DNA from: Croceibacterium selenioxidans
GTDB lineage: Bacteria > Pseudomonadota > Alphaproteobacteria > Sphingomonadales > Sphingomonadaceae
Assembly (NCBI RefSeq): GCF_018599195.1
Contig: NZ_JAHFVK010000001.1
Location: forward strand, 682,001-746,000
Reading direction: 5' to 3'
Length of the DNA: 64,000 nucleotides
The position numbers were made by a program, and so were the translations under genes. Shown here piece by piece: positions 1 to 64,000 of this stretch (within the stretch, counting starts at the first letter, position 1; every line of letters begins with the position of its first letter). The notes under the pieces were generated by a model. It did not search any database. It was given only the letters and a program-made list of their open reading frames with translations, and was not told the DNA's origin.

Positions 1-171
1 AACTAATTCGTTTCTGTCACAAGCTTTCTTGTATCGAGCAAAATTATCGGGCCAACGCCTCTTAAATTCAAGTGCAACACCCTTTCCCATTACCCCGACG
101 CAGTTCACGGTATTGACCAATGCCTCAGTCGGTTCGGCGAAGAGATCGCCCTTCTTAAAGGTAATAGGCAT
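1..171 (-). CDS. darG: DarG antitoxin, macro domain (5' part only, runs off the window)
   Basis: The reading frame starts at an ATG (171-169) that overlaps the stop of the upstream gene (TGATG overlap), and it is open to the window edge, so only the first 57 residues are seen. They read as the start of a macro domain: a short N-terminal strand, then VNTVNCVGVMGKGVALEFKR, the Asn and Gly-rich loop that holds ADP-ribose in macro domains of the DarG/TARG1 type. In the known DarTG family, DarG reverses DNA ADP-ribosylation by DarT and also binds the toxin through a C-terminal domain, which is not visible here. The overlap with the DarT gene means the two are translated together. Family call is firm from the motif plus partner. 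Antitoxin activity is inferred. Confidence 0.85.
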   Translation of the reverse strand, partial: MPITFKKGDLFAEPTEALVNTVNCVGVMGKGVALEFKRRWPDNFARYKKACDRNELV

Positions 172-902
172 CAGTAGTAGCACCCTATATTGACATATAC
201 GGGAATCAAAACTTCATGCTGAGCTAAAATCGCGTCAACTCTTGCTTTCGCCTCTGGCGTTTTAACTAAAATGCATTCTGTCAAATCAAAAGGAAAAGCG
301 TTTTTCACAAGTAATTCCGCCATCCTTTCTCTGCTTCTATTTTGATGAGCGGCTGGTGTTGCGCGGTCCTTAAAATAGAAACAGACGCCATCATATCCAA
401 TTTCAGGAATGGCTCCTACTTTTGGTGTGTCGTCAAATAAACTCCAATTAACTACGTCTTCTAATTCGCAAATATCGCGACCAAACCTGACTTCTAATGC
501 CTTAGAGTTAAGTGAGGTGTTTGTGAAATAAGCGGTATCTACATTACCCAGAACTCTATCCGCTCTTGAGACAACAAATGCTCTGGAATCTTGTGTAGCT
601 ATTCCTAATACTTGTCCGGCTGGAGACCTTAAGTCGACATTTCCCTTGTAAATTGTGTAGGTGAATGATGTGATCGGTGAAAAATAGAAAGGAACATAAT
701 CGTTTGCGACACCGCCGCATGGCATTTCAAATTCATCAGTTCCGCGACGGCTCACGATCGATTGATACGATGTTTGATGGCACGGCTGCGGATTCACGTG
801 GTTTTTCGACCTGATTTCTCCATCGCGCGCGAAATGTTCAATATCAGGATAATATACCTGTCGGAAGATGAACCGGTCTGGCAATCGCGTGTTTTCCTTC
901 AT
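171..902 (-). CDS. darT: DarT-like DNA ADP-ribosyltransferase toxin (DUF4433 family)
   Basis: A 243-residue protein with the layout of DarT/DUF4433 enzymes, which use NAD+ to ADP-ribosylate single-stranded DNA bases and act as toxins or phage-defence effectors. Seen: a YVPFYFSPITSFTYTIYKGN block (residues 69-88), matching the family's VPFYF....LY.I..GN signature, and RERMAELLV (191-199), whose Glu196 sits where the family has its catalytic Glu, followed by a typical C-terminal strand region (VPVYVNIGCYY-like end). The start ATG at 902 has GAGG about 8 bases upstream. It overlaps darG by its stop codon, the usual toxin-first order. Base composition is clearly more AT-rich than everything to the right, which suggests recent transfer. 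Activity is inferred from family membership. Confidence 0.85.
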   Translation of the reverse strand: MKENTRLPDRFIFRQVYYPDIEHFARDGEIRSKNHVNPQPCHQTSYQSIVSRRGTDEFEMPCGGVANDYVPFYFSPITSFTYTIYKGNVDLRSPAGQVLGIATQDSRAFVVSRADRVLGNVDTAYFTNTSLNSKALEVRFGRDICELEDVVNWSLFDDTPKVGAIPEIGYDGVCFYFKDRATPAAHQNRSRERMAELLVKNAFPFDLTECILVKTPEAKARVDAILAQHEVLIPVYVNIGCYY

Positions 903-1196
903 GCCGAGCCTCGTAGACCGGCGGTTTGGCTATGTAGGTAACGGGTCAGCGCTCGCCTCGGCAACCGTTTCCTCTGAGTTGTGCGACCGCCCGGAAAGTT
1001 CTCCATTTGTTCTAAGGCTGATCGACGCATCCTTCAAGTGGCCGGACGCGTAAACTGCGCTTCTTTGGCCCGGCCCGAATCCCCTCGCTCTCTCCCCCAA
1101 ACAAGCCTACACCCCTCCCACCGCTGACTCCCCCCAGGCCCGTCAGCGGCTGAGAGAAGCTTCGGCTCCGCTCCCGCCTCCGTACGGAGCAACACC
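903..1196. other. Intergenic stretch, no supported gene
   Basis: Composition changes here from the AT-rich darTG region to the high-GC chromosome. Short open frames exist on both strands but show no recognisable domain, no good ribosome site and no conserved-looking codon pattern. The darT promoter should lie in the first part. I could not pick out a convincing -35/-10 pair. Confidence 0.5.
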
Positions 1197-1361
1197 ATGC
1201 CCAGCTGGCTCATTCTCATCCTCACTGTCACCGTGTTCTTCGTCGCCGCCTGGCTGCTGTCGGAGCGGTTGTCGCGGGGGCTCACCGCGCGGCGCGAGCG
1301 GCATGACCAGCGCGCGGCAAGGTCGGCGCCCGATCCTGGCGAGCGGCCGTCCGGCTGGTGA
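1197..1361 (+). CDS. Small single-pass membrane protein (54 aa), unknown
   Basis: A 54-codon frame starting with ATG, preceded by GGAG about 8 bases upstream. Residues 4-21 form one strong hydrophobic helix (WLILILTVTVFFVAAWLL), followed by an Arg-rich tail (SERLSRGLTARRERHDQR...), so the protein would sit in the inner membrane with its tail in the cytoplasm by the positive-inside rule. No family recognised. It lies alone between the darTG region and the HTH-like gene. Codons favour G/C at the third position as in real genes of this genome. Confidence 0.5.
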   Translation: MPSWLILILTVTVFFVAAWLLSERLSRGLTARRERHDQRAARSAPDPGERPSGW

Positions 1362-1474
1362 GCGGGCGACTGGTGAGGGGCCGGGCGCGGGTAGCTCGCT
1401 GAAAGAAATCACTTTCCTACAGCCCCCACTCTGCTCCACTTGGTTTGGTTCATCGACTCGTAGCGAGGTGAACC

Positions 1475-2785
1475 ATGTCCCATTACACTCCCATCGATCG
1501 TTTCACGCTGCCGGGGGATATTCCCGATGCGGCGGGTCTTAACGCGGGCTTGCCCACCCCCGGCCCCTCCCGCAGGCGGGAGGGGAGTTCTGGCGCTACT
1601 CAGTCCCCCTCCCGCTTGCGGGGAACCGAAGGTGTTCCGGAGGAACAGCGGTTAGGGGTGGACCACTCGGCCGTACCCGAAGGCGACTCCCGCTTGCTCT
1701 CGCACCCGGCCGGGCGCGGGTGGCAGCCGGTTGGCCGGCAGCGCTTACCGGGGGAGCCGCCCGCGCCCTCGAGCGTCGACGGCTTTGCCGCGCTGCTCGA
1801 CGAGGCCGAGAGTCCGCGGGTGGTGTTTTCGCGCGCCTTGCAGGTGCGGTTCCTCGATCGGCTGGCGACTTGCGGCAATGTGCGCGCGGCTTGCGCCTGC
1901 GCGGGGGTCTCGCCGCACACCGCCTATAAGGCGCGGCGGCGCGATGCGGCGTTCGCGCGGTTGTGGGACGCGGCGTTGGTGCTGGCGCGGCCGCATGCCG
2001 AGGCGGTGCTGGCGGCCCGCGCGCTCGATGGGGTCGAGGTGCCGGTCTTCTATCACGGCGAGGTGGTCGCCTATCGCCGCCACTACGACGGGCGGCTGCT
2101 GCTGGCGCATCTCGCGCGGCTCGACCGGGCGGCGGAGCAAGCCGCGCCCGAGGCGCACGAGGCGGCCGAGCGGTTCGATGAGTTCCTCGCGCTGCATCTG
2201 GGGGTCGAGCCCGACGAGGCGCTGGTCGACGCACGAGTCAATGACGAGGGCCGGGATGGGATGCCCGGGACGCTGGAGGAAGTGGTCGAGCTGGCCCGGG
2301 CGCGGGCAATCTTCGGATTGGAGGCCGAGGGCGAGGGGGTGGAACCTCACGAGGCAGACTGCGAGTGCGAGGCTTGCGAATACGCGGCCGACCCCGAGGA
2401 CTGGGACGAGGAGCCGCTCAGCGAGGAGAAAGAGGCCGCGCTGGACGAGGCCGAGGACGGCGCGCGGGCGCTGTGGGCGGGGTGGCAGGAAGCCGCGCTG
2501 GCGGCGGTGGATGCGGTGTTGGTGGATCCTCCTCAGGGTGGGGAGGGGGACCATCCGCAGGATGGTGGAGGGGCACCCTCGGACGGGGTTGAGCCCGCGT
2601 CGCCCACTCCTAACCGCAGATCCTCCGGAACACCTTCGGTTCCCCCCAAGCCGGAGGGGGATACTGTGGGCGATGTACCTCTCTCCTCCCGTTTGCGGGA
2701 GGGGGCGGGGGTGGGCCCCGCGTATCCGGCCACTCCCCTGGAACCGTGTCACCCCGTCACCCCTCTTGCGGCGCCGCGCCTGTAA
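1475..2785 (+). CDS. Hypothetical HTH-like protein with repeat-derived N- and C-terminal segments
   Basis: 436 residues. The start ATG has GAGGTG about 6 bases upstream. Residues about 118-165 (RALQVRFLDRL...GVSPHTAYKARRRDAAF) look like a helix-turn-helix of the kind found in small-terminase-like and recombinase-like DNA-binding proteins. Residues 165-235 are helical, and 250-350 are very acidic (Asp/Glu/Ala-rich, with a CECEACEY segment). Residues about 27-62 and 376-414 are low-complexity Pro/Gly/Arg/Ser and are encoded by two copies, in opposite orientation, of a dispersed chromosomal repeat. The conserved core is therefore the middle, and the ends look like repeat insertions that stayed in frame. 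Function unknown. DNA binding is an inference. Confidence 0.6.
   Translation: MSHYTPIDRFTLPGDIPDAAGLNAGLPTPGPSRRREGSSGATQSPSRLRGTEGVPEEQRLGVDHSAVPEGDSRLLSHPAGRGWQPVGRQRLPGEPPAPSSVDGFAALLDEAESPRVVFSRALQVRFLDRLATCGNVRAACACAGVSPHTAYKARRRDAAFARLWDAALVLARPHAEAVLAARALDGVEVPVFYHGEVVAYRRHYDGRLLLAHLARLDRAAEQAAPEAHEAAERFDEFLALHLGVEPDEALVDARVNDEGRDGMPGTLEEVVELARARAIFGLEAEGEGVEPHEADCECEACEYAADPEDWDEEPLSEEKEAALDEAEDGARALWAGWQEAALAAVDAVLVDPPQGGEGDHPQDGGGAPSDGVEPASPTPNRRSSGTPSVPPKPEGDTVGDVPLSSRLREGAGVGPAYPATPLEPCHPVTPLAAPRL
1552..1661 (+). repeat. REPIN-like repeat, left copy (inside CDS)
   Basis: About 110 bp with two short hairpins (CCCCTCCCGCaGGCGGGAGGGG and CCTCCCGCttGCGGGG) and the tail GAACCGAAGGTGTTCCGG. 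It is near-identical in reverse complement to 2602-2716. Related elements lie at 16452, 21778 and 30307. Confidence 0.75.
2602..2716 (-). repeat. REPIN-like repeat, right copy, inverted (inside CDS)
   Basis: Reverse-complement counterpart of the element at 1552-1661, sharing the TCCGGAACACCTTCGGTTCC core and both hairpins (here CCTCCCGTTTGCGGGAGG). The pair flanks the HTH-like core of the surrounding gene. Confidence 0.75.
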
Positions 2786-2861
2786 CAAGGTCACATTCCT
2801 CGCTTGACCATGTCACGCGCTGAGGTACCTCTTGCAGCGAATAAAAAGAGAGGGAGAAGTC

Positions 2862-3275
2862 ATGCTCGTAGCGAACGTGAAACGAAGTCTCGTCACTCTT
2901 GGCCTGCTGGCCCTGGCGGCCCCCGCCGCGGCGCAGTTCGGGGGGCCACCCCCGGCGCCGAATACTGGGGTGCCGGTCTATACCCGGCTGACGGGGGCCC
3001 AGGCGGGCGGCAACTTCACCGGCGTAATCGATCCGCCGAAGGGGCAGTTCTGCTACATCATGAACGTCACCGGCACGAATACGCCGACGGCGGCGAGCCT
3101 CAACGGAGAAAACGGCGCCTCGGTGCTGTCGCTGGGCGCGCTGAGCGGCAATTCGAGCGGCGGGTGCCAGCCGATCGCGGCGGACCTGGCGGCGGCGATC
3201 CTCGCCAATCCCGGCGCTTATTATGTGAGCGTGCCGACCGCGGTCGGGGCGATCCAGGGGCGGCTCTCGAAGTAA
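2862..3275 (+). CDS. Secreted CHRD-like domain protein
   Basis: 137 residues from an ATG with an AGAGGGAGAAG ribosome site; the upstream in-frame TTG at 2832 lacks one. Residues 1-25 are a signal peptide (LLALAAPAAAQ cleavage region), giving an exported protein. The mature part carries FTGVIDPPKGQFCYIMNVTG, a Cys pair and a C-terminal ANPGAYYVSVPTAVGAIQGRLSK, the pattern of CHRD-type domains (immunoglobulin-like folds first named from chordin). No enzymatic motif. The biological role of bacterial CHRD proteins is largely unknown. It stands alone between the HTH-like gene and the convergent rlpA-like gene. Confidence 0.75.
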   Translation: MLVANVKRSLVTLGLLALAAPAAAQFGGPPPAPNTGVPVYTRLTGAQAGGNFTGVIDPPKGQFCYIMNVTGTNTPTAASLNGENGASVLSLGALSGNSSGGCQPIAADLAAAILANPGAYYVSVPTAVGAIQGRLSK

Positions 3276-3337
3276 CTCGCGAAGACGCTGATCAGGGCGC
3301 GGGGGAGGGCTGGGCCTTCCTCCGCTTGCCTTGGGGC

Positions 3338-3865
3338 TCAGTCGTTGCCGAGAACGGCGAGCTCAACCCGGCCGCTGCCCGCGCTGCGAATGCCGAGATC
3401 CTCGGCAGCGGCCTGGCTGAGGTCGATCACGCGGTTGCCGTGGAAGGGACCGCGATCGTTGATGCGGACCACGACGGAATGGCCGTTGCGCGAGACGCGG
3501 ACCTTGCTGCCGAAGGGCAGGGTGCGGTGCGCGGCGGTGTACTCGTCGGGATCGAAGCGCTCTCCACTCGCGGTGCGGCGGCCTTCGAATTCACGGCCGT
3601 ACCAGCTGGCGACGCCGCCGCCGATGTCGCGCGCTTCCTCTTCGGTGGGCAGCGGCTGGACCACGGCCTCCTGGAAGGGGACGATCGAAGCCGCGGCCGT
3701 ATCGGTCGAGGGCACGAAACGAGGGAGCTCGGCGTTGGAAGTGGCAGCCGCGGACGCGACGGCCGGAGCTGCTACGGTCTCGGTGGTGACTTCGGCCAGG
3801 GCCGGAGCGATCGAGCCACTCAGGGCGACCAAGGCAAACCCGGCCAGCGCCATGCGGAGCTTCAT
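3338..3865 (-). CDS. rlpA: RlpA-like septal/peptidoglycan protein (double-psi beta-barrel)
   Basis: 175 residues. I start at the ATG at 3865 (GGGA upstream, MKLRMALAGFALVALSGSIA signal peptide); a longer frame to 4228 has no signal peptide and poor codons. The C-terminal half, GGGVASWYGREFEGRRTASG through RINDRGPFHGNRVIDLSQAA, is the RlpA-like domain, with the Tyr-Gly, T.SGE.FD and DRGPF motifs. In the family, RlpA cleaves peptidoglycan lacking stem peptides, or acts as a septal protein. There is no SPOR domain, so this is a short form. The middle (residues 30-80) is an Ala/Thr-rich linker. Exported to the periplasm. Monocistronic as far as I can see. Confidence 0.85.
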   Translation of the reverse strand: MKLRMALAGFALVALSGSIAPALAEVTTETVAAPAVASAAATSNAELPRFVPSTDTAAASIVPFQEAVVQPLPTEEEARDIGGGVASWYGREFEGRRTASGERFDPDEYTAAHRTLPFGSKVRVSRNGHSVVVRINDRGPFHGNRVIDLSQAAAEDLGIRSAGSGRVELAVLGND

Positions 3866-4127
3866 GGTGGTATTCCCGTCCATGGGCTGTGCAATAGGCG
3901 CCACTTCGCAGGTGCGTAACCCGGCCAGGGTCGCTTCACCCCGTCTTCGGCTCGACTCATCCCTTTGAATGGAACGGTTAACTATGAACCACATCGGCTG
4001 GCCGCTGGCACGAAACGAGTCGTCGGGGTGAGATTCGGCTGTCCTGTTCACCCTCGGCTGGTTCAAGGTCCGAGTCGCGGTGATGAAATTCGGAAAGGAG
4101 CATTGAGGCCGGGATAACAACGCGGAA

Positions 4128-4166
4128 GCGCCAAAAGGAAATGGGGCCAGCCCGGAGGCTGACCCC
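4128..4166 (-). terminator. Intrinsic-terminator-like hairpin, minus strand
   Basis: Ten-base stem GGGGTCAGCC / GGCTGGCCCC (minus-strand sense, one G-U pair, 4-base loop) followed by ATTTCCTTTTGG. Nothing clearly protein-coding precedes it within 550 bases. Confidence 0.5.
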
Positions 4167-4644
4167 ACTCTCACCGGCGTGTGGGTCCCGAAGGACACTT
4201 GACGCCTGGCGCCTTCAAAGCCGCCCATTAGGCAGCGTCTCCATCGCCCGGCGCTCGCGCCGGTGCCGGTTCCATCGGGGGCTTGATGAAGACCGCGAGG
4301 ATCTTCGTCGATGCCATCCGTCGGTTCCGAGATCGGATCTTCGGACTGGGCCTCGAGCGGTTACCGCGCTGCCCGTGGGCATTGCTGAAACCTCGGCACC
4401 AGGCCGGAACACCCGACCTTCCGACTGCGATACCTTGCGGCTGAGTTGTCAGGGACTTGGATTGGCCCGGAGGCTATCCTGCGTCCTGTCCCTCCACCGT
4501 GCGGCCCTCGCCGTCGCGTCGATCCAGTTGCGGTTCCTACCTTCCACTCGGGCCTTGCGGCCTTTGATCCGGTGGGGACTTTCCCCGTCTCGATGTTTGG
4601 AGGATGCGTTGAACGACCGATTCGGGCAACAGCGCGACAGGCCA

Positions 4645-4689
4645 GTTATCCACTTCTGGCGTTTTTGCCAGTGGACAAGGGTGGATAAC
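4645..4689. repeat. Perfect 9-bp inverted repeat with DnaA-box-like arms
   Basis: GTTATCCAC (4645-4653) and GTGGATAAC (4681-4689) are exact inverted repeats around a second small hairpin (CTGGCgtttttGCCAG). Each arm contains TTATCCAC, eight of nine positions of a DnaA box. It sits just downstream of argG and may also work as a transcript-end hairpin, though no T-run follows on the minus strand. Confidence 0.5.
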
Positions 4690-4716
4690 TCAACGGCCCG
4701 TCGCGAAGATTGCGAT

Positions 4717-5934
<1,218 letters not shown>

Positions 5935-6008
5935 TTCTCGCTCCGCCGGGGGATTCGCCGGCGGCGGTTATCAGGGTCTGTTACATCCGGCAACTTGGCT
6001 GGAGGACC

Positions 6009-6560
6009 TTACGCGATCGGCTTGGCCCCAAGCTGTGGGTTGAGCGTCCCGATGTAGTTGAGCCAGGCCTTGGGTTTGCGAAGCATTTCCTTCGGATAGG
6101 CAACCTTCAGTCCGCCAAGTTCGGCAATCCGACCCACGAAGTGAATGCAGTTTCGGGTGTCGAGATCATAAAACTTGCCCGGCGCATCGCGCCAGGCCGC
6201 TACCTCCTGCTTCATCCTGCGATAGGTTGCGTCTGACACGACGATCGAGAAATGCGCGTTGGTGCTGCGAATGTACTTCTCTTTCTCGATGTAGATCATG
6301 TGCTCGACAGGACCGGCCAGGATCGAGGGGCCGACGCTCTTGGCCGAGAACCCGAAGTTCTCATGGATCGACTGCCTGGTGTCATCGAGCTTTCCATCGA
6401 ACACCACGAAGGTGTGGGGATACCGACCGAACATCACCGAGCCGTTGAAACTATGGAACGAGACGGTCACCGCGGCGAGTGCCGAACCATGCCAAAGAGA
6501 TAAGGCAATCAGGACGAAGGACAGCCGAGCAACCACGCGGCGAATGGACGACCAGGACAT
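6009..6560 (-). CDS. Exported protein, possible papain-fold (NlpC/YiiX-like) hydrolase
   Basis: 183 residues. Residues 1-29 are a signal peptide ending near GSALA-A. In the mature part, His49 in GRYPHTFVVFDG and Cys138 in DLDTRNCIHFVGRIAELGGL are placed like the His and Cys of circularly permuted papain-fold hydrolases (NlpC/P60-related, YiiX, LRAT type), where a His strand comes before a Cys-starting helix. This is an inference from motif shape. The protein could also be non-catalytic. It lies between argG and the sugar dehydrogenase on the same strand with gaps of 74 and 90 bases, so it may be its own unit. Confidence 0.6.
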   Translation of the reverse strand: MSWSSIRRVVARLSFVLIALSLWHGSALAAVTVSFHSFNGSVMFGRYPHTFVVFDGKLDDTRQSIHENFGFSAKSVGPSILAGPVEHMIYIEKEKYIRSTNAHFSIVVSDATYRRMKQEVAAWRDAPGKFYDLDTRNCIHFVGRIAELGGLKVAYPKEMLRKPKAWLNYIGTLNPQLGAKPIA

Positions 6561-6650
6561 ACGATCCGCTTTAGCTGGAATGGGCTCGCCGCACTGCTAG
6601 CCGACCGGAGCAGGCGCGACAACTGCGGGGGCTCGGCCGTTACCCCGTTT

Positions 6651-7868
6651 TCATTGGGAGGGTTCGATGCGGAGGACGGCGTTTTCCGGACCGTCGGTCA
6701 CAACATAGATCAGGCCGTCCGGCCCTTGCGCAAAGTCGCGAACGCGCTGATGCAGATCGGTGAGCAGCGTTTCCCGGCGAAGTTCGCCGAAGTCCGGGCT
6801 GAAGACGACGCGTTCGAGACCGCCTGTACCGGGTATCTCGCCGCGCCTTCCGCTTCCCACAAAGAGATTGCCTTTCCACTTCGGAAACCGGTCGCCGTCG
6901 TAGATCATGAGGCCGGTGGGGGCGATCGAGGGCAGCCAAACCAGAAGCGGCTTTTCAATGCCCGGTGCAAGCGGCATCTCGGCGAGGTGAGTGCCGTCGT
7001 ATTGGCGGCCGTAGGAGTACCGGGGCCAGCCATAGTTCGCACCCGGCCGAATGAGGTTGACCTCGTCGCCGCCGTTCGGGCCATGCTCTGCGTTGAGGAC
7101 CGCGCCCGTTGCCGCGTCGACTATCAGGCCGTGTTGGTCGCGATGGCCGTAGCTATAGATCGCAGGATTTGCACCTTCGCGGCCCACGAAGGGATTGTCT
7201 GACGGGATCGAGCCGTCGTCGTTCAGGCGCAGGACCTTCCCGTAAATGTTGTCCAATTCCTGCGCGATCTCCCCGAATGCGCCGCCGGTGGTCACGAACA
7301 GCTTGCCGTCCTTGCCGAAGGCGAGCCTTGATCCCAGTGCGGCGGAGGGACCGCCGGTGAGCAAGCTTTCGACGTTTGAGATCCGCCCATCCTCAAGCTT
7401 GGCCCGCATCAAGGTCAGCCGAGCGTACCGATAGATGCTCGTGTCGCTTGCGGGCTTCGGCGCGGGCTCGTTGTAGGTGAAGTAGATCAGGTGATTGCGG
7501 GCAAAGTCCGGGTGGAGGGCGACATCCTGGACACCGACGCTGAAAGTCCAGTCGTCCGTCGGAACCGGAAAATCCGCGACTGGCTGCGGGTCGAGTTGAG
7601 CGCCGGGCTTGGTGGCCTGGCGCAGGATCCTGAGCCCCTTGCCGCGCTCGACAATCAGCAGGTCGCCGTCGGGCATGAACTCTATGGCAAAAGGTCTGTC
7701 GAAATCCTTGGCGAGCACGGTGACCTTGATCCCATGCTGCTCGGCGGTGTCGAAGACGTATGGCTCGCTGTGCAGCGCTACCGGGGCGATGCCGATATCG
7801 GCGGGCTGGGCGAACGCCATCGCCGGAATCAGCAAAGTGGAGCCGGCGATCGATTTCTTCATCATCAC
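6651..7868 (-). CDS. PQQ-dependent sugar dehydrogenase (GSDH family), exported
   Basis: 405 residues with a signal peptide (MMMKKSIAGSTLLIPAMAFAQ). The mature protein is a six-bladed propeller of the soluble glucose/sorbosone dehydrogenase family: FDRPFAIEFMPDGDLLIVER, VALHPDFARNHLIYFTYNEP, SYGHRDQHGLIVDAATGAVL and ARNEHGPNGGDEVNL-type blocks with the His and Asp-Glu of the active site. The family oxidises aldoses in the periplasm and passes electrons to the respiratory chain through PQQ. The exact substrate cannot be read. No PQQ synthesis genes are in the window, so the cofactor may come from elsewhere on the chromosome or from outside. Confidence 0.85.
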   Translation of the reverse strand: MMMKKSIAGSTLLIPAMAFAQPADIGIAPVALHSEPYVFDTAEQHGIKVTVLAKDFDRPFAIEFMPDGDLLIVERGKGLRILRQATKPGAQLDPQPVADFPVPTDDWTFSVGVQDVALHPDFARNHLIYFTYNEPAPKPASDTSIYRYARLTLMRAKLEDGRISNVESLLTGGPSAALGSRLAFGKDGKLFVTTGGAFGEIAQELDNIYGKVLRLNDDGSIPSDNPFVGREGANPAIYSYGHRDQHGLIVDAATGAVLNAEHGPNGGDEVNLIRPGANYGWPRYSYGRQYDGTHLAEMPLAPGIEKPLLVWLPSIAPTGLMIYDGDRFPKWKGNLFVGSGRRGEIPGTGGLERVVFSPDFGELRRETLLTDLHQRVRDFAQGPDGLIYVVTDGPENAVLRIEPSQ

Positions 7869-7891
7869 CGGCCCCCAATTCTGTCGAATGT

Positions 7892-9172
7892 CTACTCTGC
7901 TGCCTGAGTCAGGTGCCAGGCTGGCGGTTCCTCACTCTCGCGGAGGCGCTCGCTCTCCTCGTACATGTAGTCGCGCGTCATCGGAATCGCCGCGCGGTCC
8001 TTCACGTAGAGGATCTGCCAGTTGACCAGCCGGCCGTGGCGGAAGCTCTGTTCGGCCCCGGCGAGGTAGAATTGCCACATGCGGTAAAACGTCTCGTCAT
8101 ACATATCGACGATCTCGTCCTTGTGCATGACCGTGCGGTTGTACCATTCCTCCAGCGTGTGGCTGTAGTGGAAGCGCATGCCTTCCACGTCCATGATCTG
8201 CCAGCCGGCCTTTTCGCTTTCCTTTACCAGTTCGGACAGCGACGGGATGTAGCCGCCCGGGAATATGTACTTACGCGTCCAGGCGTCGGTGAAGCCCGGA
8301 GGGCCCGCGCGGCCGCAGCAGTGCGAGAACATCACGCCGTCGGGCTTGAGCAGCCGATTGGTGTGCTGGAAGAACTGCGGATAGTGCGGGGTGCCGACGT
8401 GTTCGAGGAGGCCGACGGAACTGATCCGGTCGAATTCGCCCTGGACGTCGCGATAGTCCATCAGCGCGAACTTGACCTTGTCTTCCACCCCCGCTTCCCT
8501 GGCGCGTTCCTGGCAGAAGGCGATCTGGTCCGGTGCCAGGGCGACGCCGAGCACCTCGCAGTCGTAGTGACGGTTCAAGTAAAGCGCGAGACCACCCCAG
8601 CCGCAGCCGATATCGAGCACTTTCATGCCCGGCTTGATGTTTAGCTTCGCCGCAATGTGGGCCTTTTTGTCGAGCTGCGCTTTTTCAAGGCTGTTGTTGA
8701 GGTCGCGATGGTAGCCCATCGTGTATTGGCGGTCCTCGTCGAGGAACAGTTCGTACAGGCGGCGGGTCAGGTTGTAGGTGTGTTCCGCATTCTTGCGCGC
8801 CTTGCCGCGCAGGTTGACGCTGTCGATCTTGGCGAGAGTCTTCTGCACCGCCTGCCTGAAAGGGCCCTTGGCGCCTAGGGTTGTGTGGCTCTTCACCTTG
8901 GCGTTCATTGCCACGAACAGCACCATGTCGCGGATGTCGTAGGGCTCTTCGACGACGAGCCAGCCCCACATGTAAGCTTCACCCGCGCCGACCGCCGGAT
9001 AGCGGGCGATATGGTTGGCTGCTTTCTTGGTGGTCAGCCGGATGTGCATCGGGCTGCCGTGTTCCATTCCTTCCGGACCGGGTCCGTATTCGTAGACCTT
9101 GCCATCGTAATCGGTGATGACCAGGCGGCCTGTTTTGATGATTTTCGTAAGGAACTTATCCAACAGCCACAT
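7892..9172 (-). CDS. Cyclopropane-fatty-acyl-phospholipid synthase family protein, divergent paralogue
   Basis: 426 residues. The SAM-binding VLDIGCGWGGLALYL, LLEHVG and KYIFPGGYIPSL motifs show the CFA synthase / mycolic methyltransferase family, which transfers a methylene from SAM to phospholipid double bonds at the inner membrane. Against the second copy in this window (25106-26389) it has lost typical family features: the AHHYDVGNDLY segment reads EHTYNLTRRLY, and MQYSCGY reads RQYTMGY, so the Cys that binds bicarbonate in the E. coli enzyme is Met. The Glu in LLEHVG and the His in SHCCG remain. It may act on another acceptor or be a plain methyltransferase. Gene is 23 bases upstream of the sugar dehydrogenase start. 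Confidence 0.85.
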   Translation of the reverse strand: MWLLDKFLTKIIKTGRLVITDYDGKVYEYGPGPEGMEHGSPMHIRLTTKKAANHIARYPAVGAGEAYMWGWLVVEEPYDIRDMVLFVAMNAKVKSHTTLGAKGPFRQAVQKTLAKIDSVNLRGKARKNAEHTYNLTRRLYELFLDEDRQYTMGYHRDLNNSLEKAQLDKKAHIAAKLNIKPGMKVLDIGCGWGGLALYLNRHYDCEVLGVALAPDQIAFCQERAREAGVEDKVKFALMDYRDVQGEFDRISSVGLLEHVGTPHYPQFFQHTNRLLKPDGVMFSHCCGRAGPPGFTDAWTRKYIFPGGYIPSLSELVKESEKAGWQIMDVEGMRFHYSHTLEEWYNRTVMHKDEIVDMYDETFYRMWQFYLAGAEQSFRHGRLVNWQILYVKDRAAIPMTRDYMYEESERLRESEEPPAWHLTQAAE

Positions 9173-9252
9173 TCTGCAGCACTCCCCTCATACTTTTCGG
9201 TAGTAGAACCGTCGCTTTGCGCCCTGTCAATCATGGGATATCCTCCCTCCCC

Positions 9253-9693
9253 ATGGCCGAAGCGAAGACCAAGCCGACGCAAGTCAGCGTCGCGGAGTTC
9301 ATTGCCGCCGTCGAACCGGCAAGCAAACGCGAGGACGCGCCGGTGCTCGACGCTCTGTTTCGCAAGGTGACGGGGGTCGAGCCCGAGATGTGGGGGCCCA
9401 CGATCATCGGCTACGGCGAGTACAACACCGTCTACGATAGCGGGCGCAAGGTGCGCTGCTGCCGAGCGGGATTTTCGCCGCGCAAGGCCAAGCATTCGCT
9501 CTATCTCTTGCCGTGTGGCGACGACGAGGGGTCGAAGGCGGACTTTGAAGCCTTGCTCGCCCGGCTGGGCAAACATTCGCTCGGGCAGGGTGGCTGTCTT
9601 TACGTCAATAAGATCGGAGACATCGATCTTGGCGTGCTCGAGGAAATGATCGCGCTGGCCTGGAAGAATTCGTTCGCGCGTTATCCGGATTGA
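9253..9693 (+). CDS. DUF1801 domain protein
   Basis: 146 residues from the ATG at 9253 (MAEAKTKPTQ); an in-frame TTG at 9217 is less likely. The pattern VAEFIAAVEPASKREDA, MWGPTIIGYGEYNTVYDSG and YLLPCG...LGRLGKHSLGQGCLYVNK is that of DUF1801, a small cytosolic fold related to YdhG/frataxin-like proteins with no settled function. Divergent from the CFA synthase-like gene. Its ribosome site is weak. Confidence 0.8.
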   Translation: MAEAKTKPTQVSVAEFIAAVEPASKREDAPVLDALFRKVTGVEPEMWGPTIIGYGEYNTVYDSGRKVRCCRAGFSPRKAKHSLYLLPCGDDEGSKADFEALLARLGKHSLGQGGCLYVNKIGDIDLGVLEEMIALAWKNSFARYPD

Positions 9694-9791
9694 AGCTTGC
9701 ACTAAATTGACGCGAATCCAACACGTTGTCAGCGATTTGAAAGAGCCGTTCCGCTTCTTTCAGACTGAGCTGTTGTAGGAAAGCGGTTTCT

Positions 9792-10529
9792 TCAAACCCC
9801 CGCGTACCACTGGTAGCCCTTGTCTTCCCAGTAACCGCCGCCTCCATTGCCGATGCCCTCGAGACTGTCCACCGCCTCGATCGCGGTCAGGTATTTGGCG
9901 TGCTTGTACCCGAGCTGGCGTTCGAGCCGCATGCGCAGCGGCGCGCCGTTTGCCACCGGCAGTGGCTCGCCGTTGAGCTGATGGGCGACGATGGTTTGCG
10001 GGTGCATCGCGTCGTTGAGGTCGCAACTTTCGTAGTACGGCGTTTCGCCGAAACTGTCGGCGCAACGGAACACGATATAGCGTGCCTCCGGCTTGACCCC
10101 TGCTTGCTCCAGGATCGCCGAGAGTTGTGGCCCGGTCCATTGCCCGATGGCGCTCCAGCCTTCGACACAATCGTGGCGGGTGATCTGGGTACGCTGGGGC
10201 AGAGCACGCACGTCCTCTAGCGAGAGGCTTAGTGGCCGTTCGACCAGCCCGCCGACGTTGAGCCGCCAGTCGGCGAACCCGGCCGCGAGATGGGCGCGAT
10301 AATCGTCGCTGTCGACTTCGGTATTGCCGTTGCCGCGGAACGAGGGCGAAATGTCGGCAAGCGTGTACTCCCGCGCCAACGCCTGCCCACCGCCGAGCAT
10401 CCGCTGCGCGCCCTTGTGCAGCTTCTCAGCGCTGTCGACGAGGCCGGTGAAGGTCTCGCTCTTGCTGATCTTGGCACAGCCCGCGGTGAGGAACGCGGCT
10501 AGGCCTACGAGGACGTTACGCCGCTTCAT
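9792..10529 (-). CDS. Molybdopterin-dependent oxidoreductase, sulfite-oxidase/MsrP-like, lipoprotein or exported
   Basis: 245 residues. The N-terminus MKRRNVLVGLAAFLTAGC has an RR pair and a lipobox-like LTAGC (Cys18), so it is exported, perhaps by Tat, and may be lipid-anchored. RLNVGGLVERPLSLSLEDVRALP and RHDCVEGWSAIGQWTGP are the sulfite-oxidase-type molybdopterin fold; Cys121 is the expected Mo ligand. RMRLERQLGYKHAKYL near the end is also typical. It overlaps the preceding cytochrome b gene by 14 bases, which points to electron transfer between them, similar in logic to MsrP with its heme partner MsrQ, although the partner here is of another family. Substrate unknown. Confidence 0.85.
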   Translation of the reverse strand: MKRRNVLVGLAAFLTAGCAKISKSETFTGLVDSAEKLHKGAQRMLGGGQALAREYTLADISPSFRGNGNTEVDSDDYRAHLAAGFADWRLNVGGLVERPLSLSLEDVRALPQRTQITRHDCVEGWSAIGQWTGPQLSAILEQAGVKPEARYIVFRCADSFGETPYYESCDLNDAMHPQTIVAHQLNGEPLPVANGAPLRMRLERQLGYKHAKYLTAIEAVDSLEGIGNGGGGYWEDKGYQWYAGV

Positions 10530-11202
10530 CAGCCGTCCCCCCGGTGATCATCTCGCCCACGTTCTTGGCGGGCTTGTTGAGCAGAACCAATATCACATGC
10601 ACGACGAAGAATCCGAACAGCGTCCAGGCGATGATGAAGTGGATCGAACGCGCACTCTGCCGCCCACCGAACATTTCGCTGAGGAACGACCAGGCGGCGT
10701 CCATGCCGGGACTCATCGCCATACCTGTCACGATCATTAGCGGCAGGAGGATGAACATGACCAATCCGTAGGCCAGCTTCTGCAGGAAATTGTACTTCGC
10801 GCCGGCGTGGTCGAACTGGAGCCGGAGGTGCGCCCGCACATCCGCCCAGATCGCGCCGGGCCGCCAGTCCTTGCCGTGGGTCACGATGTCGCGCCGGAAG
10901 TGGCCGTTGAGCACGCCGACAATCAGGAACAGCAGAAGGGTGACCGAGAATATCCAGGCGAACAGCACGTGCCATTCCCGGGCGATGGCGAGACTGTAGT
11001 AGCCGGGGATAGTCGCCCACCCCGGGAACCTGGGAATGAACGCCCAGGCCTGCTCCGGCTCAAAGCCCCATTCGCCCCAATAGAGGCGGCGATGGGCGTT
11101 CGAGATGTTGAGGCCGGACATGAACAACACCGCCACGCTGAACGCGTTGATCCAGTGCCAGATGCGGGTGCTGAGCTGATGCCGCTTCCTTGGGCGTGTC
11201 AT
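10516..11202 (-). CDS. Cytochrome b/b561-type membrane protein
   Basis: 228 residues, ATG at 11202 overlapping the stop of the SDR gene (ATGA). Four or more membrane helices are visible (about 15-35, 75-100, 148-168, 185-210), with His in RIWHWINA, REWHVLFAW, SIHFIIAW and VVHVIL positions suited to binding two b hemes. The family (cytochrome b561 / Ni-hydrogenase b-subunit type) passes quinol electrons to a periplasmic partner. The next gene is a molybdopterin oxidoreductase overlapping by 14 bases, so the pair is probably a membrane-linked reductase. The gene begins well inside a longer open frame (to 11733) whose first part is antisense noise of the SDR gene. Confidence 0.85.
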   Translation of the reverse strand: MTRPRKRHQLSTRIWHWINAFSVAVLFMSGLNISNAHRRLYWGEWGFEPEQAWAFIPRFPGWATIPGYYSLAIAREWHVLFAWIFSVTLLLFLIVGVLNGHFRRDIVTHGKDWRPGAIWADVRAHLRLQFDHAGAKYNFLQKLAYGLVMFILLPLMIVTGMAMSPGMDAAWSFLSEMFGGRQSARSIHFIIAWTLFGFFVVHVILVLLNKPAKNVGEMITGGTADEAA

Positions 11203-11963
11203 CGGGCGGAATCCTCCTTTTCGGCCAGATACATCACGTCGCGCGGCTGGGCGAGCAGGTGCTGGCCGGAATCGACGAACAGCGTTTGCCCGCTGGCGAG
11301 AGGGCCGGCGGCGAGGAAGAAGGCGGCGTCCGCCACTTCTTCGGCGCCCGTGCGGCGCCCGAGCAGGTTGAGGCGGTGCGTCGCCTCGGCCTGGTCCTCC
11401 GACTGTTCGTGGCTGGCGAGGATGGCGCCCGGGGCGAGGCCGTAAATCCGGTCTGCCGGATCGGCCGCCATGGCCAGCATCGGAATTGTCGCGGCGAGGG
11501 CGTGCTTGCTCAGGGTGTAGCTGAAGAAGTCGGGATTGGGGTTGGCCAGCTTCTGGTCGGTGACCTGGATAACCCGCCTTCCGGCTTCCGAACGAGCTCG
11601 GCGCAAGTAGGCCTGGCTCATCATCGCAGGGGTGACGGCGTTGACCTGCATGGCTTCCCACTCGATCCCGACGTCGAGCGCCATGACATCGTCGGGCCGG
11701 AAGACCGAGGCCGAGTTCACCAGCGCTCGCCAATCCTCCAGCCGGCCGGCAAGGTCTGCGATCATGGAGAGGGCGGCGTCGCCGTCGGCGAGGTTACAGC
11801 GGATGACCTCGGCGCTGGGCAGTTCGTCCGCCAGGGCCTGGGCGTCACCCCATGAGTGGCAGCAGTGGATCACCACGTGCCAACCGGCTTGACCGAAGCG
11901 GCGCGAGATCGACGCTCCGATGCGGCGGGCACCACCGGTTACAAGGACACCGGGGCGTGTCAC
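11199..11963 (-). CDS. Short-chain dehydrogenase (pteridine-reductase-like SDR)
   Basis: 254 residues from a GTG at 11963 (VTRPGVLVTGGARRIGASIS); the frame opens further to 12002 but that part lies in repeat-like sequence. TGGARRIG is the cofactor loop (the ARRIG form prefers NADPH), NSAS takes the NAG place, and FFSYTLSKHALAA holds Tyr-x-x-x-Lys. The RRIG loop and the overall pattern resemble pteridine reductase/dihydromonapterin reductase, which reduce pterins in the cytoplasm. Substrate is an inference. First gene of an overlapping operon with the cytochrome b and molybdopterin genes, and a pterin link to the molybdopterin cofactor is tempting but unproven. Confidence 0.8.
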   Translation of the reverse strand: MTRPGVLVTGGARRIGASISRRFGQAGWHVVIHCCHSWGDAQALADELPSAEVIRCNLADGDAALSMIADLAGRLEDWRALVNSASVFRPDDVMALDVGIEWEAMQVNAVTPAMMSQAYLRRARSEAGRRVIQVTDQKLANPNPDFFSYTLSKHALAATIPMLAMAADPADRIYGLAPGAILASHEQSEDQAEATHRLNLLGRRTGAEEVADAAFFLAAGPLASGQTLFVDSGQHLLAQPRDVMYLAEKEDSAR

Positions 11964-12210
11964 CAAGCCGCCTTGCGGACAGTAGGGGTGACGGGGTGAC
12001 ACTGTTGTGCCGATTGTTGCGCCCGGAAAAGTGTCACCTTGGGCCGGGTATCGAGTTTAAACCATAAATATCTGTTTTTATGACAAAAAGAATCGATCCG
12101 AAATCGCATTCGAGCAATCAAGCACATTGCGGCTGAGTAGGAAAGGGTTCCGTCGGATGTCCGCCCTAAATCCACCCTCGGAGAGCATTTTCGGTCTTTC
12201 GATGTCCCCG

Positions 12211-12612
12211 TCACCCCACGCCTTCGAAGGAGGCGATGATCGGACAGGGCCCATCAACCCCTCCCGCGCACTCCTTGGCCAGCTTCGCCAAAGATTGTCG
12301 CGCCGCGCGCAATCGCGAGATTTGTTGGTCGAGCGCCGCGATCCGTGTACGCGCCATCTCTCGCGCCCGGGGGCGGTCGTCGCTGGAGTCCAGCCGCAAC
12401 AACTCGCCAATTTCCTCCAGGGTAAATCCGGCGTCCTGGGCTGAGCGGATGAAGCGCAGCCGCCGCGCTTCGTCCGGCCCATAGTGTCGGATGCCGCCCG
12501 CACCGGTCTTCTGCGGGCGGGGATCCTCCAGCAACCCGCGCCGCTGATAATAGCGCACCGTTTCCACCCCGACCCCGGCACCGCGGGCCAGCTCGGAAAT
12601 ACTCATCGCCAT
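12211..12612 (-). CDS. MerR-family metal-type regulator
   Basis: 133 residues. I use the ATG at 12612 (GGAG 9 bases upstream). The N-terminus SISELARGAGVGVETVRYYQRRGLL is the MerR winged HTH. RFIRSAQDAGFTLEEIGELLRL and the long dimer helix follow. The C-terminus KECAGGVDGPCPIIASFEG matches the MerR-type metal loop (Cys-x7-Cys then CPLIASL), but the first Cys of the mercury site (THC in MerR) is replaced by DDR, so it probably senses another metal or thiol stress. It is divergent from the glutaredoxin fusion gene and sits on a promoter with a 20-bp spacer, as expected for MerR control. Confidence 0.9.
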   Translation of the reverse strand: MAMSISELARGAGVGVETVRYYQRRGLLEDPRPQKTGAGGIRHYGPDEARRLRFIRSAQDAGFTLEEIGELLRLDSSDDRPRAREMARTRIAALDQQISRLRAARQSLAKLAKECAGGVDGPCPIIASFEGVG

Positions 12613-12617
12613 CACGC

Positions 12618-12649
12618 TTGACTCCGTACTATGGTACGGGACCTATATA
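12618..12649 (+). promoter_or_regulatory. MerR-type promoter with 20-bp spacer and operator dyad
   Basis: TTGACT (12618-12623), then exactly 20 bases, then TATATA (12644-12649). Inside the spacer CCGTAC-tatg-GTACGG is a perfect dyad, the place where MerR proteins bind and underwind DNA with an over-long spacer. Transcription would begin near 12655-12657, only 3-5 bases before the ATG at 12660. Confidence 0.85.
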
Positions 12650-12659
12650 GGCGGTCATC

Positions 12660-13439
12660 ATGACCGAACAAACCCGAATTGCCGCCACCGAGCCGGTTGG
12701 CAGCCGCAAGACCGCCACTCTCTATCGCATGGTGATGCCCAAGCACGTCTGTCCTTACGGGCTCAAGGCCAAGCACCTGCTCGAGCAGAAGGGCTATACA
12801 GTCGAGGACCGCTGGCTGACCACGCGCGAACAGACCGATGCGTTCAAGGCGCTGCACGGTGTGCAGACCACCCCGCAGACCTTTATCGGTGGCGAGCGCG
12901 TGGGCGGCTTCGACGATTTGCGGCGGTTCTTCGGCCTCAAGGTCGCGGACCCGAATGCGACTTCCTATACGCCGGTACTGGTCGTGTTCGCGGCAACGGC
13001 TGCATTGGCCGCGGCCGTAAGCCAGGCGGTCTACGGGACCCCGCTGACGGTCCGTGCCGCCGAATGGTTCGTGGCCTTCTCGATGGTCATCCTGGCGATG
13101 CTCAAGCTGCAGGACGTCGAGCGGTTTTCGACCATGTTCCTTGGCTACGACCTGCTGGCCAGGCGCTGGGTGCCCTATGGCCGCATCTATCCCTTTGCTG
13201 AGTTCACGGCGGGCGCGTTGATGGCGGCCGGTGTGCTCAGCTGGTTGTCGATCCCGATGGCGCTGTTCATCGGCACCGTCGGCGGCGTGTCGGTGTTCTA
13301 CGCCGTCTACGTCCAGAAGCGCGAGCTCAAGTGCGCCTGCGTCGGCGGATCGAGCCGCGTGCCCCTGGGGTTCCTGTCCCTGACCGAAAATGTGTTCATG
13401 GTGGCAATGGCCCTGTGGATGCTCGTTTCCCATGTTTGA
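12660..13439 (+). CDS. Glutaredoxin domain fused to MauE/DoxX-like membrane domain
   Basis: 259 residues. Residues 18-95 are a glutaredoxin/thioredoxin-like domain with CPYG (Cys31) and the TTPQTFI cis-Pro block. Residues 100-258 hold four membrane helices of the MauE/DoxX redox-associated family, with ELKCACVGGSSRVPLG between helices 3 and 4, giving a second Cys pair. Such fusions are known near metal-resistance genes in alphaproteobacteria. A role in passing reducing power across the membrane, or in handling a soft metal, is inferred. First gene after the MerR promoter, with nearly no 5' leader. The next gene begins 7 bases after its stop. Confidence 0.8.
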   Translation: MTEQTRIAATEPVGSRKTATLYRMVMPKHVCPYGLKAKHLLEQKGYTVEDRWLTTREQTDAFKALHGVQTTPQTFIGGERVGGFDDLRRFFGLKVADPNATSYTPVLVVFAATAALAAAVSQAVYGTPLTVRAAEWFVAFSMVILAMLKLQDVERFSTMFLGYDLLARRWVPYGRIYPFAEFTAGALMAAGVLSWLSIPMALFIGTVGGVSVFYAVYVQKRELKCACVGGSSRVPLGFLSLTENVFMVAMALWMLVSHV

Positions 13440-13446
13440 AGGATCA

Positions 13447-14847
13447 ATGATGAAGTCCCTGTTGGTATTGGCCGCGACGGCACTTTCCACCGGCCTCGCG
13501 GCCCCGGCGTTGGCGCAGGATCGTTCGGGACATGGCGAGCACATGCCAACCCCGGCTCCCACGCCCGCGCCGACGAACACGCACGACCCTTCGCATATGG
13601 ACCACGGGGCGATGGATCATTCGCAAATGGACCACTCGCAGATGGACCACGGGGCGATGGACCAAGCGCAGATGGACCACGGAGCGATGGATCATTCGGC
13701 CCACACAGCGCCGCAAGGTCCCGCCGAAGGCTCCGGCACCTCGCGCCTGCCGCAGGCCGAGGGCATGATGCCTGGCCTCCATTTCGACCTTGGCGGCGGC
13801 TGGATGGGGATGGCGCATGGCTATCTCTGGGGCGTCTACACCGACCAGACCGGCCCGCGCGGCGACGACAAGCTCTATGTCCAGTCGATGGCGATGCTAT
13901 CGGCGGAAAAGCAGTTCGACGGCGCCCGCCTGCAGCTGCGCTCGATGATGAGCGCAGAGCCGCTGATGAACAACCGCGGCTATCCCAACCTCTTCGCCAC
14001 CGGCGAGACAGCCAATGGCGAGCCGCTGGTCGACCGGCAGCATCCGCACGACCTGTTCATGGAACTGGCCGCGCGTGTCGACGTCGACATAGCCGATGGG
14101 ACCACCGCGTTCGTCTACGGCGGCCCGGTCGGCGAGCCGGCGCTGGGTCCGCCTGCCTTCATGCATCGCGCCTCGGCCAAGCTGAATCCCGAAGCGCCGA
14201 TCACGCACCACTGGTTCGATTCCACACACATCACTTATGGCGTGGTCACGGCGGGCGTCGCCGGCAAGGTCTGGCAGCTCGAAGCCTCGGCCTTCCGGGG
14301 AGAGGAGCCGGACGAGGACCGGTGGGACATCGAAGCCCCGCGCCTCGACAGCTGGAGCGTCCGCGCCACGCTCAATCCGTCGCCCCACTGGGCGATGCAG
14401 GTGAGCCACGCCCAGCTCGACCAGCCTGAACCGACGCACCCTGGCCAGGACGAGGCGCGCACCACCGCCAGCGTGCACTACAACTCCGGCAACGGCCTTG
14501 CTGCCACAGCAGCGTTCTCCGCCAAGAACCGCAATCCGGGCGACACGCTCAACGCCTGGCTGGCCGAGGCGAACTGGGACATCACCAAGCGGCACACCGT
14601 TTTCGGAAGGGTGGAGAACGTCGAGAACGACGAGCTCTTCCCCGATCACGACGACCCGCTGCACGACCAGATGTTTCGAGTGACCAAGCTGCAAGCGGGC
14701 TATGCCTATACCTTGCCGGTGGGGCCGTTCGGCCTCTCGCTCGGCGGCACAGTGGCGACCTTCATCAAGCCCGACGCGCTCGATGCGGTCTATGGCGACA
14801 ATCCGATGGGTTACACCGTGTTCGCGAAGTTGAACCTGGGGCGGTAA
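13447..14847 (+). CDS. Outer-membrane protein with Met/His/Asp metal-binding repeats
   Basis: 466 residues from the ATG at 13447 with AAGGA just upstream. Residues 1-23 are a signal peptide. Residues about 35-80 are a run of pentads, MDHGA / MDHSQ / MDQAQ, about nine in all, rich in Met and His, as in copper and silver binding proteins of the CopB/PcoB or CusB-linker type. The rest (90-466) has alternating amphipathic strands and ends in NLGR after an aromatic strand, compatible with an outer-membrane beta barrel. It follows the glutaredoxin fusion by 7 bases, so it should be under the same MerR-type promoter. Copper or a similar metal as target is an inference. Confidence 0.75.
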   Translation: MMKSLLVLAATALSTGLAAPALAQDRSGHGEHMPTPAPTPAPTNTHDPSHMDHGAMDHSQMDHSQMDHGAMDQAQMDHGAMDHSAHTAPQGPAEGSGTSRLPQAEGMMPGLHFDLGGGWMGMAHGYLWGVYTDQTGPRGDDKLYVQSMAMLSAEKQFDGARLQLRSMMSAEPLMNNRGYPNLFATGETANGEPLVDRQHPHDLFMELAARVDVDIADGTTAFVYGGPVGEPALGPPAFMHRASAKLNPEAPITHHWFDSTHITYGVVTAGVAGKVWQLEASAFRGEEPDEDRWDIEAPRLDSWSVRATLNPSPHWAMQVSHAQLDQPEPTHPGQDEARTTASVHYNSGNGLAATAAFSAKNRNPGDTLNAWLAEANWDITKRHTVFGRVENVENDELFPDHDDPLHDQMFRVTKLQAGYAYTLPVGPFGLSLGGTVATFIKPDALDAVYGDNPMGYTVFAKLNLGR

Positions 14848-14867
14848 GGGATCGGCTGGCCTGGGAT

Positions 14868-14967
14868 GTTCGTGGTGAAACAGGGGTTCGACACGCTCAC
14901 CACGAACGGAGTTTGGAACTGCAGAAAACTTCGGTCTTCCGTTCGTCCTGAGCTTGTCGAAGGGCGC
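14868..14967. repeat. Dispersed intergenic repeat with hairpins
   Basis: GTTCGTGGTGA (14868-14878) and TCACCACGAAC (14897-14907) are an exact 11-bp inverted pair that can end transcription of the metal operon. It is followed by CCGTTCGTCCTGAGCTTGTC, a motif scattered through many sphingomonad genomes. Confidence 0.7.
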
Positions 14968-15128
14968 TTAGCGTAAGCTTGGCCGGGGCTATGCTGGTCG
15001 TACTTGCAGTAGTTGTTCCCGCCCGGTAACCCTTGACCCACCGGGGCAAAGCAACCTCCCGGTCAGGCCTTGCGCCCAAGCGTTGCCTTCTCGACCCCGC
15101 TACGGCGGGCCAGGAGGTATTGGACTGC

Positions 15129-16445
15129 ATGGCCGGCACTGACTTGCATCACCCCCCATTTTCCGAACTGACGCGCGTTTCGGCGCGGATCGGATTTCTC
15201 AGCTTCGGCGGTCCCGCCGGTCAGATCGCGCTGATGCATCGCGAATTGGTGGACGAGCGCCGCTGGGTGGAGGAGGACGATTACCTCCAGGCGCTCAACT
15301 TGTGCCACTTGCTGCCGGGTCCGGAGGCGCAGCAACTGGCGACCTGGATCGGGTGGAAGCTGCACGGCTGGAAGGGCGGGGTGATCGCGGGGGCGCTGTT
15401 CGTGATCCCAGGAGCGCTGGTCATGCTGGCGCTGTCGATCCTCTACGCCTTTGCCGCCAATCTCGACTGGTTCGCGGCGCTGTTCCTCGGGATCAAGGCG
15501 GCGGTGCTGGCGATCATCGTCCAGGCCTTGCTGCGAATAGCGGGCAGGGCGCTCAAGACGCCGATCCAGAAAGGCATGGCGGTGGCCGCCTTCGCCGCGC
15601 TGTTCCTGTTCAACGCGCCGTTTCCGCTGGTCGTGCTGGCGGCGCTGGCGTTGGGCGCCTGGGTCGGGGCGAAGCGGCCTGACCTTCTCGCGCTCAAGGC
15701 TGGCGGACCGGTCGGCGAAGGGCATCCGCGCCCATGGCGGGCAAGCCTGATTGCGGTCCTCGCCTGGGGGGCGATCTGGGCCGCCCCGATGGTGGCGGTG
15801 TTGGTGTTCCTCGGACGCGATCACGTGCTGTGGGACATCGGCGTGTTCTTCTCGCAGTTGGCGGTCGTGACCTTCGGCGGTGCCTACGCCGTCCTCGCCT
15901 ACATGGCGCAGGAGGCGGTGACCGGTTTCGGCTGGCTCAGCGCGGGCGAGATGGCCGATGGCCTGGGCCTCGCCGAAACGACACCGGGGCCGTTAATCAT
16001 GGTCACCCAGTTCGTCGGCTACCTCGCCGCCTTCCGGGCGCCCGATCCTTTCAACCCTTTGCTGGCCGGAGTGCTGGGAGCGGTGTTGACCACGTGGGTC
16101 ACCTTCGCGCCGTGCTTTCTGTGGATCTTCGCCTTCGCTCCCTGGATGGACCGGCTCCAGCGCTTGCCCGCGCTCAAAGGCGGGCTTGCCGGGGTGACGG
16201 CTGCGGTCGTGGGCGTGATCGCCAACCTGGCCTTGTGGTTCGCCCTCCATGTGCTGTTCGCGGTGGTCGATGCCGTGGCGATAGGACCTGTCGTGTTGCA
16301 GGTGCCCGAATGGGCCAGCTTTGACTGGCGCGCAGCGCTCATCGCAGCGGTCGCGGCGGCGCTGATCTTCCGGTTCAAGTGGGGTATCATCCGCACGCTT
16401 GGCGTGGCCGCGGCGATGGGCCTGGCGCTGGGGAGCCTGGCCTAA
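15129..16445 (+). CDS. chrA: Chromate transporter, two CHR domains (ChrA)
   Basis: 438 residues from the ATG at 15129 with AGGAGG 11 bases upstream. Two homologous halves: the first starts RVSARIGFLSFGGPAGQIALMH with LPGPEAQQLATWIG, and the second has FFSQLAVVTFGGAYAVLAYM and GLAETTPGPLIMVTQFVGY. These FGGP and PGP motifs are diagnostic of the CHR family. Ten or more membrane helices. ChrA exports chromate from the cytoplasm using the membrane potential. It follows the metal operon by 281 bases, separated by a repeat with a terminator-like hairpin, so it likely has its own promoter. Confidence 0.93.
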   Translation: MAGTDLHHPPFSELTRVSARIGFLSFGGPAGQIALMHRELVDERRWVEEDDYLQALNLCHLLPGPEAQQLATWIGWKLHGWKGGVIAGALFVIPGALVMLALSILYAFAANLDWFAALFLGIKAAVLAIIVQALLRIAGRALKTPIQKGMAVAAFAALFLFNAPFPLVVLAALALGAWVGAKRPDLLALKAGGPVGEGHPRPWRASLIAVLAWGAIWAAPMVAVLVFLGRDHVLWDIGVFFSQLAVVTFGGAYAVLAYMAQEAVTGFGWLSAGEMADGLGLAETTPGPLIMVTQFVGYLAAFRAPDPFNPLLAGVLGAVLTTWVTFAPCFLWIFAFAPWMDRLQRLPALKGGLAGVTAAVVGVIANLALWFALHVLFAVVDAVAIGPVVLQVPEWASFDWRAALIAAVAAALIFRFKWGIIRTLGVAAAMGLALGSLA

Positions 16446-16451
16446 CCAATC

Positions 16452-16473
16452 CCCCTCCCGCAAGCGGGAGGGG
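16452..16473. repeat. Single REP-type palindrome
   Basis: CCCCTCCCGC-AA-GCGGGAGGGG, a perfect 10-bp stem between the convergent chrA and the ClpP-like gene. Same family as the elements at 1552, 2602, 21778 and 30307. It may stop transcription from both sides. Confidence 0.75.
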
Positions 16474-16475
16474 AG

Positions 16476-17174
16476 CTAACCCGCCCGTTCTTCCGGCACG
16501 ACATTGTACCGCCGCACTTCCTCCTGGCTCAGGCAGTAGCGCGTGCTCGGATTGTCGGCGGTCTTTACCGCCTGCTGGCGGTACATGATGTCGGTCAGCA
16601 GCTTGCGGCTGACGCCCATGCGGATGAGGAAGTCGTTGTCCTCGCTCGCCAGCAAGGCACTCTGCTGCTCGATATCGGCAATCAGGCGCACGGTTTCGGC
16701 CGTGCCTTCCTCGGCCGCGAGATAGATCGCCTCCCGGTCGCCGGTGTGCGTGAACATGTGGACCATGAAGAACCCGCCGTCATCGACGAAGCGCCGGTCG
16801 CCGCCCATGAACAGGAAGTTGCAGGCGGAAAAGCAGGTCCAGCCGGCGGGGATGCGGGTCACCATGCCGGGGAACGAGCGGATGATCTTGCCGGCCTCGT
16901 TCCCCGCGCGGGCGTCACCCCCGCGCGAGCGCATCCAGATTTCGGCCAGCTGATCGTCCTTGTCGATCGCTTCCTTGAGCCGCTGGGGCAGCGTGGAATC
17001 GATGATCCCCTCGGCAACGAGAACGTGGGCCCCGTCAACTACGCGTGGCGTCAGGGCCATGGCCTTGGCCGGGCCCCAGTCGGGTTCGGCGGGACAAGTG
17101 GGATTATTCGGGTCGGTCGCTCCGGCCAGTAAGGTGAGTGCCGCGATTGCGGCCACGGGCCGGAGGAACCGCAT
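16476..17174 (-). CDS. Exported ClpP/crotonase-fold-like protein (COG3904-type)
   Basis: 232 residues, start ATG at 17174 overlapping the stop of the upstream gene (TGATG). Signal peptide in residues 1-18. IWMRSRGGDARAGNEAGKIIR and RIPAGWTCFSACNFLFMGGDRRFVDDGGFFMVH follow the pattern of periplasmic ClpP-fold proteins: a G-G-x2-x2-G oxyanion strand, the nucleophile-elbow Ser in FSACNFLF, and a later His. Protease activity is not shown for this group. Translationally coupled to the glycine-zipper protein gene, so both may act in the envelope. Confidence 0.75.
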   Translation of the reverse strand: MRFLRPVAAIAALTLLAGATDPNNPTCPAEPDWGPAKAMALTPRVVDGAHVLVAEGIIDSTLPQRLKEAIDKDDQLAEIWMRSRGGDARAGNEAGKIIRSFPGMVTRIPAGWTCFSACNFLFMGGDRRFVDDGGFFMVHMFTHTGDREAIYLAAEEGTAETVRLIADIEQQSALLASEDNDFLIRMGVSRKLLTDIMYRQQAVKTADNPSTRYCLSQEEVRRYNVVPEERAG

Positions 17175-17764
17175 CAGGCGACGATCGCGTATCTTACGGC
17201 AGGCGGGGTGCGGCACATGCGCTTGTCCGCGCGGGTCTCCTCGCCCTTGACGATCACGACGTCGGAAACGGTAATGCACTGGCGCCCGTCCGCGGCTGCG
17301 TCATCCCGCGCGACCACGGTCGAGCTACCGGACACGTCTTCCCGGGTGTTGGAAGTCCATTCCGATTTCGAGCCGACCTCCGCCGCGGTGGTCTCGTCGG
17401 CACTGCGGGTCGCCTCGACCGTCGCGTTGGCCGCCTGCTCCTGCTCCTTCGGGTCGAGCTTGCAGGCGATCGAGGCAGTGATGACGTCGGTGAAGGCGGC
17501 GACCGGGACGTAGGCGATCAATCCGCCTGCGCTGCCCGCCGCACTGCCCGCGATCGAGCCCAAGATCCCGCCGGCGACCCGCGAGCCGCTGCTGCGCGAC
17601 TTGCCTTTGGGGCACCCGTTGCTGCTGCTGCTGTCGTCGCTCGAGCTCGCGGCCCGTGCCGCGCTGTTCAGGATGCCGCCGAACTGCGCCTGCACCGGGG
17701 CCGAAAGCGCTGCCAGCGCCAGCGCGTTTGCGGCGAACCCTGCGAAACGAAGTGGAGCGTCCAT
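17174..17764 (-). CDS. Exported glycine-zipper-like envelope protein
   Basis: 196 residues from the ATG at 17764 (the open frame extends upstream to 17938, without signal peptide). Signal peptide MDAPLRFAGF...APVQA. Residues about 60-90, GGILGSIAGSAAGSAGGLI, are a glycine zipper suited to membrane association. Before it is a Ser-rich stretch, and after it a polar domain with two Cys. No known family recognised. Overlaps the ClpP-like gene start by the stop codon. Confidence 0.65.
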   Translation of the reverse strand: MDAPLRFAGFAANALALAALSAPVQAQFGGILNSAARAASSSDDSSSSNGCPKGKSRSSGSRVAGGILGSIAGSAAGSAGGLIAYVPVAAFTDVITASIACKLDPKEQEQAANATVEATRSADETTAAEVGSKSEWTSNTREDVSGSSTVVARDDAAADGRQCITVSDVVIVKGEETRADKRMCRTPPAVRYAIVA

Positions 17765-17901
17765 CAACCCTATCCCCAGACCGTGGGACCTTCCGGGGGA
17801 AGGGCGCCACCATGCGCATTCAGTCCGCGCAGCCCGAAAATTACGCGCCGCCGGAGGTGAGGTCAATTGCCGCCGGGAAGCTGTCCCAGCCAGGGGCTTG
17901 T

Positions 17902-20202
17902 TTAACCGGGGACTTTTGTGAGGAGTTCTTCCAGCCACACGTCGGCCACCGCATCGCTCGGCGCGCGCCAGTCCCCGCGCGGGCTCAACGCGCCGCCGGT
18001 GCTGACCTTCGGTCCGTTGGGGATCGCGCTACGCTTGAACTGGCTGAAGGCGAAGAAGCGCCGGACGAAACTCTCCAGCCAGCGCTTGATCGTGGCGAGG
18101 TCGTATTCGTTCTTCGCCGCCTCGGGAAAACCGGCGGGCCAGCCGCCGCGAGCCTTGTCGCGCCAGGCGTGCCAGGCGAGGAAGGCGACCTTGGAAGGGC
18201 GCTGGCCATAGCGGACCACATGATGCAGGTAGAAGTCGCTTAGCTCATAAGGTCCTATCTTTTGCTCCGTCGACTGGATTTCCCCATTCTCGCCCGGCGG
18301 GACCAGCTCGGGACTGATTTCCTGGCCCAGGATCGCCTCGAGGATCGCCTCGGTCGCCTTGTCGAACTGGTCCGTGCGCGTCACCCAGCGGATCAGGTAC
18401 TGGATCAGCGTCTTGGGCACGCCCGAGTTGACGTTGTAGTGACTCATCTGGTCGCCGACGCCGTAAGTGCTCCAACCGAGTGCCACTTCGCTAAGGTCCC
18501 CGGTGCCGATGACGAAGCCATTGTGCTGGCCGGCCAGGCGGAACAGGTAATCGGTTCGCAGGCCTGCCTGCACGTTCTCGAACGTCACGTCGTAGACCGG
18601 CTCGCCCCTGCCGTAGGGGTGGCCGATATCCTCGAGCATCCGGGTCGCGGCCGGGCGGATATCGATCTCCTCGGCGGTAATGCCGAGTGCCTTCATCAGC
18701 TTCCAGGCGTTGGACTTGCTTCCTTCCGACGTGCCGAAGCCGGGCATGGTGTAGCCGCGGATCGTCGAGCGGGGCAGGCCGAGCCGATCACAAACCTTGG
18801 CGGCGACGATCAGGGCGTGAGTGGAATCGAGTCCGCCAGAGACGCCGATTACCATCGATCCCCCGGCGGTCTGTTCAAACCGGCGCATCAGGCCGTCGAC
18901 CTGGATGTTGAACGCTTCGTAGCAGTCGTCGTCGAGCTTCGCGGGCCGGTTGGGGACGAACGGAAAACGGCGGATCGGGCGGATCAACCCGATGTCTCCA
19001 GCAGCGGGCCGGTGGTCGAAGCGCACTACGCGGAAGTGCTCTTCCGGGCGTCCGGCGGCTTCGGCGGAATCGTTGAAAGTCGGCAGGCGAAGGCGGTCGC
19101 CGAGAATGCGGTCGGTGTCGATGTCGGCGATCGCGAGTTCGGGCCGCAGCGCGAAGCGTTCACTTTCGGCCAGCAGGTCGCCGAGTTCGTAAATGACGCC
19201 CTGTCCGTCCCACGCCATGTCAGTCGTGCTCTCGCCATGTCCGGCAGCGGAATAGAGATAGGCGCTGGCGGTGCGGGCGCTCTGGGCGCGGCAGAGCAGG
19301 TGGCGCTCGTCGGCCTTGCCGATGACGATGTTGGAGGCGGAGAGGTTGGCAAGGATCGTCGCCCCGGCCAGGGCCCCGGCAGTAGAGGGTGGGTTGGCGG
19401 CCCAGAAATCCTCACAGATCTCGACGCAGAGCTTGAAGCCGGAAATCTGCTTGGAGGCGAACAACAGGTCGACGCCAAAGGGGACCTCTTCCTCGCCCAC
19501 CTGGATCGACTGGCCGCGAATGCCGATGCCCGAGGCGAACCAGCGCTTTTCGTAGAACTCGCGATAATTGGGCAGATAGCTCTTGGGCACCGCGCCGAGC
19601 AGCTTGCCGTTCGCGACCGCCAGCGCGCAGTTATAGATGCGCCCGTTGTGCCGCAGTGGCGCGCCGATCAGCAGGACTGGGGACAGGCCTGAACTGGCCT
19701 TCGTAATCTCCACCACCGCCAGCTCCGCCGCGTCGAGCAGAGCGGACTGCATGTGCAAGTCGTCGATCGCGTAGGATGAGACGCACAGTTCGGGATAGAC
19801 CAGCAAGTCGACATGCGCGGCATGGGCGCGACGGGCTTCCTCGATAATAGCGTCGCGGTTGAACGACACGTCGGCGGTGCGGACTTGCGGCGTGCTCGTG
19901 GCGGCGCGGACGAAGCCGTGGCTGTGCATGGCGTAGAACGGATGCCCGCGGTCCCCGCGTGTGCCGGTGGCAGGTTCGCTGTCGGAAGCGGGGAGCAGCC
20001 AGTCTTCGGGACGGCAGATGCCGAGTTCAGCCAGGCGCCGCTGCGCGGCGGCCCGGGGGATCTTGCCCTTGGCTTCCCAGCCGTACACGGTCCGGCTGGG
20101 CCATGGACCTGGCGCGCCATATCGTTCGCCGAACTCGCCTGCGGAGAGCGGCGGGACATGGGCTTCGCGCCACGCGCGTATCTTTTGACCGGCTTTATGC
20201 AT
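17902..20202 (-). CDS. nadE: Glutamine-dependent NAD+ synthetase with N-terminal XRE-type HTH fusion
   Basis: 766 residues. Residues 92-766 are a normal-length two-domain NadE. The nitrilase-type glutaminase has Glu138 (YPELC), Lys207 (PKSYL) and Cys263 (EICEDF), and the synthetase has SGGLDS (455-460) and LSEVALGWSTYGVGDQMSHY. It makes NAD+ from deamido-NAD+, ATP and glutamine in the cytosol. Residues 1-75 (KIRAWREAHVPPLS..PWPSRTVYGWEAKGKIPRAAAQRRLAEL) are an XRE-like helix-turn-helix joined in frame. The internal ATG at residue 92 has no clear ribosome site, so the fusion is probably translated. A palindrome sits 7-29 bases upstream of the first ATG. Autoregulation is inferred. Confidence 0.92.
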   Translation of the reverse strand: MHKAGQKIRAWREAHVPPLSAGEFGERYGAPGPWPSRTVYGWEAKGKIPRAAAQRRLAELGICRPEDWLLPASDSEPATGTRGDRGHPFYAMHSHGFVRAATSTPQVRTADVSFNRDAIIEEARRAHAAHVDLLVYPELCVSSYAIDDLHMQSALLDAAELAVVEITKASSGLSPVLLIGAPLRHNGRIYNCALAVANGKLLGAVPKSYLPNYREFYEKRWFASGIGIRGQSIQVGEEEVPFGVDLLFASKQISGFKLCVEICEDFWAANPPSTAGALAGATILANLSASNIVIGKADERHLLCRAQSARTASAYLYSAAGHGESTTDMAWDGQGVIYELGDLLAESERFALRPELAIADIDTDRILGDRLRLPTFNDSAEAAGRPEEHFRVVRFDHRPAAGDIGLIRPIRRFPFVPNRPAKLDDDCYEAFNIQVDGLMRRFEQTAGGSMVIGVSGGLDSTHALIVAAKVCDRLGLPRSTIRGYTMPGFGTSEGSKSNAWKLMKALGITAEEIDIRPAATRMLEDIGHPYGRGEPVYDVTFENVQAGLRTDYLFRLAGQHNGFVIGTGDLSEVALGWSTYGVGDQMSHYNVNSGVPKTLIQYLIRWVTRTDQFDKATEAILEAILGQEISPELVPPGENGEIQSTEQKIGPYELSDFYLHHVVRYGQRPSKVAFLAWHAWRDKARGGWPAGFPEAAKNEYDLATIKRWLESFVRRFFAFSQFKRSAIPNGPKVSTGGALSPRGDWRAPSDAVADVWLEELLTKVPG

Positions 20203-20208
20203 GGCTCA

Positions 20209-20231
20209 TTGGTATCCATAAGGGATACAAA
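20209..20231 (-). promoter_or_regulatory. Operator-like palindrome at the nadE start
   Basis: TTGGTATCC (20209-20217) and GGATACAAA (20223-20231) form an inverted repeat matching at 8 of 9 pairs around a 5-base centre. A TTGAAA hexamer (20237-20232, minus strand) is followed after 17 bases by TACCAA, so the palindrome would fill the promoter. A good candidate site for the HTH part of the downstream protein. Confidence 0.6.
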
Positions 20232-20445
20232 TTTCAAGTTATTCGCGCGACAAGCGCCGTTTTCATCATTTCAAGTGCGACCCGTAGCACGCCTAATCGG
20301 AGCTTCAGTCTCCCAATCGGACCATAATGCTCCGGCCGTGGCCAGACAGAGCTCCTTTACCCAACGCGGCCAGGCGAGCTGCCGCCGCATCCGCCTCTCC
20401 ATCATGCCTCGCCCGGTTGCCTCCCTCAGCGACCTGGGGAAGACC

Positions 20446-21657
20446 TTATGCCGCTTCCTTGGTCTGCCCGATCGGCAGCTTGGCGTGAACTGTCGCTTTG
20501 CTCAGGTCGAGGCCGTAGAGTTTGGCCGCATTACCGCCGACGAGGCCGCGAACCACGTCGGGGTTCATGTGGCCCATGGTCTCGCCGATCGTGCGCACGC
20601 TGTTCGGCCAGATCGAGTCCGGGTGCGGGTAGTCGCTGGCCCAGAGCATGTTTTCCGGCCCCCAGAATTCGAGCAACCGCATCGCAGTCGGGCTTTGCTG
20701 GAAAGTGCCGTAGACCTGGCGCTGGAACACTTCGCTCGGCTTCATCTTGTGCGGGATGCCGCCCTTGTCGGTCCAGTAGTCGGCGCATTCCCACAGGCGA
20801 TAGTGGCGATAGTCGAGCTCTTCGACGACCCACGGAACCCAGCCTATGCCGCTTTCGGCGATGACGATCTTGAGCTTGGGGTGACGCTCCAGGATGCCCC
20901 AGGCGAACAGGTCGACGAAGGGGTCGAGGAACTGTTCGATGAACATCTTGGCGTGAAGGAACGTCGCGCCGGGGCTGCCCTTGTACTTGTCGAATGCGTC
21001 GCCCGCCTTGGGGAATACGGTGACGTGGAAACTGAGGACGATGCCTGACTGTTCGAGCAAGTCGAACAGCGGCTCCCACCGCTTGTCTTCAAGGCGCGGC
21101 TCGGCGACGGCGATCTGCAGATTGGCCTGCCGCACGCCACCTTTCTTGGCGAGGCGCTGAAGCTCCTCGAAAGCCGCCTCGGGGTGCGGTGGGAGCATCG
21201 CTACGCCGATCAAGCGATCCGGGGCGACGCTGCAGAAGTCCTCGTAAAGCCAGTCGTTGTAGGCGGCGTAGCAGGCGCGCATGAACGCCTCGTCCTTGGT
21301 CTTGATCGAGGTAACCGGCCCGAACACCACGTGCGCCCACACGTTGTCGCGGTCCATGTCCTGCAACCGCAGGACTGGATTGCCGGCGCGCAGTTCGGTG
21401 AGGTCCTCGATCCCGCCGCGATCGTAAGCCGTCAGGATCGGCTTGGGCCCATCGCCGAACGGGCTGGGACCTTTCTTGCCCGACCAGAACCCCCAGCGTT
21501 CCCCGTCGGCAATCCAGGCAGCCGCTTGACCTTCGGGCGCCACGACGTGCGGTGCGCGCTCCCCCCATTTGGCCGACATGCGCTTCTGGAGCACGTCGGC
21601 AGGCAGCATATTGAGGTCGAGATGGTCGTCGCAGGAGACGAGGGCGGCTTCGATCAT
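20446..21657 (-). CDS. Amidohydrolase-2 family metal-dependent hydrolase
   Basis: 403 residues, TIM-barrel of the ACMSD/amidohydrolase-2 type: SCDDHLDLN at the N-terminus in place of the HxH metal pair, a long barrel core, LSFHVT (His), IVIAESGIGWVPW, and ENMLWASDYPHPDSIWPNS with the late Asp. These enzymes decarboxylate or hydrolyse aromatic acids. The substrate cannot be read. The first metal motif (DDHLD) is a variant. Single gene between nadE and the phoX terminator region, with 240 bases of featureless sequence before the nadE start. Confidence 0.85.
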   Translation of the reverse strand: MIEAALVSCDDHLDLNMLPADVLQKRMSAKWGERAPHVVAPEGQAAAWIADGERWGFWSGKKGPSPFGDGPKPILTAYDRGGIEDLTELRAGNPVLRLQDMDRDNVWAHVVFGPVTSIKTKDEAFMRACYAAYNDWLYEDFCSVAPDRLIGVAMLPPHPEAAFEELQRLAKKGGVRQANLQIAVAEPRLEDKRWEPLFDLLEQSGIVLSFHVTVFPKAGDAFDKYKGSPGATFLHAKMFIEQFLDPFVDLFAWGILERHPKLKIVIAESGIGWVPWVVEELDYRHYRLWECADYWTDKGGIPHKMKPSEVFQRQVYGTFQQSPTAMRLLEFWGPENMLWASDYPHPDSIWPNSVRTIGETMGHMNPDVVRGLVGGNAAKLYGLDLSKATVHAKLPIGQTKEAA

Positions 21658-21752
21658 GGTACTCTCCGGATATCGTTAGCTTGCTAATAGAATAGCCCAG
21701 CCCGTTGGGCAATCCGCTAGCATGCAGTGCAATTACCGACGAGAACGAAAAA

Positions 21753-21775
21753 GGGCGCCCCCGAAGGAGGCGCCC
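21753..21775 (-). terminator. Intrinsic terminator after phoX
   Basis: Stem GGGCGCC / GGCGCCC with loop, followed on the minus strand by CTTTTTCGTTCTC. It lies 107 bases beyond the phoX stop, with a REPIN-like element between. Confidence 0.75.
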
Positions 21776-21777
21776 GG

Positions 21778-21880
21778 TTCCCCTCCCGCTTCCGGGAGCG
21801 ATTAGGGTGGGGTGTGTGAAGGGAGCGAGCTGGTTTTCGACAGGCCCGCCCCCGGCCCCTCCCGCAAGCGGGAGGGGGAA
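21778..21880. repeat. REPIN-like repeat (two palindromes)
   Basis: CCCCTCCCGCttccGGGAG near 21780 and CCCCTCCCGC-AA-GCGGGAGGGG at 21856-21877, about 70 bases apart, with GGGTGGGG / CCCGCCCCCGG flanks as in the copies at 1552 and 30307. Confidence 0.7.
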
Positions 21881-21881
21881 A

Positions 21882-24332
21882 CTAAAGGCCTACCACTCCG
21901 CCGTCGTCGCGGGTGATCGCGACGATCGCCGAGCGCGGGCGCCCCGAGGCGGTGCCGCCCTGGCTTTGCGGCCAATGGCTGCTCGGAGCCGTGGGATCGC
22001 CGTTTTCGCCCGGGTGCTGGATGCCGACGAACAGTGTGCGGCCATCCGGGGTGGTGTCGACGCCGGTGAGCTCGCACTCCTTCGGCCCGACGAGGAAGCG
22101 CTTGAGCGTCGCAGGGGTGGCCGCAGCGCCGACCCGCGTCGCTTGGGTGGCGGTAGCGCCGCCGGTGCCGACATTGGTGATCGTCTTCGCGCCACCGTCG
22201 CCGACCGTTCCGGGAAGCGCGGCGAGCATCTGGTTGTTGGTCCGGTCGGTAAAGGCACCGTCGTCGGTCTGGATCCACAGCAGCGGCTTGACGAGACCAG
22301 CGGGGTTCTGCGGACGAGAAAACCACAGGCCGTCGGGGCTCGAGAAGTCATTGTCGGCGGTCAGGCCCGAGAGGTTGACGTTGTTCGGGTCCGCTTCGGC
22401 CGAGTCCGCGCCGAACAGATAGATGTCCCATGCAAAACCGGTCGCCGCCGGATCGTCGCCGTTCTCGCGCAGGCGAATGATGTGGCCGTTGGGATTGCCG
22501 AACTGGTTCGAAGCGCCCTTCGGATCGTTGAAGTGGCGTGGGTTGGCGGCGTCGGTCCCGGTGAGCGGGCGGCCGGCGGCGTTGTTGTTCGTCAGCGTGA
22601 GGTAGATCTCGCCGGTGGCATTGTTGGTCGCGGTCCATTCCGGTCGGTCCATCGGCGTGGCGCCGACGGCGTCCGCGGCGAGGCGGGCGTTGACCAGAAT
22701 GTCGACCTGGCTGGCGAACACGTACTCCGGCTCGGCGCCCGTCACCGGACGGTTCGGTACGCTGCCGAACACCAGGGGAAGCCAGGCGCCGGTGCCATCG
22801 GCATTGAACTTGGCCGCATAAAGCGTGCCGTTGTCGAGATACTTGTCACCCACCGCGAGACGATCAGTCGCCTGCGCGTCGTTCGGATCCCAGTCGGTCG
22901 CCGAGACGAACTTGTAGAAATACTCGCGGCGGGAGTCGTCGCCGAGATAGACGGCGAACTTCTTGCCCGCCGTAAGCTTGCCCGGCCAGGCGCCTTCGTG
23001 GCCCATGCGGCCGAGCGCCGTGCGTTTGCGCGGAGCCTTGGTCGGATCGTAAGGGTCGATTTCTACCACCCAGCCGAACTGGTTGGGCTCGTTGCGGTAG
23101 TCGGCCAGGGCCGAGGCGCCGCTGGCCCGCGCGTCCCAGCGCCGGAACATCGGATCGGAGCCTGCGCTGGCCCAGGCGTAGTTGCCGGTGCTGCTGGTGA
23201 CGCCATAACGACGCAGCGCGGTCAATTCGCGGGGCGTGCGTGCCCCGTCGTCGCCGCTGCGAAGGAAATAGCCGGCCCAGTTCTCCTCGCAAGTGAGGTT
23301 GGTGCCCCACAAAGTGTGGCCGTTAGAGCAGTTGTTGATCGTGCCGCGACCGGCGGTACCGTCGGTCGAGGCGACCGTCTTGAGAAAGTCGCTGCCGCGC
23401 ACCGGTCCGTGGAATTCGTTCGGCGTGTTCGGCGTGATGCGACGGTTGAAGGCGCCGTCCTGCACCCAGGTCCAGGTGCGGTTGCCGGTGTCGCGGTACT
23501 CGGTCACGCTGACGCCGTGGGCTTCGATTTCCTTGATGGCTTCCGCCGCAGGGCGGGGACCACTGGAGACGTTGGTCGGACCGTTGGGATGGAGATACTG
23601 GACGTTCAGGTTCTCGTGATTCTGGACCATCAGGCCTCGGACCGAGCTGTTGTCGTCGCGCGTCCCGGTGGGGCTCAGACCGTACCAGTAGAGCGCGTCG
23701 CCGTGGTCGCCGATGCGCTGGGCGAAGTTGGTGTCGGTTCCGTCGTTGGCATAGGTCGCGACGCCGGCGGCAATAGGATCGCCGAGCCGGGTCATTACGG
23801 TGACTGAATAACCCGCGGGCACTGTCACGATGTCGTCGAGGTTCTTCGCAACCGCGTTAAAGCCGAGCACGGCCGGGCTCACAGTGACGGTGGTTTCGTC
23901 GGCCTTAGTGCCCAAGATGTCCGAAACCTGGAAGCGGAACACCAGGTCCGTGGCCGTGCTTACGGCTGGAGCGATGAAGCTCACCGTGCTGCCGGAGCCG
24001 ATCAGATCGACTGGAGTTCCGGAAACCTGGCTCCATGACGGCGCCTTGGCCGTGGTAGAGGTGGCCGTGCCGGTCAGGGTGACGAGCCGTCCCGTGGTCG
24101 TCGCCGCGTCGTCGCCTGCGCTCACGGTGGTGCCGCCGCCGCCGAAGACGTCCTCATCGCAGGCCGCAAGCAGGCTCGTACCGAGCAACGCGGCGACCGT
24201 GGTCTTGAAGCCGCCGATCAAGGTGCCTCGACGCGAATAGCGCTCGGACACGATCGAGTTGAGGTGCCGGTTGTCGGTGAAGTTGGTATCGACGTCGCCG
24301 TCTGTATAGCCGCGCGTTACTTCAGTGCTCAT
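21882..24332 (-). CDS. phoX: PhoX-type alkaline phosphatase, Tat-exported
   Basis: 816 residues. The N-terminus has ERYSRRGTLIGGF...LLGTSLLAAC, a twin-arginine signal ending in a lipobox-like Cys. Residues 55-145 look like an immunoglobulin/PKD-type domain (VSAGDDAATTTGRLVTLTG...). The rest is the PhoX propeller: GLMVQNHENLN, WGTNLTCEENWAGYF, FGWVVEIDPYDP, LGRMGHEGA, YLGDDSRREYFYKFV and PDGLWF, with the acidic and Cys residues of the calcium-iron centre. PhoX hydrolyses phosphate esters outside the inner membrane and is usually induced by phosphate starvation. I did not find a convincing Pho box upstream, only a 14-bp palindrome. Confidence 0.92.
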   Translation of the reverse strand: MSTEVTRGYTDGDVDTNFTDNRHLNSIVSERYSRRGTLIGGFKTTVAALLGTSLLAACDEDVFGGGGTTVSAGDDAATTTGRLVTLTGTATSTTAKAPSWSQVSGTPVDLIGSGSTVSFIAPAVSTATDLVFRFQVSDILGTKADETTVTVSPAVLGFNAVAKNLDDIVTVPAGYSVTVMTRLGDPIAAGVATYANDGTDTNFAQRIGDHGDALYWYGLSPTGTRDDNSSVRGLMVQNHENLNVQYLHPNGPTNVSSGPRPAAEAIKEIEAHGVSVTEYRDTGNRTWTWVQDGAFNRRITPNTPNEFHGPVRGSDFLKTVASTDGTAGRGTINNCSNGHTLWGTNLTCEENWAGYFLRSGDDGARTPRELTALRRYGVTSSTGNYAWASAGSDPMFRRWDARASGASALADYRNEPNQFGWVVEIDPYDPTKAPRKRTALGRMGHEGAWPGKLTAGKKFAVYLGDDSRREYFYKFVSATDWDPNDAQATDRLAVGDKYLDNGTLYAAKFNADGTGAWLPLVFGSVPNRPVTGAEPEYVFASQVDILVNARLAADAVGATPMDRPEWTATNNATGEIYLTLTNNNAAGRPLTGTDAANPRHFNDPKGASNQFGNPNGHIIRLRENGDDPAATGFAWDIYLFGADSAEADPNNVNLSGLTADNDFSSPDGLWFSRPQNPAGLVKPLLWIQTDDGAFTDRTNNQMLAALPGTVGDGGAKTITNVGTGGATATQATRVGAAATPATLKRFLVGPKECELTGVDTTPDGRTLFVGIQHPGENGDPTAPSSHWPQSQGGTASGRPRSAIVAITRDDGGVVGL

Positions 24333-24430
24333 GCGAGAATCCCCATGCGAGAAATTGCCAGTGAGCGGGGGACTATCGGGCCAATGTGACCTGCAGAGGC
24401 GATTCGGGTGGCTTTGTCGGGACGCGGTCG

Positions 24431-24444
24431 TGACGGCGCCGTCA
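24431..24444. promoter_or_regulatory. Perfect 14-bp palindrome upstream of phoX
   Basis: TGACGGCGCCGTCA, about 100 bases upstream of the phoX start in the region shared with the convergent small-gene terminator. Could be an operator. No known consensus matched. Confidence 0.35.
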
Positions 24445-24486
24445 AAAGGCGGTCATCAACCTGTAAGGCTTGAATTTAAAAGCGAA

Positions 24487-24512
24487 AAGGGCGCCCCCGA
24501 GGGGACGCCCTT
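24487..24512 (-). terminator. Intrinsic terminator of the glycine-zipper gene
   Basis: AAGGGCG.CCCC-ga-GGGG.CGCCCTT stem followed on the minus strand by TTTTCGCTTTT, 25 bases past the stop of the gene at 24538. Confidence 0.8.
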
Positions 24513-24537
24513 CGCGCTGCGAATGTCATAGTTCGCG

Positions 24538-24912
24538 TCAGCGGCAGCGAAGCCCGCTGCTGTCGATTTCCTTGCCGATCAGGGCACCGCCGGCAGCGCC
24601 AAGAATGGTGCCGAGCGTGCGGCTCTGGCCGCCATCGAGAGCCCGGCCCAGCAGGGCGCCCGCTGCGCCGCCGATGATCAGGCCCGTCGTTCCGTTGTCG
24701 CGCTTGCAGTGGTACTGGCCGTCATTGCCCCGCCAGACGCGGTCGTTGGCAGTGAGGCGTCGCGGCTCCACATAGCGGCCGTGACGGTCATAGCGAGCGG
24801 CATCATGAGCCCGCTTGCCGTGAGCCGGCGCCCAAGGCGGAGGGTCGGCCATGGCAGGAGCAGCGGTTACCGCCATAGCGGCGGCTGCAAGGGCGAGCAG
24901 TGACTTACGCAT
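24538..24912 (-). CDS. Glycine zipper 2TM-domain exported protein
   Basis: 124 residues. Signal peptide MRKSLLALAAAAMAVTAAPAMA. A basic, His/Arg/Tyr-rich middle (AHDAARYDRHGRYVEPRR), then GQYHCKRDNGTTGLIIGGAAGALLGRALDGG and TLGTILGAAGGALIGKEID, two glycine-zipper helices of the 17-kDa-antigen type. Two Cys (in HCKRD and LRCR) could pair. The family is common in alphaproteobacterial envelopes with no fixed role. Single gene with its own terminator. Confidence 0.8.
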   Translation of the reverse strand: MRKSLLALAAAAMAVTAAPAMADPPPWAPAHGKRAHDAARYDRHGRYVEPRRLTANDRVWRGNDGQYHCKRDNGTTGLIIGGAAGALLGRALDGGQSRTLGTILGAAGGALIGKEIDSSGLRCR

Positions 24913-25105
24913 CGTGCGAACCTTTCCGTCGTCATTATTCTTGCCTCAACAACGGTCAGTTTTGTTCATCGATCCCCAACGCCAGATGAACGGAATTGGT
25001 CCGGCGAAAGTTAGCGACGAGTTGCGGGTTTCACGCGGCAAGGCGTGAAGAGCGCTCGGAGCTGCGAGGGTATGTTGGAAGCCTGGGCCGTGGCCGATCG
25101 CGAGG

Positions 25106-26389
25106 CTATTTCTGCGGCGCGAATTCGCCTTGATGCGCTGGATGAGGGGCAGGATCGGGGGTTCTGAACTCGCCTTCGCCGAACCGGGCCTCGTCCTCGA
25201 GCATGTAGTTGCGGGTAATTGGCGTCGCCCGCCGGTTGCGAAGGTATTGTAGCTGGTAGACGATCATGCCTCCGTCGGTGAACATCGTCATCGAGGCGGC
25301 GAGGTAGAAGGCGTAGAGGCGCCAGAAGCGCTCGTCATACAGTTCCACGATCGTGTCGTGATTGGCTTTGAACCGCTCGTACCAGGCGTGAAGCGTGTAG
25401 GCGTAGTGCATCCGCAGCGCCTCGCAGTCGGCCATGATCAGCCGCGCGCGCTCGCTCGCCAGGATGATTTCCGACAAAGCCGGGAGGTAGCCGCCGGGGA
25501 AGATGTGCTTTTGCATGAAGCGGTCGGTCGTGCCCGGCCCGCCCATGCGGCCCATAGTATGGATCAGCGCCACGCCCTCGGGCGTCAGGAGGTCTCTCAC
25601 TTTCGCGAAGAAGGTCGGAAAGAAGCGCGTCCCCAGATGCTCGAACATGCCGATCGAAACGACGCGGTCGAAGGGACCTTCGAGGTCGCGATAGTCCATC
25701 AGCTCGAATTTCACCCGGTCGGATACACCCGCCGCCTCGGCCCGCTCGCGCGCGAGGGACAACTGTTCCTCCGACAGCGTCACGCCCAGTACGTCCACGT
25801 CGGCCACCCGGTTGAGATACAGCGCGAGCCCGCCCCAGCCGCAGCCGATGTCGACCACGCGCTGGCCGGGCTGCAGATAGAGCTTGGCGGCGATGTGCGC
25901 CTTCTTGTCGAGTTGGGCCCGTTCGATCCTGTTCGAAGGATCGGTGAAGTACCCGCAACTGTATTGCATGTCCGGGTCGAGGAACTGGCGATAGAGGTCG
26001 TTGCCCACGTCGTAATGATGGGCGACGTTCTTCCGCGAGTTGACCTTGCGGTTGTAGGTGTTGAGCAGGTGCCGCAGGCGGCCGGTCTTCTTGAGGAACC
26101 CGGCCGACTTATCGAGCTCCTCCCAGCGGCGGTTGCGGCGAATGATCAGGCACAGGTCGATAATCTCGCCTTCGACCAGTTGCAGGCGGTCGTCCATCCA
26201 GGTTTCGGCAGTACCGAGAGCAGGATCCCGGGCGATTTCGAAAGCCGCCCTTCTGTCCTTGAGGCGCACGGTAACAGCCTTGAGCTCTGGGTCGGGAGAG
26301 CCGTAGCGGTACGTCTTCCCGTCAGGCCCGATAACTGTCAGCTCCCCGCGTTTCAGGAGCTTGCCCAGCATCTTGTCGAGCAGCCGCAT
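25106..26389 (-). CDS. cfa: Cyclopropane-fatty-acyl-phospholipid synthase (canonical copy)
   Basis: 427 residues. Contains NVAHHYDVGNDLY, MQYSCGYF (with the Cys that binds bicarbonate in the E. coli enzyme), VVDIGCGWGGLALYL, IGMFEHLG (Glu), LIHTMGRMGGPG (His) and HIFPGGYLPAL. It transfers methylene from SAM to cis-unsaturated acyl chains of membrane phospholipids. An N-terminal domain of about 90 residues binds lipid. The C-terminal tail after DEARFG is Pro-rich and variable. The second family member at 7892 differs at the key motifs. Stands alone, 193 bases from the glycine-zipper gene. Confidence 0.93.
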   Translation of the reverse strand: MRLLDKMLGKLLKRGELTVIGPDGKTYRYGSPDPELKAVTVRLKDRRAAFEIARDPALGTAETWMDDRLQLVEGEIIDLCLIIRRNRRWEELDKSAGFLKKTGRLRHLLNTYNRKVNSRKNVAHHYDVGNDLYRQFLDPDMQYSCGYFTDPSNRIERAQLDKKAHIAAKLYLQPGQRVVDIGCGWGGLALYLNRVADVDVLGVTLSEEQLSLARERAEAAGVSDRVKFELMDYRDLEGPFDRVVSIGMFEHLGTRFFPTFFAKVRDLLTPEGVALIHTMGRMGGPGTTDRFMQKHIFPGGYLPALSEIILASERARLIMADCEALRMHYAYTLHAWYERFKANHDTIVELYDERFWRLYAFYLAASMTMFTDGGMIVYQLQYLRNRRATPITRNYMLEDEARFGEGEFRTPDPAPHPAHQGEFAPQK

Positions 26390-26442
26390 TGCGGCAGAAT
26401 ATACGTAAAATTACGTCATTCAACCTAGAGAAGTGCGGCTCC

Positions 26443-27687
26443 TCACCCCAGCGCGGCTTGCTTTTCCTCGGCGAGGCGGTCGAGTTCCGCGCGGCTCTTC
26501 TTCTCGGCGGCGGTCTTCAACTGGCCACAGGCCGCGTCGATATCGCGCCCGCGCGGGGTCCGCACGGGGGCGGAGATGCCGGCCTCGAACACAATCTCGG
26601 AGAAGCGGCGGATCCGCTCGGGAGTCGAACATTCGTAGGGGGCGCCGGGCCAGGGGTTGAAGGGGATCAGGTTGACCTTGGCCGGCAGTTTGAAATGCTT
26701 GATCAGCCGGACCAGTTCGCGCGCGTCCTCGTCGCTGTCGTTCTTGTCCTTGAGCATCACGTATTCGAACGTGATGCGCCGGGCGTTCGAAGCGCCGGGA
26801 TAGGCGGCGCAAGCTTCGAGCAGTTCCTCGATCCCGTACTTGCGGTTGATCGGGACGATCTCGTCACGCACTTCCTTGCTTACGGCGTGGAGGCTCACCG
26901 CGAGATTGACGCCGATCTCCTCACCGGCGCGGGCCATCATGGGCACCACGCCGCTGGTCGAAAGCGTGATGCGGCGCCGCGATAGGCCCAGGCCGTCGCC
27001 GTCCATCACCAGCTGCAGGGCGTCGCGGACGTTGTCGAAGTTATAGAGTGGCTCGCCCATCCCCATCATGACAATGTTCGTCAGCAAGCGGCCATCGGCG
27101 GTATATTCGGCCACCGTCTCTTCTTCGGGCACGTCCATCCGGCCCTTGGGCCATTCGCCCAGAGCATCGCGGGCAAGCATGACCTGGCCGACGATCTCTC
27201 CTGGCGTGAGATTGCGCACCAGCCGCATGGTGCCGGTGTGGCAGAAGCGGCAGTTGAGCGTGCAGCCTACCTGGCTGGAAACACACAGCGTCCCGCGATC
27301 CGCGTCGGGGATGAAGACCATCTCGAAGTCGTGGCCATCGGCGGTACGCAACAGCCACTTTCGGGTGCCGTCGGTGCTGTGCTGGGCCTCGATGATCTCC
27401 GGCCGCCCAATCACGAACCGTTCGGCGAGCCACGGGCGCATGGTCTTGGCAATGTCGGTCATTGCCTCGAACTCGGTCACGCCGCGGTGGTAGAGCCAGT
27501 GGAACACTTGCTTGGCCCGTAGCTTTGCCTGCCGCGCATCGAGCCCGGCTTCGGCGAACAATTCGGAAATCCTGTTCTTCGGCAGCCCGAGCAGATCCAC
27601 GCGCCCGTCGGCGCGCGGAGTGATGTCGCGCGCGACGGGAACGGGATCGATCTGTCCCGGGATGGGCATCAGTGCGGTGTTGGACAT
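26443..27687 (-). CDS. rlmN: 23S rRNA (A2503-C2)/tRNA (A37-C2) methyltransferase RlmN
   Basis: 414 residues from the ATG at 27687; the frame continues to 27972 but that part has no homology-like content. Radical-SAM motif CTLNCRFC (C-x3-C-x2-C), [42 protein letters not shown] and LIPFNPWPG are RlmN signatures, and the C-terminal [12 protein letters not shown] holds the methyl-carrying Cys. It methylates A2503 in the ribosomal exit tunnel and A37 in some tRNAs. Single gene, divergent from the porin gene with 232 bases between. Confidence 0.96.
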
Positions 27688-27919
27688 TTGCCGCGCATAT
27701 AGTGCGTGAGGGGCCGAAGGGCAAAGCCTCGCGCGAACGGCAAATCGCGCCACTCGTTCCTGCCGTTGGACGGGCGCGGATAACCGTTCGTCGAGGCAAC
27801 TGTTGCCCAGAATCCTCAGGCTTTTCGTTGTGTTAGGTTCATGAAACCAGGTCGGGGGGAGCGCCATTCTACCGGTCCACGGCCAGTGTTGCCGTGGTTT
27901 GAAGTGAATGGAGCATAAA

Positions 27920-28582
27920 ATGAAAAAGGGTTTCGCAGTCCTGCTCGCCGCCTCGACGGCAGCTTTCGCCATCCCCGCCGCGGCGCAGGAGGATTCGGCA
28001 TTCTCCGGTCCGTGGGTGGCCGGTGTCGCAGGCTACGACATGAACAACGCCGGCAGCTCGCAGGACGACGGGGTTAACGTCGATCTCGACCAGAATGCCG
28101 AAGGCCTGGTCTATGGTGTGGGCGCAGGTTACGACATGGACCTGGGCAGCGTCGTGGTCGGCGCTGAAGCCGAGCTCACCGACTCAACGGCCGACTCCGA
28201 CTATTCCGACCCGTACACCAACTTCGGGCTCGGCGCGGTCAACACCGGGCGCGACATCTACGTCGGCGCGCGCGTCGGCTTCAAGGCGACGCCGAGCACG
28301 CTGGTCTATGCGAAGGGCGGCTACACCAATGCGCGCTTCAACTTCATCGGCACCGACGGCACCACCAACTACGACCAGAACCTCGATACCGACGGCTGGC
28401 GTGTGGGTGCCGGTGTCGAACAGAAGCTCGGCAGCAATGCCTTCGCCAAGATCGAGTATCGCTACTCCAACTACAGCCGTGGCGAGATCGACTTCGAGGC
28501 GGACAATGTCGCCGACAGCGACCGCTTCGACATCGATACTGACCGTCACCAGGTCATGGCGGGCGTGGGCTGGCGCTTCTAA
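27920..28582 (+). CDS. Outer-membrane beta-barrel porin (Omp25/RopB-like)
   Basis: 220 residues from the ATG at 27920 with GGAG 7 bases upstream. Signal peptide [23 protein letters not shown]. The mature chain is an eight-stranded-barrel type: [67 protein letters not shown] and [12 protein letters not shown], ending in the strand [11 protein letters not shown] with a terminal Phe as outer-membrane insertion signal. Family role: general outer-membrane protein. Followed by a strong terminator, so monocistronic and probably well expressed. Confidence 0.9.
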
Positions 28583-28604
28583 CCCCTTACCGGGGTACGT
28601 CACG

Positions 28605-28638
28605 CGGGCCGGAGGGGAAACCTTCCGGCCCGTTTTTC
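28605..28638 (+). terminator. Intrinsic terminator after the porin gene
   Basis: CGGGCCGGAagg-gaaa-ccTTCCGGCCCG followed by TTTTTCT, 23 bases beyond the stop. Confidence 0.9.
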
Positions 28639-29144
28639 TAGGTCAGTTTGGCACAACCCACCGTCGCGGCGTCCATCGCCGTGGCGGCGCCGGCGAGGTT
28701 GTAGCGATCGGTGAAGCGTCGTCCCGACAAGTCGCGGGCGCTCACACTCATGCTGGGCGCCGAGCGCATGGCCGCGACGATCGCCGCATCCATCTTGCGA
28801 TCCTGCGCCCAGGCATCGCCGCCAGCGCCGGTAAGGTCGAACCGCTGGCCCGCAAGGGTGAGCGCAATCGCCTTATTGGCCGGAATCCGTCGTGACAGCC
28901 TGACGTGCAACTGGCTGCGCACCCCGCTCTTCGGCCAAGTGCCGATGCTGGCGAAAGCGGCTTGCGTCGGACGGTTCGCGCTATTGGAGCGGGCTTCGGC
29001 CAACGCCGCCGAAATCGCGTAGCAGCGTGGAACTTGCTGGTCGCGGAAAGCGCCCCAGTCGCCGAACACTCCGAGACTGTCCTTTGCGAGGGCAGGCGCG
29101 GCGAGGGCGACAACGGCAAGGAGACCCCACTTCAGGCCACGCAT
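28638..29144 (-). CDS. Exported protein, tentatively IalB-like
   Basis: 168 residues. Signal peptide MRGLKWGLLAVVALAAPALA. The start of the mature part, LGVFGDWGAFRDQQVPRCYAIS, and the later GQRFDLTG and DRKMDAAIVAAMRSA resemble the invasion-associated locus B family of small periplasmic proteins, but I hold this loosely. Two Cys (CYAIS and VGCAKLT) could form a disulfide. Convergent with the porin gene, its stop touching that gene's terminator. Next 255 bases upstream hold only repeat-like hairpins (an ATCCTCC...GGAGGAT pair near 29350). Confidence 0.65.
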   Translation of the reverse strand: MRGLKWGLLAVVALAAPALAKDSLGVFGDWGAFRDQQVPRCYAISAALAEARSNSANRPTQAAFASIGTWPKSGVRSQLHVRLSRRIPANKAIALTLAGQRFDLTGAGGDAWAQDRKMDAAIVAAMRSAPSMSVSARDLSGRRFTDRYNLAGAATAMDAATVGCAKLT

Positions 29145-29399
29145 ACCCGGCCCGCATGAATCCGAGGGGTGACAAGGGTGACGGCGTTCCGCGCCGCGGG
29201 CAGCACACGGGGCTCTTCAAATTCAGCCGACGAAAGTGCGCGGTCGGAACAGGGGTCAGCGTCAAGCGGGGCAGCCATGCGGCGAGCGATAGCAGGCAGG
29301 CGGCGAGTAGGAAAACGATCTGACGTGGCGGAGTAACGGATTGCGCAAATCCTCCTCGAGCTTGCTCGGGGAGGATCGGAGAGATGAGCCGCCCGCTAC

Positions 29400-29603
29400 C
29401 TAGCCTTCGATAAAATCCAGCCACGCCACGACGTCGTTGTCGGTGGCAAGGAACAGGCCGGCCTGGACCTCCTCGGGCTGGTTCTCGGCGATCTGCATCG
29501 CTTCGCGCAGCGGGCCGTAGAACAGGGTTTCGGCCGCGCCGCCTTCGCTTTCGCCGTCGAGGAAATAGAGGCGCACGGTGGCTTCTTCGTATGTCGTGCG
29601 CAT
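29400..29603 (-). CDS. Small conserved-looking acidic protein (67 aa), unknown
   Basis: 67 residues: MRTTYEEATVRLYFLDGESE..., ending LATDNDVVAWLDFIEG. Acidic, no signal peptide. The start ATG overlaps the stop of the DUF4169 gene (TGATG), making it the last gene of a coupled trio with greB. The longer frame to 30041 is antisense-type noise across greB. Function unknown, probably cytosolic. Confidence 0.75.
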   Translation of the reverse strand: MRTTYEEATVRLYFLDGESEGGAAETLFYGPLREAMQIAENQPEEVQAGLFLATDNDVVAWLDFIEG

Positions 29604-29782
29604 CAGTCGCGCTCCAGCTTCGCGCCGTCGAGTTGACGCGCTGCGCGAACCTTGTCGGCCATGGTTTGCATCTTGTCCGCTTTGCTCATGCCGAACTTGG
29701 CTCGGTTGGCCGACGCCTCGTTCGCCTTGTCCGAACGCTGCTTCGCCTTGCGTACGCTCCGCAGATTGACAATCTCGGCCAT
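29603..29782 (-). CDS. DUF4169 family protein (59 aa)
   Basis: 59 residues beginning MAEIVNLRSVRKAKQRSDKA, then ANRAKFGMSKADK, the pattern of DUF4169, a short basic alphaproteobacterial protein with a long charged helix. Start ATG overlaps the greB stop and its own stop overlaps the next start (TGATG both times). Possibly RNA- or nucleoid-associated given its charge and link with greB, but this is only a guess. Confidence 0.85.
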   Translation of the reverse strand: MAEIVNLRSVRKAKQRSDKANEASANRAKFGMSKADKMQTMADKVRAARQLDGAKLERD

Positions 29783-30270
29783 CAGTTCGCCACCGGATAG
29801 TCGATCGCCACCACTTCCCATTCCTTCTCACCGGCGGGAAGGCGGACGGTGCGCAAGTCGCCCACCGCCGAGCCGCGCAGGGCGCGCGCGATGGGGGCGC
29901 TCCAGCCGATCTTCCCGGTCGAAGCATCCTGCTCGTCATCACCGACCAGGGTGAGGGTACGTTCGTTGTCGTCCTCGTCGGCGATGGTGATCGTGGCGCC
30001 GAACCAGACGCGCGCGCGGTCGGGGGCCTGGGCTGGGTCAATCACCCGGGCGGCCTTCATCCGGCGGGCGAGGTGGGCCAGTTCACGGTCGATCTCTCGC
30101 ATGCGCTTGCGGCCGTAGAGGTAGTCGCCGTTCTCGCTGCGGTCCCCGTTGCCGGCCGCCCAGCTGACGATGGCGACGATCTCCGGCCGCTCGGTGCCGA
30201 GCAAGTGATCGTAGCGCGCCTTGAGTGCCGCGAGGCCCGTCGGGGTGATGAGGTTTTCGGCGGGCTTCAT
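29782..30270 (-). CDS. greB: GreA/GreB-family transcript cleavage factor, GreB-like
   Basis: 162 residues. N-terminal coiled coil with NGDRSENGDYLYGRKRMREIDRE at the tip, the Asp and Glu that enter the RNA polymerase channel and trigger cleavage of backtracked RNA; GDYLYGRKRMREID is the GreB form. C-terminal FKBP-like domain RVWFGATITIADEDDNERTL...ISWSAPIARAL. First gene of a coupled unit with DUF4169 and the 67-aa protein. REPIN-like repeats lie just upstream. Confidence 0.92.
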   Translation of the reverse strand: MKPAENLITPTGLAALKARYDHLLGTERPEIVAIVSWAAGNGDRSENGDYLYGRKRMREIDRELAHLARRMKAARVIDPAQAPDRARVWFGATITIADEDDNERTLTLVGDDEQDASTGKIGWSAPIARALRGSAVGDLRTVRLPAGEKEWEVVAIDYPVAN

Positions 30271-30306
30271 TGTTAGTCACGTACCCCGGAGGACCCGCTT
30301 CATCAA

Positions 30307-30407
30307 TCTCCCCTCCCGCTGGCGGGAGGAGTCGGGGCGGGCCGGTCGGGCCAAGCGCTACACCGGCACACACCCACCCCTGACCCCTCCGGCCAGCGGG
30401 AGGGGGA
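30307..30407. repeat. REPIN-like repeat (two palindromes)
   Basis: TCCCCTCCCGCtgGCGGGAGGA at 30308 and CCCTCCggccaGCGGGAGGGGG at 30383, about 55 bases apart with CACCCACCCCTGACC between, between greB and the lytic transglycosylase gene. Confidence 0.7.
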
Positions 30408-30408
30408 C

Positions 30409-32340
30409 TTAGCGCAGGAACTCGTTAATCGTGCGCGGACGGCCGTAGGTGGCCAGTTCCGGATGCAGCGCCTCGTAGACCACCGCGTTTTCGACCACGC
30501 GCTGGACGTAGTTGCGCGTCTCGAAGATGGGAATCCGCTCGATCCAGTCGACCCAGCCGATCGAGCCGGTACGTGGGTCGCCGTTTTGGCGCAGCCACTT
30601 GTTCACGTTCCCCGGTCCCGCGTTGTAGGCGGCGACGGCGAGGGGGTAGCTGCCGTAGGTGTTGAGCATCCGGCGGAAATAGCCGTTCCCGAGCATGATG
30701 TTGTACTGCTGGTCGGTCATCAGCGAGGCCGACATGTAGACCACCCCGAGTTTGCCGGCCTGTTCGCGTGCGGTGCCGGGCATCAGCTGCATCAGGCCCT
30801 GCGCACCGGCGTGGCTGACGCGGTAGTCGTCAAACTCGCTCTCCTGCCGGGAGATGGCGTGAACCATGGTCCAGTCCGCGCCTGACGGCGTCTGCACCAC
30901 GGGGAAGCCCACGGTGGTGAAGCCGGTGAAGCCCTTTTCCGGGGCGGTGCGCCCGACAACGACCGCGAGTTCCGGAAGATGCAGATCGCGCGCCGCATCG
31001 CCGACGAGCTGGAGATCGACTTCGGTCTGGGCCTGGTTTGCGGCGGCGGTGTAGAACTTGCGCTTGGTCTGCCAGGTGTGCCCGCTGCTGGCGAGCGCGA
31101 CCAGCGCCTGGTTGATCGGGCTGGCATAATAGGCGTCACGCTGAAGCTGCGTCGGCTGAGCGGGGACGCTGGCCGCATAGGCGGGAGGCGAGCGGCCAAG
31201 CTGTTCGAGTGCCAGCAGGCCGTAGAAATACTCCGGATACTGCGCCGCCATTTCGTAATAGCGGTTCGCCGCGGCCTGGTCCCCCGCCTGCCCGGCTGCG
31301 CGGCCGGCCCAGAAAAAGCCTTTCGACCGGGTTTGCGGTGTCTTGGCGGCGGCGCCGTAACGATAGAACAGCGCGGCGGCCGCGTTTCCGTCACCCAGGT
31401 ACCAGAGCGCGTTGGTCCCGCCGAGCCACATCAGCGAGGTGTAGTCGTCGCGCAGCTTGTAGGGCCCGGTAACGATCTCGTTGATGTCGGCGAACGGTTC
31501 GGTCGCGCGTTGGGCGACCTGGACTGCCGTGTTGCCGCTCGTGAGCCGGGCGACGGTCAGATGCTCGGTGATCCAGGCCGTCGGGTCGAAGGGTTTCACG
31601 GAAAGGGGCGGATGCGAGGCCAGCATGGACACGGCCTCCTGGTCGCGTCCTTCCTGGCGCAGCTCGCGGCTGCGATTGTACAAGTATCCGGGATCGGTCG
31701 TCGCGGACCCGTCGGTGGTGTACCCGTCGCCTCCCTGCAGGATCGCCAGGCGCGCGGCGTAGATGTTGGCCTTTCCGGGCGAAACGTAGGGAAGCTGTTG
31801 CGCGGCGGCGTAGGCGTTACGTTGCCACAGCAGCGCATCCATGCGCGCGTCGTGGTCTTCGGGCGTGAAGCGGCTGCCGTAATTGCCGTAGAGGATCGCC
31901 AGCGCGCCATCGCTCATCTCGCCACCCCGCCACGCGGCACGGGCGGCGGCTTCGGCCTGATCGGGCCGAAGCGTAAGCATGGCCACGGCATATTGCGCGC
32001 GGCCGTTGTTGGTCACCGGAGGATAGCGGTCGAAGTAGGCGACCAGGCGTTCGGGGCTGACATAATCGTAGCCCAGCCGCGCCTCCGCATTGGCACGCAG
32101 CTTGTCTTCGTCGGGGAAGCCCGGATAGCTCAGCAGGAAGCCGGCATAGTCTTCAAAGGTATACTGCGGACTGGCCGCCAACTGTTCCCAGCGGCTGATG
32201 GCGTAAGACATTCCTCCCGTCTGCGCGACGAGGCTGCTGCGACCCTGATCCCATCCGGCTTGCGCGAAGGCATGGCCTGGGACTAGGGCGGCGGAAATCG
32301 TGAGGGCGGTGAAGAGAGCTTTGCTAACCATGCTGGACAT
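30409..32340 (-). CDS. Soluble lytic murein transglycosylase (Slt70-like)
   Basis: 643 residues. Signal peptide MSSMVSKALFTALTISAALVPGHAFA. A long helical superhelix of repeats (residues 40-450) forms the ring. The C-terminal SLT domain has SRQESEFDDYRVSHAGAQGL with the catalytic Glu, GLMQLMPGTA, and AVAAYNAGPGNVNKWL. It cleaves peptidoglycan strands to 1,6-anhydro products in the periplasm. Divergent from dapA, 102 bases apart, an order common in sphingomonads. Confidence 0.93.
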   Translation of the reverse strand: MSSMVSKALFTALTISAALVPGHAFAQAGWDQGRSSLVAQTGGMSYAISRWEQLAASPQYTFEDYAGFLLSYPGFPDEDKLRANAEARLGYDYVSPERLVAYFDRYPPVTNNGRAQYAVAMLTLRPDQAEAAARAAWRGGEMSDGALAILYGNYGSRFTPEDHDARMDALLWQRNAYAAAQQLPYVSPGKANIYAARLAILQGGDGYTTDGSATTDPGYLYNRSRELRQEGRDQEAVSMLASHPPLSVKPFDPTAWITEHLTVARLTSGNTAVQVAQRATEPFADINEIVTGPYKLRDDYTSLMWLGGTNALWYLGDGNAAAALFYRYGAAAKTPQTRSKGFFWAGRAAGQAGDQAAANRYYEMAAQYPEYFYGLLALEQLGRSPPAYAASVPAQPTQLQRDAYYASPINQALVALASSGHTWQTKRKFYTAAANQAQTEVDLQLVGDAARDLHLPELAVVVGRTAPEKGFTGFTTVGFPVVQTPSGADWTMVHAISRQESEFDDYRVSHAGAQGLMQLMPGTAREQAGKLGVVYMSASLMTDQQYNIMLGNGYFRRMLNTYGSYPLAVAAYNAGPGNVNKWLRQNGDPRTGSIGWVDWIERIPIFETRNYVQRVVENAVVYEALHPELATYGRPRTINEFLR

Positions 32341-32442
32341 CGTGGCAAGCGGCTCCTTATCAAGCGCTGAACGGTTTTATCCCTGCGGCAGCGCGACGCG
32401 CGCGGCCATTTCCGATTAGAATCCACGGCGGGAGCGGTGTAA

Positions 32443-33324
32443 ATGTTTTCTGGCTCAATTCCGGCACTTGTCACCCCATTTCGTGAGGGGCAAGTGGACG
32501 AGGAAGCCTTCCGCCGGTTCGTCGACTGGCAGATCGAAAATGGCTCTTCGGCGCTGGTTCCCTGCGGGACCACCGGCGAAAGCGCAACGCTCGATAACGA
32601 GGAGCATCACAAGCTCATCGGCATTTGCGTCGAGCAGGCGTCCGGCCGAGTTCCGGTGATCGCCGGCTGCGGCAGCAACGATACCCGCACGGCGCTGTGG
32701 CATATGGAAGTGGCCAAGGACCTGGGCGCCGACGCCGCGCTGATGGTCGCCCCCTATTACAATCGCCCGAGCCAGGAAGGCCTGCTGGCGCATTTCTCCT
32801 TCCTCGCCGAAAGCTGCGACTTGCCGATCGTGCTCTACAACGTGCCCGGTCGCACGGTGACGGACCTGTTGCCGGCCACTGTGGTCGAGCTGGCCCGCAG
32901 GCACCCCGGCAAGATCGTCGGCATCAAGGACGCCAGCGGCGACCTCCAGCGCGCCACCCAGCACCGGCTCGGAGCCGGGCCGGACTTCTGCCAGCTCTCG
33001 GGTGACGACCCGCTGGCGCTGGCGGGCTATGTACTCGGCCAGGTCGGTTGCATCTCGGTCACCGCCAACGTCGCCCCCAAGCTCTCAGCGGAGCTCCACG
33101 CGGCTGCTGCGACGGGCGACTACGAGCGCGCGCGCAAGGTGCACGAAAAGCTGTTCCCGCTGCACAAGGCGCTGTTTGCCGACGCCAGCCCGTCGCCGAC
33201 AAAGTATGCGCTCGCCAAGCTGCACAACTGGCTCACCGCCGACACCCGACTGCCGATCGCACCCTGCAGCGAAGCCGCACGCAAGGCGGTAGACGAGGCG
33301 TTGGAGATTGCCGGGCTGGGGTAG
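32443..33324 (+). CDS. dapA: 4-hydroxy-tetrahydrodipicolinate synthase
   Basis: 293 residues, normal length. PALVTPF, PCGTTGESATL (the Thr-Thr pair), YNRPSQEGL, YNVPGRT (Tyr) and VGIKDASGDL (Schiff-base Lys) are all present. It condenses pyruvate with aspartate semialdehyde, the first step to lysine and diaminopimelate, in the cytosol. Start ATG directly gives MFSGSIPALVTP. In many relatives smpB follows directly; here three other genes lie between. Confidence 0.97.
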   Translation: MFSGSIPALVTPFREGQVDEEAFRRFVDWQIENGSSALVPCGTTGESATLDNEEHHKLIGICVEQASGRVPVIAGCGSNDTRTALWHMEVAKDLGADAALMVAPYYNRPSQEGLLAHFSFLAESCDLPIVLYNVPGRTVTDLLPATVVELARRHPGKIVGIKDASGDLQRATQHRLGAGPDFCQLSGDDPLALAGYVLGQVGCISVTANVAPKLSAELHAAAATGDYERARKVHEKLFPLHKALFADASPSPTKYALAKLHNWLTADTRLPIAPCSEAARKAVDEALEIAGLG

Positions 33325-33368
33325 ATCCTCGCCAAGCATTCTCCGCGCGGACCCAATCGGATGTTTTG

Positions 33369-34556
33369 CTAATACAGCGGTGAAGGATGCTCCCGCCCGA
33401 GCATCATCGCGCCATAGGTCTCCACCGCCGGCTGGGCGATGATCATGTGCTGGTTAAGCGTCAGGGCGTCGCGGGCGAGCCGTTCCAGCACCGAGCCTTG
33501 AAAGATCACGTTGGCTCCGATCAGGTCGAACGACTGGCGGGTGACGTCCGCCGCCATGCGGAACGAATTGACGTTGGCGAGGGCGAGGCGACCTTTGGTT
33601 TCGACCTTGGGAGAGCCAGTCACGAGCTCGGCCCAGAACTCTTCTGCCGCACGGTGGAGGAAGGCATGGGCCGCACCCCAGGCGGTCTCGGCCCGGGCGA
33701 CAGCCTCGCGGACCTGGGCGATCTCGCCCATGGGGCGGGGTGGGATGCCGGCCTTGCGGGTTGCGATCAGGGCTTTGACCTCGTCGATAGCACGCCGGGC
33801 GGTGCCGAGCGGGACGGCGGCCATGGTCGTCACCCAGTTGAAGCCGCTCGAATAGAGCGGCTCGCGCCCGGCGAACATCGCCTCCTCTATCCGCAAGGCC
33901 TGGTCCTCGGGAATAAATACGGGTGCCGCGCGGTAGTGATTGCTGCCGCTGCCGCGTAGCCCGTGGGTGTGCCAGGTGTCCTCGATCACCAACTGATCCG
34001 CGCGGCAGAAGGCCAGGCGGCCTTCGGGGATACCGTTGGGGCCGGTCACGGGTTCGCCGTTCTCGAACAGGGCGCCCCCGCTCATCACGACATCCGCGTG
34101 CGTCACTCCGCTGCCGAACGGAAAGCGGCCGGTAAGGAGGTAGCCGCCCTCGACCCGCTCGAGCCGGCCATGCGCAGTGGTGAACTGACCGGCGGTGATC
34201 ATGTCCGGATCGGGTAGAAGTCGGGCCGAGGCGGTCGCAGGCAGGAACTCGGCGAGCAAACCGCTGTCGGCGCCGATCTTGACGCACCAGCCGACCGAGG
34301 GATCGGCGTGGGCGAGCACTTCCATCACCTGCAACTGCTGCGGCAAGCTCATTTGCGGCCCGCCCTTGGCGCGCGATCGAGCCATGCGGAAGAAGCCGGC
34401 CTTGCGCAGGTCGGCCACGAGATCGTCCGGCAGCCGGCGCAGCGCCTCGATCTCTTCGGACCGTGCCGCAATCGACGGCGCCATGTCGCGGGCGTTCTGC
34501 AGGATGCGTTCGGCGGTCAGCGAACCGGCATCGGCGGAACTTAAGGCTGTCGCCAT
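33369..34556 (-). CDS. Acyl-CoA-dehydrogenase-fold flavin monooxygenase-like protein
   Basis: 395 residues from the ATG at 34556 with GAAGGGAAA upstream. Pattern of the HsaA/DszC-like group D monooxygenases: RRLPDDLVADLRKAGFFRMA, ADPSVGWCVKIGA, ITAGQFTTAHGRLERVEGGYLLTGRFPFGSG, WHTHGLRGSGSNHY and a C-terminal helical acyl-CoA_dh_2 domain. Such enzymes use reduced flavin from a partner reductase to oxygenate aromatic, steroid or sulfur compounds. No reductase gene is adjacent. Opposite in strand to dapA and smpB, so probably an insertion in a conserved neighbourhood. Confidence 0.85.
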   Translation of the reverse strand: MATALSSADAGSLTAERILQNARDMAPSIAARSEEIEALRRLPDDLVADLRKAGFFRMARSRAKGGPQMSLPQQLQVMEVLAHADPSVGWCVKIGADSGLLAEFLPATASARLLPDPDMITAGQFTTAHGRLERVEGGYLLTGRFPFGSGVTHADVVMSGGALFENGEPVTGPNGIPEGRLAFCRADQLVIEDTWHTHGLRGSGSNHYRAAPVFIPEDQALRIEEAMFAGREPLYSSGFNWVTTMAAVPLGTARRAIDEVKALIATRKAGIPPRPMGEIAQVREAVARAETAWGAAHAFLHRAAEEFWAELVTGSPKVETKGRLALANVNSFRMAADVTRQSFDLIGANVIFQGSVLERLARDALTLNQHMIIAQPAVETYGAMMLGREHPSPLY

Positions 34557-34647
34557 CGCTTTCCCTTCGGTAACCGGTTCTCTCCCGCGCCGATGTGTAG
34601 GAGCGGTCGGATAGTCTCGTCCAGCCCCGGGAACGGAGGACTGACCC

Positions 34648-35067
34648 ATGCGCAAATTTTCGACGATCCTGGCTGCCGGCGCGATGGCGCTATGTACGTC
34701 CGGCTATGCCAGTCAGCCGCAAGCCGCCGCGCCCCCGGTGGATTCCGGAGCGGGGGCCGAACAGCGAGTTGAGCTGTCAAACTTCGACTTCAACCCGAAG
34801 GAAATCCGTCTGCAGGCTGGGCACCCCTACGCCCTCGTGGTGGCGAACCTGGCATCGGGAGGACACAACTTCACCGCGAAGGAATTTTTCGCGGCGGCCC
34901 GGATCGAGCCCGCTGACACCGCGCTGGTCACTGACGGCGAAATCGAGGTTCCGGCCATGTCGACGCGCACGGTGCATCTCGTGCCTGCAGCCGGTTCCTA
35001 CAAGCTCGTGTGTACCCACGCCGGCCATGCCTTCCTGGGCATGAAAGGCAAGATCGTCGTCGAATAA
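34648..35067 (+). CDS. Exported cupredoxin-domain protein
   Basis: 139 residues. Signal peptide then Cys-free linker (ASQPQAAAPPV). The domain VELSNFDFNPKEIRLQAGHP...GGHNFTAKEF, and later KLVCTHAGHAFLGMKG, gives the type-1 copper set His73, Cys122, His127 and Met132 (Cys-x4-His-x4-Met). Likely a periplasmic electron carrier or copper binder. Overlaps the 5' leader of the divergent monooxygenase-like gene; possible functional link unproven. Confidence 0.85.
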   Translation: MRKFSTILAAGAMALCTSGYASQPQAAAPPVDSGAGAEQRVELSNFDFNPKEIRLQAGHPYALVVANLASGGHNFTAKEFFAAARIEPADTALVTDGEIEVPAMSTRTVHLVPAAGSYKLVCTHAGHAFLGMKGKIVVE

Positions 35068-35072
35068 CCGCT

Positions 35073-35366
35073 TCAGGCAGTGCCCTTGCGGCGCCGGGTA
35101 TCCCAACCCTTGCGCGCCGCGGCGGAACGCTGCTCGGCAGATCCGGACTTATGGGCCCGGCCCCCGCGCGAGGACGACACGTGCGTGTCCTTCTTGCCCC
35201 GGCCGGAACCGGACTTGTTGCCACCACCGCTCTCCTTGTTGACGGTCGCCCAGGCGCGGCCCTTGGCCTCTTTTTCCGACACGCCCCGGTCTTCGTAACC
35301 CTCGGCGATATGCTCGGCCTTGCGCTTCTGCTTGTCGGTGTACTTGTCCTTGTCTCCTTGGGGCAT
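35073..35366 (-). CDS. Small hydrophilic protein, often labelled 'plasmid stabilization'
   Basis: 97 residues from the ATG at 35366. [40 protein letters not shown] and then a Gly/Ser/Lys/Arg-rich tail ([14 protein letters not shown]) match a widespread small basic protein family found in alphaproteobacteria and carried on some plasmids. Its true role is unknown; the tail suggests nucleic-acid binding or stress protection. Convergent with the cupredoxin gene, 5 bases apart. Confidence 0.8.
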
Positions 35367-35517
35367 TGTGCGACTCCTAGTATGCCCGTCCCGCTCCCGA
35401 CCAAATTGCGGACAGGAGCAGGGTTCCAAGTTTAAGGTAAGGCAAGCATTCGACGAATGGAGTTTTGCCAGGAAGGGGGTTCCGCTCCTTCGGCGTAGTG
35501 CCTACATGCGCGGGCTC

Positions 35518-36000
35518 ATGGCCCGACCCAAACCCTCCACGTTCGACAAAGCGAAGACCGTCGCCGAGAACCGGCGCGCGCGGTTCGAGTATTTTATCGA
35601 GGATGTCTTCGAAGCCGGAATCGCCCTTTCGGGTACCGAGGTGAAATCGCTGCGCTTCGGGGAAGGCACGATTGCCGAATCCTACGCCGACCTACGGGAC
35701 GGAGAGGCATGGCTAATCAACGCCAACATCCCCGAGTTCAGCCACGGTAACCGCTTCAACCACGAGCCGAAAAGGCCGCGCAAGCTGCTGCTCCACGAGC
35801 GCGAGATCGAGAAGATGATCGGCGCGGTCGAGCGCAAGGGCATGACGCTGATCCCGCTGTCGGTCTATTTCAATTCGCGCGGGCGAGCGAAAGTCGAGCT
35901 GGCGCTGGCCAAGGGCAAGCAGACCCACGACAAACGGCAGACGATCAAGGACCGCGACTGGAAGCGCGACAAGGCGCGCCTCATGCGTGATCGCGGTTAA
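35518..36000 (+). CDS. smpB: SsrA-binding protein SmpB
   Basis: 160 residues from the ATG at 35518 ([20 protein letters not shown]); the frame opens further upstream without SmpB-like sequence. [46 protein letters not shown] and the C-terminal [24 protein letters not shown] tail that enters the ribosomal mRNA channel are all SmpB. It delivers tmRNA to stalled ribosomes. Followed by DUF2062 and cckA on the same strand. Confidence 0.97.
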
Positions 36001-36107
36001 GGCCGCCGTGCGGTCGGCCTGCACTACCGGCTCGGCGCAAATCGCCCTGATCTATCCGATAGCCCGCTTGCAAGCGGCGGGCAGGCCGCGCAAGGCGGGG
36101 TGGGATC

Positions 36108-36689
36108 ATGGCTAACTTCCGATCAAAGACTTTCCTGTCCGACTGGCTGCGCGAAAACATGCCCACGCGCCAGCAGATGGAGAGTAACCGCTTCATCCGT
36201 CCGTTCGCTCATCGGGTGCTGCGTTCGGAGTTGTGGCGGTTTACCCGCCGTTCGGTGCCGCGGGGCGTCGCGCTGGGGATGCTCGTCGGGGTCATTGTTC
36301 CCTTCGCCCAGATCCTGTTCGCGGCCTTGCTTAGCACGACGGTGAAGGCGAACGTCCCGGTTGCCGCGCTCACGACCTTTGTGACCAATCCGTTCACGAC
36401 CCCTGCCATCTGGGTCGCCGCCTACTGGATCGGCAGCTGGATGTTGCGGGTCGACGCGGCGACGATCGTCGCCCCGGTCAACACCGCCATCGAGGAGACA
36501 GAGCTGCAGCAGTTCCTCGAATGGCTGACAGGTGCGACCATGGTCACGGCCTTCGGGCTGGTGATCATCGCGATCGTCTCGGCCGCCATTTCTTATCTCA
36601 TGGCCGTCTTTCTCTGGCGCTGGTGGATCGCGCGCAAGTGGACCCGCCGCAAGGCTCGCCGTGTCGAGGAAGCGGCCGTCAGGGGATGA
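36108..36689 (+). CDS. DUF2062 membrane protein
   Basis: 193 residues. ALGMLVGVIVPFAQILFAALLS, NVPVAALTTFVTNPFTTPAIW and a third helix region (VTAFGLVIIAIVSAAISYLM) are the DUF2062 pattern: three or four membrane helices in a short inner-membrane protein of unknown role. Its stop overlaps the cckA start (ATGA), so the two are co-translated, a link conserved in the order. Confidence 0.9.
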   Translation: MANFRSKTFLSDWLRENMPTRQQMESNRFIRPFAHRVLRSELWRFTRRSVPRGVALGMLVGVIVPFAQILFAALLSTTVKANVPVAALTTFVTNPFTTPAIWVAAYWIGSWMLRVDAATIVAPVNTAIEETELQQFLEWLTGATMVTAFGLVIIAIVSAAISYLMAVFLWRWWIARKWTRRKARRVEEAAVRG

Positions 36690-39184
36690 AGGGCGTGGCA
36701 GGAAAGATGGGCAAGGGCCCCGCAACCAGCCCCTTGGTTGATTCACTCGCGGTCGCGGCGGCGGTGCTCGCAAGCATCGCCCTGATCCAGCTGGTGACCG
36801 GCAGCGCGCTCGTAACCGTGGCTTATGCCGGCGGACTCGGAGTGCTGGGCTTGATCGCCTTTTCGGCCGCTCGCCGGCGACCGGCTGCCGCGTTGGCGGC
36901 AGAGGCGGGAGTGCCAGATTGGTCGGTGACGGTCGCCGCCATCGAGCAGGCGGGCGTCGCCGTCGCCATCACCGACCGGGCCAACCGGCTGGTCTGCGCC
37001 AACGCCGCGTTCGAGCTGTGGTTCGGATCCTCCTACGCACCGCCTCGCCTTCCGGTCGACGGCGCCTCGGCCGACCAGCTGGCCCGCGCCGCCCATGTGG
37101 CCTGGCGCGAGGGCGAAAGCGGTGAGGTCACGATCGCCGACGAAAGCCACGCGTGGACCGCGGTTATCCAGCGCGTGGGCCGTGGCGACGAGTACCTCAT
37201 CTGGCGCTTCACGCCGATAACCCGGACCGAGCCGCTCGCCGGAATCGGCAAGTACATCACGGGCACCTTCGGCAAGATCTTGAGCGCGGCCGGCATCGAA
37301 GTCGCTCTGGTCGGACCAGACGGCGCCATCCGCGCCTGCAACCAGGGCTTTGCGCGTCGCGCCGCGGGCGACGAGAACGCGAGCATGGCGGGGCAGGACT
37401 TCGTCACGTTGCTGCGCTCGGACGAGCGCGACCGCATCTACTTCGCGCGGGAGGGCCGCAAGGGCTCCCCGCAAACACTCGTCAGCGTGCCGCTCGCCGA
37501 CCCCGAGGTGGGCGCCAAGGCGGGCGATGCCCCATCGCTGATGATGATGTTCGACGCGGGCATCGGCCTCGGCGGTTGGGGCGGAGAGACGCGTGGACAG
37601 GGCGTGCAGCTTCAGTCCCTCCTCGAACAGCTTCCGCTGGGCCTGGCGATGACCGACCGCGACGGTCATTTCCTGTTCGCCAATCCCGCTTTCCGCCGCG
37701 CGGCCGGTGTCGAAGACGGCAAGCTGCCGCCTTATCCTTCCGACCTGGTGGTAAGGCAGGACAAGACCGCGATGTCGGACGCGGTGCGACGCTTCGGGCA
37801 GGGCCCGGCTTCGAGCGGCGATATCGCGGTACGCTTGCGCTCGGAACCGGACGAACCGGTCTCGCTCGGCCTCGCCGGGGTGCGCGGCATGGGGGAGGCG
37901 GCGGTCTTGCTGAGCCTTGCCGATACCACCGAGGAAACCCGCCTCAAGCGGCAGGTCGCGCAGCAAACCAAGATGCAGGCGATCGGTCAGTTGGCCGGAG
38001 GCGTGGCGCATGACTTCAACAACGTGCTCACGGCGATCATCGGCTACTGCGACCTCATGCTGCTGCGCCACACGCCTGGCGACAGCGACTACGACGACAT
38101 CCAGCAGATCAAGGCCAACTCCAACCGCGCCGCCTCGCTGACGCGTCACCTGCTGGCTTTCAGCCGCCAACAGACGTTGCAGCCCGAAGTCATCCAGCTG
38201 CCCGATGTGATCTCGGAAGTCAGCCAGCTGCTCAAGCGGCTGCTCGGCGCGCGTATCACGCTCAAGACGCAGCACGCCCGTGACCTGGGAGCGATCCGGG
38301 CCGATCCGCGTCAGCTGGAGCAGGTCATCGTCAACCTCGCCGTCAACGCGCGTGACGCGATCCAGGCGCGTGGCGGCGAACAGGCGACAGGCACGCTCTC
38401 GTTCAGCACCCGCCGTGTGGCGGCGCACGACGTGCGGCGCATGGGGTCGGAGATCATCCCCTCGGGCGATTATACCGTGCTGATTGCCGAGGATACCGGC
38501 GGCGGTATTCCGCAACCGGCCTTGAGCAAGATCTTCGAGCCGTTCTTCACGACGAAGGAACTGGGCAAGGGTACGGGCCTCGGCCTCTCGACCGTTTACG
38601 GCATCATCAAGCAGTCGGGCGGGTTCATCTTCGCCGACAACGCCGTCAATCCCGATCGTAGCGTCCGGGGCGCCCGGTTCACCATCTACCTGCCGGTCTA
38701 TCACGCGACCGAGGAAGAGCTGAAACGGGCCGAGACGCTCGAAGAAGCCAGTGAATGGTCGGGCGGTGGGCGAATCCTGCTGGTCGAGGACGAGGACATG
38801 GTCCGCGCGGTGGCCGAACGCGCGCTGACGCGGCAGGGCTATACCGTGGTTACGGCGTCTGACGGTGACATTGGCGTCGAGGCCGTGCGCAAGAATCCCG
38901 ACTTCGACCTCGTGGTGAGCGACGTGGTCATGCCGAGCCTCGACGGCCCGGCCATGGCGCGCGAAATTCGCCAGCTCGTCCCGGGGATGCCGATACTCTT
39001 CATGTCGGGATATGCCGAAGAGCAGTTGCGTCGAGAGATCGACATGGACGGCATGCACTTCATCGCCAAGCCCTTCAGCGTCGCCCAGATCGCGGCGAAG
39101 GTGGGCCAGGTGCTGCGCCTGAGTTCGGCATCCACGCAGCGGAGGCCGGCGTCGGGCGGGAGCCAGATTTCGCCCAATCGTTGA
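36686..39184 (+). CDS. cckA: CckA hybrid histidine kinase
   Basis: 832 residues from the ATG overlapping the DUF2062 stop. Two membrane helices (about 20-38 and 44-62), PAS-like domains (80-180, 195-290, 310-420), then HisKA with GGVAHDFNNVL (His442), HATPase with VNLAVNARDAI, EDTGGGIP and GKGTGLGLSTVYG, and a C-terminal receiver with RILLVEDE and Asp746 (DLVVSDVVMP). CckA passes phosphate through ChpT to CtrA and CpdR, and can run backward as a phosphatase, controlling cell cycle, motility and, in some alphaproteobacteria, gene transfer agents. It acts at the inner membrane. Confidence 0.95.
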   Translation: MKGVAGKMGKGPATSPLVDSLAVAAAVLASIALIQLVTGSALVTVAYAGGLGVLGLIAFSAARRRPAAALAAEAGVPDWSVTVAAIEQAGVAVAITDRANRLVCANAAFELWFGSSYAPPRLPVDGASADQLARAAHVAWREGESGEVTIADESHAWTAVIQRVGRGDEYLIWRFTPITRTEPLAGIGKYITGTFGKILSAAGIEVALVGPDGAIRACNQGFARRAAGDENASMAGQDFVTLLRSDERDRIYFAREGRKGSPQTLVSVPLADPEVGAKAGDAPSLMMMFDAGIGLGGWGGETRGQGVQLQSLLEQLPLGLAMTDRDGHFLFANPAFRRAAGVEDGKLPPYPSDLVVRQDKTAMSDAVRRFGQGPASSGDIAVRLRSEPDEPVSLGLAGVRGMGEAAVLLSLADTTEETRLKRQVAQQTKMQAIGQLAGGVAHDFNNVLTAIIGYCDLMLLRHTPGDSDYDDIQQIKANSNRAASLTRHLLAFSRQQTLQPEVIQLPDVISEVSQLLKRLLGARITLKTQHARDLGAIRADPRQLEQVIVNLAVNARDAIQARGGEQATGTLSFSTRRVAAHDVRRMGSEIIPSGDYTVLIAEDTGGGIPQPALSKIFEPFFTTKELGKGTGLGLSTVYGIIKQSGGFIFADNAVNPDRSVRGARFTIYLPVYHATEEELKRAETLEEASEWSGGGRILLVEDEDMVRAVAERALTRQGYTVVTASDGDIGVEAVRKNPDFDLVVSDVVMPSLDGPAMAREIRQLVPGMPILFMSGYAEEQLRREIDMDGMHFIAKPFSVAQIAAKVGQVLRLSSASTQRRPASGGSQISPNR

Positions 39185-39268
39185 CGGTCGATCGCTTCGT
39201 CGTTCATTCACCACGTGTTAACGCGCGTGTTACACTATAACATGAACGAGCTTCATGGGAGAACCTGC

Positions 39269-40783
39269 ATGTCCCTGCGCACTGTCCTGGCGATCACCAC
39301 CGCAGCCTTGATTTCCCCGATCGCTTCAGTCGAGGCGCAGACTCCCACCGATCCAGACGCGACCGCGCAGGGCGACGTGGCGGTGACGATCTACCAGTCG
39401 GGCAACTCCCTGGTGCAGGACGTGCGCCAGCTGGCGATCGCGTCGGGCCGCAACACGATCGCGTTTCCGGACGTTTCGGCGCAGATCAGACCCGAGACGC
39501 TGAGCTTTTCCGCCGCAGGCACCACGATCGTCGAACAGAACTTCGATTTCGATCTGCTCACTCCCCAAAAGCTGATGGAGAAGGCCATCGGTCAGACGGT
39601 CACTCTTCTGCGGACCAATCCCGCGACCGGTCAGGAAACGCGCGAACGGGCGACGGTCCTCTCGACAGCCGGCGGGGTGGTCATTCAGATCGGCGACCGG
39701 ATCGAGGTTCTGCGCGACGATGGCCTGCCTGTCCGGGTCATTTTCGATCGCGTTCCGCCCAACCTCCGCGCCCGCCCCACGTTGTCGGTAACGCTTGAGA
39801 GCGACCGGGGCGGCTCGCGCCCCGCCTCCATCCGCTACCTGACCCAGGGTCTCGGCTGGTCGTCCGACTATGTCGCGCTCTACGACGAGGGCAAGGGAAC
39901 TATCGACATGCAGGGCTGGGTCACGCTGTCGAACAGCACGGGCACGACCTTCCATTCGGCCAACACGCTGCTCGTCGCGGGTAATCCGAACATGGCGAGC
40001 CAGTCTCGCGGCTACGGCGGCCGCGTGGCGCCGCCACAGCCCGGCCGCTCGATGGTTCCCGGAACCGAGACGGCCGACCGCGAGCGGCTTGGCGACTTCT
40101 ATCTCTATCCCATCGCCGAGCGGACCACGATTGCCAACAACCAGACCAAGCAGGTCAGCTTCCTCGACGTCCAGGGAGTGGCGGCGCGCAAGGTCTACGG
40201 GCGCACAGTGGGGTGGTTGAGCTCCGACGATGCACCGGTCAACGTCCAGAGCCAGATTGCCTTCTCCTCCTCGCGCAACGGTGGCTTGGGCGATGCTTTG
40301 CCCGCCGGTACCGTGCGCTTCTACCAGCGCGACCGGACGGGCAATCCGCAATTCATCGGCGAGAACGCCATCGGGCACACGCCGATGGGCAGCGAGCTGA
40401 CCCTGGCGACCGGCGACGCGTTCGACGTGTCCGTCCAGGCCGAAGTCGAGAGCCGCGACAAGATCACCTCCGCCGACTACGAGCGCAGCGCTCGCTATCG
40501 CGTGACCATCAATGGCGAGGACGTGCGCACCGTTCAGATCGACCGGACCGTCGACTATTGGCGCACGACCATGCGCTATACCTTCACCAACGCCAAATCG
40601 ACGCCGGTCGAAGTCGAACTGGTGCAGGGCGGGCTCGACTACGGGTGGTGGGCCCGCGATTTCCGCGTGGTCAGCGAGGATGTGCCGGGCGTCCAGCTCA
40701 ACGCCGACCGCCGCAAGTACGTGGTGACCGTGCCCGCCAACGGAAAGCGCGAAGTGCGCGTCACTTACGAGACCCGGTACTGA
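39269..40783 (+). CDS. DUF4139 domain exported protein, copy 1
   Basis: 504 residues from the ATG at 39269 with GGGAGAA upstream. Signal peptide MSLRTVLAITTAALISPIAS. GDVAVTIYQSGNSLVQDVRQL, LTQGLGWSSDYVALYDE, LSNSTGTTFHSANTLLVAG and KREVRVTYETRY follow the DUF4139/mucoidy-inhibitor-A-like beta-rich pattern with a coiled stretch. Location periplasm or surface. Role unknown. Adjacent by 12 bases to a second, diverged copy, so they form an operon. Confidence 0.85.
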   Translation: MSLRTVLAITTAALISPIASVEAQTPTDPDATAQGDVAVTIYQSGNSLVQDVRQLAIASGRNTIAFPDVSAQIRPETLSFSAAGTTIVEQNFDFDLLTPQKLMEKAIGQTVTLLRTNPATGQETRERATVLSTAGGVVIQIGDRIEVLRDDGLPVRVIFDRVPPNLRARPTLSVTLESDRGGSRPASIRYLTQGLGWSSDYVALYDEGKGTIDMQGWVTLSNSTGTTFHSANTLLVAGNPNMASQSRGYGGRVAPPQPGRSMVPGTETADRERLGDFYLYPIAERTTIANNQTKQVSFLDVQGVAARKVYGRTVGWLSSDDAPVNVQSQIAFSSSRNGGLGDALPAGTVRFYQRDRTGNPQFIGENAIGHTPMGSELTLATGDAFDVSVQAEVESRDKITSADYERSARYRVTINGEDVRTVQIDRTVDYWRTTMRYTFTNAKSTPVEVELVQGGLDYGWWARDFRVVSEDVPGVQLNADRRKYVVTVPANGKREVRVTYETRY

Positions 40784-40795
40784 GGAGGCGCGGCC

Positions 40796-42394
40796 ATGCG
40801 CTGTTCCTTCTGGAGATCGAGCTGGGCCGCCCTGGCGCTCGTGGCCTCGCCGGCTGTCGCCCGCGAGACGGTGGAAGCTTCGGCCCCTTACGACCTCGCG
40901 GTCACCCTCTATCGCGACCCGGACCGCTCGCCGAGCGATGCCATGGATCGCGATTGGCCGCGCGGCTTTGCGATGATCACCGAGACCCGGCAGGTCACGC
41001 TCCCTCCTGGCGAGTCCACGATCCGCTTCACCGGGGTCGCAGAGGGCATGGTAGCGGTGAGCGCAATCGTGACCGGCTTGCCCGGCGGCACGATCGAGAA
41101 GAACCGCAACGCCGACTTGCTAAGCCCAGCGTCGTTGATCGACGGGACGCTTGGGAACCGCGTGACCATCACCCGGACCAACCCGGCGACTGGGCAGGTG
41201 GTGCCGGAATCCGCGATTGTCCGCACTCGGGCCGATGGTGGGCTGGTCCTGCAGACCGCGCAGGGCTTCGAAGCGGTGCGCTGTTCGGGGCTGCCCGAAA
41301 GCCTGGCCTTCGATCGGATACCTACCGGACTCTCGGCTCAGCCCGTCTACAGTGTCGACACCCTCAGCCCGTCGGGCGGCACCTACACGGTCGAGCTGAC
41401 CTACCTCGCCTGGGGCTTCGATTGGCAGGCTAACTACGTCGCGACCTTGCAGGAAGGCTGGCAGGGCGACGCGATGAAGCTGCGGCTGATGAGCTGGCTG
41501 ACGCTGCTCAACGACAACGGCCAGAGCTTCCCAGACGCCGAGCTGCTTGTGGTGGCCGGCAAACTGAACGTCGTGAGCGATTTCGAGGCTTTGTCCGATC
41601 CGCCGAGAGCGCGGCCCTTGCGGCTTACCTGTTATCCGTTCGGCAGCACCGCGGCCGGTTCGCCGGTGTCCGACCTCTTCCCACCGCCAGCTCCGCCGCC
41701 GGCGCCCATGATGAGAGCGCCAAGCGCGGCGATGTATGAATCCGCCGATGCCATTGTGGTTACCGGTTCGCGGGTCATGAAAGCCGAAGAGGAAGCGCTA
41801 GGCGACCTCAAGCTCTACCGCGTGCCGGTGCCGGTGACGGTGTCGGCGAAGGGGCTGAAACAAGTGGCGTTCCTCGACCAGGACAGCGTTGAAGGAAAGT
41901 TCCTCTATCGGACCGATTGTTCCCCTTGGTCCCTCCGGGACGAACCGGTTCGGGCCTCGATGCTGCTGGTTACCGTGAACGATCGAAAGCACGGGCTCGG
42001 GATGGCCCTGCCCATGGGCGGCGTGGCGGTGTTCGAACCCTCGGCCTTTGGCGAGCAACTGGTCGCGGAGGAGAACATTCGCGACTACGCGATCGGACAG
42101 GATATCGAAATCAATCTCGGTGAAAGCAGCCAGGTCTTCGCCCAGTGCGAGCGCCTGGCGGACTTCGACCTGGATGAGGACCGCGCGCGCTGGTCGCCCA
42201 TGCGGACGACCCTCACCAATGCTAACACCAACCCGGTCAAAGTCCGCGTCGCTCTCGGGCCGTCGGGAACCTGGCGCCAGCGTGGCATCAAGGGGACGCG
42301 AGTCAAGGACGGGCAGGTGATTGTCGAGGTCACGGTGCCCGGAAACGGCACCCGCGAACTGAACTGGAACGTGCGTCCGGCGGGCGAGGTCTGA
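40796..42394 (+). CDS. DUF4139 domain exported protein, copy 2
   Basis: 532 residues with signal peptide (WAALALVASPAVA). ITETRQVTLPPGESTIRFTG, FDRIPTGL, TYLAWGFDWQANYVATLQ and SWLTLLNDNGQSFPDAELLVVAG match the same fold as the gene before it; the two share the TITRTNPATGQ block. Around residue 295 there is a Pro-rich linker (PPPAPPPAPMM) and then SADAIVVTGSRV, the same string that begins the plug of many TonB-dependent receptors in this bacterial group. Cys residues at LRLTCYPF and YRTDCSPW could pair. Function unknown. Confidence 0.85.
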   Translation: MRCSFWRSSWAALALVASPAVARETVEASAPYDLAVTLYRDPDRSPSDAMDRDWPRGFAMITETRQVTLPPGESTIRFTGVAEGMVAVSAIVTGLPGGTIEKNRNADLLSPASLIDGTLGNRVTITRTNPATGQVVPESAIVRTRADGGLVLQTAQGFEAVRCSGLPESLAFDRIPTGLSAQPVYSVDTLSPSGGTYTVELTYLAWGFDWQANYVATLQEGWQGDAMKLRLMSWLTLLNDNGQSFPDAELLVVAGKLNVVSDFEALSDPPRARPLRLTCYPFGSTAAGSPVSDLFPPPAPPPAPMMRAPSAAMYESADAIVVTGSRVMKAEEEALGDLKLYRVPVPVTVSAKGLKQVAFLDQDSVEGKFLYRTDCSPWSLRDEPVRASMLLVTVNDRKHGLGMALPMGGVAVFEPSAFGEQLVAEENIRDYAIGQDIEINLGESSQVFAQCERLADFDLDEDRARWSPMRTTLTNANTNPVKVRVALGPSGTWRQRGIKGTRVKDGQVIVEVTVPGNGTRELNWNVRPAGEV

Positions 42395-42540
42395 TCTTAA
42401 TCGGGCGAAAGCGTAAAGCCCCCCGAACCGTCGGGCCAAGGCGTAAATTCCAGACTCGTTACCATTATCGAAACCATGCGACTTAACCGAAGCGAAGCGC
42501 GTCATCCCTTAAACCGGACACCGGGTAACAGGGTCTTGCA

Positions 42541-45018
42541 ATGCTTCGCGTCTATTCCTGCATCGTTCAGGATCACGATCTGCGCCTCCTTCTGGTGGCG
42601 GGGATCATTTGCCTTGCATCCTCCTGTATTGCCTTCGCCGCTTTTGAGCAGGCGGAACGGGACAGCTCGCGCAAGCTGTTGTGGACCTTGCTCGCCGCCG
42701 TAGTCGCCGGCCTCGGCACCTGGGCGACGCATTTCGTCGCCGTGCTCGCCTTCAAGCCCGACCTTCCGATGGGCTACGAACTCTCGACCACTCTGCTTTC
42801 CGTGGCCGCGGCTATCTTCGTCTCCGGCATCGGCTGGTCCGTCGCACAGGGAAGGCGTCGCGTTGGCGCAGTCGTCGGAGGGGCGATCGTCGGTGCGGGC
42901 GTGGGCGCCATGCATTACATCGGCATGGCCGCGGTCGAAGTCGCCGGGTTCATCGTCTGGGACCGCGAACTCGCGGTGGCCTCGGTGGCGTTGGGCATGG
43001 TCCTTGGCGCCTGCTCTATGTGGGCGGGTCAAAGCGCATCCGCCGTCAGAAAGGCGGCGCCTCTCCTGCTCACGCTGGCCATTTGCGGCCTGCACTTCAC
43101 CGCCATGGCTGCGGCCTCGATCTACCCCAGCAACGCCATGACCGTGCCAAGCAGTTCGGTCGACAGCAGTACGCTCGCGATCGTCATCACGGCGGGCGTC
43201 ATGCTGATCTTTGGCGCGGGCTTCGGCGTCATCCTTTTCGAGCGTCGGCTGGCTCGGGCCCAGTTCGCCGAGGCTGAGCACCGCGCGGCCCTGGCGGACG
43301 AGATACTTGTCGGTGCCCTCGAGCGAGAGGCGCTGACGGCCAAGCTCGAGCGCGAGGTGACGATCAGCAGCGCGGCGCTCGAGAACATGGCCCAGGGCCT
43401 CTCGATGTACGACGAGCATAACCGGCTGGTCCGCTTCAATCAGAAGTACGCGGAACTCTACGGAATCCCCGAACACCTGCTTGCGCCCGGAACGGCCGCT
43501 CCGGACATTCTTCACCATCTGGTCGGAGCCGGTCTCTTTCCTCAGTCGGTCGAGTTCTACGCGGAACTGCTTGGGGTGCTGGTCGAAGAGGGCGGCAGCC
43601 ACGAAATTGAACTGTCAGACGGTCGGATCATCGAGATCTTTGTGCAGCCTGCCCCGATGGGCGCCTGGGTTGCGACGCATGAAGACGTGACAGAAGCGCG
43701 CCGTTCCGCCGATCGAATCACCTACCTCGCGCAGCACGACACCTTGACCGGACTGCCAAACCGGTCGGCTTTCGCCGAAAACCTGTCGGCCGCCGTCGGA
43801 GAAGCCCGGGACGGTTGCGGCCTCGCGGTGCTCACGATCGACCTGGACCGGTTCAAGGAGGTCAACGACACGCTCGGCCACCCGTTCGGTGACCGCATTC
43901 TCGAGCAGGCTGCGGCCCGGCTGCGCCAGGTTGTCGGGCCGGACGACATTCTCACCAGGCTGGGCGGAGACGAATTCGCCGTGATCCAGAGCGGCACGCC
44001 CGATGCCGAGGCGGCTTCGGCTTTGGCTGCCCGGATCGTCGCCGCGATCGAGGAGCCCTTCAGGTTTGACGGTCATACCGTGGTGATCGGCGGCAGCATC
44101 GGCATCAGCCTCGGTCCGCGCGACGGCCGGAGCGCCGACGAACTGCTCAAGAAGAGCGACCTCGCGCTCTACCGGGCCAAGGAAGAGAACCGCGGCAGCT
44201 TCCGGTTCTTTGAGGCCGGAATGGATGCTCGGATGCAGGAACGCCGCCAGCTGGAGGCGGAACTGCGCATCGCGATCGAACAAGGGCAGTTCGAAGTCCA
44301 CTACCAGCCGCTGCTCGACACTGGTACCGGCCGCATTGCCAGCTTCGAAGCGCTGGTCCGCTGGAACCATCCCCTGCGCGGACTCGTCCAGCCGGTCGAG
44401 TTCATCCCGATCGCCGAAGAGAGCAACCTGATCATCCCGATCGGCGAATGGGTCTTGCGCCAGGCCTGCCGCGACGCGCGCGACTGGCCGGAGGACGTGA
44501 AGGTGGGCGTCAACCTCTCGCCGGCCCAGTTCAAGCGCGGCGACCTGATAACCGTGACGCTCTCCGCCCTCAGCAACGCGGAACTGGCCCCCAGCCGTCT
44601 GGAGCTGGAGATCACCGAGTCTGTCCTGTTGCATGACGAGGCCTGGGTCCGGTCGATCCTCGAACGTCTGAGTGCGCTCGGGGTGGGTATCGCGATGGAC
44701 GATTTCGGCACCGGCTATTCGAGCCTCAGTTATCTGCGGACCTTCCCGTTCGACCGGATCAAGATCGACCGCAGCTTCGTCGCCGATCTGGTCAAGGCCG
44801 GTGATTCGCTGGCGATCGTCCAGGCCACCATTCAGCTCTCGCAGAAGCTCGGCATGGAGACGACGGCCGAGGGAGTCGAAACCCAGGAACAGCTCGCGAT
44901 CCTGGCGGGCGAGGGGTGTACTCACGTCCAGGGTTTCCTCATCGGCCACCCGGTACGCGCGGAAGAGGCGCGGCAATTGGTGACCCCACAAGCGCCCCGT
45001 AAGCGAGCCGCTCGCTAA
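42541..45018 (+). CDS. MHYT-PAS-GGDEF-EAL cyclic-di-GMP protein
   Basis: 825 residues. Residues 1-235 hold seven membrane helices with three MHYT-type motifs (WATHFVAV, AMHYIGMAAVEV, GLHFTAMAA), thought to bind metal and sense gas or redox. Then a coiled stretch, a PAS-like domain (280-385), GGDEF with RLGGDEFAVI (intact active site; the RxxD feedback site reads GPDD, so inhibition by product is probably lost) and EAL with SFEALVRWNHP and the DDFGTGYSSLSYL loop. Both synthesis and breakdown of c-di-GMP are possible. Inner membrane. Confidence 0.93.
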   Translation: MLRVYSCIVQDHDLRLLLVAGIICLASSCIAFAAFEQAERDSSRKLLWTLLAAVVAGLGTWATHFVAVLAFKPDLPMGYELSTTLLSVAAAIFVSGIGWSVAQGRRRVGAVVGGAIVGAGVGAMHYIGMAAVEVAGFIVWDRELAVASVALGMVLGACSMWAGQSASAVRKAAPLLLTLAICGLHFTAMAAASIYPSNAMTVPSSSVDSSTLAIVITAGVMLIFGAGFGVILFERRLARAQFAEAEHRAALADEILVGALEREALTAKLEREVTISSAALENMAQGLSMYDEHNRLVRFNQKYAELYGIPEHLLAPGTAAPDILHHLVGAGLFPQSVEFYAELLGVLVEEGGSHEIELSDGRIIEIFVQPAPMGAWVATHEDVTEARRSADRITYLAQHDTLTGLPNRSAFAENLSAAVGEARDGCGLAVLTIDLDRFKEVNDTLGHPFGDRILEQAAARLRQVVGPDDILTRLGGDEFAVIQSGTPDAEAASALAARIVAAIEEPFRFDGHTVVIGGSIGISLGPRDGRSADELLKKSDLALYRAKEENRGSFRFFEAGMDARMQERRQLEAELRIAIEQGQFEVHYQPLLDTGTGRIASFEALVRWNHPLRGLVQPVEFIPIAEESNLIIPIGEWVLRQACRDARDWPEDVKVGVNLSPAQFKRGDLITVTLSALSNAELAPSRLELEITESVLLHDEAWVRSILERLSALGVGIAMDDFGTGYSSLSYLRTFPFDRIKIDRSFVADLVKAGDSLAIVQATIQLSQKLGMETTAEGVETQEQLAILAGEGCTHVQGFLIGHPVRAEEARQLVTPQAPRKRAAR

Positions 45019-45050
45019 CGCTCTGAAATCGCTGGATCTCAAAAAGTTTT

Positions 45051-45065
45051 GTTCCGCTCTTGTTC
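45051..45065 (+). promoter_or_regulatory. LexA (SOS) box before recA
   Basis: GTTC-cgctctt-GTTC, exactly the alphaproteobacterial LexA direct repeat GTTC-N7-GTTC, 77 bases upstream of the recA ATG. A GTTCttatgGAAC inverted pair overlaps its right half. Confidence 0.9.
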
Positions 45066-45141
45066 TTATGGAACAAATCGGATACGAAAGCGTCAGTGAG
45101 GAAATGTCCTGCAACTCTAGGCAACTGACGGAGGCCATGTC

Positions 45142-46206
45142 ATGGCGGCGGAACTGAAGCTGGTAGGAAAGGAGTCCAACGTGGACCGTCAGAAAGCGCT
45201 CGAAGCTGCGCTCGCGCAGATCGATCGCGCATTCGGCAAGGGCTCGGCGATGAAGCTGGGCCAGAAGGAAACCATGCAGGTCGAAGCGATTTCGACCGGT
45301 TCGCTCGGGCTCGACATCGCGCTCGGTGTAGGCGGGCTGCCGCGGGGCCGGGTGATCGAAGTCTACGGTCCGGAAAGCTCCGGCAAGACCACGCTCGCGC
45401 TGCACGTCATTGCGGAAGCACAGAAAGGCGGTGGCACGGCGGCCTTCGTCGATGCAGAGCATGCGCTCGATCCGGTCTATGCCAAGAAGCTGGGTGTCGA
45501 CATTGATGAATTGATCGTTTCGCAGCCCGACACTGGGGAGCAGGCGCTGGAGATCGTGGATACGCTCGTGCGTTCGAACGCGATCGACGTGCTGGTGGTC
45601 GACTCGGTGGCCGCGCTGGTGCCGCGGGCGGAAATCGAAGGCGAGATGGGCGATTCGCACGTCGGCCTCCAGGCCCGCCTGATGAGCCAGTCACTGCGTA
45701 AGCTGACCGGTTCGATCAGCCGCTCGCGCTGCATGGTGATCTTCATCAACCAGCTGCGCATGAAGATCGGCGTGATGTACGGCAATCCGGAAACCACGAC
45801 CGGCGGAAACGCGCTGAAGTTCTATGCCAGCGTTCGCCTCGACATCCGCCGCACCGGGCAGATCAAGGAGCGCGACGAAATCATCGGCAACGCCACGCGC
45901 GTGAAGGTGGTGAAGAACAAGGTCGCTCCGCCGTTCAAGCAGGTCGAATTCGACATAATGTACGGCGAAGGCATCTCGAAGATCGGTGAGATCCTCGACC
46001 TTGGCGTCAAGGCGGGCATCGTCGAGAAATCGGGCAGCTGGTTCTCCTACGACAGCATTCGCATCGGCCAGGGCCGGGAGAACGCCAAGCAGTATCTCAA
46101 GGACAATCCCGAAGTTTGCGACAGGCTGGAAGCTGCGATCCGCAGCCGCACCGACCAGGTCGCCGAGGAGATGATGTCGGGTCCGGACGCGGACGACGAT
46201 ATCTGA
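45142..46206 (+). CDS. recA: RecA recombinase
   Basis: 354 residues, normal length. [14 protein letters not shown] is Walker [11 protein letters not shown] the Walker B region, and [20 protein letters not shown] covers DNA loops L1-L2. It promotes strand exchange in recombinational repair and activates cleavage of LexA-type repressors, which would include the CI-like repressor at 59103 in this window. Preceded by an SOS box; start has GGAGG 7 bases upstream. Confidence 0.98.
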
Positions 46207-46356
46207 TCCTCTAGAGGCGCCACTCGTTCGCGGATTGGCGCTTCCGGAACCGGAGCCGGCACGGTCGACCCTACGGGGCCCGCGCCGGCTTCTTCGCATT
46301 CGATTTAAGTTAGCCTATCACCGCGTTGCGACGGTAGCCTGATGATAGGACAGCGA

Positions 46357-47199
46357 ATGCAAACGAACGGCGCGACGGTCGGAGGAGACGAGTGGAAGGG
46401 CCGGACCGGCGATAGCTGGGCCGCGGAATGGAAGCGCACTGATCGTAGTTTCGGGGTCTTGACCGAACGCTTGCTTCAACGGGCTCGCAATCTTGCCTGC
46501 GATGTGGTGCTGGATATCGGCTGCGGAGCAGGAGAACTCTCGCTGGCACTAGCTCGCATGCGTGCCGATACCAGGGTTACCGGTGTCGATATTTCGCCGC
46601 AGCTTCTCGAGATCGCGAGAGATCGTGCTCGCAACCTTGGCAATGTCACGTTCGAACTTGCCGATGCAGGCGTCTGGCAGCCCGGAGAATCACTGGCCCC
46701 CGATTTGCTCGTCTCGCGTCACGGGGTCATGTTTTTTGACGACCCGGTTGCCGCCTTTACTCATCTTCGCGGCATTGCGGCGCCGGATGCCGACCTCCTG
46801 TTTTCCTGTTTCCGCACCTGGGAAGAGAACCCTGTCTTCCGCAGCGTCACTCGGCTGCTCCCGATCGAGGTCCCTCCACCCGCCCCCGGCGCGCCCGGGC
46901 CCTTCGCCTTTAGCGATCGCACTTACGTCGAAGGCGTTCTCACGGCGGCCGGATGGCGAAACGTCGCGTTCGAACCCTATGATTTTGCGATGATAGTGGG
47001 GGCCGGCGCCGATCCTGTCGAAGATGCCGCGTCCTACTTCACCTCCATCGGTGGCGCGGCGCGAGCTTCGCGGGAACTTGCGCCGCCAGCCCGCGAATCC
47101 TTTATCGAGCGGGTAAGGGAGCTCGCGCGTGCCAACCTGCGCGAGGGCATAGTGTCGTTGCGAGCCGGGGTCTGGATTGTCACGGCGCGAGGCCAATAG
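46357..47199 (+). CDS. Class I SAM-dependent methyltransferase
   Basis: 280 residues from the ATG at 46357, with AGGA 6 bases upstream; an earlier ATG at 46342 is in frame. DVVLDIGCGAGELSLAL is the SAM loop, GVDISPQLLEIARDRA motif II. The C-terminal half has FRTWEENPVFRSV and FAFSDRTYVEGVL, seen in small-molecule methyltransferases of this group. Substrate unknown. Lies between recA and alaS, 92 bases before alaS, and appears independently transcribed. Confidence 0.85.
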   Translation: MQTNGATVGGDEWKGRTGDSWAAEWKRTDRSFGVLTERLLQRARNLACDVVLDIGCGAGELSLALARMRADTRVTGVDISPQLLEIARDRARNLGNVTFELADAGVWQPGESLAPDLLVSRHGVMFFDDPVAAFTHLRGIAAPDADLLFSCFRTWEENPVFRSVTRLLPIEVPPPAPGAPGPFAFSDRTYVEGVLTAAGWRNVAFEPYDFAMIVGAGADPVEDAASYFTSIGGAARASRELAPPARESFIERVRELARANLREGIVSLRAGVWIVTARGQ

Positions 47200-47291
47200 C
47201 GCGCTCTTTTCGCACCATCGGCGGACACGTTCTCAGTTTCCAGCCTATTCCGCTTGTTTCGCCTCGCGGTGCGCCCTAATTCGCAACTCCC

Positions 47292-49961
<2,670 letters not shown>

Positions 49962-49970
49962 GGCAGCCCG

Positions 49971-50144
49971 CTAGCGACGACGCGCGGCAGCTCCGGATTC
50001 CGGTTCGCTACCGCGCGGCATGTCGCCGTGCCCCTTGAAGTCATCCTCACCACGCTGACGGCCCTTGATCGTGCCGTATTGCTCGCCGGTCTGGTTTTGC
50101 GGCTTCATTTTCGTCTGGTTCTGCGGTTCGTTGCCGTCTTTCAT
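49971..50144 (-). CDS. Small hydrophilic protein (57 aa), unknown
   Basis: 57 codons: MKDGNEPQNQTKMKPQNQTG, then EQYGTIKGRQRGEDDFKGHGDMPRG and an Ala/Arg tail. Preceded by AAGGAGA 7 bases before the ATG, one of the best ribosome sites in the window, which supports a true gene. Two tandem QNQT units. No membrane helix, no signal peptide. Similar short Gln/Asn/Lys proteins occur beside alaS in relatives as far as I recall. Function unknown. Confidence 0.7.
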   Translation of the reverse strand: MKDGNEPQNQTKMKPQNQTGEQYGTIKGRQRGEDDFKGHGDMPRGSEPESGAAARRR

Positions 50145-50241
50145 CGGAAGTCTCCTTCACGATGGCAACGGCTTTCGGCCTCAGTTGGGTCCAGCAAGGG
50201 CGGTGAACCGGTCGGGCGCCTGGGCCGGTTGAGAGCGCCCC

Positions 50242-52005
50242 TCAGCTTTCGGCCACGCGGGTTCGCAGCATCGGTTTTTGCGAAAGCTCGCCGCTTTCCA
50301 TGATCTGTTCGCGAAACTCGTCACGCTTTTCGTGGATCGAGGCGATGACCGGGCCCATGGCGACACCCAGGTCGACCAGCACGGCCTCCGACAATTGCAA
50401 CGAGGCTTCCAGCGTTTCCGGAACGGCCGTGCTCGCGCCCGCACGATAAAGTTCGGCCGCGTGGTTCGGATCGCGGGCCCGGGCGATGATCGGCAGCTCG
50501 GGATAGGCGGCGCGTAGCTTGCGGGTGATGCGCTGGGCGAGTACCGGCTCGTCCATGGTCAGGATAACCGCGGGTGCCGTGGGGAGCCCAAGCCTCACCA
50601 GGGTTTCCATGCGGGCAGCGTTGCCGAATATCGCGTGATACCCCTCGCGCCGGCAGCGGTTGACCAGTTCGGAGTCTGCGTCGATCGCGACGTAGAGCTT
50701 GCCATGTCGCGTCAGCATCTGCGCGACCAGCCGTCCGACGCGCCCGCAACCGAGGATGATCGCGCGCGGCTCGTCGCTGTCGTAGTCGTCCGCTGCTCCG
50801 GCAGAGGTCGGTTCCATCCTGCGCGCGATCAACCGGCCCAGCGAGGCGAGCATCGGAGTGACCGTGAGGCCGATGGCGGTCACGATCTGCCAGAACTGCG
50901 CCGTCCCGGGCTGAATCAGCATGGCAGAGGTTGCAGCGGCGAGTACGATGAGCGTCGTTTCGGACGGGCTCGACATCAGGATGCCGGTCTCGATCGCGGT
51001 CGAACGGCGCGCTCCCGTAAGGCGCAGGAGCACGCCCGTCACGATGGCCTTGAGGAACAGCACGCCGACCACGGCGAGCGTGATCATGCCAAGGTTCTCC
51101 CAGATCGTGAACAGGTCGATCCCCATGCCGACGGTGATCAGGAAGATCCCGAGCGCGAGGCCCTTGAACGGCTCCATGATCCCTTCGATCTCGGTATGGT
51201 ACTCGGTTTCTGCGATCAGCAGGCCCGCGACAAGCGCACCGACGATGGGTGACAAGCCGATCAGCGCGGTCGCAAGGCTGGCACCCATAACGACCAGCAG
51301 CGAGGCTGCGAGGAACAGCTCCGGGCTCTTGGTCCGTGCGGCCTGGGCGAACAGGCGCGGAAGGGCGAGGCGGCCGATCACCATCATTCCCGCGACCACC
51401 AGGACGCCGACCCACAAGGTGTGGAACAAGCCGTCCATGCCCTCGCTGCCGGCGAAGGGGGCCAGCGCGCCAAGCAGGAAGATGATCGGGACGATCGCGA
51501 TATCCTCGAACAGCAGCATGGCCAACGCCGCGCGTCCGACGGGCGTGTTCGTCCCTGCAATCGGCAGGACCAGCGCCGTGGAAGACAACGCGAGCGCCAG
51601 CCCAAGGGCGAGGGCGCCGGTCCAGTATTGGCCCATCATCGAGAGGAAGGCCGCCAGCAACGCTCCGGTCGCGAGCAGTTCCAGCGCACCGAGCCCGAAG
51701 ACGAGCTTTCGCATCGCCCAGAGCCGGTTGAACGACAGTTCCAGCCCGATGGTAAACAGCAACAGGATGATCCCGAACTCGGCGAAAGGATCGAGCCGTT
51801 CCGGATCGGATATGGTCACGTAGAACAGCCATTCGTGCTGGTAGACCAGCCGCCCAAGACCGAAGGGGCCGACTAGAAGACCGACGAGAATGAAGCCGAT
51901 GACCGGAGTGATGCGGAAACGCGCAAACACCGGTATGACTATCCCTGCAGCGCCCAGTATCACGAGCGCGTCAGACATTACCGGGGAGATAGCTTCAGCA
52001 TGCAT
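50242..52005 (-). CDS. Kef/YbaL-type cation:proton antiporter (CPA2) with TrkA-N domain
   Basis: 587 residues. Twelve or so membrane helices in residues 8-395 (RITPVIGFILVGLLVGPFGLG, LLFTIGLELSFNRL, FEDIAIVPIIFLLGALAPF), then a TrkA-N nucleotide-binding domain AIILGCGRVGRLVAQML with Rossmann fold (420-540). Family: potassium or sodium efflux coupled to proton uptake, gated by the cytosolic domain, often linked with electrophile stress. ATG at 52005; MSDALVILGA at residue 10 is an alternative. Head-to-head with the next gene, with almost no space between. Confidence 0.92.
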   Translation of the reverse strand: MHAEAISPVMSDALVILGAAGIVIPVFARFRITPVIGFILVGLLVGPFGLGRLVYQHEWLFYVTISDPERLDPFAEFGIILLLFTIGLELSFNRLWAMRKLVFGLGALELLATGALLAAFLSMMGQYWTGALALGLALALSSTALVLPIAGTNTPVGRAALAMLLFEDIAIVPIIFLLGALAPFAGSEGMDGLFHTLWVGVLVVAGMMVIGRLALPRLFAQAARTKSPELFLAASLLVVMGASLATALIGLSPIVGALVAGLLIAETEYHTEIEGIMEPFKGLALGIFLITVGMGIDLFTIWENLGMITLAVVGVLFLKAIVTGVLLRLTGARRSTAIETGILMSSPSETTLIVLAAATSAMLIQPGTAQFWQIVTAIGLTVTPMLASLGRLIARRMEPTSAGAADDYDSDEPRAIILGCGRVGRLVAQMLTRHGKLYVAIDADSELVNRCRREGYHAIFGNAARMETLVRLGLPTAPAVILTMDEPVLAQRITRKLRAAYPELPIIARARDPNHAAELYRAGASTAVPETLEASLQLSEAVLVDLGVAMGPVIASIHEKRDEFREQIMESGELSQKPMLRTRVAES

Positions 52006-52028
52006 TGCTACTCTATGTCAGACGCCCG

Positions 52029-53243
52029 GTGACCGCTGCAACGCACAATCGCGCCGACGTCTTAATCGTCGGCGGCGGGCCGGCCGGGATGATGGCCGGG
52101 CTCCTCTTTGCACGGGCAGGCGTCACCGTGCAAATCTTTGAAAAGCATGCAGATTTCTTTCGCGATTTCCGCGGCGACACCGTTCACCCCTCAACGATGG
52201 AAATTCTCGACCAGCTCGGAATGTTGGGCCGCTTCCTCGTTCGTCCATACGACAAGGTCCAGGGTGCGCAGGTGCGCGTGGCCGGGCGCGACTACACTGT
52301 CGGCGACCTCTCGCATCTCGACACCCCGGCGCCCTTCATCGCGATGATGCCGCAATGGGAATTCCTTGATTTTCTGCGTGACGAAGCGGCGGCCTTTCCT
52401 GCCTTTGCGCTCGAGATGGAGGCAGAGGTCACGGGGCTTGTTGAGGAGAATGACCGGGTCGTGGGCGTTCGGCTCGCCGATGGCCGAGAGCTGCGTGCTG
52501 GCAAGTTGGTGCTGATGACCGATGGCCGCGGGTCGCTGGTGCGCCAGCAGTCGCTCCTTCCCGTGACGCAGCTCGGCGCGCCGATGGACATATTTTGGTT
52601 CCATCTGGGGAAGGCCGACAACCCCGGCGACAAACTGCGTGGTGCTGTCGACACGGGGCGCATGGCGGTGCTGATAGACCGGCGTACCTATTGGCAGGCT
52701 GCCTTCATTATCCCCAAAGGCGGCGCCGAAGATGTGAAGGCTCGGGGCATAGAGTGGCTGAGGGCGCAGATGCAGGCCCTGTTCCCCGAACTAGACCTGT
52801 CTGGCGGGCTTAACAGCACCGACGACTTGTTCCTGCTATCGGTCGCGCTTGACCGGCTTGATCGGTGGTCCCGGCCCGGACTGCTGGCGATCGGCGACGC
52901 GGCGCATGCCATGAGCCCGATCGGCGGCATTGGCATCAACCTCGCGATTCAGGATGCGGTTGCCGCTGCCAATATTCTCGCCGGCCCTCTGGCTCGGGGC
53001 GAGGATCCGGACCCGCTGCTTGCCAAGGTTCAGGCGCGGCGTGAGTTTCCGACTCGGGTCATCCAGGCCGGGCAGAAGCTGGCGCAGGACAACGTGATCG
53101 GAGCGGTACTTTCGGGCGAGCCGATCACCGAAGCGCCCTGGCTGCTCAGGGTGCTCGACCGCTTCCCGCTTTTGCGCCGCATACCAGGCCGGATCATCGG
53201 CCTGGGCGTGCGACGGGAGCGGGTGAGGTCACCGAGGGGATAA
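52029..53243 (+). CDS. FAD-dependent aromatic-type monooxygenase (PHBH fold)
   Basis: 404 residues from a GTG at 52029 (an in-frame TTG at 52005 would overlap the divergent gene). ADVLIVGGGPAGMMAGLLFARAG binds FAD ADP, DGRGSLVR and LLAIGDAAHAMSPIGGIGINLAIQDA are the DG and GD motifs. Like ubiquinone-pathway hydroxylases and p-hydroxybenzoate hydroxylase it would use NAD(P)H and O2. The substrate is not clear. Ends near a small AATCCTCCC/GGGAGGGATT hairpin. Confidence 0.88.
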   Translation: MTAATHNRADVLIVGGGPAGMMAGLLFARAGVTVQIFEKHADFFRDFRGDTVHPSTMEILDQLGMLGRFLVRPYDKVQGAQVRVAGRDYTVGDLSHLDTPAPFIAMMPQWEFLDFLRDEAAAFPAFALEMEAEVTGLVEENDRVVGVRLADGRELRAGKLVLMTDGRGSLVRQQSLLPVTQLGAPMDIFWFHLGKADNPGDKLRGAVDTGRMAVLIDRRTYWQAAFIIPKGGAEDVKARGIEWLRAQMQALFPELDLSGGLNSTDDLFLLSVALDRLDRWSRPGLLAIGDAAHAMSPIGGIGINLAIQDAVAAANILAGPLARGEDPDPLLAKVQARREFPTRVIQAGQKLAQDNVIGAVLSGEPITEAPWLLRVLDRFPLLRRIPGRIIGLGVRRERVRSPRG

Positions 53244-53275
53244 TCCTCCCCATCGCTTCGCGACAGGGAGGGATT
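53242..53275. repeat. Intergenic hairpin between convergent genes
   Basis: AATCCTCCC (53242-53250) and GGGAGGGATT (53266-53275) with CATCGCTTCGCGACA between. Repeat-type hairpin separating the monooxygenase gene and icd, suited to ending both transcripts. Confidence 0.55.
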
Positions 53276-53286
53276 TGGGACGAAAA

Positions 53287-54510
53287 TCAGGCCCAGGTGG
53301 CCATTTCGGTTTCGAGGTTCTCGACAATCCCTTCGAAGAACTGCTCGGTGGTCATCCACGCCTGATCGGGGCCGATGAGCAGCGCGAGGTCCTTGGTCAT
53401 CTTGCCGCTTTCGACGGTGGCGACGCAGACCTTTTCCAGCGTTTCGGCGAAACGGACGACTTCCGGCGTACCGTCGAAACGACCGCGATAGATCAGGCCG
53501 CGGGTCCAGGCGAAGATGCTGGCGATCGGGTTGGTGCTGGTGGCCTTGCCCTGCTGGTGCTGGCGGAAGTGGCGAGTGACTGTGCCATGCGCCGCTTCGG
53601 CTTCGACTGTCTTGCCGTCGGGCGTCATCAGCACGGAGGTCATCAGGCCGAGCGAGCCAAAGCCCTGCGCCACCTGGTCGGATTGCACGTCACCGTCGTA
53701 GTTCTTGCAGGCCCAGACGAACTTGCCGCTCCACTTGAGGGCGGAGGCGACCATGTCGTCGATCAGGCGGTGTTCGTAGACGATGCCCGCTGCGGCGAAC
53801 TTTTCCTTGAAGCCTTCGGTCTCGAACACTTCCTGGAACAAGTCCTTGAAGCGGCCGTCGTAGCGCTTGATGATGGTGTTCTTGGTGGAAAGGTACACCG
53901 GCCAGCCACGGTCGAGGCCGTAGTTGAAGCTGGCGCGCGCGAAATCGCGGATCGAGTCGTCGAGGTTGTACATCGACATCGCCACGCCCGGCGCCTTGAA
54001 CTGATAGACTTCGCGATCGATCGTCTCGCCGTTCTCGCCTTCCCAGACGAGCCGCAGGGTGCCCGCGCTGGGGACGAGGAAGTCGGTCGCGCGGTACTGG
54101 TCGCCGAACGCGTGGCGGCCGACAACGATCGGGTCGGTCCAGCCCGGGATCAGCCGGGGGACGTTCTGGATCACGATCGGCTCGCGGAAGATCGTGCCGC
54201 CGAGGATGTTGCGGATGGTCCCGTTGGGCGACTTGTACATGTCGTGCAGGTCGAATTCTTCGACGCGTGCTTCGTCGGGGGTGATCGTGGCGCACTTCAC
54301 GCCGACGCCATGTTCCTTGATCGCGTTGGCAGCGTCGATCGTGATCTGGTCGCGGGTTTCGTCGCGCTTCTCGATCCCGAGGTCGTAATATTTGAGATCG
54401 ACGTCGAGATAGGGGAGGATCAAGCGTTCACGGATCCATTGCCAGATGATCCGAGTCATCTCGTCGCCGTCGATTTCGACGATGGGGTTCACGACCTTGA
54501 TCTTCGCCAT
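53287..54510 (-). CDS. icd: NADP+-dependent isocitrate dehydrogenase
   Basis: 407 residues, the dimeric type shared with eukaryotes. [33 protein letters not shown] (substrate Ser/Asn/Arg), DRIQ-type [28 protein letters not shown] (metal Asp) and [18 protein letters not shown] (NADP) are present. Oxidises isocitrate to 2-oxoglutarate in the TCA cycle and gives NADPH. Single gene. Confidence 0.97.
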
Positions 54511-54557
54511 ACGCGGGGAATCCTGCCTTTATTTGCCCAGTGGGAACGGCGCGACCC

Positions 54558-55676
54558 TTAGGGAGCGGCAGGCGCCTGCGCAAGCGGCGCATCGGGATGG
54601 ATACGGCTGGCGTCCATCAACCAGTGCAAGACGGGCGGAACCCGCTGCGCCATTGCAACACCTGCCCTGGCCCCGAGCGGGCTTTCGGCGAAAGCGCGCG
54701 CGAGCCCGGCGGCGCGCATGGGACCTCTGGCTTTCCGGGCAAGAGCGCGCTGATAGGCGGGTGCGGTTGCCGATCCACCAGCGAGCCAATGGCGCGCGGC
54801 CATTTCACCGCTGGCGAGCGCAATCGAAATCCCTTCACCGGCGAGGGAGGGTATAACCGCCGCCTGGTCGCCAAGATGGAACAGGCCGGGCTCGGTTTGC
54901 TCGGCTATCAAGCCGTAGGGGACGGCGCCGATTGATTCGATCGGATGATCCCGCCACTCGACGCCGAGCCGTTCGGACAGGGCAGGGCTTCGTGCGGTGA
55001 GCTGTTTGAAGAGTTGCACCGGATGGCCTCCGCAGGCCGCCAGCACCGACTTGCGCAAGGCCAGGCACAAGTTGGCGCTGCCATCCTCCTGCAAGACCAT
55101 ACCCGCATAGCCGCCGCGGAACAGGTGGAGCTCGATCCTTCCGCTCAAGAGCGCCTCCCGGGCAGGCGTGGAGGGAAGGCGCAGGCGCAACCCCAAGGCG
55201 GGGTCGTTCGTCTGGCGCGGGCGCGGGTGGCCGCGCAGGTCATGCTTTCCGGTTGCGAGAAACAGGCCGTCACCGCTCCAGCGCTGACGCTGCCCGAGAA
55301 CGGTCGTGCCATCCAAGCCGCGGGCGGTGTCGACCGCCAGCGTTGCGCCCAGAGCCTGCGCTCTCTGCCTCAGAGCGCTATCGAGTGCCCGCCGGGAGAG
55401 GCTCCAGGCCGGGGAGGGGAGCGGCACCACCGCCTCGGCGCCGTGCGCCAGCAAGGCGAGCCGGTCGACCCGCCTGGCGCCCAGGACTTCGGGATTCACA
55501 CCTAATGCCCGGAGCTGGTCCACCGTTCGCCAACTGAGGAAGCCGCCGCACAGGCAGTCCCGCACGTCGGCATCCCGGTCGAGCAGTATCGGCGCGGCCC
55601 CTTCGCGGGCGAGGGCGATGGCGGCGGCGCATCCGGCTGGGCCGGCTCCGAGAATTAGCGGAGCCGTTCGACGCAC
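54558..55676 (-). CDS. FAD-dependent oxidoreductase of the polyketide cluster
   Basis: 372 residues. LILGAGPAGCAAAIALAREG and ILLDRD bind FAD. The middle matches geranylgeranyl-reductase/tryptophan-halogenase-type flavoproteins, HLGDQAAVIPSLAGEGISIALASG is the GD motif. Last gene of an overlapping trio with a methyltransferase (22-base overlap) and a type III PKS, so it likely oxidises the polyketide or its methylated form, as SrsC does in the Streptomyces srsABC pathway. That analogy is by gene type, not by proven homology. Confidence 0.85.
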   Translation of the reverse strand: MRRTAPLILGAGPAGCAAAIALAREGAAPILLDRDADVRDCLCGGFLSWRTVDQLRALGVNPEVLGARRVDRLALLAHGAEAVVPLPSPAWSLSRRALDSALRQRAQALGATLAVDTARGLDGTTVLGQRQRWSGDGLFLATGKHDLRGHPRPRQTNDPALGLRLRLPSTPAREALLSGRIELHLFRGGYAGMVLQEDGSANLCLALRKSVLAACGGHPVQLFKQLTARSPALSERLGVEWRDHPIESIGAVPYGLIAEQTEPGLFHLGDQAAVIPSLAGEGISIALASGEMAARHWLAGGSATAPAYQRALARKARGPMRAAGLARAFAESPLGARAGVAMAQRVPPVLHWLMDASRIHPDAPLAQAPAAP

Positions 55677-56341
55677 AGCCTGAACGGGAACCAGCGGCGC
55701 ACCCGCGCCTCGCGCAGGCCTTCACGGGCCAGTCGCTCGTGCCACTCGGCGGGTCGGAAGCTGCGCGCTATCGAAGTGTGACCATCGGCGCGGACGATGG
55801 GATGCCAGCGCATCGCCCCGGAGAGGAGCGGCCAGGTGGTATAGGCGAAGCCGTGGCGGTGCAGGTCATTGATGAACCAGCCGGCACCGGCCTCCGCTTC
55901 CATGAAGTGCAGGAAGGCGGTCAGCTCGTCTTCCGTCATGTGATGCGTGACGAGACTGGAAATCACGCAATCGAACCCGGATCCCGCCAGATCGGCGTAG
56001 TCGCCAGTCAGATAGCGGATCGGCGCGCCGAGAGAGGGAACCGCCTCGGCCGCTGCCTTGCTGCGCGAATTGAGGTCGATGCCCGTCAGCTCCGCTACCA
56101 CCCCGTGCTTCTTTGCCCAACGTGCGACCTGGCGCAGCATATCTCCGTCGCCGAACCCTACGTCGAGCAGCGAAAAGGGGCTTTTCTGCCCCACCGCGCG
56201 GCGGAGGAAGTTGAGTGTCGGACGGTAGGCGAAAGTGGTGCGGTTGACTTTGGCGAGATCGGCCAGAACCGCGTGATAGGTGGCCGCGTCCAGAGCCGGA
56301 TCGTCCATCAACTCGTCGGCCTGGCGCCTTTCAGCCAGCAT
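55655..56341 (-). CDS. Class I methyltransferase of the polyketide cluster
   Basis: 228 residues from the ATG at 56341 (MLAERRQADELMDDP), overlapping the PKS stop by 11 bases; a longer frame to 56392 overlaps more. FSLLDVGFGDGDMLRQVARWA is the SAM loop, LTGIDLNSRSKAAAEA motif II, and DCVISSLVTHHMTEDEL motif IV-V. Small-molecule methyltransferase. Position in the operon points to methylation of a phenolic polyketide product. Confidence 0.85.
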   Translation of the reverse strand: MLAERRQADELMDDPALDAATYHAVLADLAKVNRTTFAYRPTLNFLRRAVGQKSPFSLLDVGFGDGDMLRQVARWAKKHGVVAELTGIDLNSRSKAAAEAVPSLGAPIRYLTGDYADLAGSGFDCVISSLVTHHMTEDELTAFLHFMEAEAGAGWFINDLHRHGFAYTTWPLLSGAMRWHPIVRADGHTSIARSFRPAEWHERLAREGLREARVRRWFPFRLCVERLR

Positions 56342-57404
56342 CGCCTTCAGTCCAGCCGAACCGCAGGCCTTCCATCGCGAGGCCGGGCCCAAAAGCGATC
56401 GCGATGCCGGTGCGGGGCTTTTCTTCCATCAGTTTCTTGAGCACGAACATGACCGTCGCCGAGGACATGTTGCCGCAGTTCTGCAGCACCTCGCGCGAGG
56501 CGGTGAGCTTCTCCGGCGGCAGTTGGAGCCCGCGTTCAACGGCATCCACGATCGATCGCCCGCCGGGGTGAACCGCCCAGGCATCGATCTCGGCAACGGA
56601 TCTGCCCTCGGTTACCGAGTTGGCGACAGTCTCATCGCTCAGCGCCTCGGCGAGGCGAAATGGCACCTCCCCGGAGAGATGCATGGCAAAACCCGTGTCG
56701 CCAATGGTCCATGTGATTAGGTCGTGGCTGTCCTCGAGCGTCAGCGAAAGCCCCTCGCCAAGCGCAAGGCCGTCACCTTCGCCGCTGACGATCGCTGCGG
56801 CCGCGCCGTCGGCAAACTGGGCCATGGCGAGCAAGCGCTCAAGCTTGTCGGTCGGCTGGAGATGCAAGGTGCAGAGCTCAACCGAGATCACGAGCACTCG
56901 CGCCTTGGGATCGGAGCGGACCAGGTGCCCGGCGGTACGCAGAGCCGTGACACCTGCGTAACAGCCCATGAAGCCTACCACGACACGCTCGACTGTGGGA
57001 GCAAGGCCTAGGCGCCGGGCGATGACCTGATCCAGACCGGGAGCCATGAAGCCGGTGCAGCTTGCCACCACCAGGTGCGTTACATCGCCAACCGGCCCCA
57101 ATCCGGCAATCGCTTCCAGCGCGAGCTTCGGCGCTTCCCGGGCATAGACCTCCATCCGTGAAAGCGTTCCTGGCGCTTCCGGCGTATCGTAGAAGCTTCC
57201 TTCGGCCTGATAGGTCTCGGCATTGGAGAGAACGGTGAAACGCCGCCCGATGCCCGACCGCTGCAACATCCGTTCCAGCAAGGCGGCCTCGCGGTGACCT
57301 TCGAGCTGGCGCAAGGCCCAGGCGTTGTAAGTCGCATCGCATTCGCTAGCCGGCAGAGCGCAGGCAATCGCGTTGATTCGCGGCACGGTTTGGCCGGAGA
57401 CCAT
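56331..57404 (-). CDS. Type III polyketide synthase (chalcone/stilbene-synthase family)
   Basis: 357 residues. Catalytic triad visible: Cys148 (GFMGCYAGV), His279 (WAVHPGG) and Asn312 (CGNMSSAT). VVASCTGFMAPGLDQVIARR and GLAMEGLRFGW are standard. The enzyme extends an acyl-CoA starter with malonyl-CoA and cyclises it, making resorcinols, pyrones or phloroglucinols without an acyl carrier protein. Starter cannot be read; long-chain starters are usual for bacterial enzymes next to a methyltransferase and flavoprotein. First gene of the three-gene cluster, divergent from nothing, with 57 bases to the lysis operon end. Confidence 0.93.
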   Translation of the reverse strand: MVSGQTVPRINAIACALPASECDATYNAWALRQLEGHREAALLERMLQRSGIGRRFTVLSNAETYQAEGSFYDTPEAPGTLSRMEVYAREAPKLALEAIAGLGPVGDVTHLVVASCTGFMAPGLDQVIARRLGLAPTVERVVVGFMGCYAGVTALRTAGHLVRSDPKARVLVISVELCTLHLQPTDKLERLLAMAQFADGAAAAIVSGEGDGLALGEGLSLTLEDSHDLITWTIGDTGFAMHLSGEVPFRLAEALSDETVANSVTEGRSVAEIDAWAVHPGGRSIVDAVERGLQLPPEKLTASREVLQNCGNMSSATVMFVLKKLMEEKPRTGIAIAFGPGLAMEGLRFGWTEGDAG

Positions 57405-57461
57405 GAACGAGAGATAGGCGTCCGCCGGGGAAACGAAAGAACCTTTGATAGAAATCCCGAA

Positions 57462-57845
57462 CTAAAAGATTCCAAGCACTTTCGGCTTGGCGTTCTCTAC
57501 GGCTGCCCGATCCCTTCGCTCACACATTTCGACTATCCCGATGGCATCGCTCGCGCGGCCATTGGCCTTCTCCAATTGTCCCGTTTGTTCGAGACCGAAG
57601 CGCATCCATGCACGGGCAACCCGGTCGGCATAGAGAACATCGCCGGAGGGTCCTGCGGGGTAGTTCGCGCGGGCCGTATCCGCGGGCGGTGCGGCTCCTT
57701 CGACAGGCTCGCGCCAGGCCGCGGGAACCAGTTCGGTGCAGGACGCCCTATTCGCAATAATTGGGGGAGATCCCGCACAGGCCGTTGCGAGCAGCGCTGT
57801 CGGCAGCGCCAGTATCGGGGGCAGCGCGAACTTGATCCTGGGCAT
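57462..57845 (-). CDS. o-spanin-like lipoprotein (Rz1-like)
   Basis: 127 residues from the ATG at 57845, which lies 98 bases inside the preceding i-spanin-like gene in another frame, the hallmark of phage Rz/Rz1 pairs. Signal sequence with lipobox LPTALLATAC gives an outer-membrane lipoprotein. The mature part is Pro/Ala-rich near the N-terminus (REPVEGAAPPADTA) and then helical (YADRVARAWMRFGLEQTGQLEKANG). Spanins fuse inner and outer membranes at the last step of lysis. Rz1-like proteins are poorly conserved, so the call rests on overlap, lipobox and place in the cassette. The tail is longer than typical Rz1. Confidence 0.7.
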   Translation of the reverse strand: MPRIKFALPPILALPTALLATACAGSPPIIANRASCTELVPAAWREPVEGAAPPADTARANYPAGPSGDVLYADRVARAWMRFGLEQTGQLEKANGRASDAIGIVEMCERRDRAAVENAKPKVLGIF

Positions 57846-58071
57846 GGGTAATCTCCTTGTCGAGAGCTTGTTCGGCCGAGCCTCGCTCGCCGATGGTGTT
57901 GGCGGCGTCCGCTCCGCTGCGGACCGCGGCGTCGCCACGGTGGGTCTCGATGCGGGCGGTGACTTCGGCCCGACGGGCTCCGCTCAGCAGGCCGTTGAAC
58001 CAGAGGGTCGCGGCCGCGATCAGCAGCAGGCCCGTCAGCCAGGCAAGGGGTTTGCGGATAAGGTCAGCCAT
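57748..58071 (-). CDS. i-spanin-like membrane protein (Rz-like)
   Basis: 107 residues. MADLIRKPLAWLTGLLLIAAATLWF is one N-terminal membrane helix, followed by a charged, coiled-coil region (RAEVTARIETHRG...EQALDKEITHAQDQV) and a Cys-containing end. That is the shape of phage inner-membrane spanins. ATG overlaps the end of the holin-like gene by 8 bases. Works with the lipoprotein encoded in the overlapping frame to break the outer membrane. Assigned by architecture, not by sequence family. Confidence 0.75.
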   Translation of the reverse strand: MADLIRKPLAWLTGLLLIAAATLWFNGLLSGARRAEVTARIETHRGDAAVRSGADAANTIGERGSAEQALDKEITHAQDQVRAAPDTGAADSAARNGLCGISPNYCE

Positions 58072-58438
58072 CGAACAGACCTCCCATTTCCGAAACGTCG
58101 CGATCGTGAGCGACATCGGCTTCGATGCCGTCGCGATTGGCCTTGAAGCTCACCCGGCCGCCCGCCAGCACGATGATCACCAGCACGGCCAGGCACAGGG
58201 CCAGCGTACCGATGGCGAAATGGCTGTTGATGGCGAGCGCCTCGACTTGTTGCCTAAGCAGCGCGAAACATTCGCCCATCGCGAACTCCGGACGGTCCCG
58301 GAACCCGCGGGCCCGGTTGCACCAATCCGGCGCGGCGATGATGCCGATCAGCCACCACGCGAAATAGATCAACACGGCACTGGTCACGGCAACGGCGATG
58401 AGAGCCCAGGTGCGGATGGAGTTACGCTGCGCGCTCAT
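58064..58438 (-). CDS. Two-helix membrane protein, holin candidate
   Basis: 124 residues from the ATG at 58438 that overlaps the endolysin stop (ATGA). Helix one at 12-34 (WALIAVAVTSAVLIYFAWWLIGIIA), helix two at 75-94 (IGTLALCLAVLVIIVLAGG), a loop with two Cys between, and a charged tail. Phage holins have this size and often two helices; they open the inner membrane to release the endolysin. It could instead be an accessory membrane protein. Position between endolysin and spanins supports the holin call. Confidence 0.65.
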   Translation of the reverse strand: MSAQRNSIRTWALIAVAVTSAVLIYFAWWLIGIIAAPDWCNRARGFRDRPEFAMGECFALLRQQVEALAINSHFAIGTLALCLAVLVIIVLAGGRVSFKANRDGIEADVAHDRDVSEMGGLFDG

Positions 58439-58983
58439 GCTGCACCTACCCGGCTGTCGAGCCATCCGGCCATGAAGTCTTCGAACCGGGCGTCGGTCCG
58501 CGCCAGTGCGAAGTAGTGGCCGAACTGCAAGCCGTTGAGCGCCTTGAGCATGAGCTGGCGCGCCCAAGTTTCGCCACGGCGGCGGCGAAGGGCACGGAAG
58601 GCGCTGAGCGTTGCCGGACCGACCACGCCGTCCTCACCGATGTCGGCATAATCCTGCCCGCGTCGATTGAGGATGTTGAGTGCCTGCTGGAACCACAGGC
58701 TCGCCCGCTTCGGACCGACGTTCACGCCGCTGTCGATGACCTCTTCGGCCACTTCCGGGTCGATCTCCACGATGCCGAGAAGGCCGGGCTTTTCGATGTA
58801 TTCCCGTCGATAGATTTCCCGCGCCAGAGCGATGGGAAAGTCGCGCATGGGGCCGGAATAGCCGTGAGTGCGAGCAACCTTCTGCGTGATCCCGAACTTC
58901 GTCGCGCCGCCGGGATCGGATGAATGGTCGACGTAGTCTCCTTCGCGCACGAGTATTCCTTCGATCAACTGATCTATCGTCAT
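58435..58983 (-). CDS. GH108-family endolysin (N-acetylmuramidase)
   Basis: 182 residues from the ATG at 58983; an upstream ATG at 59037 lies in the promoter. LVREGDYVDHSSDPGGATKFGIT is the GH108 (DUF847) lysozyme motif, Glu14 being the catalytic acid. The C-terminal VVGPATLSAFRALRRRR is the peptidoglycan-binding domain-3 type. No signal peptide, so release through a holin is needed. It cuts glycan strands. First gene of a four-gene lysis operon. The same endolysin family serves phages and, in Rhodobacter, a gene transfer agent, as I recall. Confidence 0.92.
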   Translation of the reverse strand: MTIDQLIEGILVREGDYVDHSSDPGGATKFGITQKVARTHGYSGPMRDFPIALAREIYRREYIEKPGLLGIVEIDPEVAEEVIDSGVNVGPKRASLWFQQALNILNRRGQDYADIGEDGVVGPATLSAFRALRRRRGETWARQLMLKALNGLQFGHYFALARTDARFEDFMAGWLDSRVGAA

Positions 58984-59018
58984 GGGTCGGTTTCTCTTCG
59001 AATGCTGGGGGTGTCCTG

Positions 59019-59060
59019 CATATATGCGCATACGCATAATTTGTCAAGCGAATTATGCGT
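59019..59060. promoter_or_regulatory. Lysis promoter and palindromic operator cluster
   Basis: On the minus strand TTGACA (59047-59042), 17 bases, then TATATG (59024-59019): a near-consensus promoter for the lysis operon. Overlaid on it are TATGCGCATA (59023-59032, perfect palindrome) and ACGCATAATT (59032-59041) / AATTATGCGT (59051-59060), an exact 10-bp inverted repeat with 9-base spacer. The shared half-site is TATGCG. Likely binding sites of the divergent repressor. Confidence 0.85.
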
Positions 59061-59102
59061 TAGGGGGTAGCGTAAGGCGGGCGCCGGGTTTATGCTCACG
59101 CC

Positions 59103-59708
59103 ATGAGTGGAGACCTAGCGACCCGTATCAAAGCTATCCGCCAGACCGCCGGTCTGAACCAGACGGACTTTGCCGAGCGGCTGGGAACAACCCAGTCGAC
59201 CGTGGCACGTTGGGAAAAGGGTGCGGAGCCTAGCGGGCCTATGCTGCACGCCATCGCCACGGTCGCGAACACGACGGTCGAAAGGTTGATGGGGACGGAC
59301 GACCTGGCCTCCGGTGGGGCGGACCAGATCCCTGTGGTGGGCTACGTCGGCGCGGGCGCGGCCGTGACACCGTTCGACGACTACGCTCCCGGCGATGGCA
59401 TGGCCTTTGTCGAGCGGCCGCCGTTCGTGTCGGGACGGGCGGTGGCGGTCGAGGTGAAGGGCGACAGCCTCCTACCTGTGGCCGAGGATGGCTGGCGGCT
59501 GGTCTACACCGGTGAACAGACGATTGTCGAAGACCAGGTTCTCAACAAGCTTTGCGTCGTGCAGCTCAGCGACGGCAGACTTCTGGTGAAGCGCCTGATG
59601 CGCGGATCGAAACCTCAGCGCTACCACCTGGTCTCGACCAATGCGCCGATCATGGAAGACGTCGAGATCGAATGGGCCGCGCCGGTGCGGGCGATCATCC
59701 CCCAGTAG
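59103..59708 (+). CDS. CI/LexA-like repressor (XRE HTH + S24 peptidase)
   Basis: 201 residues. XRE HTH at 5-60 (RIKAIRQTAGLNQTDFAERL...TTQSTVARWEKG). Then the S24 domain: self-cleavage Ala84-Gly85 in GYVGAGAAVTP, nucleophile Ser122 (GDSLLP) and Lys163 (LLVKRL). All residues for RecA-stimulated self-cleavage are there. Divergent from the lysis operon with the operator cluster between, so it is expected to repress lysis until DNA damage. Ends before a bidirectional terminator. Known family: lambda CI-like and host LexA-like repressors. Confidence 0.93.
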   Translation: MSGDLATRIKAIRQTAGLNQTDFAERLGTTQSTVARWEKGAEPSGPMLHAIATVANTTVERLMGTDDLASGGADQIPVVGYVGAGAAVTPFDDYAPGDGMAFVERPPFVSGRAVAVEVKGDSLLPVAEDGWRLVYTGEQTIVEDQVLNKLCVVQLSDGRLLVKRLMRGSKPQRYHLVSTNAPIMEDVEIEWAAPVRAIIPQ

Positions 59709-59736
59709 AGGGGGCCCAAATGGCCTCGGGCAAAGA

Positions 59737-59761
59737 AAAACCCGCCATTACAGCGGGTTTT
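59737..59761. terminator. Bidirectional terminator, probably the original tRNA-Val terminator
   Basis: AAAACCCGC-cattaca-GCGGGTTTT, followed by a T-run on the plus strand and TTTTTCTTT on the minus strand. It ends the repressor gene and also lies directly beyond the 35-bp copy of the tRNA-Val 3' end, where a terminator for the tRNA would be before the island inserted. Confidence 0.8.
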
Positions 59762-59767
59762 CTGCTT

Positions 59768-59802
59768 CGACCGGATGGTGGGCGTAGGAAGGATTGAACT
59801 TC
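59768..59802 (-). repeat. attL: 35-bp copy of the tRNA-Val 3' end
   Basis: Exact match of 35 bases to 62508-62542, ending in GGATTGAACTTC, covering the CCA end, acceptor and T-arm of the tRNA. Left boundary of the 2.74-kb integrative element. Confidence 0.9.
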
Positions 59803-59847
59803 TCCTCGCCCGCCTATCGCGTTGAAAAGCCCAGAGTATTTTTCTGG

Positions 59848-60306
59848 CTACTGCGGCTCCGTAATAGGAGCTGAGGCGGGGATCTCGGTAATCGGCCGCG
59901 CTTTATGCACTGTGACGGGCGCAGGGTCGCAAAGGTCAACACGCCAGCTTTGGTAAGAGGCGGGCAACCCTTGGCGGTCAGTGATCGTAAAGAACGCGAC
60001 ACCTGCGGCAGTGTACATCCAACCGTTTCTGTCCGCGAATTTGACCCGATACGGGTGGAGATTGAAATCGACCGCTCCCTCAGGTCCCAGCCCAAAGTTG
60101 GTCCGATTCACTAAAACAGGCCAGTCGGGTGGGGCTCCGTCCTCGAATAGCCAGGCGACTACTTCGGCATTGTAGGGCCCCAGCGACAATCCCGGCACGT
60201 GGCCGGAGTTTGCTTCGCGCCAGATTGTGAGCAGTGCGAAGCGCCTCAAAGTCTCCGGGCGCGGGTTCGGCACTTCTAGATAAGTCGTCGCCAACGCGCC
60301 CGCCAA
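59848..60306 (-). CDS. Unknown island protein (152 aa frame)
   Basis: The frame opens at a TTG (60306): ALATTYLEVPNPRPETLRRF, then GHVPGLSLGPYNAEVVAWLF and NRTNFGLGPEGAVDFNLHPY. Soluble, Pro/Trp-rich, no known family. It overlaps the 60276-60482 frame at its 5' end; the two may be halves of one gene split by a frameshift or two small genes. A short ATG-started version cannot be ruled out. Codon use is less GC-biased at third positions than the core genes. Confidence 0.45.
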   Translation of the reverse strand: MAGALATTYLEVPNPRPETLRRFALLTIWREANSGHVPGLSLGPYNAEVVAWLFEDGAPPDWPVLVNRTNFGLGPEGAVDFNLHPYRVKFADRNGWMYTAAGVAFFTITDRQGLPASYQSWRVDLCDPAPVTVHKARPITEIPASAPITEPQ

Positions 60307-60482
60307 GTCTCCGACACATCGCGCACGAACTCGATTGCATACTTGTCCACTGCGGATGTCGCCGCTTCATGCGGCCCGCAGAGGATTTCGTCAGTGAACA
60401 TTCCACCCTGGCTAGGCTTGGCCCCTTTGAAATGCCTCGAACCAGCAATGATATGCGGCGCGCCCACCCTTACCGATACCAA
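60276..60482 (-). CDS. Short unknown frame, possible 5' part of the next gene
   Basis: 68 codons from a TTG, or 41 from the internal ATG (MFTDEILCGPHEAATSAVDK). It stops at 60276, overlapping the start of the 152-aa frame. No known family. Either a separate small gene or the N-terminal piece of a frameshifted gene. Confidence 0.3.
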   Translation of the reverse strand: MVSVRVGAPHIIAGSRHFKGAKPSQGGMFTDEILCGPHEAATSAVDKYAIEFVRDVSETWRARWRRLI

Positions 60483-60491
60483 TCCCCCTTC

Positions 60492-61475
60492 TCAGGTAGG
60501 TAGGTCGACCTTCCGCACAGCGATACTCAGTTCTGGCAGCATCTCAATCCGGGTCACTGTCCTAAGTGCTCGCAGGCCGCTATAGACCAAGTCTTTGGAT
60601 CGCTGGGGCCGGCGACCTTCCGATGCTTTGGCGTGCCAGAGTTGTAGCCGATCCTGCATGCCCATCCGTGTAGGCGGAAGAAATTGGGCACCTGGGCCCA
60701 AAATCTTAGAAACCTCGCGTATGCTGCCGCCGCGAATGCCGGCACGGAGCATGTCTGTCCAGGTTCTGCCGCGCCAATTGGGGCCGCCCGCAACATTGAT
60801 AACCGCGTGCGCGAGCTTGCTTGGTAGATAGTTAATTAACGGCAGCCCAGTGGTGTGTGTTTCAATCGGAAAGAAGCGGTGCGGCGTTTCGTAGATGAAC
60901 AACGTTCCATTCGGCCTAAGACGTTCCCATAGCATCGGCAGCAGGGCTTTCCGCTCATTCGGCAGCAGGTGCTCAAGAACCGCCGATAGGTTCACTACAT
61001 CGAACGTACCGATACCTTCGGGCAGACTATCAGGAGACGGGGAGACGAGCATCTTCATATTGGGAAGGCCGTAAAAATCGGCGCGCGCCTTCGCGAGATC
61101 GACAAGCATCGGGTCGAGTTCGACACCGACAATTTCTGCGTCCCGATAAGTGCGGGCCAGGATGGAGGTCGACGCGCCAGAGCCGCAGCCGAAATCGAGA
61201 ACTCGGGCATTCCTCATCTCTCCAGGATCGACGAACGGAAGTGTCCCCCATTTGATGGTGCGCTGGACGTATGCCGGGTCTTCGTCGCGTGCGATTTCGT
61301 CGGCAAACCAGACCGGGCCTTTGACTTCGATGAGTTTCCGTATCAGCGGCAGCGGGTAATAAGTATCGATCTGCGGAAACGGAACATAGCCCGGCGCTTC
61401 GATCGATATGCGTTTTTGCGGACCAATCGGTACGACAGAAACGCGAACGTTGTGCTTGTCGTAGATAACTTCCAC
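60492..61475 (-). CDS. Class I SAM-dependent methyltransferase (island)
   Basis: 327 residues from a GTG at 61475. ARVLDFGCGSGASTSILARTY is the SAM loop, EIVGVELDPMLVDLAKARAD motif II, FDVVNLSAVLEHLLPNERKAL and GTLFIYETPHRFFPIETHTT are typical of glycan or lipid methyltransferases linked to surface polysaccharides. Substrate unknown. It is the only intact, clearly functional gene inside the tRNA-Val element. A weak palindrome AGCTTAAGCT lies just upstream. Confidence 0.8.
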   Translation of the reverse strand: MEVIYDKHNVRVSVVPIGPQKRISIEAPGYVPFPQIDTYYPLPLIRKLIEVKGPVWFADEIARDEDPAYVQRTIKWGTLPFVDPGEMRNARVLDFGCGSGASTSILARTYRDAEIVGVELDPMLVDLAKARADFYGLPNMKMLVSPSPDSLPEGIGTFDVVNLSAVLEHLLPNERKALLPMLWERLRPNGTLFIYETPHRFFPIETHTTGLPLINYLPSKLAHAVINVAGGPNWRGRTWTDMLRAGIRGGSIREVSKILGPGAQFLPPTRMGMQDRLQLWHAKASEGRRPQRSKDLVYSGLRALRTVTRIEMLPELSIAVRKVDLPT

Positions 61476-61531
61476 CGACCTAGCTTAAGCTGGGTTCGTC
61501 GCTAAAACAACTTATCCGAAATTCGCTTTGC

Positions 61532-61849
61532 TCAGGGCGCCGAGTCATTCCGAGCTAGGGGTGGTTTCTCCACCGACCCCGACGCTGTCGACGACGCTCG
61601 CGCCACCTTCGGACCATCAGGTAGACGATTGACAGCCCGGCAATCGCCAGGACGGCGATAAGCCCGTATGCTACGAGGAGGCGAACTTCCACATTCCGGC
61701 GCATACCTGAGCGCAGTCGTATCAACAAGCAGCCGGGTGTCCTGGTGGGAGAAGATCTCGGCCGGCGCATTGCTGGCAGCGAGTTCGACCGCGTTGAACA
61801 GGTTTGCAACCTCGGCGGTCGTCTTGGTCATGCGGTAGAGGTTGCACAT
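61532..61849 (-). pseudogene. Truncated SRAP (YedK/HMCES-like) gene
   Basis: Residues 1-37 (MCNLYRMTKTTAEVANLFNA and on) are the N-terminus of SOS-response-associated peptidases, which link Cys2 to abasic sites in single-stranded DNA. Cys2 is present, but the sequence after about 61739 no longer resembles the family and the frame ends at 105 residues instead of about 220. A broken fragment. Confidence 0.7.
61555..61704 (-). CDS. Small single-pass membrane protein (49 aa), tentative
   Basis: MRRNVEVRLLVAYGLIAVLA then GLSIVYLMVRR and an Arg-rich tail: one membrane helix with a basic cytosolic end. It overlaps the SRAP remnant in another frame. Ribosome site is weak (CAGG near the ATG), so it may be chance. 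Confidence 0.35.
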   Translation of the reverse strand: MRRNVEVRLLVAYGLIAVLAIAGLSIVYLMVRRWRERRRQRRGRWRNHP

Positions 61850-61894
61850 TGGGGCGGGCTCGCCCCGGCGGTCGTCGCTGTCAACCGCGAGACC

Positions 61895-62393
61895 CTAAAG
61901 CTCGTACCGCGGGATGCGTTCAATCGCGTCCCGAATCGGGGCCACCGGAAATCCCCCGTACTGTCCTCCCTCATTTCCAGGGGCGTGGCCCTGTATGCGG
62001 TCAGCAACGTCCTTGGGGATACCAGCGCCACGAGCGGCGGTCTTGAAGGTGTGGCGCCAGCAATGGTTAGGCTGGGGGGCGGTTATGCCCAGAGCCAGGA
62101 CCCAATCACCGACACGCCTGCTTATCTGCTCGGGCGTTCTCCCGAACAGCGGCCCATCAGGCTTGCCCTTAACGAAGTCTAGGAAGCCGAGTTCGATTAG
62201 ATGCGATATGGATAGGCACCTGTCGAGCCTTGCGGTTCTTGATGGGGCCTGCGTCAGGGGTAAGCCGCAGCACATGGACGCCATCAACGGTCATCACATC
62301 CGCCTTACGTAGCTGGGCTGGTTCACCAACCCGCGTTCCCGTGTAGGCCATGAGCCACGGGAGCCACCGCCTGTCATCATCGGGATTAGCCAT
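61895..62393 (-). pseudogene. Tyrosine integrase, 5'-truncated and frameshifted
   Basis: Two frames read one catalytic domain. 62393-about 62205 gives RRWLPWLMAYTGTRVGEPAQL (first Arg) through KARQVPIHI, and from about 62200 the other frame gives SHLIELGFLDFVKGKPDGP and NHCWRHTFKTAARGAG (His-x-x-Arg) through GHAPGNEGGQYGG to RYEL. A single-base indel near 62200 joins them. The N-terminal DNA-binding half is missing. Adjacent to tRNA-Val and reading away from it, as expected for an integrase of the element. Confidence 0.85.
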
Positions 62394-62507
62394 GGCAGCC
62401 CTGAGGATGGTTAGAGCTTGGTGAGGTCATGGGTTCGGTCCTGCTCGCGAGTGTAACAAGCAGTCGTAAAAAACCCCAGCTTTTCTGCGTGGTTGGCAGA
62501 TTTCTGC

Positions 62508-62542
62508 CGACCGGATGGTGGGCGTAGGAAGGATTGAACTTC
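62508..62542 (-). repeat. attR: 3' end of tRNA-Val
   Basis: Right copy of the 35-bp direct repeat, here as part of the intact tRNA gene. See 59768-59802. Confidence 0.9.
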
Positions 62543-62590
62543 CGACCCCTGCGATGTCAACACAGTGCTCTACCACTGAGCTATACGCCC
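62516..62590 (-). tRNA. tRNA-Val (GAC anticodon)
   Basis: Reads GGGCGTA-TA-GCTC-AGTGGTA-GAGC, anticodon stem CTGTG/CGCAG with loop TTGACAT (anticodon GAC), variable GGGTC, T-arm GGAAG-TTCAATC-CTTCC, acceptor TACGCCC, then A and encoded CCA. All stems pair. Full cloverleaf, so functional. Its 3' end is the integration site of the element on its left. Confidence 0.96.
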
Positions 62591-62650
62591 GAACCCATCC
62601 GGTCGATCGGCAGGCGGGCCCTCTAGCGCCCGCACATCGTTATGACAAGG

Positions 62651-62710
62651 GTTCGTTTGGGGGTTCGTTTGGCGGTTCGTTTGGCGGTTCGTTTGCGGGC
62701 TCGTTCGGGG
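62651..62710 (+). repeat. Five 12-bp tandem repeats
   Basis: Units GTTCGTTTGGGG, GTTCGTTTGGCG (twice), GTTCGTTTGCGG and GCTCGTTCGGGG in direct array, between tRNA-Val and cpdR. Open in several frames but no gene is supported. Confidence 0.85.
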
Positions 62711-62748
62711 CCTGGTTCGCAGGGCTATTCCGACGCGAGCTCGCGTAG

Positions 62749-63135
62749 TCAGGGCCGAAAGGACGCTTCGGTCTTTTCGTCCTCGAAGATGCGTTCGACC
62801 TCGAGCACCAGATCCTTGAGGTGGAATGGCTTGGACAACATCTTCGCCTTCGGCGCCTCGCGGCTCGCGCGTAAGGTGACGGCAGCGAATCCGGTGATGA
62901 ACATCACACGAGTGCCCGGGCAGATTTCCGCGCAACGCTGCGCGAGTTCGATCCCGTCCATTTCCCGCATCACGATATCGGACAAGAGCAGATCGTATTG
63001 CTGGGATTCGAGCAGGGGGATCGCTTCCGTGCCGCGATCGACCGAATCGACCGAGTAGCCGGCCTGCTCAAGCGCTCGCGCCAGATACGTGCGCATCGCC
63101 TCGTCGTCTTCTGCCAGCAGGATGCGGATCATCAA
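62749..63135 (-). CDS. cpdR: CpdR single-domain response regulator
   Basis: 128 residues, only a receiver: IRILLAEDDEAMRTYLARAL, Asp53 in LLLSDIVMREMDGIELA, VMFITGFAAVTL (Thr switch) and KMLSKPFHLKDL with the conserved Lys. The FITGFAAV and KPFHL strings are typical of CpdR, which when unphosphorylated guides ClpXP to degrade CtrA and other proteins; CckA-ChpT phosphorylates it. Divergent from an N-formylglutamate amidohydrolase gene. Confidence 0.92.
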   Translation of the reverse strand: MMIRILLAEDDEAMRTYLARALEQAGYSVDSVDRGTEAIPLLESQQYDLLLSDIVMREMDGIELAQRCAEICPGTRVMFITGFAAVTLRASREAPKAKMLSKPFHLKDLVLEVERIFEDEKTEASFRP

Positions 63136-63270
63136 GGCCCCCTTGTCAGGTCTGTGCGTTGCGATCCCTTATCCGCGAGCCAATTAAGAATCTTCTAGAT
63201 TGTCGCGGCTGCCCAGCTTTGACACATATCGGAAACGCGGTCAGCTTAGAATTTTGCGGAGATGGGCCCA

Positions 63271-64000
63271 GTGGCACGAGAATCGCGCAATTTGCGCGGC
63301 GGAAGTATTCCGGGAACGGCCGCCCATCCGGCGTTTACCTTGACCCAGCGGACTGCGCCGCCCGTTCCGGTCCTCATCGCCGTGCCGCACGCGGGCCGAG
63401 TCTATCCGGCCGAATTCGCCGAGAACTTTCGCCATTCCTCCCAGGCCAGCTTGAGGCTGGAGGACCGCTTTGCCGACCTGGTGGCGGAAGCCGTCGCGCG
63501 AGAGACTGGCGCCTCGTTGCTGGTCGCTCACGCGCCCCGGGCGATGATCGACCTCAACCGCGCGCCCGACGATATCGACTGGGACATGGTCGAAGGCGAA
63601 GCGCCGGCGACTCGGGCGCGCCACGCTGCCGGGCGGCGGGCCCGCAGCGGGCTGGGCCTGGTGCCGCGCCGTCTTCCAGGGCTGGGCGAACTCTGGAAGC
63701 AACGTATGACCCGCGAGGATCTGGTCTCGCGGATCGAGCAAGTGCACCAGCCCTATCATGCGGCTTTGTCGCGCGGACTCGAAAGCCTGCGCGACCGGTG
63801 GGGAGCGGCGCTGCTGATCGATCTCCACTCGATGCCGCCGTTGGGCCCCAAACGGGGCTCTGACGCCGCCGTCGACTTCGTGATCGGCGACCGGTTCGGA
63901 GCTTCGGCCAGCAGCAGCCTTTCGGCAGCGGCGTTCGATCACCTCACTTCGATCGGCCGGCGCGCTGCCCACAACCGGCCATACGCTGGCGGATATGTGC
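63271..64000 (+). CDS. N-formylglutamate amidohydrolase (3' end beyond window)
   Basis: At least 243 residues, open at the edge. I use the GTG at 63271 with GGAG 9 bases upstream; ATG at 63262 is in frame but sits on the GGAG. PVPVLIAVPHAGRVYPAEF, LRLEDRFADLVAEAVARETG, APRAMIDLNRAPDDIDW and LLIDLHSMPPLGP are FGase signatures with the metal His and Glu. Family reaction: N-formyl-L-glutamate to glutamate plus formate at the end of histidine breakdown, though single copies next to cpdR may act on other formyl or acyl amides. Confidence 0.9.
   Translation, partial: MARESRNLRGGSIPGTAAHPAFTLTQRTAPPVPVLIAVPHAGRVYPAEFAENFRHSSQASLRLEDRFADLVAEAVARETGASLLVAHAPRAMIDLNRAPDDIDWDMVEGEAPATRARHAAGRRARSGLGLVPRRLPGLGELWKQRMTREDLVSRIEQVHQPYHAALSRGLESLRDRWGAALLIDLHSMPPLGPKRGSDAAVDFVIGDRFGASASSSLSAAAFDHLTSIGRRAAHNRPYAGGYV

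Follow-up and report, generated by a model that had tools for sequence, protein, structure and literature searches.

The five-gene module described here is probably a domesticated, phage-derived self-lysis switch of Croceibacterium selenioxidans, held off by its own repressor. Within this proposal we infer the cleavage of the repressor, the trigger (DNA damage), the lysis itself and the benefit; the proposal draws on the gene content of the module, its conserved chromosomal position, purifying selection on its genes, a single operator shared with phages and the lack of an adjoining prophage. All coordinates refer to the analyzed stretch of 64,000 nucleotides (the window).

Four overlapping lysis genes occupy the minus strand (58983-57462) and diverge from the repressor gene on the plus strand (59103-59708), an arrangement that the preliminary description had reported and that is confirmed here. 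The endolysin gene (58435-58983, minus strand) encodes 182 residues with a GH108 N-acetylmuramidase domain (67.4 bits in Pfam) and a PG_binding_3 domain (45.8 bits), matches the phage endolysin family phrog_315 (E 3e-35) and has the muramidases 6v3z and 6v40 as relatives with solved structures, bearing out its first assignment to GH108. It is the only GH108 gene in this genome. Since the protein has neither an N-terminal transmembrane segment nor an export signal, it should need a holin. Membership in the NCBIfam family "holin-associated N-acetylmuramidase" was rejected (54 bits versus a cut-off of 240). An endolysin 72% identical to that of the module is encoded on a phage-like element of Caenibius sp. 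WL, a 38127-bp "plasmid" (NZ_CP081845.1; L037/L038, G062:C2). This "plasmid" bears phage-like genes and is possibly an excised or plasmid-like prophage; an equally similar endolysin copy lies on the Caenibius chromosome.

The holin candidate (58064-58438, minus strand; 124 residues) has two hydrophobic segments by hydropathy, in agreement with the two-segment topology first proposed for it, and a 58% identical homologue occupies the same position, directly 3' of the endolysin gene, within a true prophage of G574, which belongs to another genus. Searches of Pfam, phrog and NCBIfam placed this protein in no named family, and none of the viral contigs searched carries it. The proposed i-spanin/o-spanin pair also stands: the i-spanin candidate (57748-58071, minus strand; 107 residues) has a single N-terminal transmembrane segment by hydropathy, and the o-spanin candidate (57462-57842, minus strand) is a 126-residue lipoprotein whose lipobox reads LLATAC here and LLATAC or LLAAAC across three species. 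The latter is 40% identical over 99 residues (E 5e-14) to a prophage protein (G116) whose gene overlaps an i-spanin-like gene 3' of the endolysin gene. The description of the o-spanin gene as nested has to be corrected, as the two genes overlap out of frame by 95 nt and the o-spanin gene is the longer. The holin and spanin roles are candidate assignments based on topology, gene order and prophage homologues rather than on named families; with them, a holin, a peptidoglycan hydrolase, an i-spanin and an o-spanin would all lie in one cluster, as in a full lysis cassette.

The repressor (201 residues) had been described as CI/LexA-like, with an Ala-Gly cleavage site, Ser122 and Lys163, and this holds true: HTH_3 and Peptidase_S24 both score above the Pfam cut-off, phrog_4 matches with an E value of 4e-26, and Ala84-Gly85, Ser122 and Lys163 are unchanged in five homologues. 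The protein combines the DNA-binding and S24 domains and the residues that define this class; by these domains and residues it is also a candidate for Alp-type control of lysis genes through self-cleavage. The predicted structure was poor (mean pLDDT 48.7) and was left out of our reasoning. The nearest repressors found, 71% (G004) and 68% (G367) identical, are both in prophages, with IMG/VR copies (L135 and L136). In both prophages, the same operator as that of the module is followed by a Cro-like gene, and most of the remoter phage repressors in IMG/VR have a small HTH gene opposite.

The repressor and endolysin genes are separated by a 119-bp control region with no gene inside. Its operator/promoter block (59017-59064) contains TATGCGCATACGCATA (59023-59038), the inverted repeat ACGCATAATT-n9-AATTATGCGT (59032-59060; imperfect in the related genome G148) and, on the lysis strand, a putative promoter with a -35 element TTGACA (59047-59042), a 17-nt spacer and a -10-like element TATATG (59024-59019). 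Across three species, 45 of the 48 positions of this block are invariant but only 48 of 71 positions in the flanking sequence (Fisher p 6e-4), and a search of the whole genome allowing up to 2 mismatches found one operator site, that of the module. The lysis operon occupies the place of Cro behind an apparent phage early promoter; a search for a Cro-like remnant within the module matched the repressor's own HTH only, and this candidate was rejected. The nearest relatives of the control half and of the lysis half of the module are in different prophages, and a phage early control region was presumably joined to a lysis cassette by deletion or recombination.

In the mechanism that we propose, the repressor would sit on the operator overlying the promoter and keep the lysis operon off. 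Its loss, for which RecA-stimulated self-cleavage at Ala84-Gly85 following DNA damage is the most likely cause, would free the promoter. In related phages this promoter drives the first early gene (Cro-like); here it would directly transcribe the lysis operon. The holin would open the inner membrane, the muramidase would reach and cut the wall, and the spanins would link the inner and outer membranes, so that the cell bursts. The benefit could be cell contents for kin or the removal of damaged cells. DNA damage as the trigger and the dependence on RecA are predicted from the protease motifs of the repressor. Against the switch speak the weak -10 element of the lysis operon promoter, which went undetected in a general promoter scan, and the fact that only three carriers are known.

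These carriers were found among six genomes of the genus: this genome (G000), G148 and the Porphyrobacter metagenome-assembled genome (MAG) G201 (99% complete, 6% contaminated) have the module, and G080, G200 and G202 do not. The carriers are related aquatic bacteria of three species, in all of which the gene order is type III polyketide synthase, module, tRNA-Val(GAC) and response regulator, and the chromosome of G000 is colinear with that of G148 over two stretches, 40004-59802 and 62749-82481. Since the chromosome is colinear on both sides of the module in the carriers, no prophage adjoins it; no structural, replication or integration genes were found beside it, and the only two terminase-like genes of the genome lie far off, one on the same contig at a distance of about 566 kb and the other on a different contig. 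G080 provides the empty site, colinear and without the module, with the start of the polyketide synthase (pks) gene about 67 bp from the tRNA. The preliminary description of a stand-alone module, for which it had suggested a search of related genomes for the same operon by tRNA-Val without a prophage, is thereby substantiated: G148 and G201 have this organization, with flanks free of prophage genes and with no decay of the operon. In the identities of icd and the response regulator, the three carriers group closest, consistent with a single gain of the module in their ancestor.

The module had also been placed next to a tRNA, which is true of the tRNA-Val (GAC) gene (62516-62590, minus strand), except that in this genome a 2.74-kb element intervenes and that the tRNA's own terminator separates it from the module. 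This terminator, between the module and tRNA-Val, is also present in module-free G200, which argues against a simple remnant of a prophage integrated at the tRNA site. We rejected a tRNA-Val-integrated prophage as the origin of the module because of this position and because no att copy was found at its left end.

The intervening element (59768-62542) is a decayed integrated element bounded by perfect 35-bp att repeats of the tRNA-Val 3' end (59768-59802 and 62508-62542). Its tyrosine integrase, broken in two frames, is a mobile-element gene remnant within the window; no structural phage gene adjoins the module. The element also contains a methyltransferase gene that looks intact (60492-61475) and a short open reading frame that begins like an SRAP protein (MCNLYR). 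It occurs in this genome only, being absent from G148 and G201, and is younger than and separate from the module. Just upstream of tRNA-Val is a tandem repeat of the 12-nt unit GGTTCGTTTGGC (62650-62709), and elsewhere in the window Rfam finds a chrB-b cis-regulatory RNA (15041-15086; 43.3 bits, gathering score 36.5). On the other side, a type III polyketide synthase operon (56331-57462) begins 58 bp 3' of the lysis operon on the same strand. A weak hairpin resembling a terminator, where the lysis operon ends (57472-57490, minus strand; z -1.0), is not kept in the other two carriers and was rejected as a conserved terminator; with no convincing conserved terminator in between, read-through from the lysis operon into pks is possible.

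At dS values of 0.3 to 1.0, all three carriers retain an open frame for each of the five genes. The dN/dS ratio is lowest for the repressor (0.04 to 0.07), followed by the endolysin (0.12 to 0.14) and the holin candidate (0.16 to 0.23); the ratios of the i-spanin (0.24 to 0.43) and o-spanin (0.23 to 0.34) candidates are affected by the overlap of their genes. Intact genes at these distances, with dN/dS ratios of 0.04 to 0.43, are therefore not those of a decaying prophage. If the cells had only to keep a lethal cassette silent, selection would be expected on the repressor and not on the other genes; since the lysis genes are also selected, lysis itself appears to be useful.

The use of lysis may be antiviral. 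In one such reading, the host-owned repressor and operator would act as a trip-wire that senses the loss of lysogenic control, through DNA damage or a phage antirepressor, and fires the lysis cassette with early-gene timing, so that infected or damaged cells burst before the phage matures; the repressor would also make the cell immune to phages of the same operator type. We regard this reading as unlikely. A related account, superinfection immunity combined with abortive infection, in which the repressor blocks same-operator phages and an incoming phage that inactivates the repressor or damages DNA sets off early killing of the cell by the lysis genes, also appears unlikely to us. It can call on an operator core shared in identical form with a circulating type of prophage, on the repressor as the most constrained gene of the module and on a lysis operon placed like the early gene of phages. 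However, no defence genes were found, the literature on premature lysis as a defence gave no direct precedent, and immunity would not require a complete lysis cassette.

A self-lysis switch could also release something made elsewhere, as the preliminary description had suggested with a gene transfer agent (GTA) or a tailocin in mind. Release of a tailocin is not supported, no contractile sheath gene having been found in the genome. For the GTA, the initial conclusion that the genome has none, from a negative search with the GTA_TIM model, was overturned by a terminase search and gene scan, which revealed an RcGTA-type cluster on contig C2 with terminase, portal, HK97 capsid, tail tube, GTA-gp10, NCTSP/DUF2460 and Rcc01698-like genes (L067/L068, G000:C2:735841-750840); a CitMHS (citrate transporter) gene lies between its terminase and portal genes. 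Release of the RcGTA of Rhodobacter capsulatus uses the lysozyme and holin genes rcc00555/rcc00556, outside its cluster (PMC3423380), and Caulobacter uses LypABC (PMC13236601). A release device for the RcGTA-type agent of this genome, with its single GH108 gene, was therefore worth testing. Like the module, rcc00555/rcc00556 are alphaproteobacterial lysis genes apart from a prophage (PMC3423380), but no divergent S24 repressor has been described for them, and the module shows no tie to the GTA cluster. Indeed, the GTA capsid gene is present in G000, G148 and G200 and absent from G080, G201 and G202, so that module and capsid gene dissociate both ways, G201 having the module only (as a MAG, its lack of the capsid gene is not beyond doubt) and G200 the capsid gene only. 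The operator, found once in the genome, is likewise absent from the GTA cluster. The module does not co-occur with the cluster in the manner of GTA lysis genes, and we consider release of the GTA improbable. Another part of the genome, near tRNA-Asn, is a cryptic prophage-like region (L065/L066, G000:C1, about 1303-1320 kb) with terminase, tape-measure, tail completion and primase genes, in which no GH108 endolysin was found. No cargo is indicated, which leaves the release of cell contents or the clearing of damaged or infected cells.

The module might instead be a passive prophage remnant whose decay is pending and whose repressor is kept solely because its loss would be lethal. Every part of it is phage-derived, and a deletion joining an early promoter to a lysis cassette could have produced it. 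Nevertheless, loss of the lysis genes would then be free, yet all four are intact in three species, with dN/dS ratios of 0.12 to 0.43. Unselected frames, moreover, close quickly: in neutral simulations (substitutions only, no selection), 0.55% of runs kept all four lysis frames intact at 0.1 substitutions per site, and no run out of 2000 did so at 0.2 or more. The left end, without an att copy, also speaks against this origin, to which we give a low probability.

Bacteria are known to carry stand-alone holin/endolysin/spanin cassettes, the type 10 secretion systems, whose lytic action has been demonstrated (PMC10847048). Like the module, ChiWXYZ of Serratia marcescens and YenLC of Yersinia entomophaga comprise a holin, an endolysin, an i-spanin and an o-spanin encoded on the chromosome outside any phage (PMC10847048). 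They differ from it in endolysin class and gene order, and they have host-type regulators and known cargo, where the module has a divergent phage-type S24 repressor. Secretion by lysis of a chromosomal cargo, possibly tied to the polyketide synthase operon, is very improbable here: a complete cassette outside a phage and pks, methyltransferase and FAD genes next on the same strand, beyond a weak, unconserved hairpin, fit it, but pks is older than the module (module-free G080 has it), no secreted cargo was seen, and the characterized systems are reported to be SOS-insensitive (PMC10847048), in contrast to the CI-like repressor control of the module.

The self-lysis switch has a regulatory counterpart in AlpR of Pseudomonas aeruginosa, the self-cleaving repressor through which DNA damage switches on host lysis genes (PMC7969949). 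AlpR/AlpABCDE and the module both have phage-descended lysis genes outside a prophage and under a repressor, which cleaves itself in the Alp pathway and is predicted from its residues to do so in the module. While Alp acts through the antiterminator AlpA, no AlpA-like gene was found between the repressor and endolysin genes, and the lysis operon, with its muramidase and spanins, would be the direct target. The temperate phages of Sphingomonadales share the operator and repressor type (G004 and G367) and the holin type (G574) of the module; in these phages a Cro-like gene is opposite the repressor and the lysis genes are near structural genes, whereas in the module the two parts are joined and the rest is gone. 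Overall, the module looks like a full type 10-like cassette under an Alp-type sensor, with direct repression at a phage operator and no antiterminator.

If this interpretation is correct, the module would show in minimal and clean form a phage lysis cassette made into a host self-lysis switch, with five genes and a single operator, an empty site in a relative and selection in three species. The joining of lysis genes to an early phage promoter would be a plausible route to such switches, and the module raises the question of what bacteria gain by bursting when no phage, gene transfer agent or tailocin is involved.
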